From assembly GCA_009761415.1 (NCBI GenBank), contig QUOL01000013.1:858501-922500 (forward strand): 64,000 nt of DNA, read 5' to 3'. Shown in pieces: positions 1 through 64,000 of this stretch. Source of the DNA: Sarcomyxa edulis (Eukaryota > Basidiomycota > Agaricomycetes > Agaricales > Mycenaceae). The notes beneath the pieces were generated by a model. The model had not been told where the DNA came from. It worked only from the letters and a program-made list of their open reading frames with translations, and ran no database searches. The number at the start of each line of letters is the position of its first letter. Positions within the stretch are counted from its first letter, which is position 1. The position numbers and the translations under genes were made by a program.

Positions 1-848
1 GACCTTCGTCCGACTGAAGCCGAGCATATCCGACTGCCTCTGCTACACAGCCCCATAAACCGGCAAAAAATATGCAATTATATCGATTTATGATTTCAAC
101 TCCTCGGAAACGTTTGTAGCATACACAGGTGACTTCGTTTATTCATTCCCGTTCATGTGTTCCACTGTTTTGATCCGCCTCAGGCCCCCAATCAATGGTG
201 TCTATGTCCGCATCGTTCGTCCGATCAATGACGTTCGACCGATGTGTGCATGAAGTGGAGTATCCTAATCTAATGTCTCAAGGACTGTCTTCTCACTGTT
301 CTTCTTGGCGGCGAGTATTGCACTGACATGCATCAGCTCTGGCATCTCATTTACATAATCATATTTCCGGACTTAGAGGGCTCTTTGAGAGGACTGTCTA
401 ACCTCAAATTGAGTCACTTGCAAGATGCTCCCCGTCGTCTGACTCTCTAGGATCTGCCTCTAGCGAATGCCAGTAAGTGTATACCTACATAGTTTGTGGA
501 TTCGTCGCTTAACTATTCTTAAGGACGATTATTTTTGTACCTAGATTATTCTTATAATAAACGAAGTCACCTTATACGCAGAGGGACCTCCATCGATTTA
601 TCAAGCCTCCGACATAACGTGTCAATTTCTACAAAGACTTACAACGTTTATCACGAACATCAAATTCCATGTCGCGTGAGTGGCGCTTTATAGTCCTAGC
701 CTCATGCTCACTTCCATTCCCATCGCTTCCAATGCTCACCAACAACGAACGTGCTTCAATTCCCATATGGAGGCACCTAAATTGATTATATATATACTGC
801 ACGGCGACATGACGAATGACCTCCCCGTCGAACCTTGACATTATAGTC
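1..848. other. Intergenic DNA, no gene recognised
   Basis: No reading frame here resembles a protein I know and none chains through plausible splice sites. The stretch is moderately AT-rich. Its only structure is a pair of perfect inverted 16-bp repeats (listed separately). The last 100 bases probably hold the promoter of the secreted phytase-like gene. Confidence 0.5.
128..571. repeat. Perfect 16-bp inverted repeats 412 bp apart, possible MITE
   Basis: GGTGACTTCGTTTATT at 128-143 recurs as its exact reverse complement at 556-571. An A/T pair extends each arm by one base. The arms bound about 445 bp without coding potential, the shape of a small non-autonomous DNA transposon. I cannot find a convincing target-site duplication outside the arms, so an old element with eroded flanks or a chance repeat remain possible. 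Confidence 0.35.
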
Positions 849-2769
849 ATGGGTAGGATGCTCTCTATCGCCGTTGTTGCCGCTCTTGTCTTCGGGGTCG
901 ACGCGTCGCCAGCTACAAGGAGTTTGCATGTAGCCAGAGCATCTACCACGACAGTGACCGCCAAATTAGGTGGACAGACCTATGTGAACAAGGTATACTG
1001 ACTAAATCCGGAGGCTATTTTCACGTATCTAATATGCTTTTCTCAGGGATTAGTGGCTTTCGGATTAATTCCGTCAAACTTCACTGAGTCCACTGGAGAC
1101 ACTATGGGAGGAATAGGGAGCGCCATCGCTATAAAATTTGGGACCTGGAAAGCCTCCTCTAATGGGACGTTCACCGGCACCCTCACGGTACACCCTGACC
1201 GTGGGTATAACATGTACGCACTATCTTCATCTAAACACAGCATTGGAAACAATTAATATGGCCGGTGATATCAGAATAAGCACCATCGACTATCGTTCCA
1301 GGCAGCACGACCTTGATTTCGTTTTAACACCGTATTACGGCACAAACGATCTCACTTCCGCTGCAGCCCAAGATACTCTGGCATTGAAGTATATCCAGAC
1401 GGTTATCCAACTCGACAGGGGTAACACCAATACTAGTGGACTGGATGCCCTCGCCGTTCGATCCGCAGAGAGTGGGTTCCCGCAGGTGGCGATAGCAGAT
1501 CCACAAATGCCTATAGCGGATAATGTAGAGCCACATCTGACTATTGATGCAGAAGGCATCATATCAAATGCGGACGGAACGTCAGTCACCTTCTTAGCTC
1601 TCAAGGATTGGCAGCTAATAATACATCGCTCATATAACAAACAGATATTGGGTCAGCGATGAATACGGACCGTATATTTATCTCTTCAGCGCTGATGGTC
1701 ACCTTATACAAACCATACAACCGCCTGCTGCGATTCTTCCGTTCACTTCATCTGGTATATTAAATTTTACCTCCGAGACCGACCCAGCTACAGGACGTGC
1801 GGGAAATCAAGGTACGTGTCTAAAATCATACTCGAAGTTTGTTGTCCTCACGAGCACTCTCTGTATAGGCTTCGAAGGGCTCACTCTCGATGCAACCACT
1901 AACACTTTATATGCCCTGCTCCAGTCTGCAACAATACAAGATGGTGGATCGAAGAAAAGTACTTCACGTTATACACGTCTCCTCGCTTATGATATATCCG
2001 ACATCAGCGTCCGTCCACCTCTCATCGGTGAATGGGTCGTCCCACTGCCACAGAACTCGAAAGGAAACACTCTAGCTGCAAGTGAGGTACATTTTGTCAG
2101 CCCCGGTGTATTCTTGGCTCTGGCGAGGGATGGCAATGGACGAGGAGACGATGATGATAGCTCGTCTTACAAGTGCGTGACATCTCCCTAGAAAGCCACC
2201 TCAATTGAGATCAACATATGTTATTTGACAGACAAGCCGACCTCTTTTCCATTGCCGATGCCACAGACATCCACAATACAGTCTTTGACCTCCCCACCAA
2301 TCCCATCGCGGTGAAAGGAAACTTGAACAAGACCATTACACCTGCTACGTATGTATCTTTTGTGAATTTCCTGGATAGCACGCAATTGGCTCGGTTCGGT
2401 TTGCATAACGGTAAGAACTCTTAACTCATTATGGACGGGATAAATCTGACTGTGCATATCTTAAGGGGACCCGGATGACTCGACGCTCATCGACGCAAAA
2501 TGGGAATCGCTTGCGCTTGCCCCCGTCGGTGATGCAGACTTTCCAGATGATTATTTCCTCTTTACTGCTGTACGTCTCCAGCCTTTACCATGCATTACTC
2601 ACATTTTGACCTGAATTGATACAAGTCGGATAATGATTTTATAAGCACCCAGGGTATCTTCGACGGGGTACCTTTCGATGGAGGTCTAGATGTCGATAAT
2701 CAGTTTATGGTCTTCAGAGTGACATTACCAGGCGCAACCGATAGTGTTGCTCAAGCACTGGGTATATAG
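849..2769 (+). CDS. Secreted phytase-like esterase family protein
   Basis: The product starts with a clear signal peptide (MGRMLSIAVVAALVFGVDAS). It then reads like the 'esterase-like activity of phytase' family (Pfam Phytase-like), probably a beta-propeller hydrolase. Recognisable blocks in order are GLVAFGLIPSNFTESTGDT, IDYRSRQHDLDFVLTPYYG, GLDALAVR, YWVSDEYGPYIYLFSADG, GFEGLTLDATTNTLYALLQS, LLAYDI, EWVVPLP and ASEVHFVSPGVFLALARDGNG. Exon 1 is 849-992 and exon 2 begins at 1047; further short introns follow, including one near 1216-1274 that joins HPDRGYN to the IDYRSRQHDL exon. The frame ends in VAQALGI and a stop. The ATG at 849 is chosen because it directly heads the hydrophobic core; an in-frame ATG at 816 would bury the signal peptide. 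Expected to be extracellular; the substrate cannot be told from sequence. Confidence 0.8.
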
Positions 2770-3113
2770 TATTGTTGTCCAGAGTCGAATACAATCGGAA
2801 GAGAATATCTGAAGCAGGCAATTATGTTACTTGCTGTTCACGCACGTTCCTGTCAGTCCTAAACGGCAAAAACAGGAAGATGATTATCGCGCGACTTGGC
2901 TCTTGGCTCTTTCCTCTTCTCTATTTTCTCACTGCCCGATAGATGAATCCAAGATTGGCAGAGTATGGGCGCCCGAGTTCGAGGCGTTTCTGACTGCACG
3001 TCCAAAATATTCGATCTTACTGCCATGACATATTCCGAGACGCGCCGCGCCTTGCTGCGTCCATTTCCAACTTGAAGTTCCCACCGCGATAACCGTTCCA
3101 TCTCGCGAACTGG
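2770..3113. other. Intergenic spacer between two + strand genes
   Basis: No coding exon recognised. It should contain the 3' end of the phytase-like transcript and the promoter of the Ecm14-like gene. No clear TATA box seen. Confidence 0.45.
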
Positions 3114-5081
3114 ATGGCACTCGGCGCTTTACTGGCTATATTGGCTTGGACAGCGACTTCAGTATGTGCCCTTGCAAGCCCAGATCAACAGGTCCTCAGC
3201 TTTGAGACCAATCAAACCGGCTTTCTAAGACGATTCTCTACTAGCGACTCTCGCAGCACCGATGAACTCCTCCAGCTCGCCCAGGTGATTATTGACCATG
3301 GGGATGCGATGAATATGTTCCAAAATGCTTACAAGCATTTCTGCAGAAATATGAGTTGGATGTTTGGCAAGTAGCCGCGTCGCATGTGGACATCTATTCT
3401 CCTCCACACGCGCCATTCTTACCATTCCCTCTTGTAAATCTTCCTCACTCGGAGACCAACATCTCAGTCCCCCTCACTCAGAATCGAATCGTGGGCTCAG
3501 CAGTCAATTGGAATCTAACTACCCTCGAAAATTCGACTTTCCATGCAGAATACCACCCTCTTTATGAAATCGACGAATTCATCACCCAACTTGCAGCATC
3601 ATATCCGAACGAGGCACGCATTGTGCGTCTCGGTCATACGGGAGAGGGAAGAGAGATGCTTGGGCTCACACTATCCCGATCGACCAAGTCCAAGCGGATG
3701 GACAACAACAGGAACGAGCTAAAACCCAAAGCCCATAAAATGGGATTCGTTATCACAGGAGCACAGCATGCTAGAGAGGTACTTACAAAACTCCTATGCT
3801 CGTGTCGTACACTGAAAGTCCTCCTCGACTTTAGTGGGTGGCCACTGCGACTGCGCTCTACCTAGCTCATGCAATTGTTGCCAATGCATCCGAGCCACAC
3901 TCTCTGTCTCACCTTCTCGACTTCTTTGTGAGTCATGATCTACCTGAAAGAAACCAATGTGTATATTGAGATATCCCAGGACTTCTATATCATTCCATCG
4001 CCTAACCCAGACGGCTACAGTTATACTTGGGAAGCAGATCGGTTCTGGTATGCTCCTCTTTGGTGAATATCTGTGCATTCTATAATTTTTTCGACCTGCA
4101 CAGGTATAAAAATCGAATGATTGTCGGGCCAACGGCCAAATGTGTCGGTCTTGACATGAATAGGTATGTCGTCTCGCTATACATGCAAATACGAAACTGA
4201 TGAACGTTCGTGCACCAGGAACTGGGTCCGTACACATTCCTACTGAGTCTGTATACTTTCTAACCGTCGAACACAGGGTTATAAATGGAAACGTGAGGCA
4301 GTTGGCGAGATAGCCTCGACTGACTACACCGAACTCAAGCCTAAAACCCCTACGGATCCGTGCTCCCATTGGTATCCAGGCCGTCGACCATTCGAAGCAC
4401 CAGAGGTGAATAACATCGCGAATTACATCAACACATTGCCAAACCTCGTAGCTTTCGTCGATTTGAGAAGTTACGGTCAAATGTGTATGTATATATTCTG
4501 GCTTTCAGCACTTACCTCACCTGGAACCTCGTGATTTCAACAGTGACTTCGCCATACTCTTACTCCTGTAAGAGGGTCCCGAAAGACGCAGAGGACTTAT
4601 TGGAAGCCGCTCTAGGTGGTGCTCATGCTATCAGCTTAGCACACGGGACTTCATTCATGGTACGCAGATGATCGTTCCATGCTTTGTCTTCCATTCTAAT
4701 TCATTTGTCATTCATTAGACTGGGAGTCTATGCTCCTTGCTTTACCGGTAAATTTGTTGGTTTTCTAACTCGAAGTGTCCTCTAATTCGTAGTACAGAGC
4801 GCCAGGCAACATCGTCGACTGGATGTACGCTCGTGCGGGGATAAAGTATTCTTACGCAGCGCATCTTCGTGATACCGGTACTGTGCGTGTTTTTTCTAAT
4901 TCTACCTCTATCCATAGAGAGACGGCTTCTGAACTTACTGTCGGCACAGTACGGGTTCGCTCTCCCCGCTGAATGGATTCGCCCCGTTGGGGAAGAGATG
5001 CGTAATATGGTTGACTATATTGCGAAATTCATCATCAAACATCACAGTAAGGACCTGGTGTTTAATCAAGTTGGGAGCTGA
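3114..5081 (+). CDS. ecm14: Ecm14-like M14 metallocarboxypeptidase homologue, probable pseudopeptidase
   Basis: The start encodes a signal peptide (LLAILAWTATSVCALA). A propeptide-like region (YELDVWQVAASHVDIY) is followed by an M14 carboxypeptidase fold: EYHPLYEIDEFITQLAA, LGHTGEGREMLGLTLSRS, GAQHARE+W, FYIIPSPNPDGY, YKNR, CVGLDMNRN, DPCSHWYPGRRPFEAPE, LTSPYSYSCKRVPKD, APGNIVDWMYARAGIKYSYA and YGFALPAEWIRPVGEEMRNM. Exon 1 is 3114-3284 and the first intron is 3285-3346 (phase 0); about nine more short introns follow. The zinc-binding HARE pair is kept. The position of the third zinc ligand (His196 of carboxypeptidase A) reads LRSYGQ, and the general base Glu270 reads as His in AHLRDTG. These match the Ecm14 branch, described as catalytically dead, rather than an active digestive enzyme. 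Likely vacuolar or secretory. Confidence 0.85.
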
Positions 5082-5615
5082 CATCAATGCACTCTTCCAT
5101 AGAATAAAATGGATCGGAAACAGGTTTCAATTATGGTCTACCTTCCTAAACGTTGTACTCTAATATCTGAGCCGCATTCCGAGCGCTCTTGAGTGTAATT
5201 CTATTTTGCTTTCGATATCTCGGACTTGGAAAGACTATTGCTATTGACTGAGGTCTCTAGCTAAGCTCCGGTAATAATGGGCGTAAAAAGACAGGAAGAA
5301 AAGAAAGTAATGATAGTGATACCAAAAATGTGTGGTCATGAATCATGATAAATGCTACATAGCTACATAAAGTGCACGGAAACATCTCTTGGAGATATAT
5401 AATCCGAACCTTATACATATATAAAACCATCCGTAAAAGAAAGGGAACATGCGCGGGCTGAACGGGGAAATGTAGGGGACAATGGAATGAATGAATCATG
5501 CACAGCACATGTGATGACAGAGCAAGAATTGAAAACCGTAAGTACTTATCTGCTCCAAAATCCACGACCGGATGACATTGGCATGTGTTGGTCCCGCGAT
5601 CCGGATCCATCTCAT
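5082..5615. other. Intergenic region between convergent genes
   Basis: Lies between the 3' ends of the Ecm14-like gene (+) and ATG13 (-). A-rich stretches and several AATAAA-like sites (AGAATAAAATG near 5100) fit transcript ends. No gene seen. Confidence 0.45.
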
Positions 5616-8143
5616 TTATTTGTACTGCCCACGGCTTCGTCTGCGTCCGTCATCCAACTCCATCTTCCCAATGATCTCTTCAGATCCCTGGCTGACCCCT
5701 TCGCTCACGTTCGTGCTTGTGGATCCATGTCGAGGGCGTCCACCGAAAGGGCTACCTCGTCCTCGGGCATAATCTCGATCTCTGTCTCTCGTGCCTCCCA
5801 TCGATATCCCTAAGCCCTCCAGACCATTCGAGGACTCCCTCCTTAAGACAGTCCCTCCACCTCTGCCTGATCGTGTGCTCTCATTATTATCCTCGCCTAC
5901 GCCTCGTTGCCGATCCCGATCCCTTGACCTGGCACTACCCTCTGCCTGACCCGCGGCCCCACCTCCTCCTAGACCCTCCAGACTCGCCAAGAACGCTTCA
6001 TTCATCATACGTAGTCGTTCATCAACCTCTGATTCGCTAGTCAACATCGGTCCCTGGGGCGAGCTTCCAATAACAGGCCTATTCACCGCGTCCCCACCAC
6101 GTTGTTGTTCTTCCGGTCTGTCGGCTTCAACTTTACCTTCTCCGCTCGTCGTATCTCGATCATGTGAAAGACCATGCCCTTCATCCCGTATACGCTGTTG
6201 TCCACTCAACGGCTTCCTTGAATCGATGTCTTGTACGAAGGCTGAAATATCATCATCGTCCGTATTGTTGCTGAGGAATGACGCACTCTAAAAGGATTCA
6301 CAAGGGAAGGGGTGTCAGAATAGATATTTAACAATGTCAAGCCACATGAATCAAAAAAGGAGGAACACGACAAAGAGCACAGATTGTTCATGCAAGACCT
6401 CAAGTCGCGGAAAATGTCGATAACTCCGTACGTAGGGAAGAAAGCAATGACGGATAATATCGATGACTTACTCCCACTCGTTCGCCGTCTCTGCGCTCTC
6501 CGCTGCCGGCACTGCCATCGCTGCCTGCGCCCCCAGTAGCAGCGTATCGATGGCCGAAACTGCTGGAATAACGCTTGCGGACTGGGACTGGAGCTTGAGA
6601 CCGGGACGGGTCATCGCCATCCCCGCCACCTGCTGGAGATCGTCTCTCACCTAAACTGGAGGGTGGAAACGGTGGGGATGGCCTATTTCCAATACCAATC
6701 GGGGAAGGAGGGACTCGGGAAGATGTCGGCGAAGTCTGCAACGGTCGCGATGGCAAACCCACTGTTGCGAGAGGAGAAGCTTGCCGTAAGGATGGTGAAG
6801 GCGAGTGATGAGAGGTGGCTGAGCCAGAGGAAAGAGTTGACGATTTAAAGGGATGAACTGGGTTTATACTTGGTCGACGAATAGGCAATGGTGATGGTGC
6901 AGATGGTAGATCTGCCCCTCGACCGGATCCAGTGCTTTCTTTCCTGAGACGAGCTGCTAGACCAGAAGGTGGACGCATGTCATCCCTAGACAACCCAGAA
7001 ATACTATCCTGCCGAGAGTGCGAGCTCGTGGATATTCCAGAGGCAGAGCCTCCTCCAGTGGCAGCAGCACTGGATGTATAGCGACTGATCGGTAGTGGGA
7101 CATTCCGGGGACTCACTCCCACGCCTGAGGAAGGACGAGATGGCAAGATGAATCTGTCGGCTACGGACGAAGGGGGCGACTTGGGGAGGGACGTCCGAAT
7201 AGGAAGGCTGCCTGGAGAACCGGAAATAGAGTCCCTCTGTTGATTCTTTGCTAACGTAGGCATGAACTCGGGGCCTTCGTCCAGAGACAAGAACCGGGAG
7301 GACAAGAGAGACTCCAGCTCGTCCAACTGGAAATTGGGCGAGGTCAAATATGTCGTGGAGAGTGAGAGTGTGCCCATTGGATGGGGGACGGACGGAAATT
7401 CATGAGACTGGGTTGGAAGTGGTGGTATATTAGCGGACGGAGGGGCATCTGGGTGGGCAGTGTTCAGCATGTCTCGTATGATATGAAAGAACGTGACTCA
7501 CCGAAACCCAAAATAGTGCTGGAATCATCGAGGGAATTAGAGCCTCGGACCCTTAACTGCACACTGAGGTTTCCGTTCTTCGCAACGCCAGTACGCCTAC
7601 GTAAGCGTTTGTATAGTTTCCAGGCAGGCAGTATTCGCAAGAAACTGAACAGGCTTCTGAATAAAGGTATACCATGCTTGTAGATGGTAGGAGGAGCGAC
7701 ATCGACACCGTCTTCTTCGTCAATATCACGAGGAGTAAAGGAAAGAACCCAACTCTCGAGCACGATGTGTCTTGGGGTAGGTTCTATACGAACGCGAGAT
7801 GAATCTGGAGAGAGGTATACAAGGACCTGGTTATTGGTCAACTCGGGTATCGATAATAGGACTTGGATTTCGAGAGGGGGTGGAGGAGGATACGTGGATA
7901 TGAACCTATACTTGTCGCGTACGTCTTTCGTGAACAAGTCAGAGTCGGGAGTCTCGAGGTTGAACTAGGGGGCATATCTGAGTAGCCGCGCTAAATAGAC
8001 GCTGGTAGACGTTCACTCACCCATTTGTCGGTCTTGGGCTGAACCCTGGGCTCTGTAGTAGCCCTAGCATGATTGACGACATAAAATAGTTTGGTGTAGA
8101 AATGGAAAGCTATCTGGTCGGCCTTCTGGGTTTCATTGGACAT
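5616..8143 (-). CDS. ATG13: Autophagy protein Atg13 (HORMA domain plus disordered tail)
   Basis: Atg13 is the regulatory partner of Atg1 kinase in the autophagy initiation complex. Exon 1 (8143-8021) encodes MSNETQKADQIAFHFYTKLF and the rest of the first HORMA helix. Exon 2 (7964-7502) carries PPPPPLEIQVLLSIPELTNN, LESWVLSFTPRDI, YKHGIPLFRSLFSFLRILPA and LSVQLRVRG. Exon 3 begins at 7448 (DAPPSANIPPLPTQSHEF) and runs into a long Ser/Pro-rich tail. The last exon reads SASFLSNNTDDDDISAFVQD then IDSRKPL, the usual Atg13 C-terminal acidic motif, followed by Arg/Gly/Asp-rich sequence to the stop at 5616. Length is about 740 residues. Introns follow the exon-1 Trp codon and split the codon before DAPPS; both positions recur in the chimeric paralogue at 24.1 kb. 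The 190-bp gap before the last exon may hide one more small exon. Confidence 0.9.
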
Positions 8144-10130
8144 TGGTGCCAGTGGTGAGGTTGTGGGGGTCGTATGAGGGTCGGAATTAGGCCTTGGAAA
8201 GCATTAGAATAAGAATCTAGAAGAGATATATGAAAACAACGAGGAGAAGTAGGTATAGTCTGTAGGCAGTGGTCCACAAGGGAACCGCGACAGACAAGCA
8301 GTGAAGGCTATTGCCAATTCCGTTTCCCCCTCGAGGCCCAGAGATCGACTCAACTTGTCAAAACATCCTTCTTCCCATCACTTTCAGTCACTTTGAATCA
8401 AAACATAGCCTCCATAACATCGTATACAGCTTAGGTCAACGAAAGTACAACTTGCAGTCGACAACCTCTCGTACAACCTTGATTTCGCAATTGTTCGTTC
8501 CTCACCGAGTTTCTGCACCAGAATCCTCGTCTTCGGGCTTGACTAGCTCGACTACCGCAACGTCTACGTAATCTAGCCTGAAGCTTTCCATTCGTGTCCT
8601 TGCGGATACCCAATGGAAGGAGCCCGTTCTTATCTAGCAAGTTCTAGGATAGACGAAGAATTCCTATTCGCGGTATGTGCAGCATTCCTTACATCTTCAT
8701 TCATGCTCTTTACACGGTAATTAAAAAGTCTCTGACAGTGATTGCCCCCGATAGCTACTTTTCATGAGCTCGTCGATCGTTTAGCCGCTGGCGTGAATGG
8801 CATCACTACTCTGAAGCCTTTTCACAAGGCATGCCAAAGTCTAAGCATCTGCCTAGACCCGGGTCTAAAACCCGAATCGATATAGGCAAGATAAGGCTGC
8901 TACAAGGCGAGGAGTGAGCGTGCTGATGCCACCAATTGTGCATAAGGCGTGTCAAGAACGAAATTGTGAGCACCGTGACTGCAGTCTCGATATATCAACG
9001 CCTCTTAATTACGCCTTTAGCGCTCTAGCATGTGATTCATCTTAGGATGATCCTGCAATATGAATACCATCCCAGAATAATTTCACTCAAAGTCCACTCG
9101 AATTCGCTCCGAGGCTTTTCGAGATAACTCGACGCTATTGGCTGATTATGTTGGCCTTGTTTGTTTCCAAAGCCTATTGTGTTATTTATAGATCGAGGTT
9201 GGGCTCGCAAACTCTCAAAGATGCCTGTCGAGATGAGACTTTCTGGATGTATTCTGGTATCTCAACCTCACCGGCGCCTTCGAACGTTACACCGCGGACA
9301 CGGCTCGAAAGCAGTTTCACCTCAATAACTCCGGTTCCCCTTGCGTTCCCCACGCTACTTATTGTCGCTATTTCTTATGGCTACTTCCGCAAGCTCCGCT
9401 CACATAATCGTTGAGCTTTTGCAAGTGAGCGCTGGATGTATAGATGTTCTCCAACGAGAGGATATGCTGCAGACACTGAACAAGGCAGGCTTCTCACATG
9501 TCCATATCTCCATATAGACAATCTGAGCGCTTGATTCTCTCAGAGTTCATTCCTCCGTGCGACACCACCATATACGATATCTGCGAACTGCATATCAGGT
9601 GCATTGCATGTAACGAGGTGCGTAACCTCTTCCTATAAAACATGCAACGCGCTGAAATCTTGGCGTTCCCCTCTAGGTCCGTGGAAGCGGACCCTTATTG
9701 GGCTTTTCAACAAATACAATGTCAAGTTAGTTGATGCAGAAGCTTGGTAAGACACGTCAAGATATTGTGAACGTGCGTAGAGTATGACACTGTCTATCGA
9801 CCTCTGCAATATTCTATGATACCAGTCTACGATCTTTAAACAACTTTCGGACGGTCAGAAACTCGAAGTCAGGTTCGCGGTATTGTATGGAGCTAAAGTT
9901 GACGACAAACACATAACCGTCGGATGCGGTTGGTCAAGTTGGGATGCTTATGTACTTACATGGCAAGTACATATCACCAGGGTACATAGGTGTTTGTAAA
10001 TCTTCTCAGTAAAAGTAGTAGATAACCGATCACGTACACATCAACTATGAGTCGACCACTTCAAAATTCAGAGAAGCCTTCTTCCTGCGAGAACGTGCTC
10101 TGAAAATGAACCCTAGATGATTCAAGGTGC
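8144..10130. other. Long intergenic region, no gene recognised
   Basis: No frame on either strand links into a recognisable protein. The longest open stretches (8311-8571 +, 9148-9414 +, 8431-8640 -) have neither family resemblance nor extendable splice structure. Local structure includes a 14-bp perfect palindrome TAGACCCGGGTCTA near 8854 and a 9-bp inverted repeat TATGTACTT/AAGTACATA near 9948. The left end should hold the ATG13 promoter. Confidence 0.45.
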
Positions 10131-13100
10131 CTAAGAGGCGGAGAAGGGCATCGGAAGAGATATGCGGTCAAGGTATGGAACAAGGCGACGGACGCCATGA
10201 GGTAATAAATTCGTTTCCATCGTGTTGACCCAGTGTTCTTCAATGACGGGAGTGGGCGGAGAGATCATGTACAGAGCGTAGTTCGGAGTATCGGACAAAT
10301 CGAGTTCTTCAATGCAAAGACAGACTTCGACGAGTCTGGGATTGAAGAATTGTTTGTTCCATATTTCGATTGTTTGAGAGCTGCGTTCGATGTCGTCAGG
10401 GGACCCATTGTTGTAGCTGAATGTTGTATTCTGAGAGAGTGGTGAGTTGGAGAATGATGGATGAAGGACTGAGAGAAAGAGGCTACATACTGAGATGAAG
10501 AGGTCCCAATCATCGAGGTTCACGTCGTGTTCGGTAAGAACGGTGGGTACGCTATTTTGTGTGCCAACCAAGTCAGCTAAATCACTCATTTTCTGAGGTC
10601 CAAACGGTTGGTGTCGGGCGGTCGGATCGACTGGACGTCGAAATGAAGGGACATAACGGTTTATCGAATGCGGCCGTCTACTTTGAACATAGGGATATTC
10701 CTGCTGCGGAGAGCTACTAGGAGGTAGATATGTATAGGCGTCTTCGCGAGGATGTTCGTTAATTGGATGTTGGAACGGAGTATACTGGAATGGCAGTCCA
10801 TAAGAGCGTCCTCCCCCGCCCTCTTTAGCCCACCCTACGACTTTCTGTCTCCAGGCGTTGTCCATGCTTTCACCGTAACGCCCAAATGTATTGGCGATGA
10901 GGAGGAAATAGACTACGCCGAGTGCGAATACGGCTGTGACGGCGATTCGGGGACCGAGAATTGCGTGTGGAGTCAGGAGGATCGGATCAGACACATCCGT
11001 CGTAGAGCCACTGCGCCACACGTATGCGAGAATACAAGTTATGAATAAAATTATTGACCTGATATAGAGACAGTGAGAAATATCGAATTGCGGTGGGATG
11101 ACTGGGAACAAACCAGGCGAGCCATATAGCAGGCATGGCAAGTAAGACCCAAATATTCCACCAGAAGAACGTTTTTGTTTTTTGAGCCTCCTGATAGATA
11201 ATCAATCCAACCGCTAATATATATTGAGAATATAAACCCACTTCAGCCCAACTTGCAGCCTTGTACATTTTCTTCATAGATCCGAACCGAATGATGTAGA
11301 TGCAACCGTACAAAAGACTCATCAAGGCGCATATGAGCGACAGAAGAGCTGCGTATTTCGGCACTGGATCGGTCCCTGCACCATCGATTTGCAACATCGT
11401 TAAGATAGCTCTATTTATGGAACAGGACATCAGTTATGGTATTCGGTATACGAGAAACTAACCGGGCGTCAGGCACTCACGACAGCAACAAAACAGATAC
11501 CACATTCAGAGTCTTCCACTCTCTCATTAGGGAGTCCACGAACGTCTCCCACGACCGTTTGAAATCAATGAGGTTCGGTGACATTGTATAACTCTGTTCA
11601 AACATTGTTTGCATCATCATGGGTGCTGGTCCTTTCTCATTCCCTTTCCACTGATCTGCAGTAGCAATGGCCATCTTTTTGATGTCAGGAAGTATCAACT
11701 CTGCGTCCTCAAATATCCGCGATACGCGGTTGAAGTAGAGAGAAGGTAGGCGCAGAAGGAAGTGCAAGTAGAGTTGACGAGGAGCAGTGTCGATGAAGAA
11801 AGTATAGATAGCTATGAGGAAGATGCCGATTTTCCCTCTGATACTGGAAGAGGAAGCAATTTGGCATGATAGGGGAAGGCATAAGAAGCCGCAATCAAAC
11901 GCTTCCTCGTCTTGAGGAGGAGGAGGAGGGATGAATGGTCCGTCATAGTACACTGGGCCCGGATGAACAACATATGGACTACCTTGTTGATACTGCATCC
12001 CGGGCATGTATTGTGATACTGGTGGTATCGGACTTGCTTGAGAGTAAGTATTATCGAGATAAGGACGGAAGCTCTGGGACTGAAGTGGGCGCAATGAAGC
12101 CTCGAAGGGATTCACAGTGGCATATGACACAGGCGGGACTCTTTCGTCTATTTCCTGCATGCTGGGATAGTATATAGGCTCTTCGCCCTGCGGATGCGGG
12201 GGTGGAATGACCGGAGTGGGTCCTGTTTGATGCTGAGGTATTACGTATACTCCGGGTATGGTAGGTAGAGGATGCCTAGCAGGAGGGTAGTCAACGATAT
12301 GTGTCGGTGATCCAGCGTTCGAGTCGTCTTCATCTGACTGTGATCGTCGACGAGGGCGTCGTGCACGCGGCTCCATGATGTATTCATGATCTTCGGAAGG
12401 AGGTGGTACCACGGTAGGTACCGCCGGTTCGTATGGTAATGTTGGTGGTATCGGAATTGTTTGGGGATGGGTATACCGGGGAGAAGGGCGAAAGTTTTGG
12501 GACAGACGTGAGCGCGGTGAAGCCTCGAAGGGGTTCACAGTGGTATATGCCACAGGCGGAACTCTTTCGTCTATTTCCTGCATGCTGGAATAGTACCAAG
12601 GCTCTTCGTTCTGCGGACGCAGATGTGGGACTGCCAGAGTAGGTCTGGATTGATATTGAGGTCCTACGTATACTCCGGGTATTGTAGGTGGGGAAGGTCT
12701 AGGAGGAGGGGGAACAACGATATGTGCCGACTCCGCACTCGATTCGTCTTGATCTGACTGTGATCGCCGTGTATCAGCATATCGTCTACGAGGGCGTCGT
12801 GCGCGCGTCTCCGTGTTGTCTTCCTCCTCGGGGAGAGGAAGTATTATAGGAGGTACTGCCAATTCCTCTACACGAGGATACGGCCGGATAGAACGTCGGA
12901 AACGCGGAATTGGAGGGTGGTCAACTTGGGGACAATTTGGTATGGCAGGCACTTCCGCTTCGTCTGTGCTACTATTAGTGTCGCATATTCTTCTTTGAAG
13001 ATGGATACCCACTCCGTATAGTTATCCTGTTGACTTCGTCTTTTAACTCGTCGAGGCGTGCCACAACACTCTGATATTCTGCTCTGCGGTCAGCAGAATC

Positions 13101-14317
13101 GCGTTCTAGCCACTCATTGAGACCCCGGAGGTACTGTAGAAGCTCCCGTTGTTGGTCTTGGTTTGTCTGGTCTAAATCAGATACCATTGAACTCGATCAG
13201 TGTGGTGGGACGTACATGGAGAAGTTGTTCACTGGAGACGTCCGTCTGGTGCTGATGTTCGTAAGAAAGAACACAATGACAACAAAATGCCGAGGACCTA
13301 CATAAGGCCGTGAGGCGGGCAGGGCTATCTGCTCTGCGCTGGGAAGAACGTGTCCGTAACTTGCCTCTGGCTCTACATTGTAGCCAGTGTAATGAGAAAG
13401 TGGAGGGATCGTGGGGAGCGGGTTACTCATTGTATCGCGTTCGTTGTTGGGTCGAGCTGTGGGCTGAATGGGAGGGAGCACAGTAGGGATGACTGAAATG
13501 TTGTGGTCACTCTCCTCGTAGAAACTTGAAACACGAGACTTATGAGCCTGGATTTCGATACTAGGAGAAGTACGGCTGAACGACTCGGTCACGGTGTCGA
13601 CTCTTGGGCATTCATAATCAGTGACTCCATTACCACTCCGAGCAAGTGGGACGTCAGCGTTTGTCGTGACAGTGGGAAGCAGGGCCTCAATGTGTGTGCC
13701 AAGTTGGTCGATGGGAGCACCAACATGAGTCCTGGAGCGTGCTTCATGTTCGAGCCTTTCGGGCAGATCACCTAAATTTTCAGGATAATGCATCACGTCT
13801 TGTTGAGCGGTCACTTGAGTAGGTCCCATTTGCAGAACCTCAATTCTGTTGGCTCCAGGATTAGATTCTACAGAGTTGTCAACGCGTCCAGGTGGATGAG
13901 TAGCTCCTACATAAATATATGTCAGTCGTGTGGAGTCGAAGGAAACGTCGTGGACCAGGAACAAAATTTTGTAGTCTGCTCTCTGATAAATCGCAGACGG
14001 AGAAGTATCCAACAATTTCCCCTGCAGTCCGCTTCGCCAGTAAGTTAAGTACTAAACTGGAGACCGGACTTCTTTCCACTATTCACCCCAGTAGCAAGAC
14101 GTCATAGACGCTCATGCACTCATGGACGGCGTCGAGGACTAGTATCTCACAAATCCATCATTTGACGACCTGGCACCGCATTGATGATAATGGCATGATC
14201 AAAACCGATGCCTCGCTCACCTGGAATGAATGACAACACTGGGCCTTGAAGCTCAGCTTCTGGGCTTCCTCGACGGTTTTCTGGTGACTCGGACAGAATG
14301 CCACTAGGTGAAGACAT
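10131..14317 (-). CDS. Proline-rich, coiled-coil, multi-pass membrane protein of unknown function (copy A)
   Basis: Exon 1 encodes MSSPSGILSESPENRRGSPE and splices in phase 1 to GATHPPGRVDNSVESNPGA. Further on come charged coiled-coil repeats (LRGLNEWLERDSADRRAEYQ, VARLDELKDEVNRI), then a long Pro/Arg/Ser-rich region, then a membrane domain (IASSSSIRGKIGIFLIAIYT; ILTMLQIDGAGTDPVPKYAA; SLICALMSLLYGCIYIIRFG; WWNIWVLLAMPAIWLAWFV; ILGPRIAVTAVFALGVVYFL) and a cytosolic tail (EVCLCIEELD). I know this layout only as a family common in Agaricomycetes with no assigned function. A paralogue lies at 58.2-62.1 kb on the same strand. Compared with it, copy A has a net 5-base loss just before the C-terminus, which shifts frame into an early stop (PMPFSAS*); the old C-terminal codons (LESSRVHF) remain readable in another frame downstream. 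Confidence 0.75.
11940..12830 (-). repeat. Two tandem ~423-bp coding repeats in the proline-rich region of copy A
   Basis: The segment with MQEIDERVPPV, TVNPFEAS, RRPRRR.QSD, IPGVYV and PQ occurs twice in a row (EASLRP.. and EASPRS.. centred near 12.1 and 12.5 kb), spaced about 423 bp, that is 141 residues. The paralogue at 58.2-62.1 kb has one unit only, so either copy A gained a unit or copy B lost one. Confidence 0.7.
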
Positions 14318-15833
14318 GATAGCACTCTTCGTCGTCGATGTGTCGTAAATCTTTCGAAAAAAATATGGATCGAGCGCTTCATGTTATCGATGACACTGCC
14401 TTGAACTCTCTGACAAGACCGTGCCTGCAAGTTAGCGCTAGAGAATCCATACTAGTCGGAGATGCGAGAGAGCCCTAGAGAGCCTCGATACGATTGAGAT
14501 TGTAGAAGACTGTCTCCAGCGCGTGACCGACACCACCGACGCGTTGACTAGAATTACACTGACAACATCTCTGAGATCCACTCTCGAGCTCTCAAATTCC
14601 CCAACCTATACGATTATATAGAATCTACGCTCGGGTACTAGCCCTATGTATCACGACCCGCGTCATAGCGATTGCATTGCATTAGGACATAAAGAATATG
14701 AGGAGTGCATAGTAGAAGAAAGGGTAAAGCAAAAAATCGTACAAGTAAGTAAGCGAGTAAAATGGATCCCTAATTAATATGTAAGACTGTGGGATGTGGA
14801 ATGTGGGATGTGAGAGGGGAGGTGGGGATTGGGGGGAGATGAGATGAGGATGGCGATGTGTGTGGAAGCTGAATATTGAATTGGAACCAAAGAAATAGAA
14901 AGAAATTGGCGTTTGTAAGAAAGAAAGAAAAAACGAGCGTGTGTGTGGAACGAGTTGTCGAGAATAGATGAATGGAATAGTGTAAGATTTGATCAATAAT
15001 ATGCAGCGATACCAGCGGGAGAAGAGGAATTGAGGACAGCTTATAGTTGTGCGCGACGATGATGATGATGAGAGAGAAGAGCGACAGAGAGAGAGAGAGA
15101 GAAGTATGCAGGAGAACAGAGAAAACGACAACACGGAGAACGACAATTAAAGATGGAAACGAAAGGGGAAAGGGGTGGGACGGATAGACATATAATCAGT
15201 AAGAATGGAAGAAAGGTGGTCGGAGGAGGAGGAGAACGAGGAGGAAAGAAGAATAGAAGAAACGGTACTATAAAACGACTGGGCGAGATGAATTAAATAT
15301 AATCTTCGCAAGTCCTTTCACCTCGCAGAAGTAAGTATATACGAGATGCTATACTCGCCATCTAAGATGTCAAAAAAAGCACGATTTTTTTCTCTTTTTA
15401 CGTTCGGTTTCGTTTTCGCCAAAGGGTTGACAGTTGTGAGCCGACAAAAGGTGATACAACAGTGCGCCACGATAAGGGGGGACACCATTCCCACAGACGG
15501 AGAGCAACAAAACAACCTATGGGAGATGAAACGAATGGGCGTTGAGATGAAATGAGTGTCTTAGTCTAGTCAAATGTTGAGATGAGATGATAAAGAGAGG
15601 GAGAGAGAGAGAGAAACATTCCAAAGTGGATAGATATAAATAACGAATTGACATGGATGGAACGGAACGCACCCTGATTCTTTCTTCTTCCATCCTTCCA
15701 TCCTTCCAACTTCCAACTCCAACCCGACTTCCACACCTCCCTGTCGATCCAACACCAGTACTTGCCAAGTGACCCAGATGTCTGAAACAGTCCTCCCAAC
15801 AGCAGAAGAACCTCCATCGACACTGACATCAGA
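14318..15833. other. Intergenic region with purine-rich low complexity
   Basis: From about 14.68 to 15.30 kb the + strand is strongly purine-rich, with a (GA)n run near 15085-15101 and GAA/GGA tracts; open frames on the complement here are Ser/Leu-rich artefacts of that bias. No gene recognised. The left end should contain the promoter of the membrane protein gene and the right end the 3' UTR of spg1. Confidence 0.5.
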
Positions 15834-16937
15834 TCAAACATCCACATAGATCAACACCGGTTCCCCAACACCCTCAATTTCCGGTATGACGCATTTCAGA
15901 TCGAATGCTTTGGCGAGCACGATTTTGAAGATCTTTTGGACGTTTATAGATGCGGAGGTCGAGCAGAATATCAGGGAGGCGTGCATGGCGCGTGCGAATC
16001 GTTTAGCCTGGGTAACATGGGTTGAATTGGGAGGGGGAGTAGTAGGATGATGAGGGGTAGAAAAAAGAGTTGGGATGGAATATATCAATGTAGCAGGTAT
16101 GGGAATTCTCACCTGCTTCGTGATCTCCTCTTGCTCGTCTCGTGGAAATGTGGCGAATGTGTCGAATTTCGTGCCGATTAGAAATGGGATTGCGGTCTGG
16201 GGATGTTAGATGTTTGGTTAGTATGGAATATAGACGTGGATGGGAGAGACATATGGATTGTTGGGAGGCTCGTGGATGCGTATACAACCCGCACGCGCCA
16301 ACAACTGTCCATTGGTCGCATGTCGATACTCCTACAAGACGCACACAAAGAGAACCAAAACACCTTACCCACCTTGTTGAACCCTCTAGCCTGCCGATAC
16401 CACTCCTTGACTGAGTTCAGCGTCGATTTCCGAGACAGGTCGAACATGAACAGGATAGCAACCGCGTCGTTGCATACTAGGGGTAGCATGTTGACGAATT
16501 CTCGTTGTCCACCAAGATCCCATATCGAGAACGTGATGGTCGTTCGTCGGACGGAGATGGTTTTTTCCATGAAATTGACGCCTGTGCGGGTTTGGAGGTG
16601 GGATCAGTATGCCGTGACGGCAAGGCAGGGCAGAGCATGGAGAGCGGGTGTGGTGGGCGCACCGAGAGTCTGGATGTAATCCTCATCAAAGCTCCCCTCG
16701 ACGTACTTGACCATCAGACTTGTCTTGCCTATCTGCGAGTCCCCGACCATCCCCACTTTGATTACCACGCTACAAGCAGATCGCGTTAACGTGCATGTGC
16801 GATCACCGTGCATGATAGCTTTGGTCTTACCTGTTCTTTTCATCGTTGTTTTCGAGCAGCGGATGTGGATTCTGACCACTAGGGCCGGCGGTCGAACTTG
16901 GCGCTGTTGAAGTTGATGATGATGCGGATGTTGACAT
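15834..16937 (-). CDS. spg1: Septation GTPase Spg1/Tem1
   Basis: Ras-superfamily GTPase that starts the septation initiation / mitotic exit network. A short Ser/Thr-rich N-terminus ([20 protein letters not shown]) is followed by [20 protein letters not shown] (P-loop GDSQIGKTS), [43 protein letters not shown] (switch II, DxGG), [16 protein letters not shown] (G4 with TKxD instead of NKxD, normal for this family), [17 protein letters not shown] (G5 region) and [16 protein letters not shown] at the C-terminus. No CAAX box, as in other Spg1 proteins. About five exons; the intron after NDEKN joins to VVIKVG and the last one precedes AKRFARAM. The family has near-invariant motifs, so the assignment is firm. 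Confidence 0.93.
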
Positions 16938-18594
16938 AATTTGGGAGATAGGGCCAAAATTTGGACGAGATGGGCTCGTGCGCTTGAAGTCGAGCCTGGA
17001 AAGCGATATATCGGGGATGTTTTGAAGATGAAGGAAGGAGAGAAGAAGGGGGAGAATGGAAAAAAAGAAGGACGCGTTCGAATGTTAATCGCGCTGGATT
17101 GATGAGATGTTCCACCAGTGAAAAACAGAAATTATCAGCTACGGCTGTACGAGAGAGAGAGGTGGATTATCGTCGTCGTCGTACAGCAAAACCAACCACG
17201 TAGAAGAAGAACAATGAGAATTAGACGATGATCGTCACCAGCAGATGAGAATCCTCGCTTGACGGCTGAGCGCTGGACGCTTCACAGACTTTCACAACTC
17301 GCATTGACCCTAACGACGACTCAAACGAAAGCATATCTACATGTACAATATGCAGTAAGAACACTAGCAGTCCCCCAAGCTGAAGATAGACATTATAATT
17401 CAATTCTCCAAGTCTCAAGCCAGTACTCAGACGACGTCGGCATCGCCTTCAAGGTACAAGTGCACCTTCGCTTCTGGTCATCTTTGGAGACAAATCAAGT
17501 GCTCGTCATTGCTGTTTGGGTAGAGACGTCCTCAGGTGGAGTTTCTGCCAGTGTTTCAGGGGTGCAAATGGAGTTTCGTGTTTCGAAAAGCAAGACACAT
17601 TATGCCGATCGACCCAAGTTTTCGGGGTGCAAAAGTTTTGGTTCAAAATTGTCCTAGTTCTGCGCTGGTTTACTTGCTGACTGCACCGTCGGTCGCCGTA
17701 CGCGTCGGTGAGATGGATACTTTGAAGTAGACAAGAAGTGGATTGTATCCGTGCAGATTGAGTCCATGGAAGCAACGTGGAAGCAACGTGAGCTTGAACC
17801 TAAAAGAGGCACCGGATTCGGCACGATGCACCGATTAGGCAACAGGCTCTGGTACAAACAGGTTCACGTGGTTGTCTCGTGCCAATCTTTCTCTTCTCCG
17901 ATCCTTCGTCGTCGACGCGCTGCTCAAAACTTTGAGTTACAGTCTAAGTCACACGACGACGTCCAATCTCACCAGAGCTATTTCAATCACAGTACTTGCA
18001 CCTTTTATCGTAGCCTCACATTTAGATCGCTTCAAACTTGGAACTGCGAAAGCACACCAACTATCGGTTCCGCGAGAGTGCGGAGATACTCATCGAAGCT
18101 ATTTATGAATGTGGGGTATGTAGCCTGTATTTATATACGCGTCAATGCGCGGTCGTTTTATTGGCTCAACCATTCCAGCAGGTTCAATTCGATAGGATAT
18201 AGATCGGTCCAATCTCGGTCTACCTACGCCCAAGGTCCCTAGCCACGTCAATCATGATCCGGCACCATCATCCTAACCCAATACTCACCATCCTCTCCAC
18301 TCCGTTGTATCTTCGGTCTTTTTCTCTTGCTTTTCTCCTTGGGTCATGAGCACGTCTGGACATCCGATTTCTTGCCGGAAACACCATCACCCTCAGCTCT
18401 TGCACCACTCTGAACATTTCTTGTGGTCACACCGTAAATTCTTATCACCATGCAGATACGAACATATTGCTCTTGCTTGGCCGGGCTTTTCTCGCTCCTA
18501 AAGGTCATTCGCATGTATCCCGGATTATTTAAGCGCAAAGACATGAAGAGCGACTGCAGCTCTTGTCTCCTCGCCCTCCACAGCTCTTGGTGCG
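16938..18594. other. Intergenic region between divergent spg1 and cdh
   Basis: Shared upstream region of spg1 (-) and the cellobiose dehydrogenase gene (+). Open frames at 17259-17657 and 17751-18242 have no family resemblance and no splice logic. A CT-rich stretch with short duplicated words lies around 18290-18450. I cannot call a TATA box with confidence. Confidence 0.45.
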
Positions 18595-22352
<3,758 letters not shown>

Positions 22353-22629
22353 TAGAGTATCTATCGTGAAGCATAGCTATAAGTAGCATGCATGCATAGT
22401 AAAAGTACTTCGGTTTCTGGAATGTTAGTGTAATTGTATGAATTGAGCTGGTAGCTCGAAGTGCTCGGACTTCGCCGCAGTGGCACAACTTTCTTTCTAC
22501 CGTCACTGTGATTTCCAGCAGTGCATGTTCACTGCGCACCACTACCTGCAGGTCGATATATAGCACTACCAGCCAGAGTTCCAGCAACTATATCTATCCC
22601 GGATCATATTTTGGGGTACTAAGACCATA

Positions 22630-23749
22630 ATGTCGACCGCGACGTCTCTAGCAAAACTATCATCTCTATCCACACAAACACTTTCCCTCCTTCTCGAACG
22701 ACAACGTCTTCAGACTCTTCCTTCGTTTTCTTCACCGCCTACTTCCACTTCTAATCTGTCATCACCCACACCACCTCCCACACAATCCCAATTACACCTC
22801 CCACAAATCACACGGAACCTGCTCCAACTGCGGTCTGGGATCATCGAGCTTCAGAATCAGGACACGAAAGCAGGACAGGATAATGTCAACGCTACGCTTT
22901 TAGGTCTGAGCAATCAGTATGAGCGTATGCGGACGATGCTAGGGGACGATTGTTCCAATGAGTTGGAGAGGTACGTGTACTGTGCTTATCATTCTACTAT
23001 GATGTCCCCTCGCTGCTCTCAAAGAATGGAGGGTAGAGGGCTATGATTAAACGAGGGCCCTTTCTGACTTGCTCTCGTCCCGTCACCGTCTAGCCTACAG
23101 CCCCCATTACCTCCACCGCCACCACCACCACCCAAAGATACACGATCTGAACACCATGATGACCCTATATACCCACCGTACACGGACGACCCGGACCTAG
23201 AGGCTCAGGATTCAGGAACGATGCTGCAAACTCAAAGACAGCTGATGGATGGTCAGTGTCCATGGTGCTATGTGTCAATGCTCAGTTCACAGCTTCACAA
23301 CTTCATTTCTTCATTCTCTCCTCTTTTTCCTCGTTTAACCATGCATGTACTTGCTCGCTGACTCTACCATCTCACTCTCTCACTCTACCAGAACAAGACA
23401 CCCACCTAGATCTCCTCTCGCATTCTATTAACCGTCAGCATCACATCTCGTTACAGATCAACGACGAGCTGGACGTGCACACGGGCCTTTTAGAGGAACT
23501 CGATACGGATTTAGATCGCACCGGGAGTAGGCTTGCGGGAGCGAGGAGGGGACTAGACAGGGTCGCGAGAGGAGCGAAGGAAAATGGTGAGATTTTGTTA
23601 CGCGGGGTATACATATACCCTGTGTTCGTATCCATTGGATCATAGACATACATACTGATGCATACGACGACTCTGGTGTAGGTTCGACGGTAACAATTGG
23701 GGTCCTTATTCTGGTCCTGCTCATTTTGATTATTGTTTTCAAAACATGA
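22630..23749 (+). CDS. SYN8: Tail-anchored SNARE, Syn8 / syntaxin-8-like
   Basis: Endosomal SNARE for membrane fusion. The N-terminal part is helical (ITRNLLQLRSGIIELQNQDT, LLGLSNQYERMRTMLGDD), then a short proline run and acidic linker. The Qc-type SNARE motif reads LMDEQDTHLDLLSHSINRQH followed by ISLQINDELDVHTGLLEELD, and the protein ends in one C-terminal membrane anchor (VTIGVLILVLLILIIVFKT). Four exons; introns after ELE (22972-23093, phase 2), after QLMD (phase 1) and after KEN (phase 1) all restore frame. It lies 278 bp beyond cdh and 306 bp before the ATG13-kinase chimera on the same strand. Confidence 0.82.
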
Positions 23750-24055
23750 CCGTGATGATCAAACATTAGTACGAACGTTTCCTTCAAATCTGTGTCTTAC
23801 ACTAACAATATCGCTATTCTTATCCTCTAGTACCAGCACTTCCATTTCACCAGGCATCCATTCGATTAGGTTGTGTCTATGCATGTGTATCTATATATCA
23901 TTAACAACGCCGCCTTCTACTCCTTCCCATCAAGCCACGATTTTTCCACGTTGCGTACGCGCTGATCGACACCGCCCTGTATATATATATATCTCGTATG
24001 TGGGTTCGAAGACGCATCAACAGCTCTGTTCCGACCTCCATACGACCCGAGAGCA

Positions 24056-27000
24056 ATGTCCATCTTGACTGAGACAGAGAGGGTTGACCGCATAGTTTTC
24101 CATCTCTGCACCAAATTGTGTTCTGTCGTTAACCAAGCCAGAGCCACTCCAGAGCCCGAGGCTCAGCCCAAGATTGATCAGTGGGTGAGCATCTATGCCG
24201 GGCGTTCAAGAGAATTCAACGGATACTCAAATTTATTTTCTAGTTCAAGCTTGACACTCCCGTTTCTGAAGTTCTCAAAAAACCTGTACGCAATAAATAT
24301 CGTTCTATATCCAAGTATCCTGCTCCACCTCCTCTCGAAATTCAAGTCCTATTATCGATACCCGAGTTGACAAACAACCAGGTCCTTGTATACCTCGCGC
24401 CAGATTCATCTCGTGTTCTTCTAGAACCTTCCCCAAACCATATCTTGCTTGAGAGTTGGGTCCTTTCCTTCACCCCTCGTTATCCTGAAAGTTCGGACGG
24501 CGTCGAGGTCGCTTCTTCAACCCTGTACAAGCATGGTATGCTTTTGTTCAGAAGCCTGTTCAGCCTCTTGCGAATATTGCCGGCCTGGAAGCTTTGCACG
24601 CGCTTTCGTAGGCGTACCAGCGTTGCGACGAATAAGAACTTCAGTCTTCAATTGAGAATCCGGGGTTCCAAAACTACCGACGATATATTGTCTTTCGGTA
24701 AGAGGTGTCTATCTGGTATCCTGATGGTGCAATACCTAAATAACACGCACCCAGATACTCCTCCATCCACTGATTTGCCACCATTTTCAAGTCAAATTCA
24801 CGACTTTCCTTCCATCTCTTACCCAACGGGTATACTCTCGCTTTCAGTGACCTACTCGACCTCTCCTAATTTTCAATTGGACGAGCGGGATTTTCTTTTG
24901 TCTTCTCGATTCCTACCTCTGGATGGAGCTGTCGATTTTGTGCCTACATTGACACGGGGACGGATCTCGGACTTGCTGCCAATACCTATTCCTCGACCAA
25001 AGACCACTGATCCAGACAATCCTTTGGCCTCAAAACTTGAGAACACCTTGGTATGTGGTCCCTTTCAATGAGCTTGACCTAAATCTGACGATGACGACGG
25101 CTCCTTTGATTCAAGGCTCATGCTCACGTAGGCAATGAGAACAGCTCCTGTAATATGACCCCCATCGAAAATCATAATGGCAATTCAAAATCGTTGATGG
25201 AAGATCGCACCAATAGTATAGATCAATTCGAGGCCAACGTGGATCCGATGGATCTGCTTGAAGCTTTGTCAAATTCGCGAATTGATATCTCACCTTGGAA
25301 ATCTCCTGAAGCGTGGCTGAAGAGTCATCGTGACGAACTTTTTCATCTTGTGTACGGTGCCATTCTGGATACAGGAGACAGACAGATCTGCGAGATCTTC
25401 CTCATGGCCGGCACTGTATATCAGGTGAGCCGAAGTCAGCTTTGTCCATTGTTCGACACACTTATTCGTCATCATTTCTGCGTAGCGTTCTGCCATATAT
25501 ACTTACTGGCGATTGAAAACACGGGTAGAGGATCCAGGGTAAGCTTGTACATTCATCTTCCGGAGGGAGGACCACTATCTGAACGCCTTATACGTCAAGT
25601 CATCTCATAAACTTCAGGAGGAAACTCGAGACTTGGAGTATCCGAGAGAACTCAATCATGAACAGCCTTTTAGATTACCGACTTATGGGTGATGAGCTCA
25701 GAGGCTTTCTGCGACCCAAGGGTCTTGCGGAGGTACCGTCATTGAATTTGATTGTTTGCGCCTGACGGAAAATTGATGCTTATTTCAGGAAGCTTCTTCC
25801 ACATGGTCTTGTGAAGACGACCCGATTTTCAAGCACGTGTTGGAGTTGGACATAATCTCTATGTGTGTGCAATTGCGTTGCATCTTATTCGCTTCTAAGA
25901 CGCATCGAGAGTTCCTTGCCTGGAGAGGGACCGAAGCTCAAACACTGTTGAATCTTGTCCAATTGGCATGTACATTCACCCAATTTTTCCAGAGAAGTAG
26001 ACTCATTGTTTAGTGACCTGCCAGATTTTGGACTTTCCTCCTTTAGACAAGTCATTCAGAGGCCCATTTGTACATGCCCTTCTTACACTGTCTCGCAAGT
26101 CTGGACTCTATCCGGAATGTCTCGTTCTGCGAGATATTCACAGAATTGGCGAAGATCCAGTAGCCGCCGGCAGATACGGTGAAGTATGGAGAGGAAGAAG
26201 TGGAGACCAACAGGTTGCTATCAAAGTGCTGCGCCTATACGAGAGGACAGATATACAAAAGCATCTAAAGGTCTTCCGTAGCCTCCCCTTTGTCTCTGCG
26301 TGGAATGCTGAATCACTACATAGGCTTTTTCTCGCGAAGCCATACTCTGGAAACAAATGGATCACGTCAATATCCTATGCTTGCACGGCATCTATCATCT
26401 CAACGAAAACCGCTTGCGAGTTTGTCTAGTCTCCCCCTGGATGGCGAACGGTAACATCAGACAATATCTGCACAACAACCCGCTCGTCGATCGGCTTCCT
26501 CTGGTCAGTGTTTTGGTTTGAGACCACCCAGAAGTTTTGACTGATATCATTGTGACCAGATCTCAGATGTTGCTGTAGGACTCGAATATTTACACGCCAA
26601 TAAAATTGTTCATGGTGATCTGAAAGGGGTGAGTGGCATGTCTATCGATATCATGTAACTTAAGTTCATGCTCCTGTAATAGATGAACATTCTTGTCAAC
26701 CCTTCGCACAGAGCTTGCTTAGCAGACTTCGGACTCTCTAGCGCTTCAGATTCCCAAGCCTTGAAGATATCTTCAGTATCCACCACGCCTGCAGGAGGAA
26801 CTCTGCGGTGGCAAGCCCCTGAACTATTTGATGACACTCAGAAACGTGCAACGTTTCAGACTGACATATACGCTTATGGATGTGTGTGCTATGAGGTATG
26901 AACTGAACTTTCTTGTGGAAGCGTATAGAAACTGATCAGGAGCATCGAGATCTTCGCCGACAACATCCCTTTTCACGAGATAGCGAATGACTATGCCGTC

Positions 27001-27225
27001 ACACTTCGAGTCATGCAGGGAAAGAGACCATTGCGTCCCTCGCCCGCTCGAGACCTGGATGATGAGATATGGTCTCTCGTGCAGGAATGTTGGAATCAGG
27101 CCTACAGCCAACGCCCAGCTGCGCGGCAGATAGTCCAGAGACTGTGGTCCAAATTAGACTTCCCACAGCGCGATATGCGGCCACTCACGGACCCATTGCC
27201 TACCATACCGTATAGATTTCTATGA
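24056..27225 (+). CDS. Chimeric protein: Atg13-type HORMA domain fused to a tyrosine-kinase-like protein kinase
   Basis: Twelve exons read open to one stop (24056-24184, 24244-24697, 24755-25050, 25116-25424, 25486-25538, 25618-25732, 25789-25969, 26014-26270, 26324-26503, 26560-26628, 26683-26895, 26950-27225), about 843 residues. Residues ~1-245 match the HORMA part of the Atg13 at 5.6-8.1 kb (LEIQVLLSIPELTNNQVLVY, LESWVLSFTPRY, YKHGMLLFRSLFSLLRILPA, VTYSTSPNFQLDE), with the same two intron positions; the Atg13 tail is absent. Residues ~290-550 are unrecognised apart from a REFLAWRGTEAQTLLNLVQ block often seen before agaric kinases. The kinase (~555-820) has AAGRYGEVWRG, VAIK, SREA, VHGDLKGMNILV, ADFG, GGTLRWQAPELF and CWNQAYSQRPAARQIV, so all catalytic residues are present. 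The GT-AG joins at 25050/25116 and 25969/26014 are the ones that hold the fusion together; both are in phase. Two adjacent genes remain possible but need a missed stop or start. Confidence 0.72.
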
Positions 27226-27568
27226 TGTTACTCAAATGATTACTATAGATTCCAGGCGTCTTCCCAATCAATCACAGGGCGTTCATCGCATTTCCAATGT
27301 TCCTCCAGTGTTCACTCAGAAACAAAGACAATCTCAGGCTGATTTCATATCGATTTCACCAAAGTTTCCCGCAGTATCACGCGAAAATATAGTATCTGTG
27401 TAAGCTTAGTGATCGCGATTCGGATTGAAAGCCTCTGAGTTCTGGTATAATATCGGGGGCCTGTAACCACTTGAACCGCTGGCTCAGGCGAAGGAAAAAG
27501 ATTGAATTGAGGTGATTTGGATTCGTACATGATCATTCGTACCACGCATGTCCTGATTGCATCGCAGA
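27226..27568. other. Spacer between convergent genes
   Basis: Lies between the stop of the HORMA-kinase gene and the stop of the methyltransferase gene. No coding exon recognised; expected to contain both transcript ends. Confidence 0.45.
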
Positions 27569-28770
27569 TCATATCTTCCTCGCCCATGCATATACGAAGA
27601 GCTGTTGAAGCTCGATAGAGGGATCGTTGGTCTCTGTGATGAATTCCCGTCGGAGGGCCTCGAATGCCTCAGGCGTGAAAAGGTTGTTTTCAAGAAAACT
27701 GGATCTGAAACCATCGATGATCCCAATCTGTACCTCGGCCATCATGCGACCAACTTCCGCCTCCAGAGTGCCTAGCGGGTGAGTAGGGTTGGTATTGTGA
27801 TCTATGTAAAAGAAGTATTGATACATACCTGTGGGCCACGCTCCGATGGCTAGATCAAAGCTCTTCGATTTCACGTTACTGAACAATGTACGTCCCTCGC
27901 TATCCAACGCACCCTTTAGCATGTTAACAATCAGCGGAGCAATCGACCATGACTTCTTCGCCACCTTTCCGCCCGGTGAAGCAGGATCTTCTGAGGCTGA
28001 TATGTGAGGAGAAAGGCATATCAAATGTTGCGCTTCTACCACAGCGGGATGAGCTTTCAGACTCCCTGAGAACCACTCTCCGGGTTCCGCGAATATGACA
28101 TGACCGTCTGTAAGAGATATAGCTTATGTGTAAGGTATTGTAACGGCAAATCAACGCATAGCGCACCTTTGCGAAGGACTCTGGCTATTTCTTGCAAAAG
28201 GACCTTTCTATCGTGAATCTATCTCACCGAAGTGTAAGTTTGGGACCTTGTGACGGTTGAGAAACTCACAGACGGTACCGTACGCATCTGTACGATGTCA
28301 AAAGATGATGCCACAAATGGCAAAGGTGTCTCTACATCTTGTTTAATAGGCATACCTGGCAATACATCGAGAAAACACTCACTAACGTCAGCCGTCAAGA
28401 ACCGGCAATTTCTAGGAAACGGTTCGAAGCTGTACTGCTCGCTTGGCCGAGTAAACACACAGGGCAATATGTGGAGACGTACAACTCGGGAAGTACGATA
28501 TCTACCCCGACAAGATTCGCGTTCGGGAATTCCTTTGCCATCTAGGTAGATGCATCCAAGAATGTTATAAACGACACAGTCAAAGGGCCTACCTCGATAA
28601 GCCATTGGCCGCTTCCGCAGCAGATATCCAGGATATCACTAGGACCTTTGCCTGCGTAAAAGTGAGTCTGGAGTATATGTTCACGAGATGAATATTCACC
28701 GTATCTTTCGAGAAATACTAGGCAATTGCCACCTGTTGAAGTCAGAACAACGCATGACAGGCCGCCAGTG
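27569..28770 (-). CDS. SAM-dependent methyltransferase (5' end uncertain)
   Basis: Class I methyltransferase. Motif I reads SDILDICCGSGQWLIE, followed by MAKEFPNANLVGVDI (motif II acid at the strand end), CRFLTADV, then LPFVASSFDIVQMRTVPSV in place of the usual post-II/III segment, FAEPGEWFSGSLKAHPAVVE and a C-terminal half with APLIVNMLKGALDSEGRTLF, PTGMYQYFFYIDHNTNPTHP, LGTLEAEVGRMMAEVQIGI and FVYAWARKI at the stop. About six exons. Basidiomycete genomes hold many such enzymes, often near secondary metabolite genes; no biosynthetic cluster is visible here, so the substrate is unknown. The upstream exon is only partly resolved (CLVFLERYGKGPSDILD), so the true start may lie up to ~200 bp further out. 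Confidence 0.68.
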
Positions 28771-29286
28771 CGTTACAGCGAACCCACCAGACGCTGACTT
28801 GACTGCCTGATGTTGTAGATTGAGATGCCTGGTGCCACAGAATTATTCCTGATAACGATGAATTGATTGCAAAGGAATCGGTACAAATTCAATCTTGTAG
28901 TAGATGTAAAGAATGTGCATGCGCCTACGGGAGACCGTAATTACTTCCACGGCCGTGAAGCTTTCGTCCTTGGACCTCAAGCTCTGCATCAGTCGCGGAT
29001 TCGGAATCCATGACCAAGAAGATATCGAGATCGTCGTTTGGGAAGCCTAAGCTGACTATAGAGTGGGATAACGCTGGAGAGTAGGGCCTGACTATCCTCG
29101 TAGTCTACAATGTACATAGTACGAATCTTCGTCAGTTTTGGCGCGTCGAGCGGAGTCTGAACTACTCAATCTCCGCACATGTTGGGTTGCATGGGCCCCC
29201 GCTTCTGATTGGGTAAAGTCTTCTTCATGATCTTACAAGTTCGATGCCTTCATCATCGCTCCTCCGCCACAGATGAAGCGCAAAAG

Positions 29287-29294
29287 TATATAAA
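29287..29294 (+). promoter_or_regulatory. TATA box 14 bp before the first ATG of the hemerythrin-like gene
   Basis: TATATAAA ends 13 bases before the ATG at 29308. A TATA box normally directs transcription to begin about 30 bp downstream, which would put the mRNA start inside the first 30 codons and make the ATG at 29407 the first usable one. Confidence 0.5.
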
Positions 29295-29307
29295 CCCCTA
29301 AGACGAC

Positions 29308-30185
29308 ATGTTTCTCCGAACGTTCATCTCACGAACATCCCCCCGGTCATTCCCCTCACCAACATCCGTCTACGCCACAAAAATATCCAGGAATTATCAA
29401 CGAGCAATGTCTACCACGCACAAAACTCTCACCGAAGCCATCAAGGAAGATCATCAAGAGGTTTGGAACAAAAAAAAATTTGACCAGAGTGGCATTTTTC
29501 GACTGAACTCATGCGTATTTAGATGTACGACTACCACGACCAGTATATCAAAGCCATCGGAAATACCGACGCACAAGAACGCTGGGCTCGTCAGCTGACC
29601 TGGGAGATCGCGAGACATGCAGTGGGTGAGGAGATCGTCGTGTACCCACTCATGGAGAAGCATTTGGGGGAGAAGGGTGTCGAGCAAGCGGATCATGACC
29701 GTGCGGAACATCAAGTATGTGGTACCGTCGAAAATATCAGTTCTTTATGTCAGGTCACTCATGCGTGCCATAAGATGTGAAAAACATGCTCTACGAGCTC
29801 GAATCGCTGACCCCTGGGACGACTGAGTATCACGAGAAGATCACGAAAATCATGGAGCACCTGCACCACCACAACGATGAGGAGGAGAATGAAGATCTCC
29901 CATTATTGGAACCTGCTATCGGAGCGGATGGAAGTAAAGAAGCAGCCGCGCAATTCAAGAGGACCAAGAAATTTGTGCCGACACGGTGAGGCTCCGTTTA
30001 AAAACCGCATATATATACATAATTGATGTTTTATCTCTAGGGCTCACCCTTCTGCTCCGAACCAGCCCCCGTTCGAGACGTTCGTGGGTTTCCTCGCTGC
30101 ACCGCTTGACAAAGACGTGTTCGCAAAATTCCCGACCGAGGAGATGAAAGAAGAGATGAAAGAGGATATCGATGCGAAAAATTAG
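29308..30185 (+). CDS. Hemerythrin-like (HHE cation-binding) protein
   Basis: The four-helix HHE fold is expected to bind iron through His, Glu and Asp. Visible candidates are EDHQE (exon 1), YDYHDQY, ARHAVGEEIVVYPLMEKHL, DHDRAEHQ and MEHLHHHNDEEENEDLPLLE. The tail reads AHPSAPNQPPFETFVGFLAA and EEMKEEMKEDIDAKN*. From the ATG at 29308 the N-terminus is Arg/Ser-rich without acids (MFLRTFISRTSPRSFPSP), like a mitochondrial presequence; from the ATG at 29407 it is MSTTHKTLTEAIKEDHQE with no presequence. The first intron starts 29461 and ends at 29521. The exon 2/3 join near 29714-29777 is not clean: the obvious GTATGT donor gives a stop, whereas a GTGGTA donor four bases later keeps frame. A partial inverted paralogue lies at 63.8-64.0 kb. 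Confidence 0.82.
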
Positions 30186-30310
30186 TTTCGATGTCCATGA
30201 CCTATCCGCAGCTGTAATTGTAGTCTTACTGTACAAGTGCCCAAGAATGATAATGCCTCCGAGGTCGCGTTCGATGACATCAGTTTCTGGACGCGTCTCG
30301 ATCACGTGCC
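30030..30310 (+). repeat. Left arm of an inverted duplication (last exon of the hemerythrin gene plus 3' flank)
   Basis: The sequence from the last exon (AHPSAPNQ..) through about 120 bp of 3' flank, including a block around ATAATGCCTCCGAGGTC and ACGCGTCTCGATCACGTG, recurs in reverse complement at about 63690-63965. Identity is high but not complete; the right copy has two extra codons (DKLKDV against DKDV). Confidence 0.85.
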
Positions 30311-31027
30311 ATTTATTTGTTATCGGGCACGAGTGCTCCCGAAGACAGCGAAGCGGCCTTCACAAGATGAGATGAGTAAGACCACGACTGTATCATATGT
30401 ATTTTTCAAGTTGACAAGAGAAACATCGCACTACATATATCCTGACACGGGCACAAAAAACGGTTCACCAAGAGGAAGAAAAGGAAAAGGGGAAAGGGGA
30501 AGGGGGATGAGAAAGGGACCCCAGCAAGGGAGGGATAAGAAAGAAGAACAAGAACAAGAACAAGTAAGGGATAAAAGATGAAAGCTGAAGAAAGAATGAA
30601 TGAGAAGGATGAAGGAGGGGAAGTAATGTACGACAAATGACGGGGAGGAAGCCTAGGAGGAAGAGGTACAACCAATACTAGATACAACAACACCTATATG
30701 ATGGGGGAGTATCATGATCAAGGATGTTCGTGCCGCACAAATACGCATACAATACAGGAATGGAACAATTTAAGGGGAGAATATAAGGTGTGAGGGGCAA
30801 GGTGTAAAGTTGAAGTGGCTAGCAAATATAGATGAGGAACGATGAATAAAAAAAAGGCTCTTTGGAAGATAGACGATAGCGATTCAGGACATGTTTTATA
30901 TGGCTTGGATCGGATGATTGGAGAATCGAATCCATCCATCCTATCCGTGGGTCTGCGGCGTTGACAATGTGCGAGTGAGTGGGACGGGACAGCTACGTAA
31001 TTTCATGATCGATTTGTTTATATAGAA
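30311..31027. other. Intergenic region with purine-rich low complexity
   Basis: From about 30460 to 30660 the + strand is a run of A/G-rich sequence (AAGGGGAAAGGGG type, then GAACAAGAACAAG repeats). No gene recognised. The right end holds the 3' UTR of the HMGN-like gene. Confidence 0.5.
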
Positions 31028-31874
31028 TCAAGTCTGAAAAAAGCATCATCCTGTTAGAATGCAATTGAGATGTAGATGGAAAAAAGGCACAAACAGCAGG
31101 TTCTGCTGGGGCTTCAGTAGCAGCGGCCTCGGCCTCAGCCTCTGGCTCCTCAACAATCGTCTCATCAACAGTGGCACTAGCAGCAGCAGCAGGCTCTTGT
31201 CCCTCGACCTATCGATAAAAGATAAAAACTCCGATTAACCATCTTTCCAACGACAAGAAAAAGGACGTTGGAGAAAAGGGTCTCGATGGCAAAAAAAAGG
31301 AGAGATAAAAAGCAAACGATTTTTTTCTCGAAAAACGAACCTTGGAAGCAGGTTTCTTGGAGCCCGCTCTTGAAGCGGGTTTCTTGGTGGCAGCGGTGGT
31401 AGAAGGTGGCTTTGCGGATGCAGCCCGGGATGCAGGCTTCACAGACGCCTTGGAAGAGGGCTTGGATGCGGCCTTTGACGCCGGTTTAGCGGCGGCGGCA
31501 GCCTTGGAGGCAGGTTTAGCTGCTGCTGCTGCTGCCTTCGAAGCAGGCTTAGCCTGTGCCACGACGACGTTAGCCTACAGAAAAAAATAACAGGTTGTAG
31601 ATGTTACCTTCTTAGAGGGGGGAGGTTTGGCCGCATCCGCATCGCCCTCGGCCTCTGCGCCGTTTGTCTCGTCTGCGCTCTTGCGTTTTCTGCCTCGAGC
31701 AGCCTTGGGTTTCTCCTCTTTGTCTTCACCTTCTTTCTCGACCTTGTCAGCCTTTTTGGCTCTAGGTTTCGCAGGTGCTTTCTTGACCACCGGTTCGGGC
31801 TTTGGCTGGTCCTTGATACGGGTGGAGCGGCGGGGCTCGGCGGCTCCTTCTGTTGCGGCAGCTTTACGAGGCAT
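31028..31874 (-). CDS. HMGN-like basic chromatin protein with KPASKA repeats
   Basis: The N-terminus is MPRKAAATEGAAEPRRSTRI followed by KDQPKPEPVVKKAPAKPRAK. RRSTRI followed by Pro/Lys-rich sequence resembles the nucleosome-binding motif of HMGN proteins (RRSARL core). An acidic-basic linker (KEEKPKAARGRKRKSADETN, with an AT-hook-like RGRKRK) leads, after an intron ending TCTGTAG, to about eight Ala/Lys repeats of the KPASKA type, then an acidic C-terminus (VEGQEPAAAASATVDETIVE). A further small intron joining EPA to a stop at 31028 is my inference; without it the frame runs on past CAFF. Composition points to a nuclear, DNA- or nucleosome-binding role. Histone H1 is an alternative, but no winged-helix globular domain is visible. 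Confidence 0.6.
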
Positions 31875-32457
31875 TTGTGAATGTAGAAGGTGGTTTGGAG
31901 AAAAAAAGCGGAGAGGCTTGAGGTGGATTGAGGGAAAGGGGGAGAGACGCGAAATTGGGAGAGGAAAGGGCTGGATAAATTAGAGTTCAAAACTGAGTCC
32001 GTTTACCGCACCCACACCGTGGGTATTCAATATCACGTGAACCCTGTCGCGTCGCGTAAACATCGACAACTAACAGCAACTAACGCGACCACATGGCGCA
32101 GTGCGATCTGTGATTTATCAGAGATTAGAGAGCGAGGTAGTACAGCAGAAAATACCTTACAAAGTGAAGTGAAATAGCTCATCGGATTCGTCATCATCCA
32201 AATGCCATGCTATTCTCTGGGAACAATAGTTGGTTGATAGAAAAGAGGAGGATATATTGAGGATGTGTTTATTTGATCCCCAAAAAGGCTGACCACAGTG
32301 CTAAGGGAGTATATATACATGGCTATGGGCCTATGTACACCAATCAAGTTACAGCCCTCTTTCCCGATGAAGTTCCCAATCACCCGGTGAAGTTGGAGCA
32401 CTCATCTTCCCTCGCTGTTCCTCAATCGAGACTATGCAAGATATTACGAAAAATATC
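31875..32457. other. Intergenic region
   Basis: Upstream region of the HMGN-like gene (-) and 3' flank of the Ser-rich protein (-). No gene recognised. Confidence 0.45.
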
Positions 32458-33684
32458 TCATGAACGCCACCCTTCATACCCTCTCCTCGTCGACCATATT
32501 TTCGTTTCCGAAAGACTTGGATGCGGGGAAAGATTTCTCGAAGATGAAGAAGGCGATGAAGAAGACGAAGATGAAGACCGGTACGACGAGGAAGGCGAAG
32601 GCGGGTACGAGGACGATTCATCACTGCCAAAATCGTCTTCCCATCCAGAGACCCAATCCTCACCCTGTTTGCTAGTAGTTTTCCCACATACTATCCCATT
32701 CCCATGCTCATCAGGACACTCGACGATCGCAGCGAGTTCCTGTTTTTCGAAACGTACGCCTACACGCGGGGCACGATGTGGAGATGGGAATATCAGGGAA
32801 TCGCGATGGGAGAGACTGCGTTTGTGGGATGATGATGAGGAAGATCTTCTGAGACTCGGTATTGGGATTGGAGTAACTGGTAGAGGTGGTATAGGTGCCA
32901 GTGGAAGTGCTTTTTCTCCTCTTACGTTCGCGCGCCCGGATTTCTCTTCCTCGTCTGCGTCACCATCCTTGTGCGAAGGGAAAACAAGGTATGAAGGAAC
33001 ACCGTCACCTAATTTCCTCCTCAGACGATCCATCTTGGCCAAACGGGCTTTGGGACTTGATTCGGTATGTATGGCAAATGAAGGTGCAGATGGGGATGTA
33101 AGAGAGTCTCGAGAGTTGTTCCCCGGTGTCAATGTGAACGATGTATGGGAGGCAAATAGAGTCGGTGGAGGAGAGAGGGGTGAAGCAGGGATCGTCGGGA
33201 GTTGGCCAGATGACGAAGATTTGAAACCGGATGGGAAAGCGAGTTTGAGGACGGGTGGCTTCGTTTTGATCTTCTTGGTATTAGTACTGTAAGATGAAGA
33301 CCTTCGCGGCCAGGTCTTGGCAGAGTTCAAAGAGGACGAGGAGATAGAGGAAGAATTCGATCGTATACGCTCAAGTGATGAGGTTTGTAAGCTGGAGGTG
33401 GTAGATATGGACTCCATAGATGATCTAGCAGAGTAAGAATCGGGCTCTCGATCCTTGAACGGGAGTAGTACTGCGGCTACCATAGTGTGAGTTTAGAGCA
33501 ATAATAGAGGCCTGAACGGTGACATACCTGAGGGACTTTCGTCACTGAATTGAGGCGTGCTTCCAAGAACTCGTGCGAGCTTGTTCGTCGAGCGTAAAAG
33601 CTGAGAACGCTGTTGAGGTGTTAGCGTGTTCGTGGTTGGCGGAGGGGCTGGGAAGATGATCGTGAAAGTCGGTGCAGAAACCAT
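32458..33684 (-). CDS. Uncharacterised Ser-rich basidiomycete protein
   Basis: Two exons. Exon 1 encodes VSAPTFTIIFPAPPPTTNTL then TPQQRSQLLRSTNKLARVLG, a conserved N-terminal block I have met in basidiomycete hypothetical proteins. It splices in phase 1 (ESPS|AAVLLPFKDREPD) to a long low-complexity exon rich in Ser, Pro and Arg (RSNSSSISSSSLNSAKTWPR, KARLAKMDRLRRKLGDGVPS, EDWVSGWEDDF). No transmembrane segment, signal peptide or catalytic motif is visible. The pattern is that of a disordered regulatory or scaffold protein. I do not recognise a function. Confidence 0.65.
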
Positions 33685-34603
33685 TGGATTGAAATAGCAA
33701 GATGTTATTAGATTAGTATGGATCGTCAGAGGAAGTCAGGGCGAGCCAAAATAGTAGGACGTTAATGCGTGAGGGTACTCCAGAGACCCGAATTAATTGC
33801 CAGTGGTTGGTTGGGGGATCAGAGCCTCGTGTTCCTTCGAGGTACTTATACATAGTACTCTTACTGAAACAAAAGAGAGGACTGTCCGAGGGTGAGTGTC
33901 ATGGCCTTTGCTTCGCGCGATACTACACAATAAGTTAATGCGGCGTGAAAGCTCCGAGTTCAATCGCAATTGTCAACAACATCGACAGTAGTCACATTGC
34001 CAGTGGATCCATAGGCCAGGCTATTCTGAGAAGTGGGTTCCGGTCCCCAGTTTAATTGTGGAGGAGTTCTGGGACCTGCATTGAAAGACAATAACATGGG
34101 AAGAAGAAGACATCATTTGATCGGATCCCCCGGATGTCTTCCTCTTATAGAAATACCAGTTCACGCCTCGATATCTCCTTGAGGACGTCCTTGCCCCTGG
34201 CGGCTATCAGAGCAGAGGAACCTGCCACACCCATACCATCATAGAAGAGTTCATGATCATAGGTCAGAAGCGCAGTGTAAGTCTGAACGAATCATAGCGT
34301 GCGTTAGCGTGTTAAAGATAGCTATAGACGAAAGGAGGCCTGCCCAAGTAAGTGGGTTAACGAAGAAAGGCCACCAAAGTGTAAGAAGTAAGTGTGTAGT
34401 CGAGTAATGAACGTAGTACGTACTTCAATAAATAAGACATACGCAAGGAATAGGAAGAAAAAACCCAAGGAGAACGGTATATATAAAAGAAGGATATCGA
34501 TATCTCGGTTTTTCTGGAAATAAGAAGAGAATAAGTGGATAAGTTTGTGCCATTTGAGATATGGATTTATTAATCAGCTGGTGTGGGAGAAGAGGATGTT
34601 GAA
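33685..34603. other. Intergenic region, no gene seen
   Basis: Upstream of the Ser-rich protein and downstream of the membrane protein gene (both -). AT-rich in its right half. No exon recognised on either strand. Confidence 0.45.
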
Positions 34604-36062
34604 TCACTCTGCGGTGTAGACTGGGGGAAGATCGACAGCTAATGTAGGATCGACAGCACGGACGCCGCTGTCCGTATGCTGGCGTAGCTGTGGTTGAACG
34701 TTGGGGTCGTAAGAAAGTACTACTTCGTGCTGTTGCCGTTTTAGATCTGCGATAGAGTCTCCGTGTCCATTGGTGCTATACGTCCCGTGTCCAGCATTAC
34801 TTCCGCTGTAAGTTGATGGAGCTCCGTATGCTGGAACAGGGCGTTCAGAGATCGAGTTGCCGCCGACGGAAGCATTGCCGGGTTGGAGAAGAGGAGCGTT
34901 GGAGTAGTAACTTGATTGAGCTGAATTTGGAGGAGCAGCGCCTGGAGGCAGGAATGGTTGAGCAGAGGATGGAGATGGGAATCCTGTAAATGATGTGGGT
35001 GATAAAGATAAGCGCCCAGATTAATCTTACTATAAGACAAGAGAAATTGAAACGTAAACATACCTTGGGGCGGTATGTCAGAGTAAGGTTTGATCTCCAA
35101 AGCCTGGGCATGCATCTCATGGTCTTTCTTTGCACGGCGACGGCGACGACAGAGTAGGAATAGTGCAATGATGATAGCAATAAGAGCCAGTCCACCAACA
35201 ACGCCACCGACTATAGCACCGATGTTCGTTTTTGAGTGATGCGGATGATTGCCGTTATTGTCACTGATGGTGCTAGTAGAGGCGATCTGAGACGCTGCCG
35301 TCCCTGTCCCTGTTCCTGACGTCCCTACTAAATCTGTCGTTGAGGTCGCGACTGCTGTCGTCGTTCCCGATGTCGTTAATGCGGTCGTTGGAGATGAAGA
35401 TGTGGCTGATAGAGTTTGTGTGGCCGATGAGTGAGACACAGCCGGTGCTGCCGATGTCGATGAAACGGATGTACTGCTGGCACTGGCTTCGTACGTGAAG
35501 TAATCAAACCATATAGTCCCCTCGCCATCTCCGTCACCAGAATTCACTTTCGTTACGGTCACGACCAAAGTACTACAGACAGTTGAGGTAAGTTGACCAA
35601 CAAAACGATGATAAGTGGGGAGGAAACGTGCTGATGTCCACCTGAAAGCACAGACGAGCTCCAAAACCTATTCCACGAGTCGCAAATGATAGGGTTAATT
35701 CATGATCATGCCAGTGAAATATGTGCTACTGACAGTTGCTTGTACGTATCTCCGCTACCTGCGGGCGAAACGACGCTTGCAGCTGAACCTCCATCTATGG
35801 TGTACGTTGTGGTGACGCCAGCGGAAGTCGAGTCGAGGGTACCATAGACAGATACCTTGGTTCCTGTTCATGACAACGAACCTAAACACGAGGTATACAT
35901 GAACAACATTTATGCTCACCAGTAAATGAGAAGGTCAAAGAGTCGCCGGGCGAAGTGGTACTGGATACAGTCCCAGCATTTTCGTGAGAGGTCCCACCTA
36001 CTGACCAACTGCCGGTATGTACGACACTCGAATCCTGGTCGTCGACGGTGACTGTAGACATG
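34604..36062 (-). CDS. Single-pass membrane protein with extracellular beta-sandwich-like domain
   Basis: The visible N-terminal part (STVTVDDQDSSVVHTGSWSV, GTVSSTTSPGDSLTFSFTG, KVSVYGTLDSTSAG, TTTYTIDGGS) is the type of beta-rich ectodomain common in Agaricomycete surface proteins. A long Ser/Thr/Ala stalk follows (SASSTSVSSTSAAPAVSHSS), probably O-glycosylated, then one transmembrane helix (IGAIVGGVVGGLALIAIIIA) with a stop-transfer RRRRR, and a Pro/Ser cytosolic tail ending in PPVYTAE*. Several introns. The 5' end is unclear: just upstream an in-frame hydrophobic stretch (FWALLLLSSSFYLMS) looks like a signal peptide but lacks an ATG before a stop, so a further 5' exon is likely. Ligand unknown. 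Confidence 0.65.
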
Positions 36063-36486
36063 AGGTAGAAGGAAGAGGAGAGAAGGAGGAGCGCCCAGAA
36101 AGGCCTTGCAAAGAGAGTGAGGTGTTAATGTCAATGTTTAATGTTAGTGTTAATGCCAGAAAGGCAAGCTCGCCTATCCCCAAGGTGAACCCTCGTAATT
36201 CAAATAGTGTAAGACCCTGGAAAAAAAACATGCCCACCCGATCGTTTCATGACAAGGCTCAATTCGACATGTTCTGCTGCTGGCTGGCTTTGCAGTATGC
36301 TGCGAGCAGGTTTTAACGCGTAGTGTATGCATTAACCGACAGAAATACGTTCGAAGACTGGCAATAATTGTGAGGATCGAAGCATGGATTCTTCACGATC
36401 GCGTCGAAGCCATATGAGGAGATGCCGAGTCTGGATGCCGAACAGATGCCAAGCACGTTTTATGTGGCTGTGCAACCATACTCAAG

Positions 36487-37930
36487 ATGTTCTTTGATCT
36501 GAACGTACCAATCTCGACATTTATCCCCACAAATCCTACCCAATCCCAGTCGAAAAAAGGTAAAGGAAAGCAAACTCAAGCACCCAATGTCGTATCGTAC
36601 ACCCCAGCACAGATTAACGCCATCGAGGCACGTGTAACGCTGCTCGTTCACCGTAAGTTCCACCATTACATCTATTTACACGTTACTTTCCTATCAAATA
36701 CCACAGTGGGATACACGATAATTGCTTTCAACCAAACTGTCCACAAGAAAATCGATCCAAAGACGCACATCAACGTCCTCGATGGCTTACTTCTCCAATT
36801 GAAGAAACGACCTGGTATCGCGTTTCTCAAACGCTTGACGATCATTCTAGACCAAGACAGCGAGAAAGGTTTCGGTCTTGTAAGTTGGAGTCCTCACATC
36901 CTCTCTCCACTTATTCATCCATCGGTTCTTCTTTGCAGACAAACGCCAACGCGCCCTTTCTAAATCCATACGACCTCATCGCTCTCACACCAACGACAGC
37001 CGCCACCTTCTCTCTCGCATGTCTAACCCACAGCCTCCCATCACCACTGACAGCCCACATAATAGCCCTCCCCTTGACCTGCCCCCGACTTCCTTACCAC
37101 CTAAAACACACCCTCATCCGCACCGCCATCAAAAACGGCGCGGTCTTCGAAATCAACTACGTCGGTGCCCTTGGTGGGGAGAACGAAGAGATTCTCGTCG
37201 AGGCAGATGCGGCGGAGAACGGGCCTAGTGCTAAGCGCAATTGGTGGGCGGCAGGGAGAGAACTGACGCGTGTGACGAAAGGGAAGGGACTCATTGTCAG
37301 TGGTGGCGTTGTTGCAGAAGCGGATCTTAGGGCACCGAGAGATGTAGGGAATCTGTGAGTTACCTTACTAGTACTATCCTTGGAGATATGAGATACTGAA
37401 CAGGCATCACAGCATAGCATTACTCGGCCTAGCGCAAGATGCTGCTCATGCATCGTCTACGAAGACGCCGAAATCCCTCGTGCTTCGTGCTCGTACGTAG
37501 TCGCGGCTTGTATTTCCTCCTCCATGCTCATCATAGCAACGTTCCAGAAACACGAAAAACATTCCGCGCAGTACTCTCAGAACCACGGATCGTCATTCCT
37601 GAATCGACATCTCCTCCTGACGCTGCGGCCGCGGAATCTACTCTCCAGAAATCAAATTCTACCCCCGAATCAACGGAACCAGGAACTGCTCCACCAACCA
37701 GGACGGAAGATCCACTTCCCACCGCTGGACAATCCACAGCTACACTTCCATCGCCTGCTTCCGCTACTAAAAAACGTCCGCGCGACGACGAGAATGAGAA
37801 CGACGCCGTAGACGGAGCTGGAGTTGAGGGTGGAGATAAGGATTTGCCTACAGCTGTGCAAAGGAAGGAGGTCGGTGAGAAGGAGAAGGAAAAGGTACCG
37901 CGTAAGAAGAAGAGAAGGAACAATAAATAG
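36487..37930 (+). CDS. RPP1: RNase P/MRP subunit p30, Rpp1 (copy A)
   Basis: Protein subunit of nuclear RNase P and RNase MRP (tRNA and rRNA processing). The start MFFDLNVPISTFIPTNPTQS leads into the family's PHP-like TIM barrel: LGYTIIAFNQTVHKKI, RLTIILDQDSEKGFGL, NPYDLIALTPTTAATFSLAC, FEINYVGALGG and KGLIVSGGVVAEADLRAPRD. After two more splices comes a disordered tail (KKRPRDDENENDAVDG, ending KVPRKKKRRNNK). Five exons: LLVH|LGYT (phase 1), FGL|TNANA (phase 0), the split Leu codon after DVGN, and LVLRART|NVPETRKTF all restore frame. The gene is intact and about 97% identical to the copy at 51.2 kb. RPP1 is normally single-copy and essential, so two intact copies are unusual. Confidence 0.9.
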
Positions 37931-38566
37931 GGATGGAAGGTCAAGTCTCTTTTACAAGTCACCATTCTACCTGTATCCATATCCATGCTTCAACTCACCC
38001 TATCGCTCTCGAGTCGACTACTTTTGTACACCAAGAACCCTTTGCAGTTGCAGCAAACATAATCCAAGAGAGATATTGATAAAGATGCATGATCAGAATT
38101 ACAACAAACATCGCGTATATATGTACTGGTGTAGTATGTATGTTATGTTATGTATGTAAATTGGTATTCCGGAAGCTGGCGATGGGTGGCTTGGTGGGGT
38201 GAGATATGGGGATGCAATGGGACGAGAGAACGGAGGCAGACGAGAGGAGGGAGAGAAGGGGAGAAGGGGGAAAGAAAATCATTACGCCGTCATTATACAT
38301 ACATAGAATGGCCAATCCGTTCAGGATGGGGACATCGCTAGTAGTGAAATTTAAGGATATAGTCGTGATGCAAGCTGGAGTCACAGAGAGACAGAAACAA
38401 TGGTAGAAATCAAGAAAAGAGGTGAACGCTGAGTGTTCAATTCACATCTGGTGAAAGCACGGTATCTCCCACCAAAGACACGAATAAACCCCCCCAAGAA
38501 CGGAACGATAACAAGCCCCTATGTTTGGAGATTCAAATCAAGACGTGTGTCTGTGAAAGAGAAGAA
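37931..38566. other. Spacer between convergent RPP1 and DMA1 remnant
   Basis: Part of the duplicated block, with a purine-rich stretch near 38220-38280. Contains the 3' ends of the flanking genes; no exon recognised. Confidence 0.5.
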
Positions 38567-39317
38567 TCAAGATTGCATCTCCACAGCTCGTTTCCGCTTC
38601 TCACCCACTGCTCCTGCTCCGACCCCCGAAGCTGTTCCAACCGCTGTATCTATCAACATGTCGGTGGCGACGGGGACCAGTTCCTCCGGACTGCCTGTAG
38701 CACTTCGACTGCCACTCACACTACGATCTGTTCGAGCGATAAGTGAGTGAATGAATGAATGCGAAGGTAACAGCACACACCATCATGAGCAGGAGGAGGG
38801 GTAGGAGCAGGTACATGACCCAGCGCCGCATCTACAAACATGAGATCCTCATCCCCATCTACATCCCCATCACCCGAGCCTTCTTCACCGTCTGTATCAG
38901 GCTCCCTCAAATCAATCAAAGGACCGAGGTTCAGACTTTCCCTCGTACGATGATTTCTTCCAACCAAAGCCGCCGAACGTGACCCGGAAGCACCAGCACC
39001 TGCATCCTCGACGTCCGTCTCAGCCCCTCGGTCCCGATCTACAGGTGGTAACGGTTTATCCGCGCACACCCCTACAACGCCCTCCATACCTTCCACACCT
39101 TCCATCCCATCCACCTCTGCCTCTACTTCTTCTGATGCGACCGACTCCAACTCGGCTTCAATCTCTACATCCTCCTCGAGGTCGGCAAACGTCCTGCAGA
39201 GGGGGCATGTGAAGGCGGGGTGATGTGCGTCGAGGAGGGGCCGGATGCATTTGTAGTGGAATGCGTGGGAGCAGGGGGCGACGAAGAGGGCTTGACGGAT
39301 TGTTACGCTGAATAGAC
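38567..39317 (-). pseudogene. DMA1: Truncated DMA1 copy: C-terminal RING half only
   Basis: Matches the last two exons of the complete DMA1 at 53.2-55.0 kb: the RING exon (VTIRQALFVAPCSHAFHYKC, then AFTCPLCRTFADLEEDVEIE) and the acidic tail ending KRKRAVEMQS*. The exon with the first RING cysteines (PDCCIC) and the whole FHA exon are gone. Sequence at 39336-39350 joins GTGGTGT from the intron (53972 in copy B) directly to GTGGTGTCGCTGCGA found beyond the gene's start in copy B (55141-55155). So about 1.17 kb was lost between two GTGGTGT words. The remaining frame is still open, but without a promoter, start or complete RING it should not make a working ligase. Confidence 0.85.
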
Positions 39318-39689
39318 CTGTTCGTGGTAGTTAAAGTGGTGTCGCTGCGAACTCGTCTTGACGTTGGCTTCAAATTCGTTAGGATTAGGTGCTGGATTGT
39401 TCAACTTGAAGCTTAAGTACTTACTGGCTCACTAGCTTGGCATCTGCTATGCGAGATACACAAACAGGTGCAAATAAAAAAAAAGCTGCATCTACAAAAC
39501 GGACTGTCGGCTAGTTTCAAAATTTCAGGGTTTCCCCCTCCCGAGGGTTCTCTATGTGGCTACGGTGCGGCAGGGCATGTCCTTGAGAGGAAATAACTTT
39601 AGCATGAAACCTACGGACAACACAAAGAGACCGACCGTCGACTCCGAGACTAAGGGAACACGGCTATAAATTTAATCAGATTGATTCAT
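39318..39689. other. Junction region between duplication and tandem array
   Basis: No similarity to copy B after 39350 and no gene seen. Begins the gene-poor island. Confidence 0.45.
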
Positions 39690-41593
39690 GATAAAGGTAT
39701 CACAGAGACGTACCTTTTGGAAGACTATGTGCGACCGCGCTGACTGTCCTATTTCACGGTCGCGCTGTTTGAGCACGGTCTGATGAATGTGCTGTTGGAT
39801 GGCCTCGCGTGACATTTTCTTTGGCAATCGACGCGTAGAGCTGCGGCATGCATATCGGGATTTAAAGAGCCCACGCTGACAATATGTTGACCAACCGATT
39901 GGACGCCGCTCGCCGCGGGGCCAGAATCTCAGGAATCTGACCCTCGCTTTTGCTGTCAAGGTGAGTTCCAGGAGGGCGATCACGCTCTGAACATCGCGTC
40001 AGATCACAAAAGATGTCCAGTGTACCTTTGTGACACTGGGGTGCTTCGAGTCTACCAAAGAAGTCAGTGAGAGAAGAAACTCAACCTAGAACATACAAAC
40101 ACACCGAATGTCCTCGGAAACCCGGTGACATAGACCAGCGAGACTGCTCGCCGCAGGGCCGAGATCTCGAAGTTTTGTCCTCGAGTCATGCCAATGAGTT
40201 GGGCTGAGGGTAGCTATGGGTATGGAGGTTAAACGATGATTGCCGGAAGCCTGGATATCGAGTTAGAATGTCGAGAGGATGTTCAGATGGATGTGATAGA
40301 CTTACAACACGCTCTGAAGCAGATGCACAGGTAACCGAGTTCTCGATGGATAAGCAAGAATTTGGTTCGTCCCCTAGTACCACGTGGATGCTCGCCGCAA
40401 GGCCAGGATCTTGCATCCTTGCCGTTGAATCTTCGCCTGCGACTGGCCATGGGTATGGAGGTGAAATAGTGACTGCCGGAAGTCTGAGTATCGAGTTGGA
40501 ATGGCGAGAGAAGGTTCATACGATTGTGACAGACTAACGACACTGCGGTGTGGGCAATATACGTTGAAGCAGATGCCAAGAAAAAATGTTGTTCGTTGTC
40601 GAGATATCATAGTCCCACGAGAATGCTCGCCGCAAGGCTAGGATCTCGAATTCTTGCCGTTGAATCTTCGCCTGGGGTGGCCATGGAAGAGCGATTCCCG
40701 GAAGCTTGAATATCGAATTAGTTCAGGAGGAGGATGTTTGAGTGGATATACGTACGACAGTATGAGGGTCAGACGACAAACCAGAGTCTAGTTCGTCGCT
40801 CGACTCGTCGACACATCGTAGTAGCGCGAGATTGCTCGCCGCAAGGCCATGATCTCGCGTTCTTGCCGTCGAATATGGATGCGTGAAGGGTAGCCCCGAA
40901 GATGGAGCTGTGACAGCGATTCCCGGAAGCTTGAATACCAAATTATAATGGGAGGAGGATATTAGAGGATCACAACAGACTTACCATACTTTGAGCCCCT
41001 CTGTACTGAAGCAGACAGCGAGCAATGACGTAGTTCATCGTTCAACTCCTGGCATGTCCCACAGTAGGACGAGATTGCTCGCCGCAAGGCCGAAATCTCA
41101 AAGTTTCGATCGTGGTTCTTGTGTCAGAAGTTACGCGATGGGGCAAGTTAACGGCGATATGCGGAAGGCGATATATAGAATCAGAACGTCGGGTGAGAGA
41201 CACAGCATCTACAGACTACTGGATGATTTATATATATATTAGTGGAAGACAAGAAAATTGGACATACCTTGATACGCATAGCTTAGTGGCGCTGTAAACA
41301 AAATGACAAAAGCCGGATGTAAAGATAGGAAAAAAAGGAGTATGACATGGACAAGTCAACTTACGAAGGGGCCTTCCCATTGCCAAATCAATGAAGACAT
41401 GGTTTTCTTGTCAGCATACACGTAGATTGTATCCTAAAGCAACGCGGCTTGGCCAAAACCCCTGATTTTTTGACCGTGTCTTTGGGCGCGCGAATTAGCC
41501 GAAGGGAGGGTGACCATCGATTGGCGGAAGGCTGTATATCAAGTTAGTATTTAAGAGAATAGATGAAGTGTCATGGTAGACATACAAGACGAC

Positions 41594-41612
41594 GAGGGCG
41601 CTACGCGCCCTC
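41594..41612. repeat. Perfect GC-rich hairpin in the tandem array
   Basis: GAGGGCGC, a TAC loop, then GCGCCCTC: 8-bp perfect arms. An identical hairpin sits in the next unit. Confidence 0.85.
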
Positions 41613-41852
41613 TTACTCCAAACTCGATAGTACACAAGCCCTGGTGGTGTCGATTAACACGATACTTTATCCCAGAAATGTAAGGCCGCTCGCCGCGGGG
41701 CCAAAATTCCAGATTTTCGTCGACATTTATGGGGGCGTGAATTAGCCGAGGGTGGAGACATTGATGGGGTGAAACGAGGATTGTTGCAAAGCTATTGATG
41801 ATATTAAAACTTTGGGGAGACATGAAGGGTTGGAATGGACATACAAGAAGAC

Positions 41853-41871
41853 GAGGGCGCTACGCGCCCTC
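41853..41871. repeat. Second copy of the GC-rich hairpin
   Basis: Identical GAGGGCGC/TAC/GCGCCCTC hairpin, 259 bp from the first, the same spacing as the surrounding array units. A one-arm remnant (GCGCCCTCTTGAGA) lies near 42349. Confidence 0.85.
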
Positions 41872-42650
41872 TTACTTCGGACTAGACAGTGCATAAACCT
41901 TGTTGCTGTCGGAGAAAACGATATTTTATCCTAGAATTGTGGGGCCGCTCGCCGCGGGGCCGAAATCTCAGATTTTAGACCTTGCTTTTTGGCGCGTGAG
42001 TTAGCCGAAGGTACATGGTGTAGCAGCAGTCTGCGGCAGCCCAAATATCGAATCAGAATGTGGGGAGGAAAGAAAATCATAGAACTAGACATACCAAAGC
42101 AATAGGGTGCTTCCCCTCTCGTGTTGATACCAGAGGTGCCAAGACCCTGTTCGTCCGTCAACACACAATTTATATAGCAAGAATTTCAAAACTACTCACC
42201 ACGAAGCCCGAATGCCGAGAACCGGTTGCTACAACTCTTGTACAAGGTATGTGACAATGCGAAGGTGAGGTGAATCTGAAAAACGAGATTAGGATCTGGA
42301 GCGGAAGTCTACACAGCAAAGATAGGCATACCTGACTTGAAGATGTTTCGCGCCCTCTTGAGACAATGTGGCAGCGAGGAAACATCTTTCTTGAAGACTA
42401 ACACATATAATTTATCCCAGAAGTGTTAGCATGCTCGCCCCAAGGCCTCTATCCCAGAATCCTGATGGTAGATTCCATCGGGTTGATTAGCCGAAGGAGG
42501 ACACGGATGGATGGAGGTTGTGACGCGTGTGCCAGGCTGTCTCAAAATCTGCAGCAGGGCTGCGAGAGCGACGAAAAGCTTCGCGTACGAAATATTCGAG
42601 AGGGAGGGATCTGGTGTTGTCAAATTTGAGGATGTAACGGTGCTGCTCTG

Positions 42651-44021
42651 CGATGTACAGGGAGAACCTGGTTCCTAAGGGGTAGAGAGTCAACTCGATG
42701 GTGAGGCTCCGGATGGGAGCTGTGCTTCAAGTATGATGATTATGCACGGCGGTGAGGCAGAATTTCGGGAGGTGTCAACGTCGAAATACGGCATCTAATA
42801 GACACTACATACAGCGGCATAAATTTCAGTGCGTCTCGAAAGGGATACGGGAACACGTACCGAGCCTATAATCCATTTCGAGGACTCTGATGTACGCCGA
42901 GGTGCGAATCATGTCGCCGTGCCCTGTACGCGTTTCTGTTCTCGCGAGACGGTGGACTGGGGGTGACGCCAGTTGTCTACAGATCCTGATCTGACCGCCT
43001 CTCTAATCTCACTGAAATCACGGTCAAAGGTTAGTCTGGAAAATATACAGTTCGGAAAGATCCTACGACGAACCGCATCGTTGTCATCTTCTTCCACCAC
43101 GGTGACCACGCCCTGTTTTTCGCCATCCACTAAGCGTTGAGCTTCCACCGTTCTTTGGATCTCGAGCATCGGTGACAAATCCATTTGTAGGCGGGTGTGA
43201 GGAATGTCATTGGATGGGATTTTGCACCCTGCGTCGCAGTGTATTTGAGACGTAGATGTGATCGCGACGATATGGAGATAAAGCTAGACGGGCGTCAGAG
43301 ATAATCGCTAAGCGCTGATAAGCGTCAATGGGAAAGGAACGTGACTCGTCGGAAATTCGAAATTGGACGTACATCTTTGGTTGGATCCCAGAGGTGCTGC
43401 CAAACAACCGCCCACGATAATCACGGCTCGATCGCAACCCACACGGTCTCTGCGAGATCACAGCACTATCAGCATATATCAGGATGAAATAAATATGTGA
43501 CATACCATTGGTGATACAATGTGTAGAGCTGATGTAGGGTTGGAGGAGTTGAGAGTGAACGGACAGGAAAATAAATGGGCATAGTGTAGGCAAGGCGGGG
43601 AGGGAGGAGCATGAAGTACTGAGTGAGTGAGCTTTAATACCATTCAAGCATCCCGGAATATGGCTGAAATCATATCGGATCCGTCCATCTGGGTTCGGCA
43701 TGACCTGAAACACTCCAAAGCAACAGCCTAAATTCGAAGCTGCCTTTGCGTATTGTGCGGACCGTGGAGCGAAATCACATCACTGAGCATTTTCTCATTC
43801 AGGGACAGTATTCTGTCATATCCAGGGACCTAATTGGCTGGTTCCATGATGACTTCAGTGTGCCTCAAGCTCTCAAGTCTCACTCAAATCCATTGTGAGT
43901 GGAAAAATGGGGCTCAATTGATTCTCAATGCTCTCAATGAATATGCTACTGCTCAAGATCAAGACACTCAAAACTTATACTGAGCAGGAAACAGATAGTC
44001 AAACAAGCTCCAACTGCAGAA
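42651..44021. other. Gene-poor island, left part
   Basis: One open - strand stretch (43184-42909; LEIQRTVEAQRLVDGEKQGV at its start) has plausible composition but no family and no clear partners. Another - strand stretch (43713-43640; MPNPDGRIRYDFSHIPGCLN) may be a first exon. Neither can be called a gene. Around 43860-43990 the DNA has many CTCAA words and is AT-richer. Confidence 0.35.
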
Positions 44022-44100
44022 GCTATGAATAATAGATCGGGGGGAGATTGATCGCCATCCAACTAGGCGGTCATTCTTCCTCAGGTTTATTATTCATAGC
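44022..44100. repeat. 79-nt imperfect hairpin with 13-bp perfect ends
   Basis: GCTATGAATAATA at 44022-44034 and its exact complement TATTATTCATAGC at 44088-44100. Between them a second imperfect stem pairs GGGGGAGATTGATCGCC with GGCGGTCATTCTTCCTC, allowing G-T pairs, leaving about 9 nt as loop. It could be a tiny MITE, a regulatory RNA hairpin or the edge of a lost retroelement. Confidence 0.6.
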
Positions 44101-44182
44101 AACAAAAGACTCACCCGATCAGCAGACCAATCCAATCCATTTTAGAATTCAGGGCCTGACAGGATAATCAGATGCTAGTGTC

Positions 44183-44581
44183 ATGGCCCCTGTCCCTGCA
44201 CAATATTCGGGCCATCAACAGTGTCAAGATCTTGATTTGGACATCATTCAAAATGATAGACTCACAAAATGTCCTGCCTGCCAGGTTCCCAAGCCAGATG
44301 CACGTTCGAAGCATGCAGGGAAAATTATGAATATCAGAAATGATGTAAACATGAATAGATGTGACAACGGCTGCTCCCCAAAATGTCCCCGTAGATCTGG
44401 ATATTTGCGGCCAATTGTGAGGGACGAACAGCCCTGCACCCAAAAAGACCTGAAACATTTACGTGAAGCCACGGAGAGTTCCAAGCCTCGTGCCACCGAC
44501 AGTGACGCACTTTCGCAATGGAACAAAGAGGAATGGACGGATCGACTTACCAGAATAGATCACAACATGAGAGGCAGGTGA
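44183..44581 (+). other. Open frame of 132 codons, status unclear
   Basis: Starts MAPVPAQYSGHQQCQDLDLD and contains paired cysteines (KCPACQVPKPDARSKHAGKI, CDNGCSPKCPRR) suggestive of a small zinc-binding segment. No recognised family, no introns and no neighbouring exons. It follows the 79-nt hairpin directly and its base use looks unlike the surrounding genes, so a mobile-element remnant is possible. Confidence 0.25.
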
Positions 44582-44777
44582 GACGAGCTCACATCTGCAC
44601 AAGGATCCAACTCAAGGTGTAGCTTTAGATAGAAGAGAGTTCGTCGTGGCTAGCCTTGCAAAGAACAGCGACAAGGACAAAATGCGGCGGACAGGAATGA
44701 GAAATCAGTCGAGATGAATGAGAAGGACCTGGAGGCAACGAGAAGACGGTGGTGACCAGACACTTACCGTATGAATG

Positions 44778-45329
44778 TCATATCTCTCGTGGCAATTCCT
44801 CGGAGGGAAAATAGGGAGCCGTGTGCACTAATTTCCGTGTCGCCGGATGAGCACACTCCAGTGCATCGAAATCAACAAGACTGGAAAATAAATGAATATT
44901 CGACATAAAGTGAGGGCGAGAAAAATACTGACGCGTGTTATGGTAGAGCCCGAGCTCTCGATCAGCTTGAGCGAGTCTGGGCAGCAGTGGTAAGATGTGG
45001 TTTCCGGGTAGGAGTAGAGAGACTTGACAACGAAGAATGTTAGTTGAGACATGATTAATCAGGCATTGGAGTGCCAACGAGTCGGCGACAACGTACCATG
45101 CTCGGAGGGTATAGACATCGAGCTTTGGTAGCATTTTCAATGATAACCCTTGAGCTTCTCCATGTGTGACAAAGAGCAGGATTGAGATCGACATACGTAC
45201 CACGTCGTGTATTCTGCAGGACAGATTCTGGAGTGGATTGTGTCCGATCACCGTGTAGAAGAGACTCGGAGAGCGACACCTTTGTGCGATGTTCTGCAAA
45301 GATAGGACAGCAGAGAAGTCGGCGAACAT
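44778..45329 (-). CDS. Possible multi-exon hypothetical gene
   Basis: Reads as MFADFSAVLSLQNIAQRCRS, YTVIGHNPLQNLSCRIHDVV, then after GTACGT-type intron sequence LSLKMLPKLDVYTLRAWYVV, VSLLLPGNHILPLLPRLAQA and ALECAHPATRKLVHTAPYFP. Leu-rich segments cut by short introns resemble the divergent F-box/leucine-rich proteins that are abundant in Agaricomycetes, but no F-box is recognisable. Splice sites are only partly resolved, and the gene may extend in either direction. Confidence 0.3.
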   Translation of the reverse strand: MFADFSAVLSLQNIAQRCRSPSLFYTVIGHNPLQNLSCRIHDVVRMSISILLFVTHGEAQGLSLKMLPKLDVYTLRAWYVVADSLALQCLINHVSTNILRCQVSLLLPGNHILPLLPRLAQADRELGLYHNTRQYFSRPHFMSNIHLFSSLVDFDALECAHPATRKLVHTAPYFPSEELPREI

Positions 45330-45886
45330 CTTAGAGACGACTGGAACAAAATTTATGAGTGATTGAACAAGGCGAGGGACGTACCAAAGATTTAGAAGAC
45401 CTCGAATCGGTATTGGGTATTGAATACCGCAAGCTGTCTAACGCAGTTGTCATCGAGGAATTGTTTCCTAGAATCGTTCCATAAGCTACGTTAGAAGAGA
45501 CCCAGGAGGTCTTGTCAACAGTTGTGCGAGGAGTAGTATCAACGAGATGAGTGAGCAGAGGGTGGTCGAGAAGTCAGCGAGAAGTTGGGTTTCAAGACTA
45601 TCAGTGCAGATATTGAGACAATTCAACTTACCTCAGTTAAAATAAGATGTCTGGTGCACAAAAAATCGGTTTGATGGAAGGACGCTGCCATATGAAGGCC
45701 TGAGAGGTCAAGTCCAAGTTTTACGAGCGAGTAGAATCAAATTCTTCGAAATGGATTTTGTAGTCGTTTGAGTATTGTTTGTCGACATGCGGGTGTAAAT
45801 TCGTCGGAATCAATGACAACGAGGCACTTGAGAGTGTGTGGAGGCGTAGCAGGTGCAGAAAGTACCAGCAGTGGTGAGAAAGGGAA

Positions 45887-47070
45887 GTGAAAGTGATTTC
45901 GATCGCGTCTGCTAATTACTTTCCAAATCTAATCTTCGCGTCTTGCATCCGTCCACCAAATTCGTTTCCTCGACTCTTCGGAAACCATCCTCTCGCTCTC
46001 ATCTCTATGCCTCATATTCAACTGAACAGCCCACTTGTACTCTCCAAGCCGATGATCCCTGAACTCCCAAATTTCAAGACTTACCCAAAGTCTGATTTGT
46101 ACTTGACTTCGACGAGTCGCCGATATCCATATCTCAAAGTGTTACCATTGTCCTGAGATCTCTTAGACAGCATTCTCAAGGTGTGTACATATCATCCAGG
46201 TAAGTTGACTCCTTTTCGACGCTTGAGCTCACGGGTATTCTTGTATTACAGCTCTCTACATCTTGTTCGTAGTGGGACCTTCGGGCGTCGATGAAACACA
46301 TTCAAGCGATCGTCAATTCTTTCTCAGTCTCCGTACACACGATCTTCGTCATCTATTCCACCTAGGGAACGAGCACGGAATGCGCAATGTCCAGGGATCA
46401 GACTTGCAGGAGTGTCGAGAGTTCCGAATTACAAATCTGCTTCGTGAGTCTATCTCTACCACTACACCAGGCCCCAATCGTCTTTTTCTCGTTGGCTTAT
46501 CACTCTCTCTGTCAGTTCTTTCAGGTTTCGTCGTCGTCATTCATTCTCTAGCCTTCACCTCCAGGAGAATTCCCCTTGGACTCTCCTCGTTGAGATTCTA
46601 TTCCGAGGGACACATTTATCTCAGCTCCTGAATTGTGAGTCCCTCTTACTCGAATACCTTCGACTTGATCACTTAGCATATCCGTCCAGACATGCTTCAC
46701 TATTCTACCTAGACACTTGGACGCCCATGAGTGCCCGAAGCCCTCTCGCAGAAAGCGGCACGTTTGTTGATGCGTTCTTGACGCTCGCATCAGTCACTCA
46801 CTGTTGGAACTTGGAGATAGTGCGAACAGTGGCGCTCGGACATTGGAGTACGGTGGCTAGGTAAGTCACCAGTCAATGGTTTTGTAATCACCAATCTATC
46901 CGGATTTACACCATCTTCATTCCCTCTCCCCCTTTTCAACAGCGTCCAGAGATCTCTCTATGCAACTCCACCCTCCCGTCGCTATCAAGCAAATAGAAGC
47001 TCTAAACGCACGTACCAAACATGTCGCGCAGGTCCTCGAACTTCGGGCAAATATCCAGTAAATATTTCAG
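45887..47070 (+). CDS. Possible multi-exon hypothetical gene, leucine-rich
   Basis: The best exon is about 46623-46860: LLNCESLLLEYLRLDHLAYP, SPLAESGTFVDAFLTLASVT, LEIVRTVALGHWSTVAR, opening after a CTCAG acceptor and closing at a GTAAGT donor. A second possible exon after a CAACAG acceptor reads SVQRSLYATPPSRRYQ and stays open about 50 codons. Upstream stretches (MPHIQLNSPLVLSKPMIPEL; HDLRHLFHLGNEHGM) may belong. This again suggests a divergent F-box/LRR type protein. Boundaries are guesses. Confidence 0.28.
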
Positions 47071-47926
47071 CCGGTGAGCTTCCTTCCAGCACTTCGGGCG
47101 AACAGTCAGTCTCGATAATTCTATCTAACTAGACTCATCCTGTCAGAAAATTCAACACACGACACGGAATTCCTCGTGCCCGTGAACTCCATATCCGTCC
47201 TGGATCCTCATTCTTTCTAGGATAAGCTACTAGTCGACGAGATCGCGAATGGTCAATACGATATATATTGCTCGAGACCGATTGATGACACTGTCCGAAG
47301 GTTTACCAGGGACCGAGATCTCCACTCCATCACATCCATGTGCCGCGCACAACTCTTCGTCGTCTGGCCAAGAGTTGTGCACGTCATAATCTCCTCGCCA
47401 TCTCTTCCAAAAGACCTTCATTCGTTCTGTCGAACGATTGTTATGCAGACTTACTTCCATCTGGACCTACCTACGAAACACGGCGCGGGGTCTTCCATTG
47501 CCCGTGGACTCCATACCAGGCTCACGGTATACAGGCTCAGGGCGCGTCAGACGACGCGTCCTCATATCGACAGGTGGGGATACGAGGAAAGTGGTAAGTG
47601 TACTGCTACCGTTACAAGGGTGTCTGAACGTTTAGCAGGTATCACAAAGATAGCATCGTGTCCGACCGTTGACGGCTGGAACCGCAACTGCCTCGTCACT
47701 ATTGGACGACGTATCAGAAAGTACACGGTGTCGCGATGCCCATACATGTCCAGAGCCGTCGATACCGCACACGGCGCCACACACGCGAATCTGCAAGATT
47801 GGGAGATTCAGATTTCGTTCGGAGATTTTTAGCCGATATTGCATCTTTTTTCGAAAACGTAAGTCTCCATTCTTACGAGTATTTGGTCGCTTTGTTAGGA
47901 TTGACAACAGAGCCTCTTTTCATGTG

Positions 47927-47998
47927 TATAAAGGCAGGCCCGGTTTCCTCAGTTTCTCTATCTCATCCTTCCCACTTCATCTCATCCTTCCCACTTCC
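47927..47998 (+). promoter_or_regulatory. TATA box followed by a duplicated CT-rich initiator
   Basis: TATAAAGG at 47927-47934 is followed about 27 bp on by two tandem 19-bp copies of a pyrimidine-rich word (TCTCATCCTTCCCACTTC plus one base) at 47961-47979 and 47980-47998. TATA plus a CT block just before transcription start is typical of strongly expressed filamentous fungal genes. No convincing coding exon follows, so the transcript could be non-coding or a decayed gene. Confidence 0.4.
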
Positions 47999-47999
47999 T

Positions 48000-49858
48000 C
48001 CTCTCACTTAATCGTCCCTCTTTTCTCCTCGTCGCCGCCTCTCTCGCTCTCAAGGCTGACTTCCTACAGTGAGTAATCCAGTCAGTTCATCGTGATCGTT
48101 GAGTTCTGACTGACTTATCTAAATCTACCCTGTAGTTTTGGCAACATTCTCGTTTGTCTTGATACGTGAAGATTCGCCTTGAATGATCTATACTCACTCC
48201 TCCCTTCTATCCAGCTATTGTGCTCGTCGCTGCTGTAAGTATTCTCTTCAAGTCACGTCACAGTACATGTACCATAGCCCTCATTGCACACTGACCTGAT
48301 CTCTCTTCCCAGTACTTCAATTCCGATATCGCATCCGCACGGTGAGGTTCTCATTATTCTCATCGTGATTAACGTCTACTCACGTGTATCCGAGTAGCTT
48401 TCTCCCAATATCGTTGTCCTCAATCCGGTACGTACGTGTTCATCAGTACTTATCCCATTTTTACCAGTCGTTCTCACCGCCGCCCTAATTTCCTGTGTTT
48501 TTAGCCATCTTCATGCGGCTAGATTTCCCACTGACCCTCGTCGTCGTTGTCGCCGCCGCCGCCGCTACCCGTTACTCCCTCCTCGACGCTGTTGCTCTCG
48601 TCTCGAGGGTGGATACGTTCATCTCTTCTGTGAGTCTACTCACCACCATCATTGCGTATCAATCTACTCATTGGTAGATTCAATTTCAAGTTCTGGTCCA
48701 GGTCTCTTTCGAAGCCACCTCGGTCGGCTATTTACTCAGTTCTTCAGCTCGGCTACGCCGAGCGCGAGTGCGATGAGGGGCAGAGCCCCTCATCGCTACC
48801 ACTCTATCATCGATCGCCCCTCCTTCTGGAAATCATCTAAGCCGAGCGATATCAAAATGACTAACCGTGAGTATTTGCCGAGTTACGAGAATCCTCGATG
48901 TTGGAGTTGGAGTTGACTTTCGTCGCTCCCAGGAGGCAAATCATCGAGGCTTTTGAGTGTTCCAAAGGGCCTTATAGTGTAAGGTAACTTGGGCCCTCGA
49001 GTTCTTGCAACAAGACGTGTTCGCGCCGTACATCTTTCCTGACGCCCAGGGGAATCGTCGTCGATCGAGACCACAGACTCCTCTTGATACTCAATACATA
49101 CTAGCCACGAAGCGTGAAGATCCTGTTTGATCGAGGCTCCAGAACGGACATCGGTCTCGCAAACGATGGCAAAAGAGATGTTTTGACCGTTTATTTTTCG
49201 CGCTGCAGATGCCCTGCCGTCCCTCTTGCTTAATACCTTCGTTCATCATCGTTAGCAGCTACAGAAGGGCCAGATGCTTCAAATACGGCTGTGAGTTCTT
49301 TTCATCTTGAACTACCCGTTTCGTTTCACTAACGCCTTGTCGAATTTTGAATCAGGTGGGATTTCTCTTTTCATTTTGTATCTTCTTTCTTAGACACGAA
49401 CCTACGTAGTACGAAGGTTCTTACTAGCCCATGTATGTAGAATACACAAGTGAATGTTATTCATTAATATGTATTTATCTATCTTACATCTCGTCGCCCC
49501 GTCTTGTTCCTCGCAGGTGGTATTGAGAATGATGATTTGAGTCCGTCTCTCCGTCCGTCCGACTCTCTGTCCATCCCATGGTCTCGCCGTCTCTCCAACT
49601 CTCCACCCATCTGTCGACCAAGTGCTCAGTACGTACCATCGATTCACCAAGCTTTCCTAGTCGCGAGTTTACACAACCATAGTGTTGAAGAGCTGCAAGG
49701 AAGTAAGTAAACGCGTTGTCGAGTGAGAGATGTACCTCTTACACCTCTCCATCTTCTCGTTCTCGTACTTTCTCATCGCCGAGGTGACTCCAAAGAAGCT
49801 GAAGTTTCAGAGATGAAGATGGACGACTACGCACCTTGGGGTAATTGTCTACCTCGTC
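48000..49858. other. Gene-poor island, right part
   Basis: No recognisable gene. Holds a short (GCC)n run near 48550-48565, the double hairpin at 48747-48796 and scattered short open frames with intron-like words between them. Fits decayed or very divergent coding sequence. Confidence 0.35.
48747..48796. repeat. Double GC-rich hairpin
   Basis: Two perfect hairpins stand 6 bp apart: arms GCTCGGC/GCCGAGC with a TAC loop (48747-48763), and arms GCGATGAGGGGC/GCCCCTCATCGC with an AGA loop (48770-48796). The TAC-loop form matches the style of the two hairpins in the tandem array. Confidence 0.8.
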
Positions 49859-49859
49859 C

Positions 49860-50110
49860 CTTAGTGAACTTTGAATAAAAGAAGAACAGAGAACAGAGAA
49901 CGCATACCCTTTGCTATCCCGTATCGACGCAAAACGTCGCGCCGTCGATTCGTGGTGTCGTCTCACTCGTTCCTCAGTGAGCTTTGAATGGAAGAAGAAG
50001 GAGAAGTATAGACAATACATACCTTTGATTTTCCCTATCGACGCAGAACCTTCGAGCCGTCGATTTGCGGTGAAGTCTTGTGCTGTGGAACGGCGAAAGC
50101 GGAAGAAACG
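49860..50110 (-). repeat. Two tandem ~116-bp exon-intron-like units
   Basis: On the - strand each unit has a short exon-like part with ATCGACGG..CG and GCGTCGATA, read as ESTARRFASIRDSKG in one unit and ANRRLEGSASIGKIKG in the other. Each is followed by a donor (GTATGTATTG, GTATGCGTTC) and an intron-like stretch ending ATTCAAAG. Same architecture as the ~240-bp array, different sequence. Confidence 0.6.
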
Positions 50111-50979
50111 GGGCCTGAGGCCTGAAAGGGTTAGTTGACTCTGCGCAACACGATGTCCTGGAGAGCGACTAGGGAGAATACTCGTGAATCGTCGTCTCGT
50201 CGTGTCCCGAGGGCACCTAGTACCAAGCTGGTGAGATCGAAGACAGGGCAGACGAGGACTCACCGGCACCGTGGACGTGGATCCTCTCTCCTTTGGTGTG
50301 GTTCTCTGATACGACGCGCAAGCTCGAAGAAGAAAAGAACGAAGAAGAGTGTGTGCATACCGTTAATATGTGACACGGTTTCCGACCCATCTACTCCAAT
50401 ATTCCACCGTCTATCTTCGAGTTCGTGGATGGGTGAACGAGACGATATTGACGTGGTATGATGGTGGACATGCATGAGCCAAGGTAAATGCATTGTTTTG
50501 AGGGTTTTCACGGCTAGTAATGATGTCTTGCGGGGAAAGGATGTCCGTCGAGTCAATGCGCGAGGATTGCCGTATTATCTGATTTCGAGAGTTCTGGTAG
50601 GTCTCATGACTACGAGTCAGTATTAGACTTATTGATATTGAAAACGCACGATGAGATAGACCGTGAGGCTCCAGATTCGTCTTCTCGAATTCTGGAACAA
50701 TGTACAAGTCTGAAAACTTGCAGCTGAAGACGGGATATTTGTGGAGAGAAGATGCGTACCAAGAAGATACGCCTGGTGCGACTTGCATAGGGGGAGGGGA
50801 GGAGGAGATGTAGAAAGACGCGGTTGAGGGAGAGTGAACGAGAGCTCGAGGGAAATCGATAATTTGAGGAGATGAGCCGAGATTAGATTGTGCACGGTAA
50901 TCGACGTCGGGTTTAGATGCCGGACAGATGCCAAACACGCACAAGCACTGATAACAAGGCGAAGCATGGATTCTGTTGC
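50111..50979. other. Region left of duplication copy B, no gene assigned
   Basis: An open - strand stretch (50944-50411) is long for chance but has no family resemblance and overlaps open frames in other phases. No gene called. Confidence 0.35.
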
Positions 50980-53978
50980 GGTACGTTCTGCTGCTGGCTA
51001 GCGCTGGCTAGCTGTAACCGACAGAAATACGTTCAAAGACAGGCAATAATTGTGAGGATCGAAGCATGGATTCTTCACGATCGCGTCGAAGCTATATGAG
51101 GAGATGCCGAGTCTGCCGAACACCCAAGCACGTTTCTGCTCATCGTACTCAAGATGTTCTTTGATCTGAACGTACCAATCTCGACATTTATACCCACAAA
51201 TCCTACCCAATCCCAGTCGAAAAAAGGTAAAGGAAAGCAAACTCAAGCACCCAATGTCGTATCGTACACCTCAGCACAGATTAGCGCCATCGAGGCACGT
51301 GTAACGCTGCTCGTTCACCGTAAGTTCGACCATTACAGACTATTATATCTATTTACACGTTACTTTACTTACCTATCAATACAGTGGGATACACCATAAT
51401 TGCTTTCAACCAAACTGTCCACAAGAAAATCGATCCCAAGACGCACATCAACGTCCTCGATGGCTTACTTCTCCAACTGAAGAGACGACCTGGTATCGCG
51501 TTTCTCAAACGCTTGACGATCATTCTAGACCAAGACAGCGAGAAAGGTTTCGGTCTTGTAAGTTGGAGTTCCAAATTCCCTATACTTATCTATTCATCGA
51601 GTTTTCCTTGCAGACAAACGCCAACGCGCCCTTTCTAAATCCATACGACCTCATCGCTCTCACACCAACGACAGCCGCAACCTTTTCACTCGCATGTCTA
51701 ACCCACAGCCTCCCATCACCACTGACAGCCCACATAATAGCCCTCCCCTTGACCTGCCCCCGACTTCCTTACCACCTAAAACACACCCTCATCCGCACCG
51801 CCATCAAAAACGGCGCGGTTTTCGAAATAAACTACGTCGGTGCCCTTGGTGGGGAGAACGAAGAGATTCTCATCGAGGCAGATGCAGCAGAGAACGGGCC
51901 TGGTGCTAAACGCAATTGGTGGGCGGCAGGGAGAGAACTGACGCGTGTGACGAAAGGAAAGGGACTCATTGTCAGTGGTGGCGTTGTTGCAGAGGCGGAT
52001 CTTAGGGCACCGAGAGATGTGGGGAATCTGTGAGTTACCTTATTAGTACTATTCTTGGAGATACTGAACAGGCATCACAGCATAGCATTACTCGGCCTAG
52101 CGCAAGATGCTGCTCATGCATCGTCCACGAAGACGCCGAAATCCCTCGTGCTTCGTGCTCGTACGTAGTCGCGGCTTGTATTTCCTCCTCCATGCTCATC
52201 CTAGCAACGTTCCAGAAACACGAAAAACATTCCGCGCAGTACTCTCAGAACCACGGATCGTCATTCCTGAATCGACATCTCCTCCTGACGCTGCGGCCGC
52301 GGAATCTACTCTCCAGAAATCAAATTCTACCCCCGAATCAACGGAAACAGGAACTGCTTCGTCAATCAGGACGGAAGATCCACTTCCCACCGCTGGACAA
52401 TCCACAGCTACACTTCCATCACCTGCTTCCGCCATCAAAAAACGTCCGCGCGACGACGAGAATGAGAACGATGCCGTAGACGGAGCTGGAGTTGAGGGTG
52501 GAGATAAGGATTTGCCTACAGCTGTGATTCGGAAGGAGGTCGGTGAGAAGGAGAAGGAAAAGGTACCGCGTAAGAAAAAGAGAAGGAATAATAAATAGGG
52601 ATGGAAGGTCACCGGTCAAGTCTCTTTTACAAGTCACCATTCTACCTGTATCCCCTATCGCTCCGAGTCGACTACTTATGTACACTTAAGAACCCTTTGC
52701 AGCAAACATAATCCAAGAGAGATATTGATAAAGATGCATGATCAGAATTACAACAAACATCGCGTATATATGTACTGGTGTAGTATGTATGTTATGTTAT
52801 GTATGTAAAATGGTATTCCGGAAGCTGGCGATGGGTGGGGTGAGATATGGGGATGCAATGGGACGAGAACGGAGGCAGACGAGGGGAGGGAGAGAAGGGG
52901 AGAAGGGGGAAAGAAAATCATTACGCCGTCATTATACATACATAGAATGGCCAACCCGTTTAGGATGGGGACATCGCTAGTAGTGAAATTTAAGGATATA
53001 GTCGTGATGCAAGTTGGAGTCACAGAGAGACAGAAACAATGGTAGAAATCAAGAAAAGAGGTGAACGCCGAGTGTTCAATTCACATCTGGTGAAAGCACG
53101 GTATCTCCCACCAAAGACACAAATAACCCCCCCCCCAAGAACGATAACGAGACCCTATGTTTGGAGATTCAAATCAAGACGTGTGTCTGTGAAGGAGAAA
53201 AATCAAGATTGCATCTCCACAGCTCGTTTCCGCTTCTCACCCACTGCTCCTGCTCCGACCCCCGAAGCTGTTCCAACCGCTGTATCTATCAACATGTCGG
53301 TGGCGACGGGGACTAGTTCCTCCGGACTGCCTGTAGCACTTCGACTGCCACTCACACTACGATCTGTTCAAGCGATAAGTGAATGAGCGAAAGAATGCGA
53401 GGGTAACAGCACACACCATCATGAGCAGGAGGAGGGGTAGGAGCAGGTACATGACCCAGCGCCGCATCTACAAACATGAGATCCTCATCCCCATCTACAT
53501 CCCCATCACCCGAGCCTTCTTCACCGTCTGTATCAGGCTCCCTCAAATCAATCAAAGGACCGAGGTTCAAACTTTCCCTCGTACGATGATTTCTTCCGAC
53601 CAACGCAGCCGAACGTGACCCGGAAGCACCAGCACCTGCATCCTCGACGTCCGTCTCAGCCCCTCGGTCCCGATCCACAGGTGGTAACGGTTTATCCGCG
53701 CACACCCCTACAACGCCCTCCATACCTTCCACACCTTCCATCCCATCCACCTCTGCCTCTACTTCTTCTGATGCGACCGACTCCAACTCGGCTTCAATCT
53801 CTACATCCTCCTCGAGGTCGGCAAACGTCCTGCAGAGGGGGCATGTGAAGGCGGGGTGATGTGCGTCGAGGAGGGGCCGGATGCATTTGTAGTGGAATGC
53901 GTGGGAGCAGGGGGCGACGAAGAGGGCTTGACGGATTGTTACGCTGAATAGACCTGTTTGTGATAGTTAAAGTGGTGT
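50980..53978. repeat. Segmental duplication, copy B (RPP1 plus 3' part of DMA1)
   Basis: Direct match to 36270-39342, with the copies starting 14.7 kb apart. This copy continues into the complete DMA1 and is therefore the likely ancestral arrangement. Confidence 0.9.
51154..52598 (+). CDS. RPP1: RNase P/MRP subunit p30, Rpp1 (copy B)
   Basis: Same five-exon structure and motifs as copy A, with a handful of substitutions (PAQINAI to SAQISAI, QLKKRPG to QLKRRPG, ILVEADA to ILIEADA, a changed intron before TNANA, GTAPPTR to GTASSIR). Every splice site and the stop (KKKRRNNK*) are kept. Substitutions include conservative amino-acid changes and silent sites, as expected for a recently duplicated working gene. 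It sits beside the complete DMA1, so this is probably the original locus. Confidence 0.9.
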
Positions 53979-54997
53979 TTTATATGGGCTCGAGCGAGGG
54001 GACGTACATATGCAACAATCGGGTATAGCGCCTTTAGGCGCCGATTTAGCCGTGCCTGAGCCTGTGCTTTTGCTAGGCGTCACGACGAGGGCTAGGGTTT
54101 TTAGATTTTGCATTGCGTTCGTGCTGGAACATCTGTGATTAGTTTCGATTGAGACGGGGGTAGAATTATTCGGGCTCACTTGAATGCATTAGCTGCTGCT
54201 TGCCATTCTCTGCCAAGTTCGATGCGCATCTTGACGGACTTGTAGGCATCTTCTGCGCCTCCTTGATAATCCACTCCAAGCTGCACGATGTCCCCGTCCT
54301 TGATCTGAAACGGCCTGGACTCGTCGCCAGCCGCAGACAACCTGACGTGGTTCAAGAAGGTCCCCGAGGACGATTTGGTGTCCTTGATGAAGAACTTGCC
54401 GCCCACGTCGGCCCAAACCTCTGCGTGAGCGCGAGAGACGACTTTGGATTTGAAAGCGAGCTTGTTGGAACCGACAGCGTTGATGGCGCTTAGACCGAGA
54501 CCTGAGCGGTCGGTGAAGCGCCCGATACGAAGGGGTGCGTCGCCTTCTCTGAGGTCGCGGGTGATGGGGTCGAAACGGAGTGCTTTACGAGAATCGATGT
54601 GGGGGACCATTCGGATGCGATGGGTGGGTCCTTGGACTTGGCCCAGTGGTGGGGTTGGTGCGGGTGCGGGGATAGGTATGGGTGCTGTCGGTGTCGCTGG
54701 CGATGTGGCGATTGTGCCAGCTGAACGTCTACGTCTGAGCATGTGAGATAAACCAAGACCGGGAGAATTTGTGTGGGGATTGTGGGAGACAGTTGTCTGT
54801 ACGCCCCCAGCTGGAAGACCTCGTCTGTGGCCTAGTGAACCTGGGGAAAGTGCTCTTGGGGATGTTGATTCCGTCTGGATGTCGGGTACTGTGATGTGAG
54901 ATTGGGATGTACCTCGAGGACGACCGCGGAGGAAAGACCCTAAAATGGTCGAACGCAGCGGTGGAGACTCGTTTTCGACACGAGGAGAGAAGTCCAT
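53203..54997 (-). CDS. DMA1: Dma1-type FHA-RING E3 ubiquitin ligase
   Basis: Checkpoint ubiquitin ligase; in fission yeast Dma1 restrains the septation initiation network, in budding yeast Dma1/2 act in spindle position and septin control. Exon 1 encodes a Ser/Pro-rich N-terminus (MDFSPRVENESPPLRSTILG) and an FHA domain: APLRIGRFTDRSG, AFKSKVVSRAHAEVWAD, FFIKDTKSSSGTFLNHVRLS, FQIKDGDIVQLGVDY (Arg, Ser-Arg-His and Ser-Gly-Thr-Phe-Leu-Asn phosphopeptide residues present). A splice (NAFK|CSSTNAMQNLK) leads to PKGAIPDCCIC, then RING-H2 VTIRQALFVAPCSHAFHYKC / AFTCPLCR and an acidic tail to VEMQS*. Four exons. Spg1, the network's GTPase, lies 38 kb away in the same window. Confidence 0.9.
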
Positions 54998-55897
54998 TCG
55001 GGATAGTCTTGGTATAAAGTTATACTAAACAACTAGAAGAGTTTAAAAGGTCAGGAAGGTGGTCTTGCTCGTCGTTTAGCTCGTCGTGCTCGTGGGGTTG
55101 CTCGTTGTGCTGCTCGTCCCTCAGAATGTCGGCTTAAAGAGTGGTGTCGCTGCGATCAAGGGGCAACCGTGCCTGGCCGAGCCGCATATATTTGCTCTTT
55201 TTTATTTTTATTTACAACTATACAGCCTAGCGCTAACCTAGTTCTCCATACGCGTATGGAGCCTTTGCATCATGAGGCGTATCACCATAGTCCCATCTGG
55301 AGAGCCAGGTGAGCTTAAATGTGATGCCTTAACAGCATATGTGGCCCGCCGAGGGGGAGCACCCACTCTCGAACTAGTTGCGAGCTAGTCGTATTCTTGC
55401 CGGTCAGGTCGGACAGTTCCTATGTGTATCCGCGATATATACATACGGAATGCCTGCAATGCCACTCAAAATGCAGGCAGGACAGCGCTAGCGTCGCCGC
55501 TTTATCTGGGGTCGGGCCCGGGACAAGTCCAAGTAAGGGGGTGCGTTTCTCGATTCAGTCCCGTACTTGGCACTAATTCTCAGACATAGTCCACCCTAGG
55601 GAAAGGAAAGCCTTCGTCTACGTACTATGGCACACTATCGATCCTGGGTTCACGTTGATTTGCTGCAGATATCGATTACAGCGAGCCGTACGCATGTACA
55701 TTGTTCTTGACATGATAAATGATGGCACAGAAGCAAGTGTGATCAACTGGCCATGCGTTTGTGTACAATCATGTCTCTCAAAAGGACACAGGTGAGAAGG
55801 TTTGTCGTACGTATAGTATGGATCTACTCAAACTGGCGAAGCTATTGATCTGGTCGGGCCTTCCGATAGAGACGTTGATGATGGATGCAATATAGTG
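54998..55897. other. Intergenic region with palindrome and possible repeat-element remnant
   Basis: Directly upstream of DMA1. Contains the 18-bp palindrome at 55244-55261 and an inverted 8-bp pair TGCCTGCA/TGCAGGCA near 55450-55477. A segment near 55290-55400 has a GTTCGAGAG word on the - strand that recalls a tRNA B box but no cloverleaf. No gene recognised. Confidence 0.4.
55244..55261. repeat. 18-bp perfect palindrome
   Basis: CTCCATACGCGTATGGAG equals its own reverse complement. It lies about 250 bp upstream of DMA1. Confidence 0.85.
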
Positions 55898-56110
55898 TTA
55901 CATGAATTCGAAGGTGTTTCCCCGAGGCTTCATATACATCATTTCGCTTGATCTAATTAAAACATTATAGAATTTGGCGTAATCTGGTCGGAAGCTCTCG
56001 TCCTGACGATACAACCAGTCTGTAAGCTGGACAGTGAAATGCAAGTACTCTTCGAAGAAGGGCGACGCACTGAGAAGTTCTGAGCCTACAACGCACTCGT
56101 ACCCGTTCGT
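55898..56110 (-). CDS. Probable last exon of an unidentified gene
   Basis: After a GGTAG acceptor the frame reads TNGYECVVGSELLSASPFFE then EYLHFTVQLTDWLYRQDESF and SEMMYMKPRGNTFEFM*: 71 codons with natural composition. Upstream - strand sequence to 56680 holds more candidate exons (KTLEYRLKDSNQ; RLIHQELLEIFVTYRNEIL) but the joins are not resolved. Resembles the C-terminal part of agaric F-box-like proteins only in style. Function unknown. Confidence 0.4.
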   Translation of the reverse strand, partial: TNGYECVVGSELLSASPFFEEYLHFTVQLTDWLYRQDESFRPDYAKFYNVLIRSSEMMYMKPRGNTFEFM

Positions 56111-56865
56111 CTACCTAGGACGCTCGGTAAGCGTTCATACATACTTTGATTAGAGTCTTTCAGCCTATACTCCAGAGTTTTGATGCTTCATGCGTTTTGA
56201 TCAGAGGAAGACGCTTGGCATTTCTTTTGTGGGTTCTGACTTCCCCGCAAGGCCAATCTATGCCATATTCTCCTCGTTATCTCCGAGAGAGAAGACATGA
56301 ATTCGTCGCTCACTGACTAAACTCGAATTCAACCACCTATGCCCCCCATATCTGGAAGGACTCCGTCGATCGAGATGGCAGACTTTCGGAAGAGAGCAGC
56401 TCTCCACTTCAATTGATATGTCAATATGGCGCAGCTTTCCACGGTCTCAGCGCTTCTGATGCCGCTTTGGTGACGATCGACATCTGGAATCCAGTGAGGA
56501 ATTCCCACAGGAGACGTGGCCCAAATCTTCTCTCGGACGACAAAATTTCATTTCTATAGGTGACAAAGATCTCAAGAAGTTCTTGGTGGATGAGTCGTCC
56601 GAGTTCTCTGAAGCATCCAATGTGGAACGAATTCGAATATACGGGAGACATGTGGTTGGAACTGAGTTGGAGCAATGATTATTTATCCTGATGAGTCGCA
56701 AAGAGTCTCTACTGAATATTCATATAATTCAGGATATTATATTGTATCGCCTGAACTGGACCTTTGCAATGAGACAAATAATAGGTCTTCCTTGAACTAC
56801 GCGCTCAATACGCGCCCAATACGCGCCACACCTTCTCGCGTCGAGACCGCACGTGACTAATGACC

Positions 56866-57761
56866 ATGGCCTCTCCCTCATCCTCCCCATTACCCCCAGA
56901 AACAGCTCCCAACCACCCATTCGCCCACACATCAACCCTTCTTGAGATCATTCCGGACGATAAAATTGACGTCGAAGAAGAGTCCAGATTATACGATGAT
57001 CTTTGTGTCCGTAACACAATCAATTCTCTACTGCATTCTGATGATCAACATCACTTCGGGTTCTACAGGACGAAGTCGATGATTCCCAAGAACCTCCTTA
57101 CCAACCCTATCAATCCCGGCGTCAACGTCCCCCATCAACATACTCCCGAGATGCTGAATCTCAATCGATCTGGCTAGGGGACAACTCGGGCAAGAGTCTT
57201 GCTTTTGCTCGGGACGTGCAGATCAGTGGGTGGACGAATGTAGGGGATAAACTGGGGGGCGCTTATATCGGTCAGCCATCTCTGCAATTCGTTCCGTATG
57301 CATAACCCATTTGTGTCGTATGTTAGTATACGACTGTGTCATCAAAACTAAAGAGGTGATTGCGAGCGCTCTTTGTGACATCTTTGAATTTAACATATTG
57401 ACACTTGTGATATTGATCTTGCATTAGGGAACCTCCATACACGCACATAAAAGATACAGCGACTTTGTAGAGTTGGATACGGCTCTTCGATGTACCCTAC
57501 CTGTACGTACCATCCCTTCGCTCCTCCCACTCCCATTCCTTTCGTATACTGTGACTATCCGTTTGTCTCAATCGTCCCACTCCTTTGCAGCCAAATCAAC
57601 GCCATTATGTCCCCTCTCTCCCACCAAAAGAACCCCTGGCGCGCTACCGACCGACATTCCTCGACCGCCGCCGTCTCCTCCTGCAGTACTGGCTCTCTTC
57701 TGTCTTGCTACATCCGGATCTGGGGGCATCGAAGGCTGTTAGGGAGTGGGTCATGGATTAG
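56866..57761 (+). CDS. YPT35: PX-domain protein, Ypt35-like
   Basis: Phosphoinositide-binding PX protein; yeast Ypt35 is an endosome/vacuole adaptor that recruits Vps13. Exon 1 (MASPSSSPLPPETAPNHPFA to SRLYDDLC) splices in phase 0 to DEVDDSQEPPYQPYQSRRQ and WLGDNSGKSLAFARDVQISG. Then come WTNVGDKLGGAYI|VYDCVIKTKE, GTSIHAHKRYSDFVELDTAL (the PX Arg-Tyr-Ser/Asp-Phe phosphoinositide motif), NQRHYVPSLPPKEPLARYRP (the PX Pro-loop) and TFLDRRRLLLQYWLSSVLLH, ending AVREWVMD*. Five or six exons, all junctions in phase. The ATG at 56866 is preferred over 56860 because its context (GACCATGG) is better. Confidence 0.75.
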
Positions 57762-58191
57762 CATTGGAGTGAGGCTAGATCTGACTCTGATTCCAATCGA
57801 CAACACGGAGGTCATCCCGATTGAACAAGGCAACCTCGTTTTTTCACCTGTTTTGCTTTCTGTAATTATATAGCCTTGCTATCGCTTTGCCCACTCATTT
57901 ACTTACAGCTGTATCTACTGAATCTTGCCACTTATTCGTAAAACGACCGTACCGTGCATGCGACAGGGCAGGTGATTGAGCAATAGGTCGCGTCTCAAAC
58001 TTCGGCCTTCAGGTTGAACCTTCCAAAACGTTATCGACGTGTGTAGTCTATGATTAGCTTTCCTGGGGGCACATACATAGCTGAGGAGTGCACCATGGCG
58101 AGAGGCGTCCGTGAAAACTCGATACAAGTTAAGTTACCCGAACTACGTATACGTACGCATCGACTCATCTACCTGAGAGCTCGAACAAAGT
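57762..58191. other. Spacer between convergent genes
   Basis: Lies between the Ypt35-like gene (+) and membrane protein copy B (-). No exon recognised. Confidence 0.45.
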
Positions 58192-61100
58192 TTATTCCTG
58201 CGACAGCGCGGTCCGGAAATGAACCCTAGATGATTCAGAGTGCCTTGGAGGAGGTGGGGAAGGGGGCATTGGAGGAGCGTGGCGGTCAAGGTATGGAACA
58301 AGGCGACGGACAGCATGAGGTAATAAATCTCTGTCCATCGTGTTAACCCAGTGTTCTTCGTTGAAAGGACTGGGCGGCGATATCATGTACAGAGCATGGT
58401 TTGGAGTGTCGGACGAGTCGAGTTCTTCGATGCAAAGGGAGATCTCAACCAGCCGGGGAACGAAGAATTGTTTGTTCCATGTTTCAATTATTTCAGAGGT
58501 GCGTTCGATGTCGTTCGGTGAACCTCTATTGTAGCTGGATCTTATATCCTGATGGAGTGATAAGGTTGAAAAGTGATGAAGGACTAAAAAAGACGACATA
58601 CCGAGATGAAGAACTCCCAATCATCGGAGTTCACATCGTGCCCCATAAGGACACTGGGTACATCATAACTGGCTCGTATGTCAAGCAAGTCGGTCAAATT
58701 ATATAGTTTTTCGGGTCCAAACGGTCGGTGTCGAGCGGTCGGATCGACTGGGCGTTGAAATGAAGGGGCATAAAGGTTTCGTGAGAGTGATCGTCTACGT
58801 TGAACATAAGGAGATTCCTGCTGTAGAGTACTACCAGGAGGTCTTGGTGAGTAGACACGTCCGTGATGTTGATGTTCGTTAGTTGGACGTTGTGATCGAG
58901 GATCGTAATAATTTGACGACGGTCCAGGTAGAGTACTACTAGGAGGTCTTGGTGAGTAGACACGTCCGTGATGTTGATTTTCGTTAGTTGGACGTTGTGA
59001 TCGAGGATCATAATAATTTGACGACGGTCCAGGATTAGTTCTTGTACGATTTTGATATGAGCGTCCGCCTCCGCCCTCTTTAGCCCATCCCACGACTTTC
59101 TGTCTCCAGGCATTGTCCATACTCTCACCGTAGTGGCCAAAGGTATTGGCTATGAGGAGGAAATAGACTACGCCGAGTGCGAATACGGCTGTGACGGCGA
59201 TTCGTGGACCGAGGATTGCGTTTGGGGAGAGGAGGATAGGATCAGAGGCATCCGTCGTGGAGCCACTGCGCCACACGTAGGTGAGAATACAGGTTATGAA
59301 TAATATTATTGACCTGATATAGGGACGGTGAGAAATATTTGATTACCGCAAGACTGAATGTAGACGGACCAGGCGAGCCATACAGCTGGCATTGCGAGCA
59401 AGACCCATACATTCCACCATAACAATGTTTTTGTTTTTTGAGCCTCCTAAAAGATCATTGATTCGGGTAGCATTCGAAATTTAGGAACATGAACCCACCT
59501 CGGCCCAACTCGCAGCCTTGTACATTTTTTTCATGGATCCGAAGCGGATGATATAAATGCAGCCGTACAGAAGACTCATCAACGCGCAAATAAGCGATAA
59601 AAGGGCTGCGTATTTCGGTACTGGGTCAGTCCCTGCACCATCGATTTGTAACATCGTCAAGATGGCCCTGTATAGACAAACGTGAAATAAGATGAAGATC
59701 TTCTGTCACCGAGATCAAAGGAACGACAGACACTCACGACAGCAACAAGACAGAAACCACATTCGAAGTTTTCCACTCTCTCATCAACGAGTCCACGAAT
59801 GTCTCCCAAGACCGTTTGAAATCAATAAGGTTCGGTGACATCGCATAATTTTGTTCGGACATCATCATCATATGGGCCGGCCCTTTCTCATTTCCTTTCC
59901 ATTGATCTGCAGTAGCAATGGCCATCTTTTTTATGTCAGGGAGTATCAACTCTGCGTCCTCAAATATGCGTGATACGCGATTGAAGTAGAGAGAAGGTAG
60001 GCGCAGAAGGAAGTGCAAGTAGAGTTGACGAGGAGCAGTGTCGATGAAGAAAGTATAGATAGCTATGAGGAAGATGCCGATTTTCCCTCTGATACTGGAA
60101 GAGGAAGCAATTTGGCATGATAGGGGAAGGCATAAGAAGCCGCAATCAAACGCTTCCTCGTCTTGAGGAGGGAGAGGAGGGATGAATGGTCCGTCATAGT
60201 ACACTGGGCCCGGATGAACAACATATGAGCTACCTCGTCGATGCCGTAGATCAGGCATTCCGGGCATGTATGGTGGTACTGGTGGTAAAGGGCTCGTTTG
60301 AGGGTAGGTGTAATAGGGAGAAGGGCGGAAACTCTGGGACCGTGACGGACGTGGGCGCAATGAAGCCTCGAAGGGGTTCACAGTGGCATATGACACAGGT
60401 GGGACTCTTTCGTCTATTTCCTGCATGCTGGAATAATGCGGAGGCTCTTCGCTGTGCGGACGAGGTGGGACTACCAGAGTAGGTCCTGATTGATACTGAG
60501 GTCCTACATATACTGCGGGAATGATAGGTGGAGAAGGCCTTTCAGGAGGAGGGATAACGATATGTGTCGGTGAATTAGCACTTGATTCGTCTTCGTCTGA
60601 TTGTGATCGTCGTGTATGAGCGTATCGTCGACGAGGTCGTCGTGCACGCGTCTCCGTGTATTCATCCTCAGGAGGAGGTGATCTCAAAGGAGATAATGCT
60701 GTCTCCTCTGTGTTAGGGTATGGCCGAGGTGAGCGTCGAAAAGGCGGAGTCAAAGGGCGTTCATCTTCGGGAGTATTTGGTATCACAGGTACTTCCGTTT
60801 CGTCTATGCTACTATTAGTGTTATGTAAGACCCTTCGAGGATGGGTACTTACTCCGCATGTTTATTCTGTTCACTTCGTTTCTTAGCTCATCGAGGCGTG
60901 CGACAAGGTCTTGAGAATCTGTTCTGCGGTCAGCAGAATCGCGTTCTAGCCACTGATTCAGTCCCCGGAGGTACCGTAGAAGCTCCTGCTGCTGCTCTTG
61001 ATTTGCCTGGTTCACGTCAAGTGTCATGAATGAGCTCAGACAGAGTAGTGGGACGTACATGGAGAAGTTGTTCGATGGAGGCATGCGTCTGGGGCTGACG

Positions 61101-62053
61101 TTCGTAAGACAGAGCAGGGACAACAGAACTCTGGGGACTTACAGAAGGCAGTGGCGCGGGCATGGGTATCTGCTCTGGACCGGGAGGAACATGTCTGTAG
61201 CTTGCCTCTGGCTCTGAATTATATCCTGTGTAAGAAAATTGTGGAGGAATTGTGGGGAGCGGGTCATTTCTTGTATCGTGTTCATTGTCGGGTCGAGCTG
61301 TAGAGAGTAGAGTGGGAATTATTGGGATATCGTGGTAAGTCGCTGGTATATGAGGCCTAGAATTCGTGACTCCATTGCCACTTCGATCAGGTAGGACGTT
61401 AGTGTTTGTCGTGGCAGTAGGAAGCAGGGTATCAATACGTGTGTCCAGTTGGTCGATGCGAGCAACGACGGCTTCCAAATCCTGGGTCCTGGAGCGAGAG
61501 TCATGCTCAAGCCATTCGCGAAGACTACCTAGATAATCGATCACGTCGTGTTGAGCGGCTTCACGAGAAGGACCCAATTGCGTAACTCCAATACTGTGGG
61601 CTCCAGGATTGGATTCTACATAGTTGTCGACGCGTTCAGGCGATTGAGTAGCTCCTGGATGAAGCACGCGTCAGTCGCGTCAACTGGAATTTGGAGTCGA
61701 GAGGATCATTGTGCAGGTACAAGAGTAAGTGGTAGTCGAGGAACTGCCTTGATAAATTGCGCATGGTGTCGCCTTTACAACAGTAAAAACCCGCAAGTGA
61801 TCGGCCCCTCGGGGTCATTTTTTTTATCTTTCCACCACTACTCTCACAAGTAGCACTATGCCATGTACGGCGTCGAGGACCCATATAGCACAAAACGATC
61901 ATTCGAACAGAACGACCTGGCATCAACAACAATAATATGATCGTCTCGCTCACCTTGGATGCTCTCCGGAACCGATGACCTTTGGAGCTCAACTTCTGGA
62001 TCTCCTCGACGGCTTGTTGGCGAGTCGGACACAGTGCTGATGGGTGAAGACAT
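58192..62053 (-). CDS. Proline-rich, coiled-coil, multi-pass membrane protein of unknown function (copy B)
   Basis: Paralogue of the gene at 10.1-14.3 kb, same strand and exon order. Exon 1 reads MSSPISTVSDSPTSRRGDPE and ends in phase 1; exon 2 starts GATQSPERVDNYVESNPGA. Two coiled-coil repeats follow (LREWLEHDSRSRTQDLEAVV and LRGLNQWLERDSADRRTDSQ), then one Pro/Arg-rich unit, the membrane domain (SIRGKIGIFLIAIYTFFIDT, VWRSGSTTDASDPILL, AVFALGVVYFLLIANTFGHY) and a tail ending PPPPRHSESSRVHFRTALSQ. This copy keeps the longer C-terminus that copy A lost by frameshift, and carries its own 35-residue tandem repeat. Probably the less damaged member of the pair. Function unknown. Confidence 0.75.
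58823..59032 (-). repeat. Two tandem 105-bp (35-residue) coding repeats in copy B
   Basis: Units 58823-58927 and 58928-59032 are almost identical and encode GPSSNYYDPRSQRPTNE, then QHHGRVYSPRPP, twice. Copy A has a single diverged equivalent (INEHPREDAYTYLPPSSS). The duplication is recent and in frame. Confidence 0.9.
59981..60171 (-). repeat. 191-bp tract identical between copies A and B
   Basis: Identical base for base to 11730-11920, including silent sites, and followed after two mismatches by about 45 more identical bases. Sequence just outside differs by several percent or more. Confidence 0.9.
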
Positions 62054-63092
62054 GATAGGGCTCAGAATAGTCGTTAGGGATCGTCAAAACTTGTCGACGT
62101 TGCCGACGTGTTCGGGTATCGAAAAAGAGATGGTTCGGGCGCTTATCGATGGCGGTGTGTCCCTGGTTTATCAAAAAGCGAATGTAACAGGACCATGCCT
62201 GCTAGCGCTGAAGAAACTGTATGTCTAGCCGGGACAGTCGGAAATGCAACTTGAATTTCAAGTTGAAGCAAGCCTCGATCTGCATTTCAAATAAGACTGC
62301 TCGTCGATCCAGCTTCGGCACAGACTGCGTTATGGTCGGACATATCGATGTTACACTGCAGGTTGGAACGAGACGTCTGCAATTTCTCTTGTGCACGGAT
62401 CGCCCTAAAAAGTCTTCGCGATGCAATCACTGGATTTCCGTAAGTGCATATTTCTTTCTTGAAAAGTCAAGACTCTAAAGCACATATTTCACTATAGTCA
62501 GCTTAGCTTCCCAGTTGATTACATAGGCCATCGCCTTGGTCATGGAGTACGGCTTAGCGACTAATGCAGAGAGAGGTCCATCCATGGACGAAAGTTTCAC
62601 GACCGTGGACGTACGCTCTCCCGTCAGCGCACCATACTCTCTTTGCATGTATTACTATCAGGTTCGATTTGTACCTATTCCTTTGCGATTGACTCAACGT
62701 CATTAGGCATGATTCTGCGGAATGCAAACGTCTCAATCTTCAGGGAAAATAGCGCTACCGTGGCTGTAACAAACTCGGAACCTACTTTCCGACAGTCTAT
62801 CGGTGGGTCGACAGCGACGAGGCGAGTGCCAATCAGAAAGGCGTGCGATACTTTCGTCCACCGACTCGAAGTCTATTGCGGCTTGATTGCGACGGTTAGT
62901 CAACGTAAGAGCAGATATGCATGGGGTGGGATCCACCAGAGTGACCGGAGGATAAAATGACAAAAGAATGGGGTGGGATGGTTGTGAACGAGAAATCAAA
63001 CAACTCGAGAAAACGAAGCCATGCAAAACCTGAGACTGGAAATATGAGCAAAAAGACAATATCGACTGGATGAATTTGAATTTTGATGACAG
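62054..63092. other. Intergenic region, no gene seen
   Basis: Upstream of copy B. Several short open frames on both strands without resemblance or splice logic. Ends at the hAT-type element. Confidence 0.45.
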
Positions 63093-63674
63093 TAGGGTAC
63101 GGGGATTAACTCCTCAGGAGTTATTCACTGCTTATAAACGCGCCGCAGGCCGGATTTTTTTTTTCGGCCATGTTTATAACCGTTTTTAACACCTAGGGTA
63201 AACAGGCACGTGACACACCCAGGAGAGCTATAGCAACGTCCGTTCTTGTGCAAAAAAATTTCATTGTTCAGAATCCTAGCTATAAGTCTTGTTCCCCTCC
63301 TCTTTCGAAGAAAATGAGGCGAGTTTGCCAAAAATTTGAATATTTGACGCCTCTCAGTATCGGCGGCACAGCCACACTTGTGGCCAATTCGCGGCGATTT
63401 TTCCAAGATTTTTCTCAGCTATTTTCCGACACGGGAAAGCATTCGACAGTAAGAAATACCAACGGAAAATTCGAACAAGACCCTTGTAATTGTCTCATCT
63501 TATCTTGATTCCACCTTCCTTCATATACCCTCCGACTTACTGTATCACGTGCAGTACGTCTAGGTGTTAATAACACCAAAATTTTGCCCGTCGAGTTAAC
63601 AACTGTTAATAACCCCAAAACGTGACGTGTTAATAACAGGTGTTAATAACAGTTGACTTAAACCCGCCACCCTA
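63093..63674. mobile_element. Non-autonomous hAT-type DNA transposon (MITE), 582 bp
   Basis: Begins TAGGGT and ends ACCCTA; the two ends, read inward, stay alike for about 35-45 bp (TAGGGT..CGGG..TTAA.TC..C.G..TTATT). The element is flanked on both sides by the same 8 bp, GATGACAG (63085-63092 and 63675-63682), the target duplication length of hAT transposons. Near its right end GTTAATAAC occurs four times within ~90 bp, and the left end has a TAACTCC/GGAGTTA hairpin, both like subterminal transposase-binding repeats. No transposase frame is present. Confidence 0.8.
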
Positions 63675-63689
63675 GATGACAGGCAAAAG

Positions 63690-63965
63690 GTCACGTGATC
63701 GAGACGCGTCTAGAAATTGATGTCATCGAACGTGACCTCGGAGGCATTATCATTATTGGGAACTCAAGTAAAATTTACAATTACAGTTACGGATAGGTCA
63801 TGGACAGTAGAGCTAATTTTTCGCATCGATATCTTCTTTCATCTCTTCTTTCATCTCCTCGGTGGGGAATTTTGCGAACACGTCTTTGAGTTTATCGAGC
63901 GGTGCAGCGAGGAAACCCACGAACGTCTCGAATGGGGGCTGGTTCGGAGCAGAAGGGTGAGCTCT
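63690..63965 (-). repeat. Right arm of the inverted duplication shared with 30030-30310
   Basis: Reverse-complement match to the last exon and 3' flank of the hemerythrin gene at 29.3-30.2 kb. The intron before this exon is unrelated to the one in the left copy. The arm lies only about 10 bp from the hAT target duplication. Confidence 0.85.
63813..63963 (-). CDS. Hemerythrin-like protein, last exon (gene continues past window edge)
   Basis: After a TTTCAG acceptor the exon encodes AHPSAPNQPPFETFVGFLAA, then PLDKLKDVFAKFPTEEMKEE and MKEDIDAKN*, nearly identical to the end of the gene at 29.3-30.2 kb. It has two extra residues (LK), which that gene lacks. The frame is intact. The rest of the gene would lie beyond 64000, so completeness cannot be judged. 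Confidence 0.8.
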
Positions 63966-64000
63966 GAAAAAAAGGTATCAACCATGTTATTCAATACTTG

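Follow-up and report, generated by a model that had tools for sequence, protein, structure and literature searches.

The locus described here raises the question of whether the N-terminal half of an autophagy regulator has been joined, within one gene, to a protein kinase, and what such a chimera might do. Atg13 normally recruits a separate kinase, and it is the motifs of its C-terminal tail that recruit Atg1 and Atg17. The window analysed is a stretch of 64,000 nucleotides from Sarcomyxa edulis (contig QUOL01000013.1, positions 858,501 to 922,500 of the forward strand), and positions below are those of the window unless another contig is named.

The gene and its predicted product

Between 24056 and 27225, on the forward strand, an exon model made from the sequence gives 12 exons and 11 GT-AG introns that keep a single 843-codon frame up to a TGA at 27223-27225, with frames and splice sites intact throughout, as a preliminary description of this DNA had proposed (twelve exons, one frame of about 843 codons). 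The predicted protein of 843 aa has the order Atg13 HORMA, linker, helical domain, TKL kinase. In a single Pfam scan PF10033 (ATG13) matched aa 18-234 with 144.3 bits against a curated cut-off of 25, covering positions 5-233 of the 233 in the profile, and PF07714 matched aa 562-817 with 151.7 bits; both matches are far above chance level. The HORMA half (aa 1-293) is encoded by exons 24056-24184, 24244-24697 and 24755-25050. The linker and most of the N-terminal helical domain, delimited from the exon table, from protein matches and from the DNA similarity to a paralogous kinase that begins at 25238, occupy exons 25116-25424, 25486-25538, 25618-25732 and 25789-25969, and the end of the helical domain together with the RAF-like kinase domain occupies exons 26014-26270, 26324-26503, 26560-26628, 26683-26895 and 26950-27225. 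Pattern searches of the kinase recovered GRYGEV, HGDLKGMN, DFG and APE, and VAIK can be read off the predicted protein, which completes the set of catalytic motifs (G-loop, VAIK, HGDLK..N, DFG and APE) listed earlier. Judged from its sequence and exon model, 24056-27225 is a chimeric gene; we infer from it a joint HORMA-kinase transcript, the binding partners and the output of the kinase.

Origin and constraint of the HORMA half

The HORMA half has its source close by. PF10033 matches at two sites in the 35.6 Mb genome (40 contigs; E up to 0.001), and both lie in the window: one in the fusion and the other in a complete ATG13 gene on the reverse strand (5616-8143), recognised by its PF10033 match, by alignment and by its tail patterns. 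The two copies show 72.7% DNA identity over 902 columns with introns counted, the introns themselves aligning at about 63%, and both introns of the HORMA half stand at positions identical to those in ATG13. Upstream, a 20-nt leader (24029-24048) corresponds to ATG13 8186-8167 on the reverse strand; this blastn match, at 90% identity, has an E value of only 0.059 and is collinear with the main match. Over the HORMA domain the two proteins agree at 159 of 234 aligned residues. From these alignments the HORMA half is best described as the 5' half of ATG13, comprising leader, HORMA domain and two introns, copied locally, and the earlier proposal of a DNA-level copy of a neighbour, which had rested on the two shared intron positions, is borne out.

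The window holds other duplications. A 3 kb repeat joins 36333-39342 to 51015-53978 (94% identity), and 10079-14322 and 58192-62058 are paralogous stretches with similar open frames and, in pieces, 68-83% DNA identity. Inverted matches at 28814-29061 and 30039-30314 against 62742-62492 and 63965-63686 (72% and 88% identity) suggest a further local duplication between 28814-30314 and 62492-63965.

The copy has changed rapidly. In a HORMA tree of 50 rows (two from the window, three fusion proteins and 45 ATG13-type proteins picked from listed matches) its end branch measures 0.61 against 0.097 for the parent ATG13, and among columns conserved in 40 ATG13s the copy is changed at 16 of 74, its own ATG13 at 2 of 75, so that binding by the HORMA copy may be lost. 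Comparison with ATG13 gave dS 0.69, dN 0.19 and a ratio of 0.28, which is pairwise and averages copy and parent, so that the ratio of the copy itself must be higher. When neutral decay was simulated, 3 of 2000 HORMA copies were stop-free at half the observed dS; at 0.2 changes per site the figure was 32, and at 0.1 it was 194, again out of 2000. The HORMA copy thus looks fast-evolving yet maintained by selection. A decaying pseudogene was rejected on the intact frames and splice sites, the pairwise dN/dS values of 0.28 for this half and 0.124 for the kinase half (against its nearest paralogue), and the 3 stop-free copies in 2000. A split of the copy inside the pair formed by the window ATG13 and Infundibulicybe, and one just outside it, are both compatible with the topology tests (p 0.28).

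What the copy lacks is the tail. The ATG13 gene carries the conserved tail motifs DDDDISAFVQDIDSRKPL and LTSESEVDERL..., whereas beyond its HORMA domain the fusion matches the kinase model, at aa 562-817, where ATG13 has its tail. A search of aa 1-396 of the fusion for the FV.DI and DDD tail patterns found neither, and within that pattern-searched part the fusion does not have the C-terminal tail with conserved motifs that marks a functional Atg13. The earlier statement that a kinase has replaced the tail stands as regards the motifs present in ATG13 and the position of the kinase; as regards the absence of tail patterns it extends to aa 1-396 only.

One protein or two

The question of whether the two halves form one protein or belong to two genes rests wholly on a predicted, near-consensus 65-nt intron at 25051-25115 (GTATGT...CTGAC...TTCAAG, forward strand), which would join the HORMA half to the kinase half. 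Across 24991-25157 it is the sole consensus pair that leaves the frame open, although its acceptor, AAG, is not of the best type. The likelihood of such a join by chance was gauged from 3000 dinucleotide shuffles of 25021-25157 in which open in-frame joins were counted. Any GT-AG pair sufficed in 33% of shuffles; a GTRNG donor with an HAG acceptor was found in 2.2%, GTRNG with a CTRAY branch site in 0.73%, GTRNGT in 0.4%, and GTRNGT with a branch site, as in the predicted intron, in 0.13%. A chance join is not favoured, at 0.13% for the strictest consensus and 0.4-2.2% for the laxer ones; 33% applies where any GT-AG is admitted.

The principal alternative is that of two adjacent genes, a HORMA-only Atg13 paralogue followed by a standalone kinase. 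Left unspliced, the HORMA frame stops at 25069-25071, and in-frame ATGs follow at 25155-25157, 25197 and 25248, each a possible kinase-only start in agreement with the practice of the family: from these positions the DISPW motif would fall at residue 44, 30 or 13; three short relatives that match the pattern have its start at residue 13, 23 and 36. The start of DNA similarity to the paralogous kinase at 25238, within the kinase half, and the frequency with which a lax GT-AG join arises in shuffled sequence, are likewise what two genes would predict. Against this, a terminator and a promoter would have little space in the 83 nt that separate the stop from the first ATG, a consensus join is found in just 0.13-2.2% of shuffles depending on strictness, and the sister kinase described below is itself a captured-segment fusion in one frame. 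On balance the two-gene arrangement is rather unlikely, and a single predicted protein was judged to be about three times likelier than two.

The kinase half and its relatives

The earlier assignment of the kinase to the TKL type agrees with what was found: PF07714 outscores PF00069, and by sequence comparison the best matches among solved structures are B-Raf and RAF. Atg1/ULK kinases carry C-terminal Atg1-type MIT domains, and no such domain was among the six families found in a Pfam scan of the fusion (E up to 1). A protein search with the whole fusion gave 817 matches, and the family figures given here are those of the best 120. A precomputed kinase domain is present in 118 of these 120 listed relatives, mostly from Agaricomycetes; the catalytic loop is of the HGD type only (non-RD) in 104, shows other letters or a mixture in 7, and is unmatched by the motif in 9, two of the latter being ATG13s without a kinase. 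By these sequence criteria the fusion kinase is a member of a large agaricomycete family of HGD-type (non-RD) TKL kinases. Relatives such as P0031 start at the same N-terminal helical domain as the kinase half of the fusion. This helical domain has no Pfam family above cut-off, and a structure model of P0031, helical domain and kinase together, reached a mean pLDDT of 81; in fold searches with the model kinases dominated, with MLKL (4btf) at rank 16 over 444 columns and an rmsd of 15.3.

Twenty relatives with another precomputed domain were scanned, eighteen of them from the listed 120 of 817 matches and two, P0142 and P0149, from a second search, of which the best 120 of 327 matches were listed. 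The extra domain, in some cases near or below cut-off, lay before the kinase in 12 and after it in 7, and was unrecovered in one (P0149). That such domains turn up before as well as after the kinase points to a contribution from merged gene models, and the survey is for that reason not used as support for a general promiscuity of the family.

The nearest paralogue of the fused kinase in this genome is L043, on the reverse strand of contig C34 (1116280-1119046), in which the kinase exons match and 244 of 325 residues are identical. This sister kinase carries an N-terminal extension of its own. A genome search with the extension found one other site, C34:1560954-1561103 (54% identity, E 1.8e-5), which lies in a gene at about C34:1560089-1563062 (L058); we regard this gene as an ataxin-2/Pbp1 homologue because it has an LsmAD match (57.6 bits) and an ataxin-2 SM match below cut-off. 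The similarity of extension and homologue is collinear (FIQPIPPFK..., PNPFFGT.PI...DDFNPFK), and at the DNA level two short stretches match at 85-90%. Their local alignment scores 150, where the best of 1000 shuffles reached 86; with the part from PNPFF to DDFNPFK removed it scores 78 and the best shuffle 73. A query cut before DDFNPFK retrieved only self-matches in a genome search with E up to 10, so that the 54% segment and the L043/L058 alignments carry most of the case for ataxin-2. The ataxin-2-derived segment shares a stop-free frame with the N-terminal domain of the kinase, so that here a captured-segment fusion is visible free of any splice assumption. The two sister kinases thus carry different captured host segments, and, the nearest paralogue having an ataxin-2 piece, the pattern is wider than ATG13; there are hints that TKL kinases of this kind acquire fragments of other proteins of the same cell, to serve as baits or for attachment. 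Neither the sister extension nor ataxin-2 is similar to the linker of the fusion (about aa 259-337): 755 and 540 of 1000 shuffles, respectively, score equally well. In the same genome five further close relatives (L044-L048) have, by eye, ordinary short starts and no captured piece. Upstream of some of them there are, also by eye, what look like separate genes.

Predicted HORMA-kinase proteins in other genomes

The preliminary description had counted it against the fusion if no other genome showed the two domains linked, and one other genome does show them so. Among the best 120 of the 817 matches PF10033 and a kinase occur together in two database proteins only, P0025 from Phlebia brevispora and P0058 from Suillus lakei; P0025 has both domains, and P0058 is doubtful. 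Of two further protein searches, one contributed the best 120 of 327 matches and the other all of its 91, and since the 91 include neither P0025 nor P0058, absence from these lists says little. A full-length orthologue of the fusion was found neither among the listed 120 of 817 nor among the 91.

P0025 (NM688_g6322, 814 aa) consists of an ATG13 HORMA domain, a linker and a TKL-type kinase. Its HORMA domain groups with Irpex ATG13 (support 95/83) on a branch of 0.86, against 0.17 for Irpex ATG13, and a tree in which the HORMA copies of P0025 and of the fusion are held together is rejected (AU p 0.0005). A single ancient HORMA-kinase gene held in common with Phlebia was accordingly discarded, and the pairing probably arose twice, provided the P0025 gene model is right; P0025 lies on a contig of 8.2 kb, and its model may have merged two genes. 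P0058 was considered as a third case and set aside: its HORMA branch is 0.25 against 0.22 for Suillus ATG13, its N-terminus, inspected by eye, resembles a mitochondrial ribosomal protein, and it is likely a merged model. P0302 from Galerina marginata (1021 aa) is a second ATG13-type protein beside P0266 and evolves fast (branch 0.99); its C-terminal region looks, by eye, different from the tails of ATG13s, and Pfam finds HORMA alone in it.

What the chimera may do

The explanation that we favour as a whole, with somewhat more confidence than doubt, is that of a chimeric gene with a single 843-aa product in which the HORMA copy tethers the kinase to autophagy initiation. The 5' half of ATG13 would have been copied locally, landing in front of a TKL kinase from the HGD-type (non-RD) family of agaricomycetes, and the junction intron would splice both halves into one protein. 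If the HORMA copy retains part of the Atg13 binding surface (for Atg101 and the Atg9 tail), the kinase would thereby, with no need of Atg1, be placed at the autophagy-initiation complex or made responsive to it. The choice of partner would lie with the captured N-terminal segment and the output with the kinase, and the sister kinase with its ataxin-2 segment would follow the same mode with a different partner. Profile searches found matches to ATG101, ATG1 (MIT domain) and ATG9 in the genome, the only PF12063 (ATG1 MIT) match being on another contig. In humans the HORMA domains of ATG13 and ATG101 jointly form a groove for the ATG9A tail (PMC9931213). Rewired autophagy, as originally suggested, would be one of several readings, and the binding of Atg9 or Atg14 suggested with it would likewise be hypothetical.

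A more specific form of this explanation, and a bold one argued by analogy, is that of an immune-type integrated decoy: the HORMA copy or the ataxin-2 piece would mimic a host protein that a parasite, mycovirus or rival attacks, and the kinase would be activated once the bait is interfered with. The pairing of a kinase with a copy of a host protein is found in both sisters, as an ATG13 copy (by the predicted join) and as an ataxin-2 piece. The captured copies are fast (0.61 where the parent has 0.097, and 0.86 in Phlebia where Irpex ATG13 has 0.17), but relaxed constraint also gives fast evolution, and the pairwise dN/dS of 0.28 does not exceed 1. Loops of the HGD type only, seen in 104 of the best 120 of 817 relatives, fit as well, in that non-RD loops correlate with immune kinases (PMC4295470), and plant kinase fusions supply a model with proposed integrated decoys (PMC10260397). 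A protein from Trametes cubensis (P0286, 506 aa), in which an ATG13 HORMA domain is followed by a HET domain, would be a suggestive parallel; however, in the tree it sits close beside the ordinary ATG13 of Trametes (branch 0.14), seems to translate intron 1 and may be a wrong gene model. A HET family profile search of the S. edulis genome gave no match, and control searches were equally without a match. We consider the decoy reading unlikely on present evidence. Marginally more doubtful still is its generalisation, an uncharacterised class of cytoplasmic immune-type receptors in mushroom-forming fungi in which non-RD TKL kinases would repeatedly capture core regulators (ATG13 HORMA, ataxin-2) as baits. 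Ataxin-2/Pbp1 regulates TORC1 and stress granules, and if the generalisation were true an attack on autophagy or on the stress-granule/TORC1 machinery would trigger the kinase that carries the corresponding bait.

It is also conceivable, and could overlap with the tethered-kinase explanation, that the fusion is an Atg13 antagonist, the copy competing for Atg101 and Atg9 and so lowering autophagy initiation with a minor role for the kinase. The replacement of the ATG13 tail by a kinase, next to a HORMA domain that fits positions 5-233 of the 233-position Pfam model, would suit such a competitor, but the catalytic motifs of the kinase are intact and its sequence is under constraint, and a pure competitor needs no kinase; we hold this to be quite improbable.

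Comparison with known systems

Literature searches (by title, with subscription papers mostly outside their coverage) found no description of an Atg13-kinase fusion. What is new would be the partner domain of this chimeric kinase, with a hint of a wider habit of capture. Were it confirmed, a covalently attached, unrelated kinase would be a natural tool for separating the functions of the HORMA domain from the recruitment of Atg1; two sister kinases with different host segments, together with a case in a second fungal order, would open up the unexplained expansion of TKL kinases in mushrooms; and the fusion and its sister would make the decoy hypothesis testable in fungi.

The fusion resembles Atg13 itself in its HORMA domain, copied from the neighbouring ATG13 with the same introns, and differs in having a TKL kinase instead of the disordered tail and an end branch about six times longer. 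An expansion of TKL kinases has been reported for Laccaria bicolor (PMC2838846), and the window kinase conforms to it in that its listed relatives, 118 of 120 with a kinase domain among 817 matches, are mostly agaricomycete; the N-terminal ATG13 HORMA domain sets the fusion apart. The FslK lineage of fungal kinases, which stands close to the tyrosine kinases and is expanded in Agaricomycetes (PMC3937382), shares that expansion with the family of the window kinase. The Phlebia protein has the same layout of HORMA, linker and TKL-type kinase, but its HORMA domain was derived within the Polyporales and not by common descent, and its loop, HGDLRGAK, is without the usual Asn. Finally, among the kinase fusion proteins of the Triticeae (Sr43), for which integrated decoys are proposed and resistance has been shown genetically (PMC10260397), a kinase is likewise joined to an unrelated domain; those are plant proteins whose decoy role is itself a proposal, whereas for the fusion described here a role in resistance would be hypothetical.
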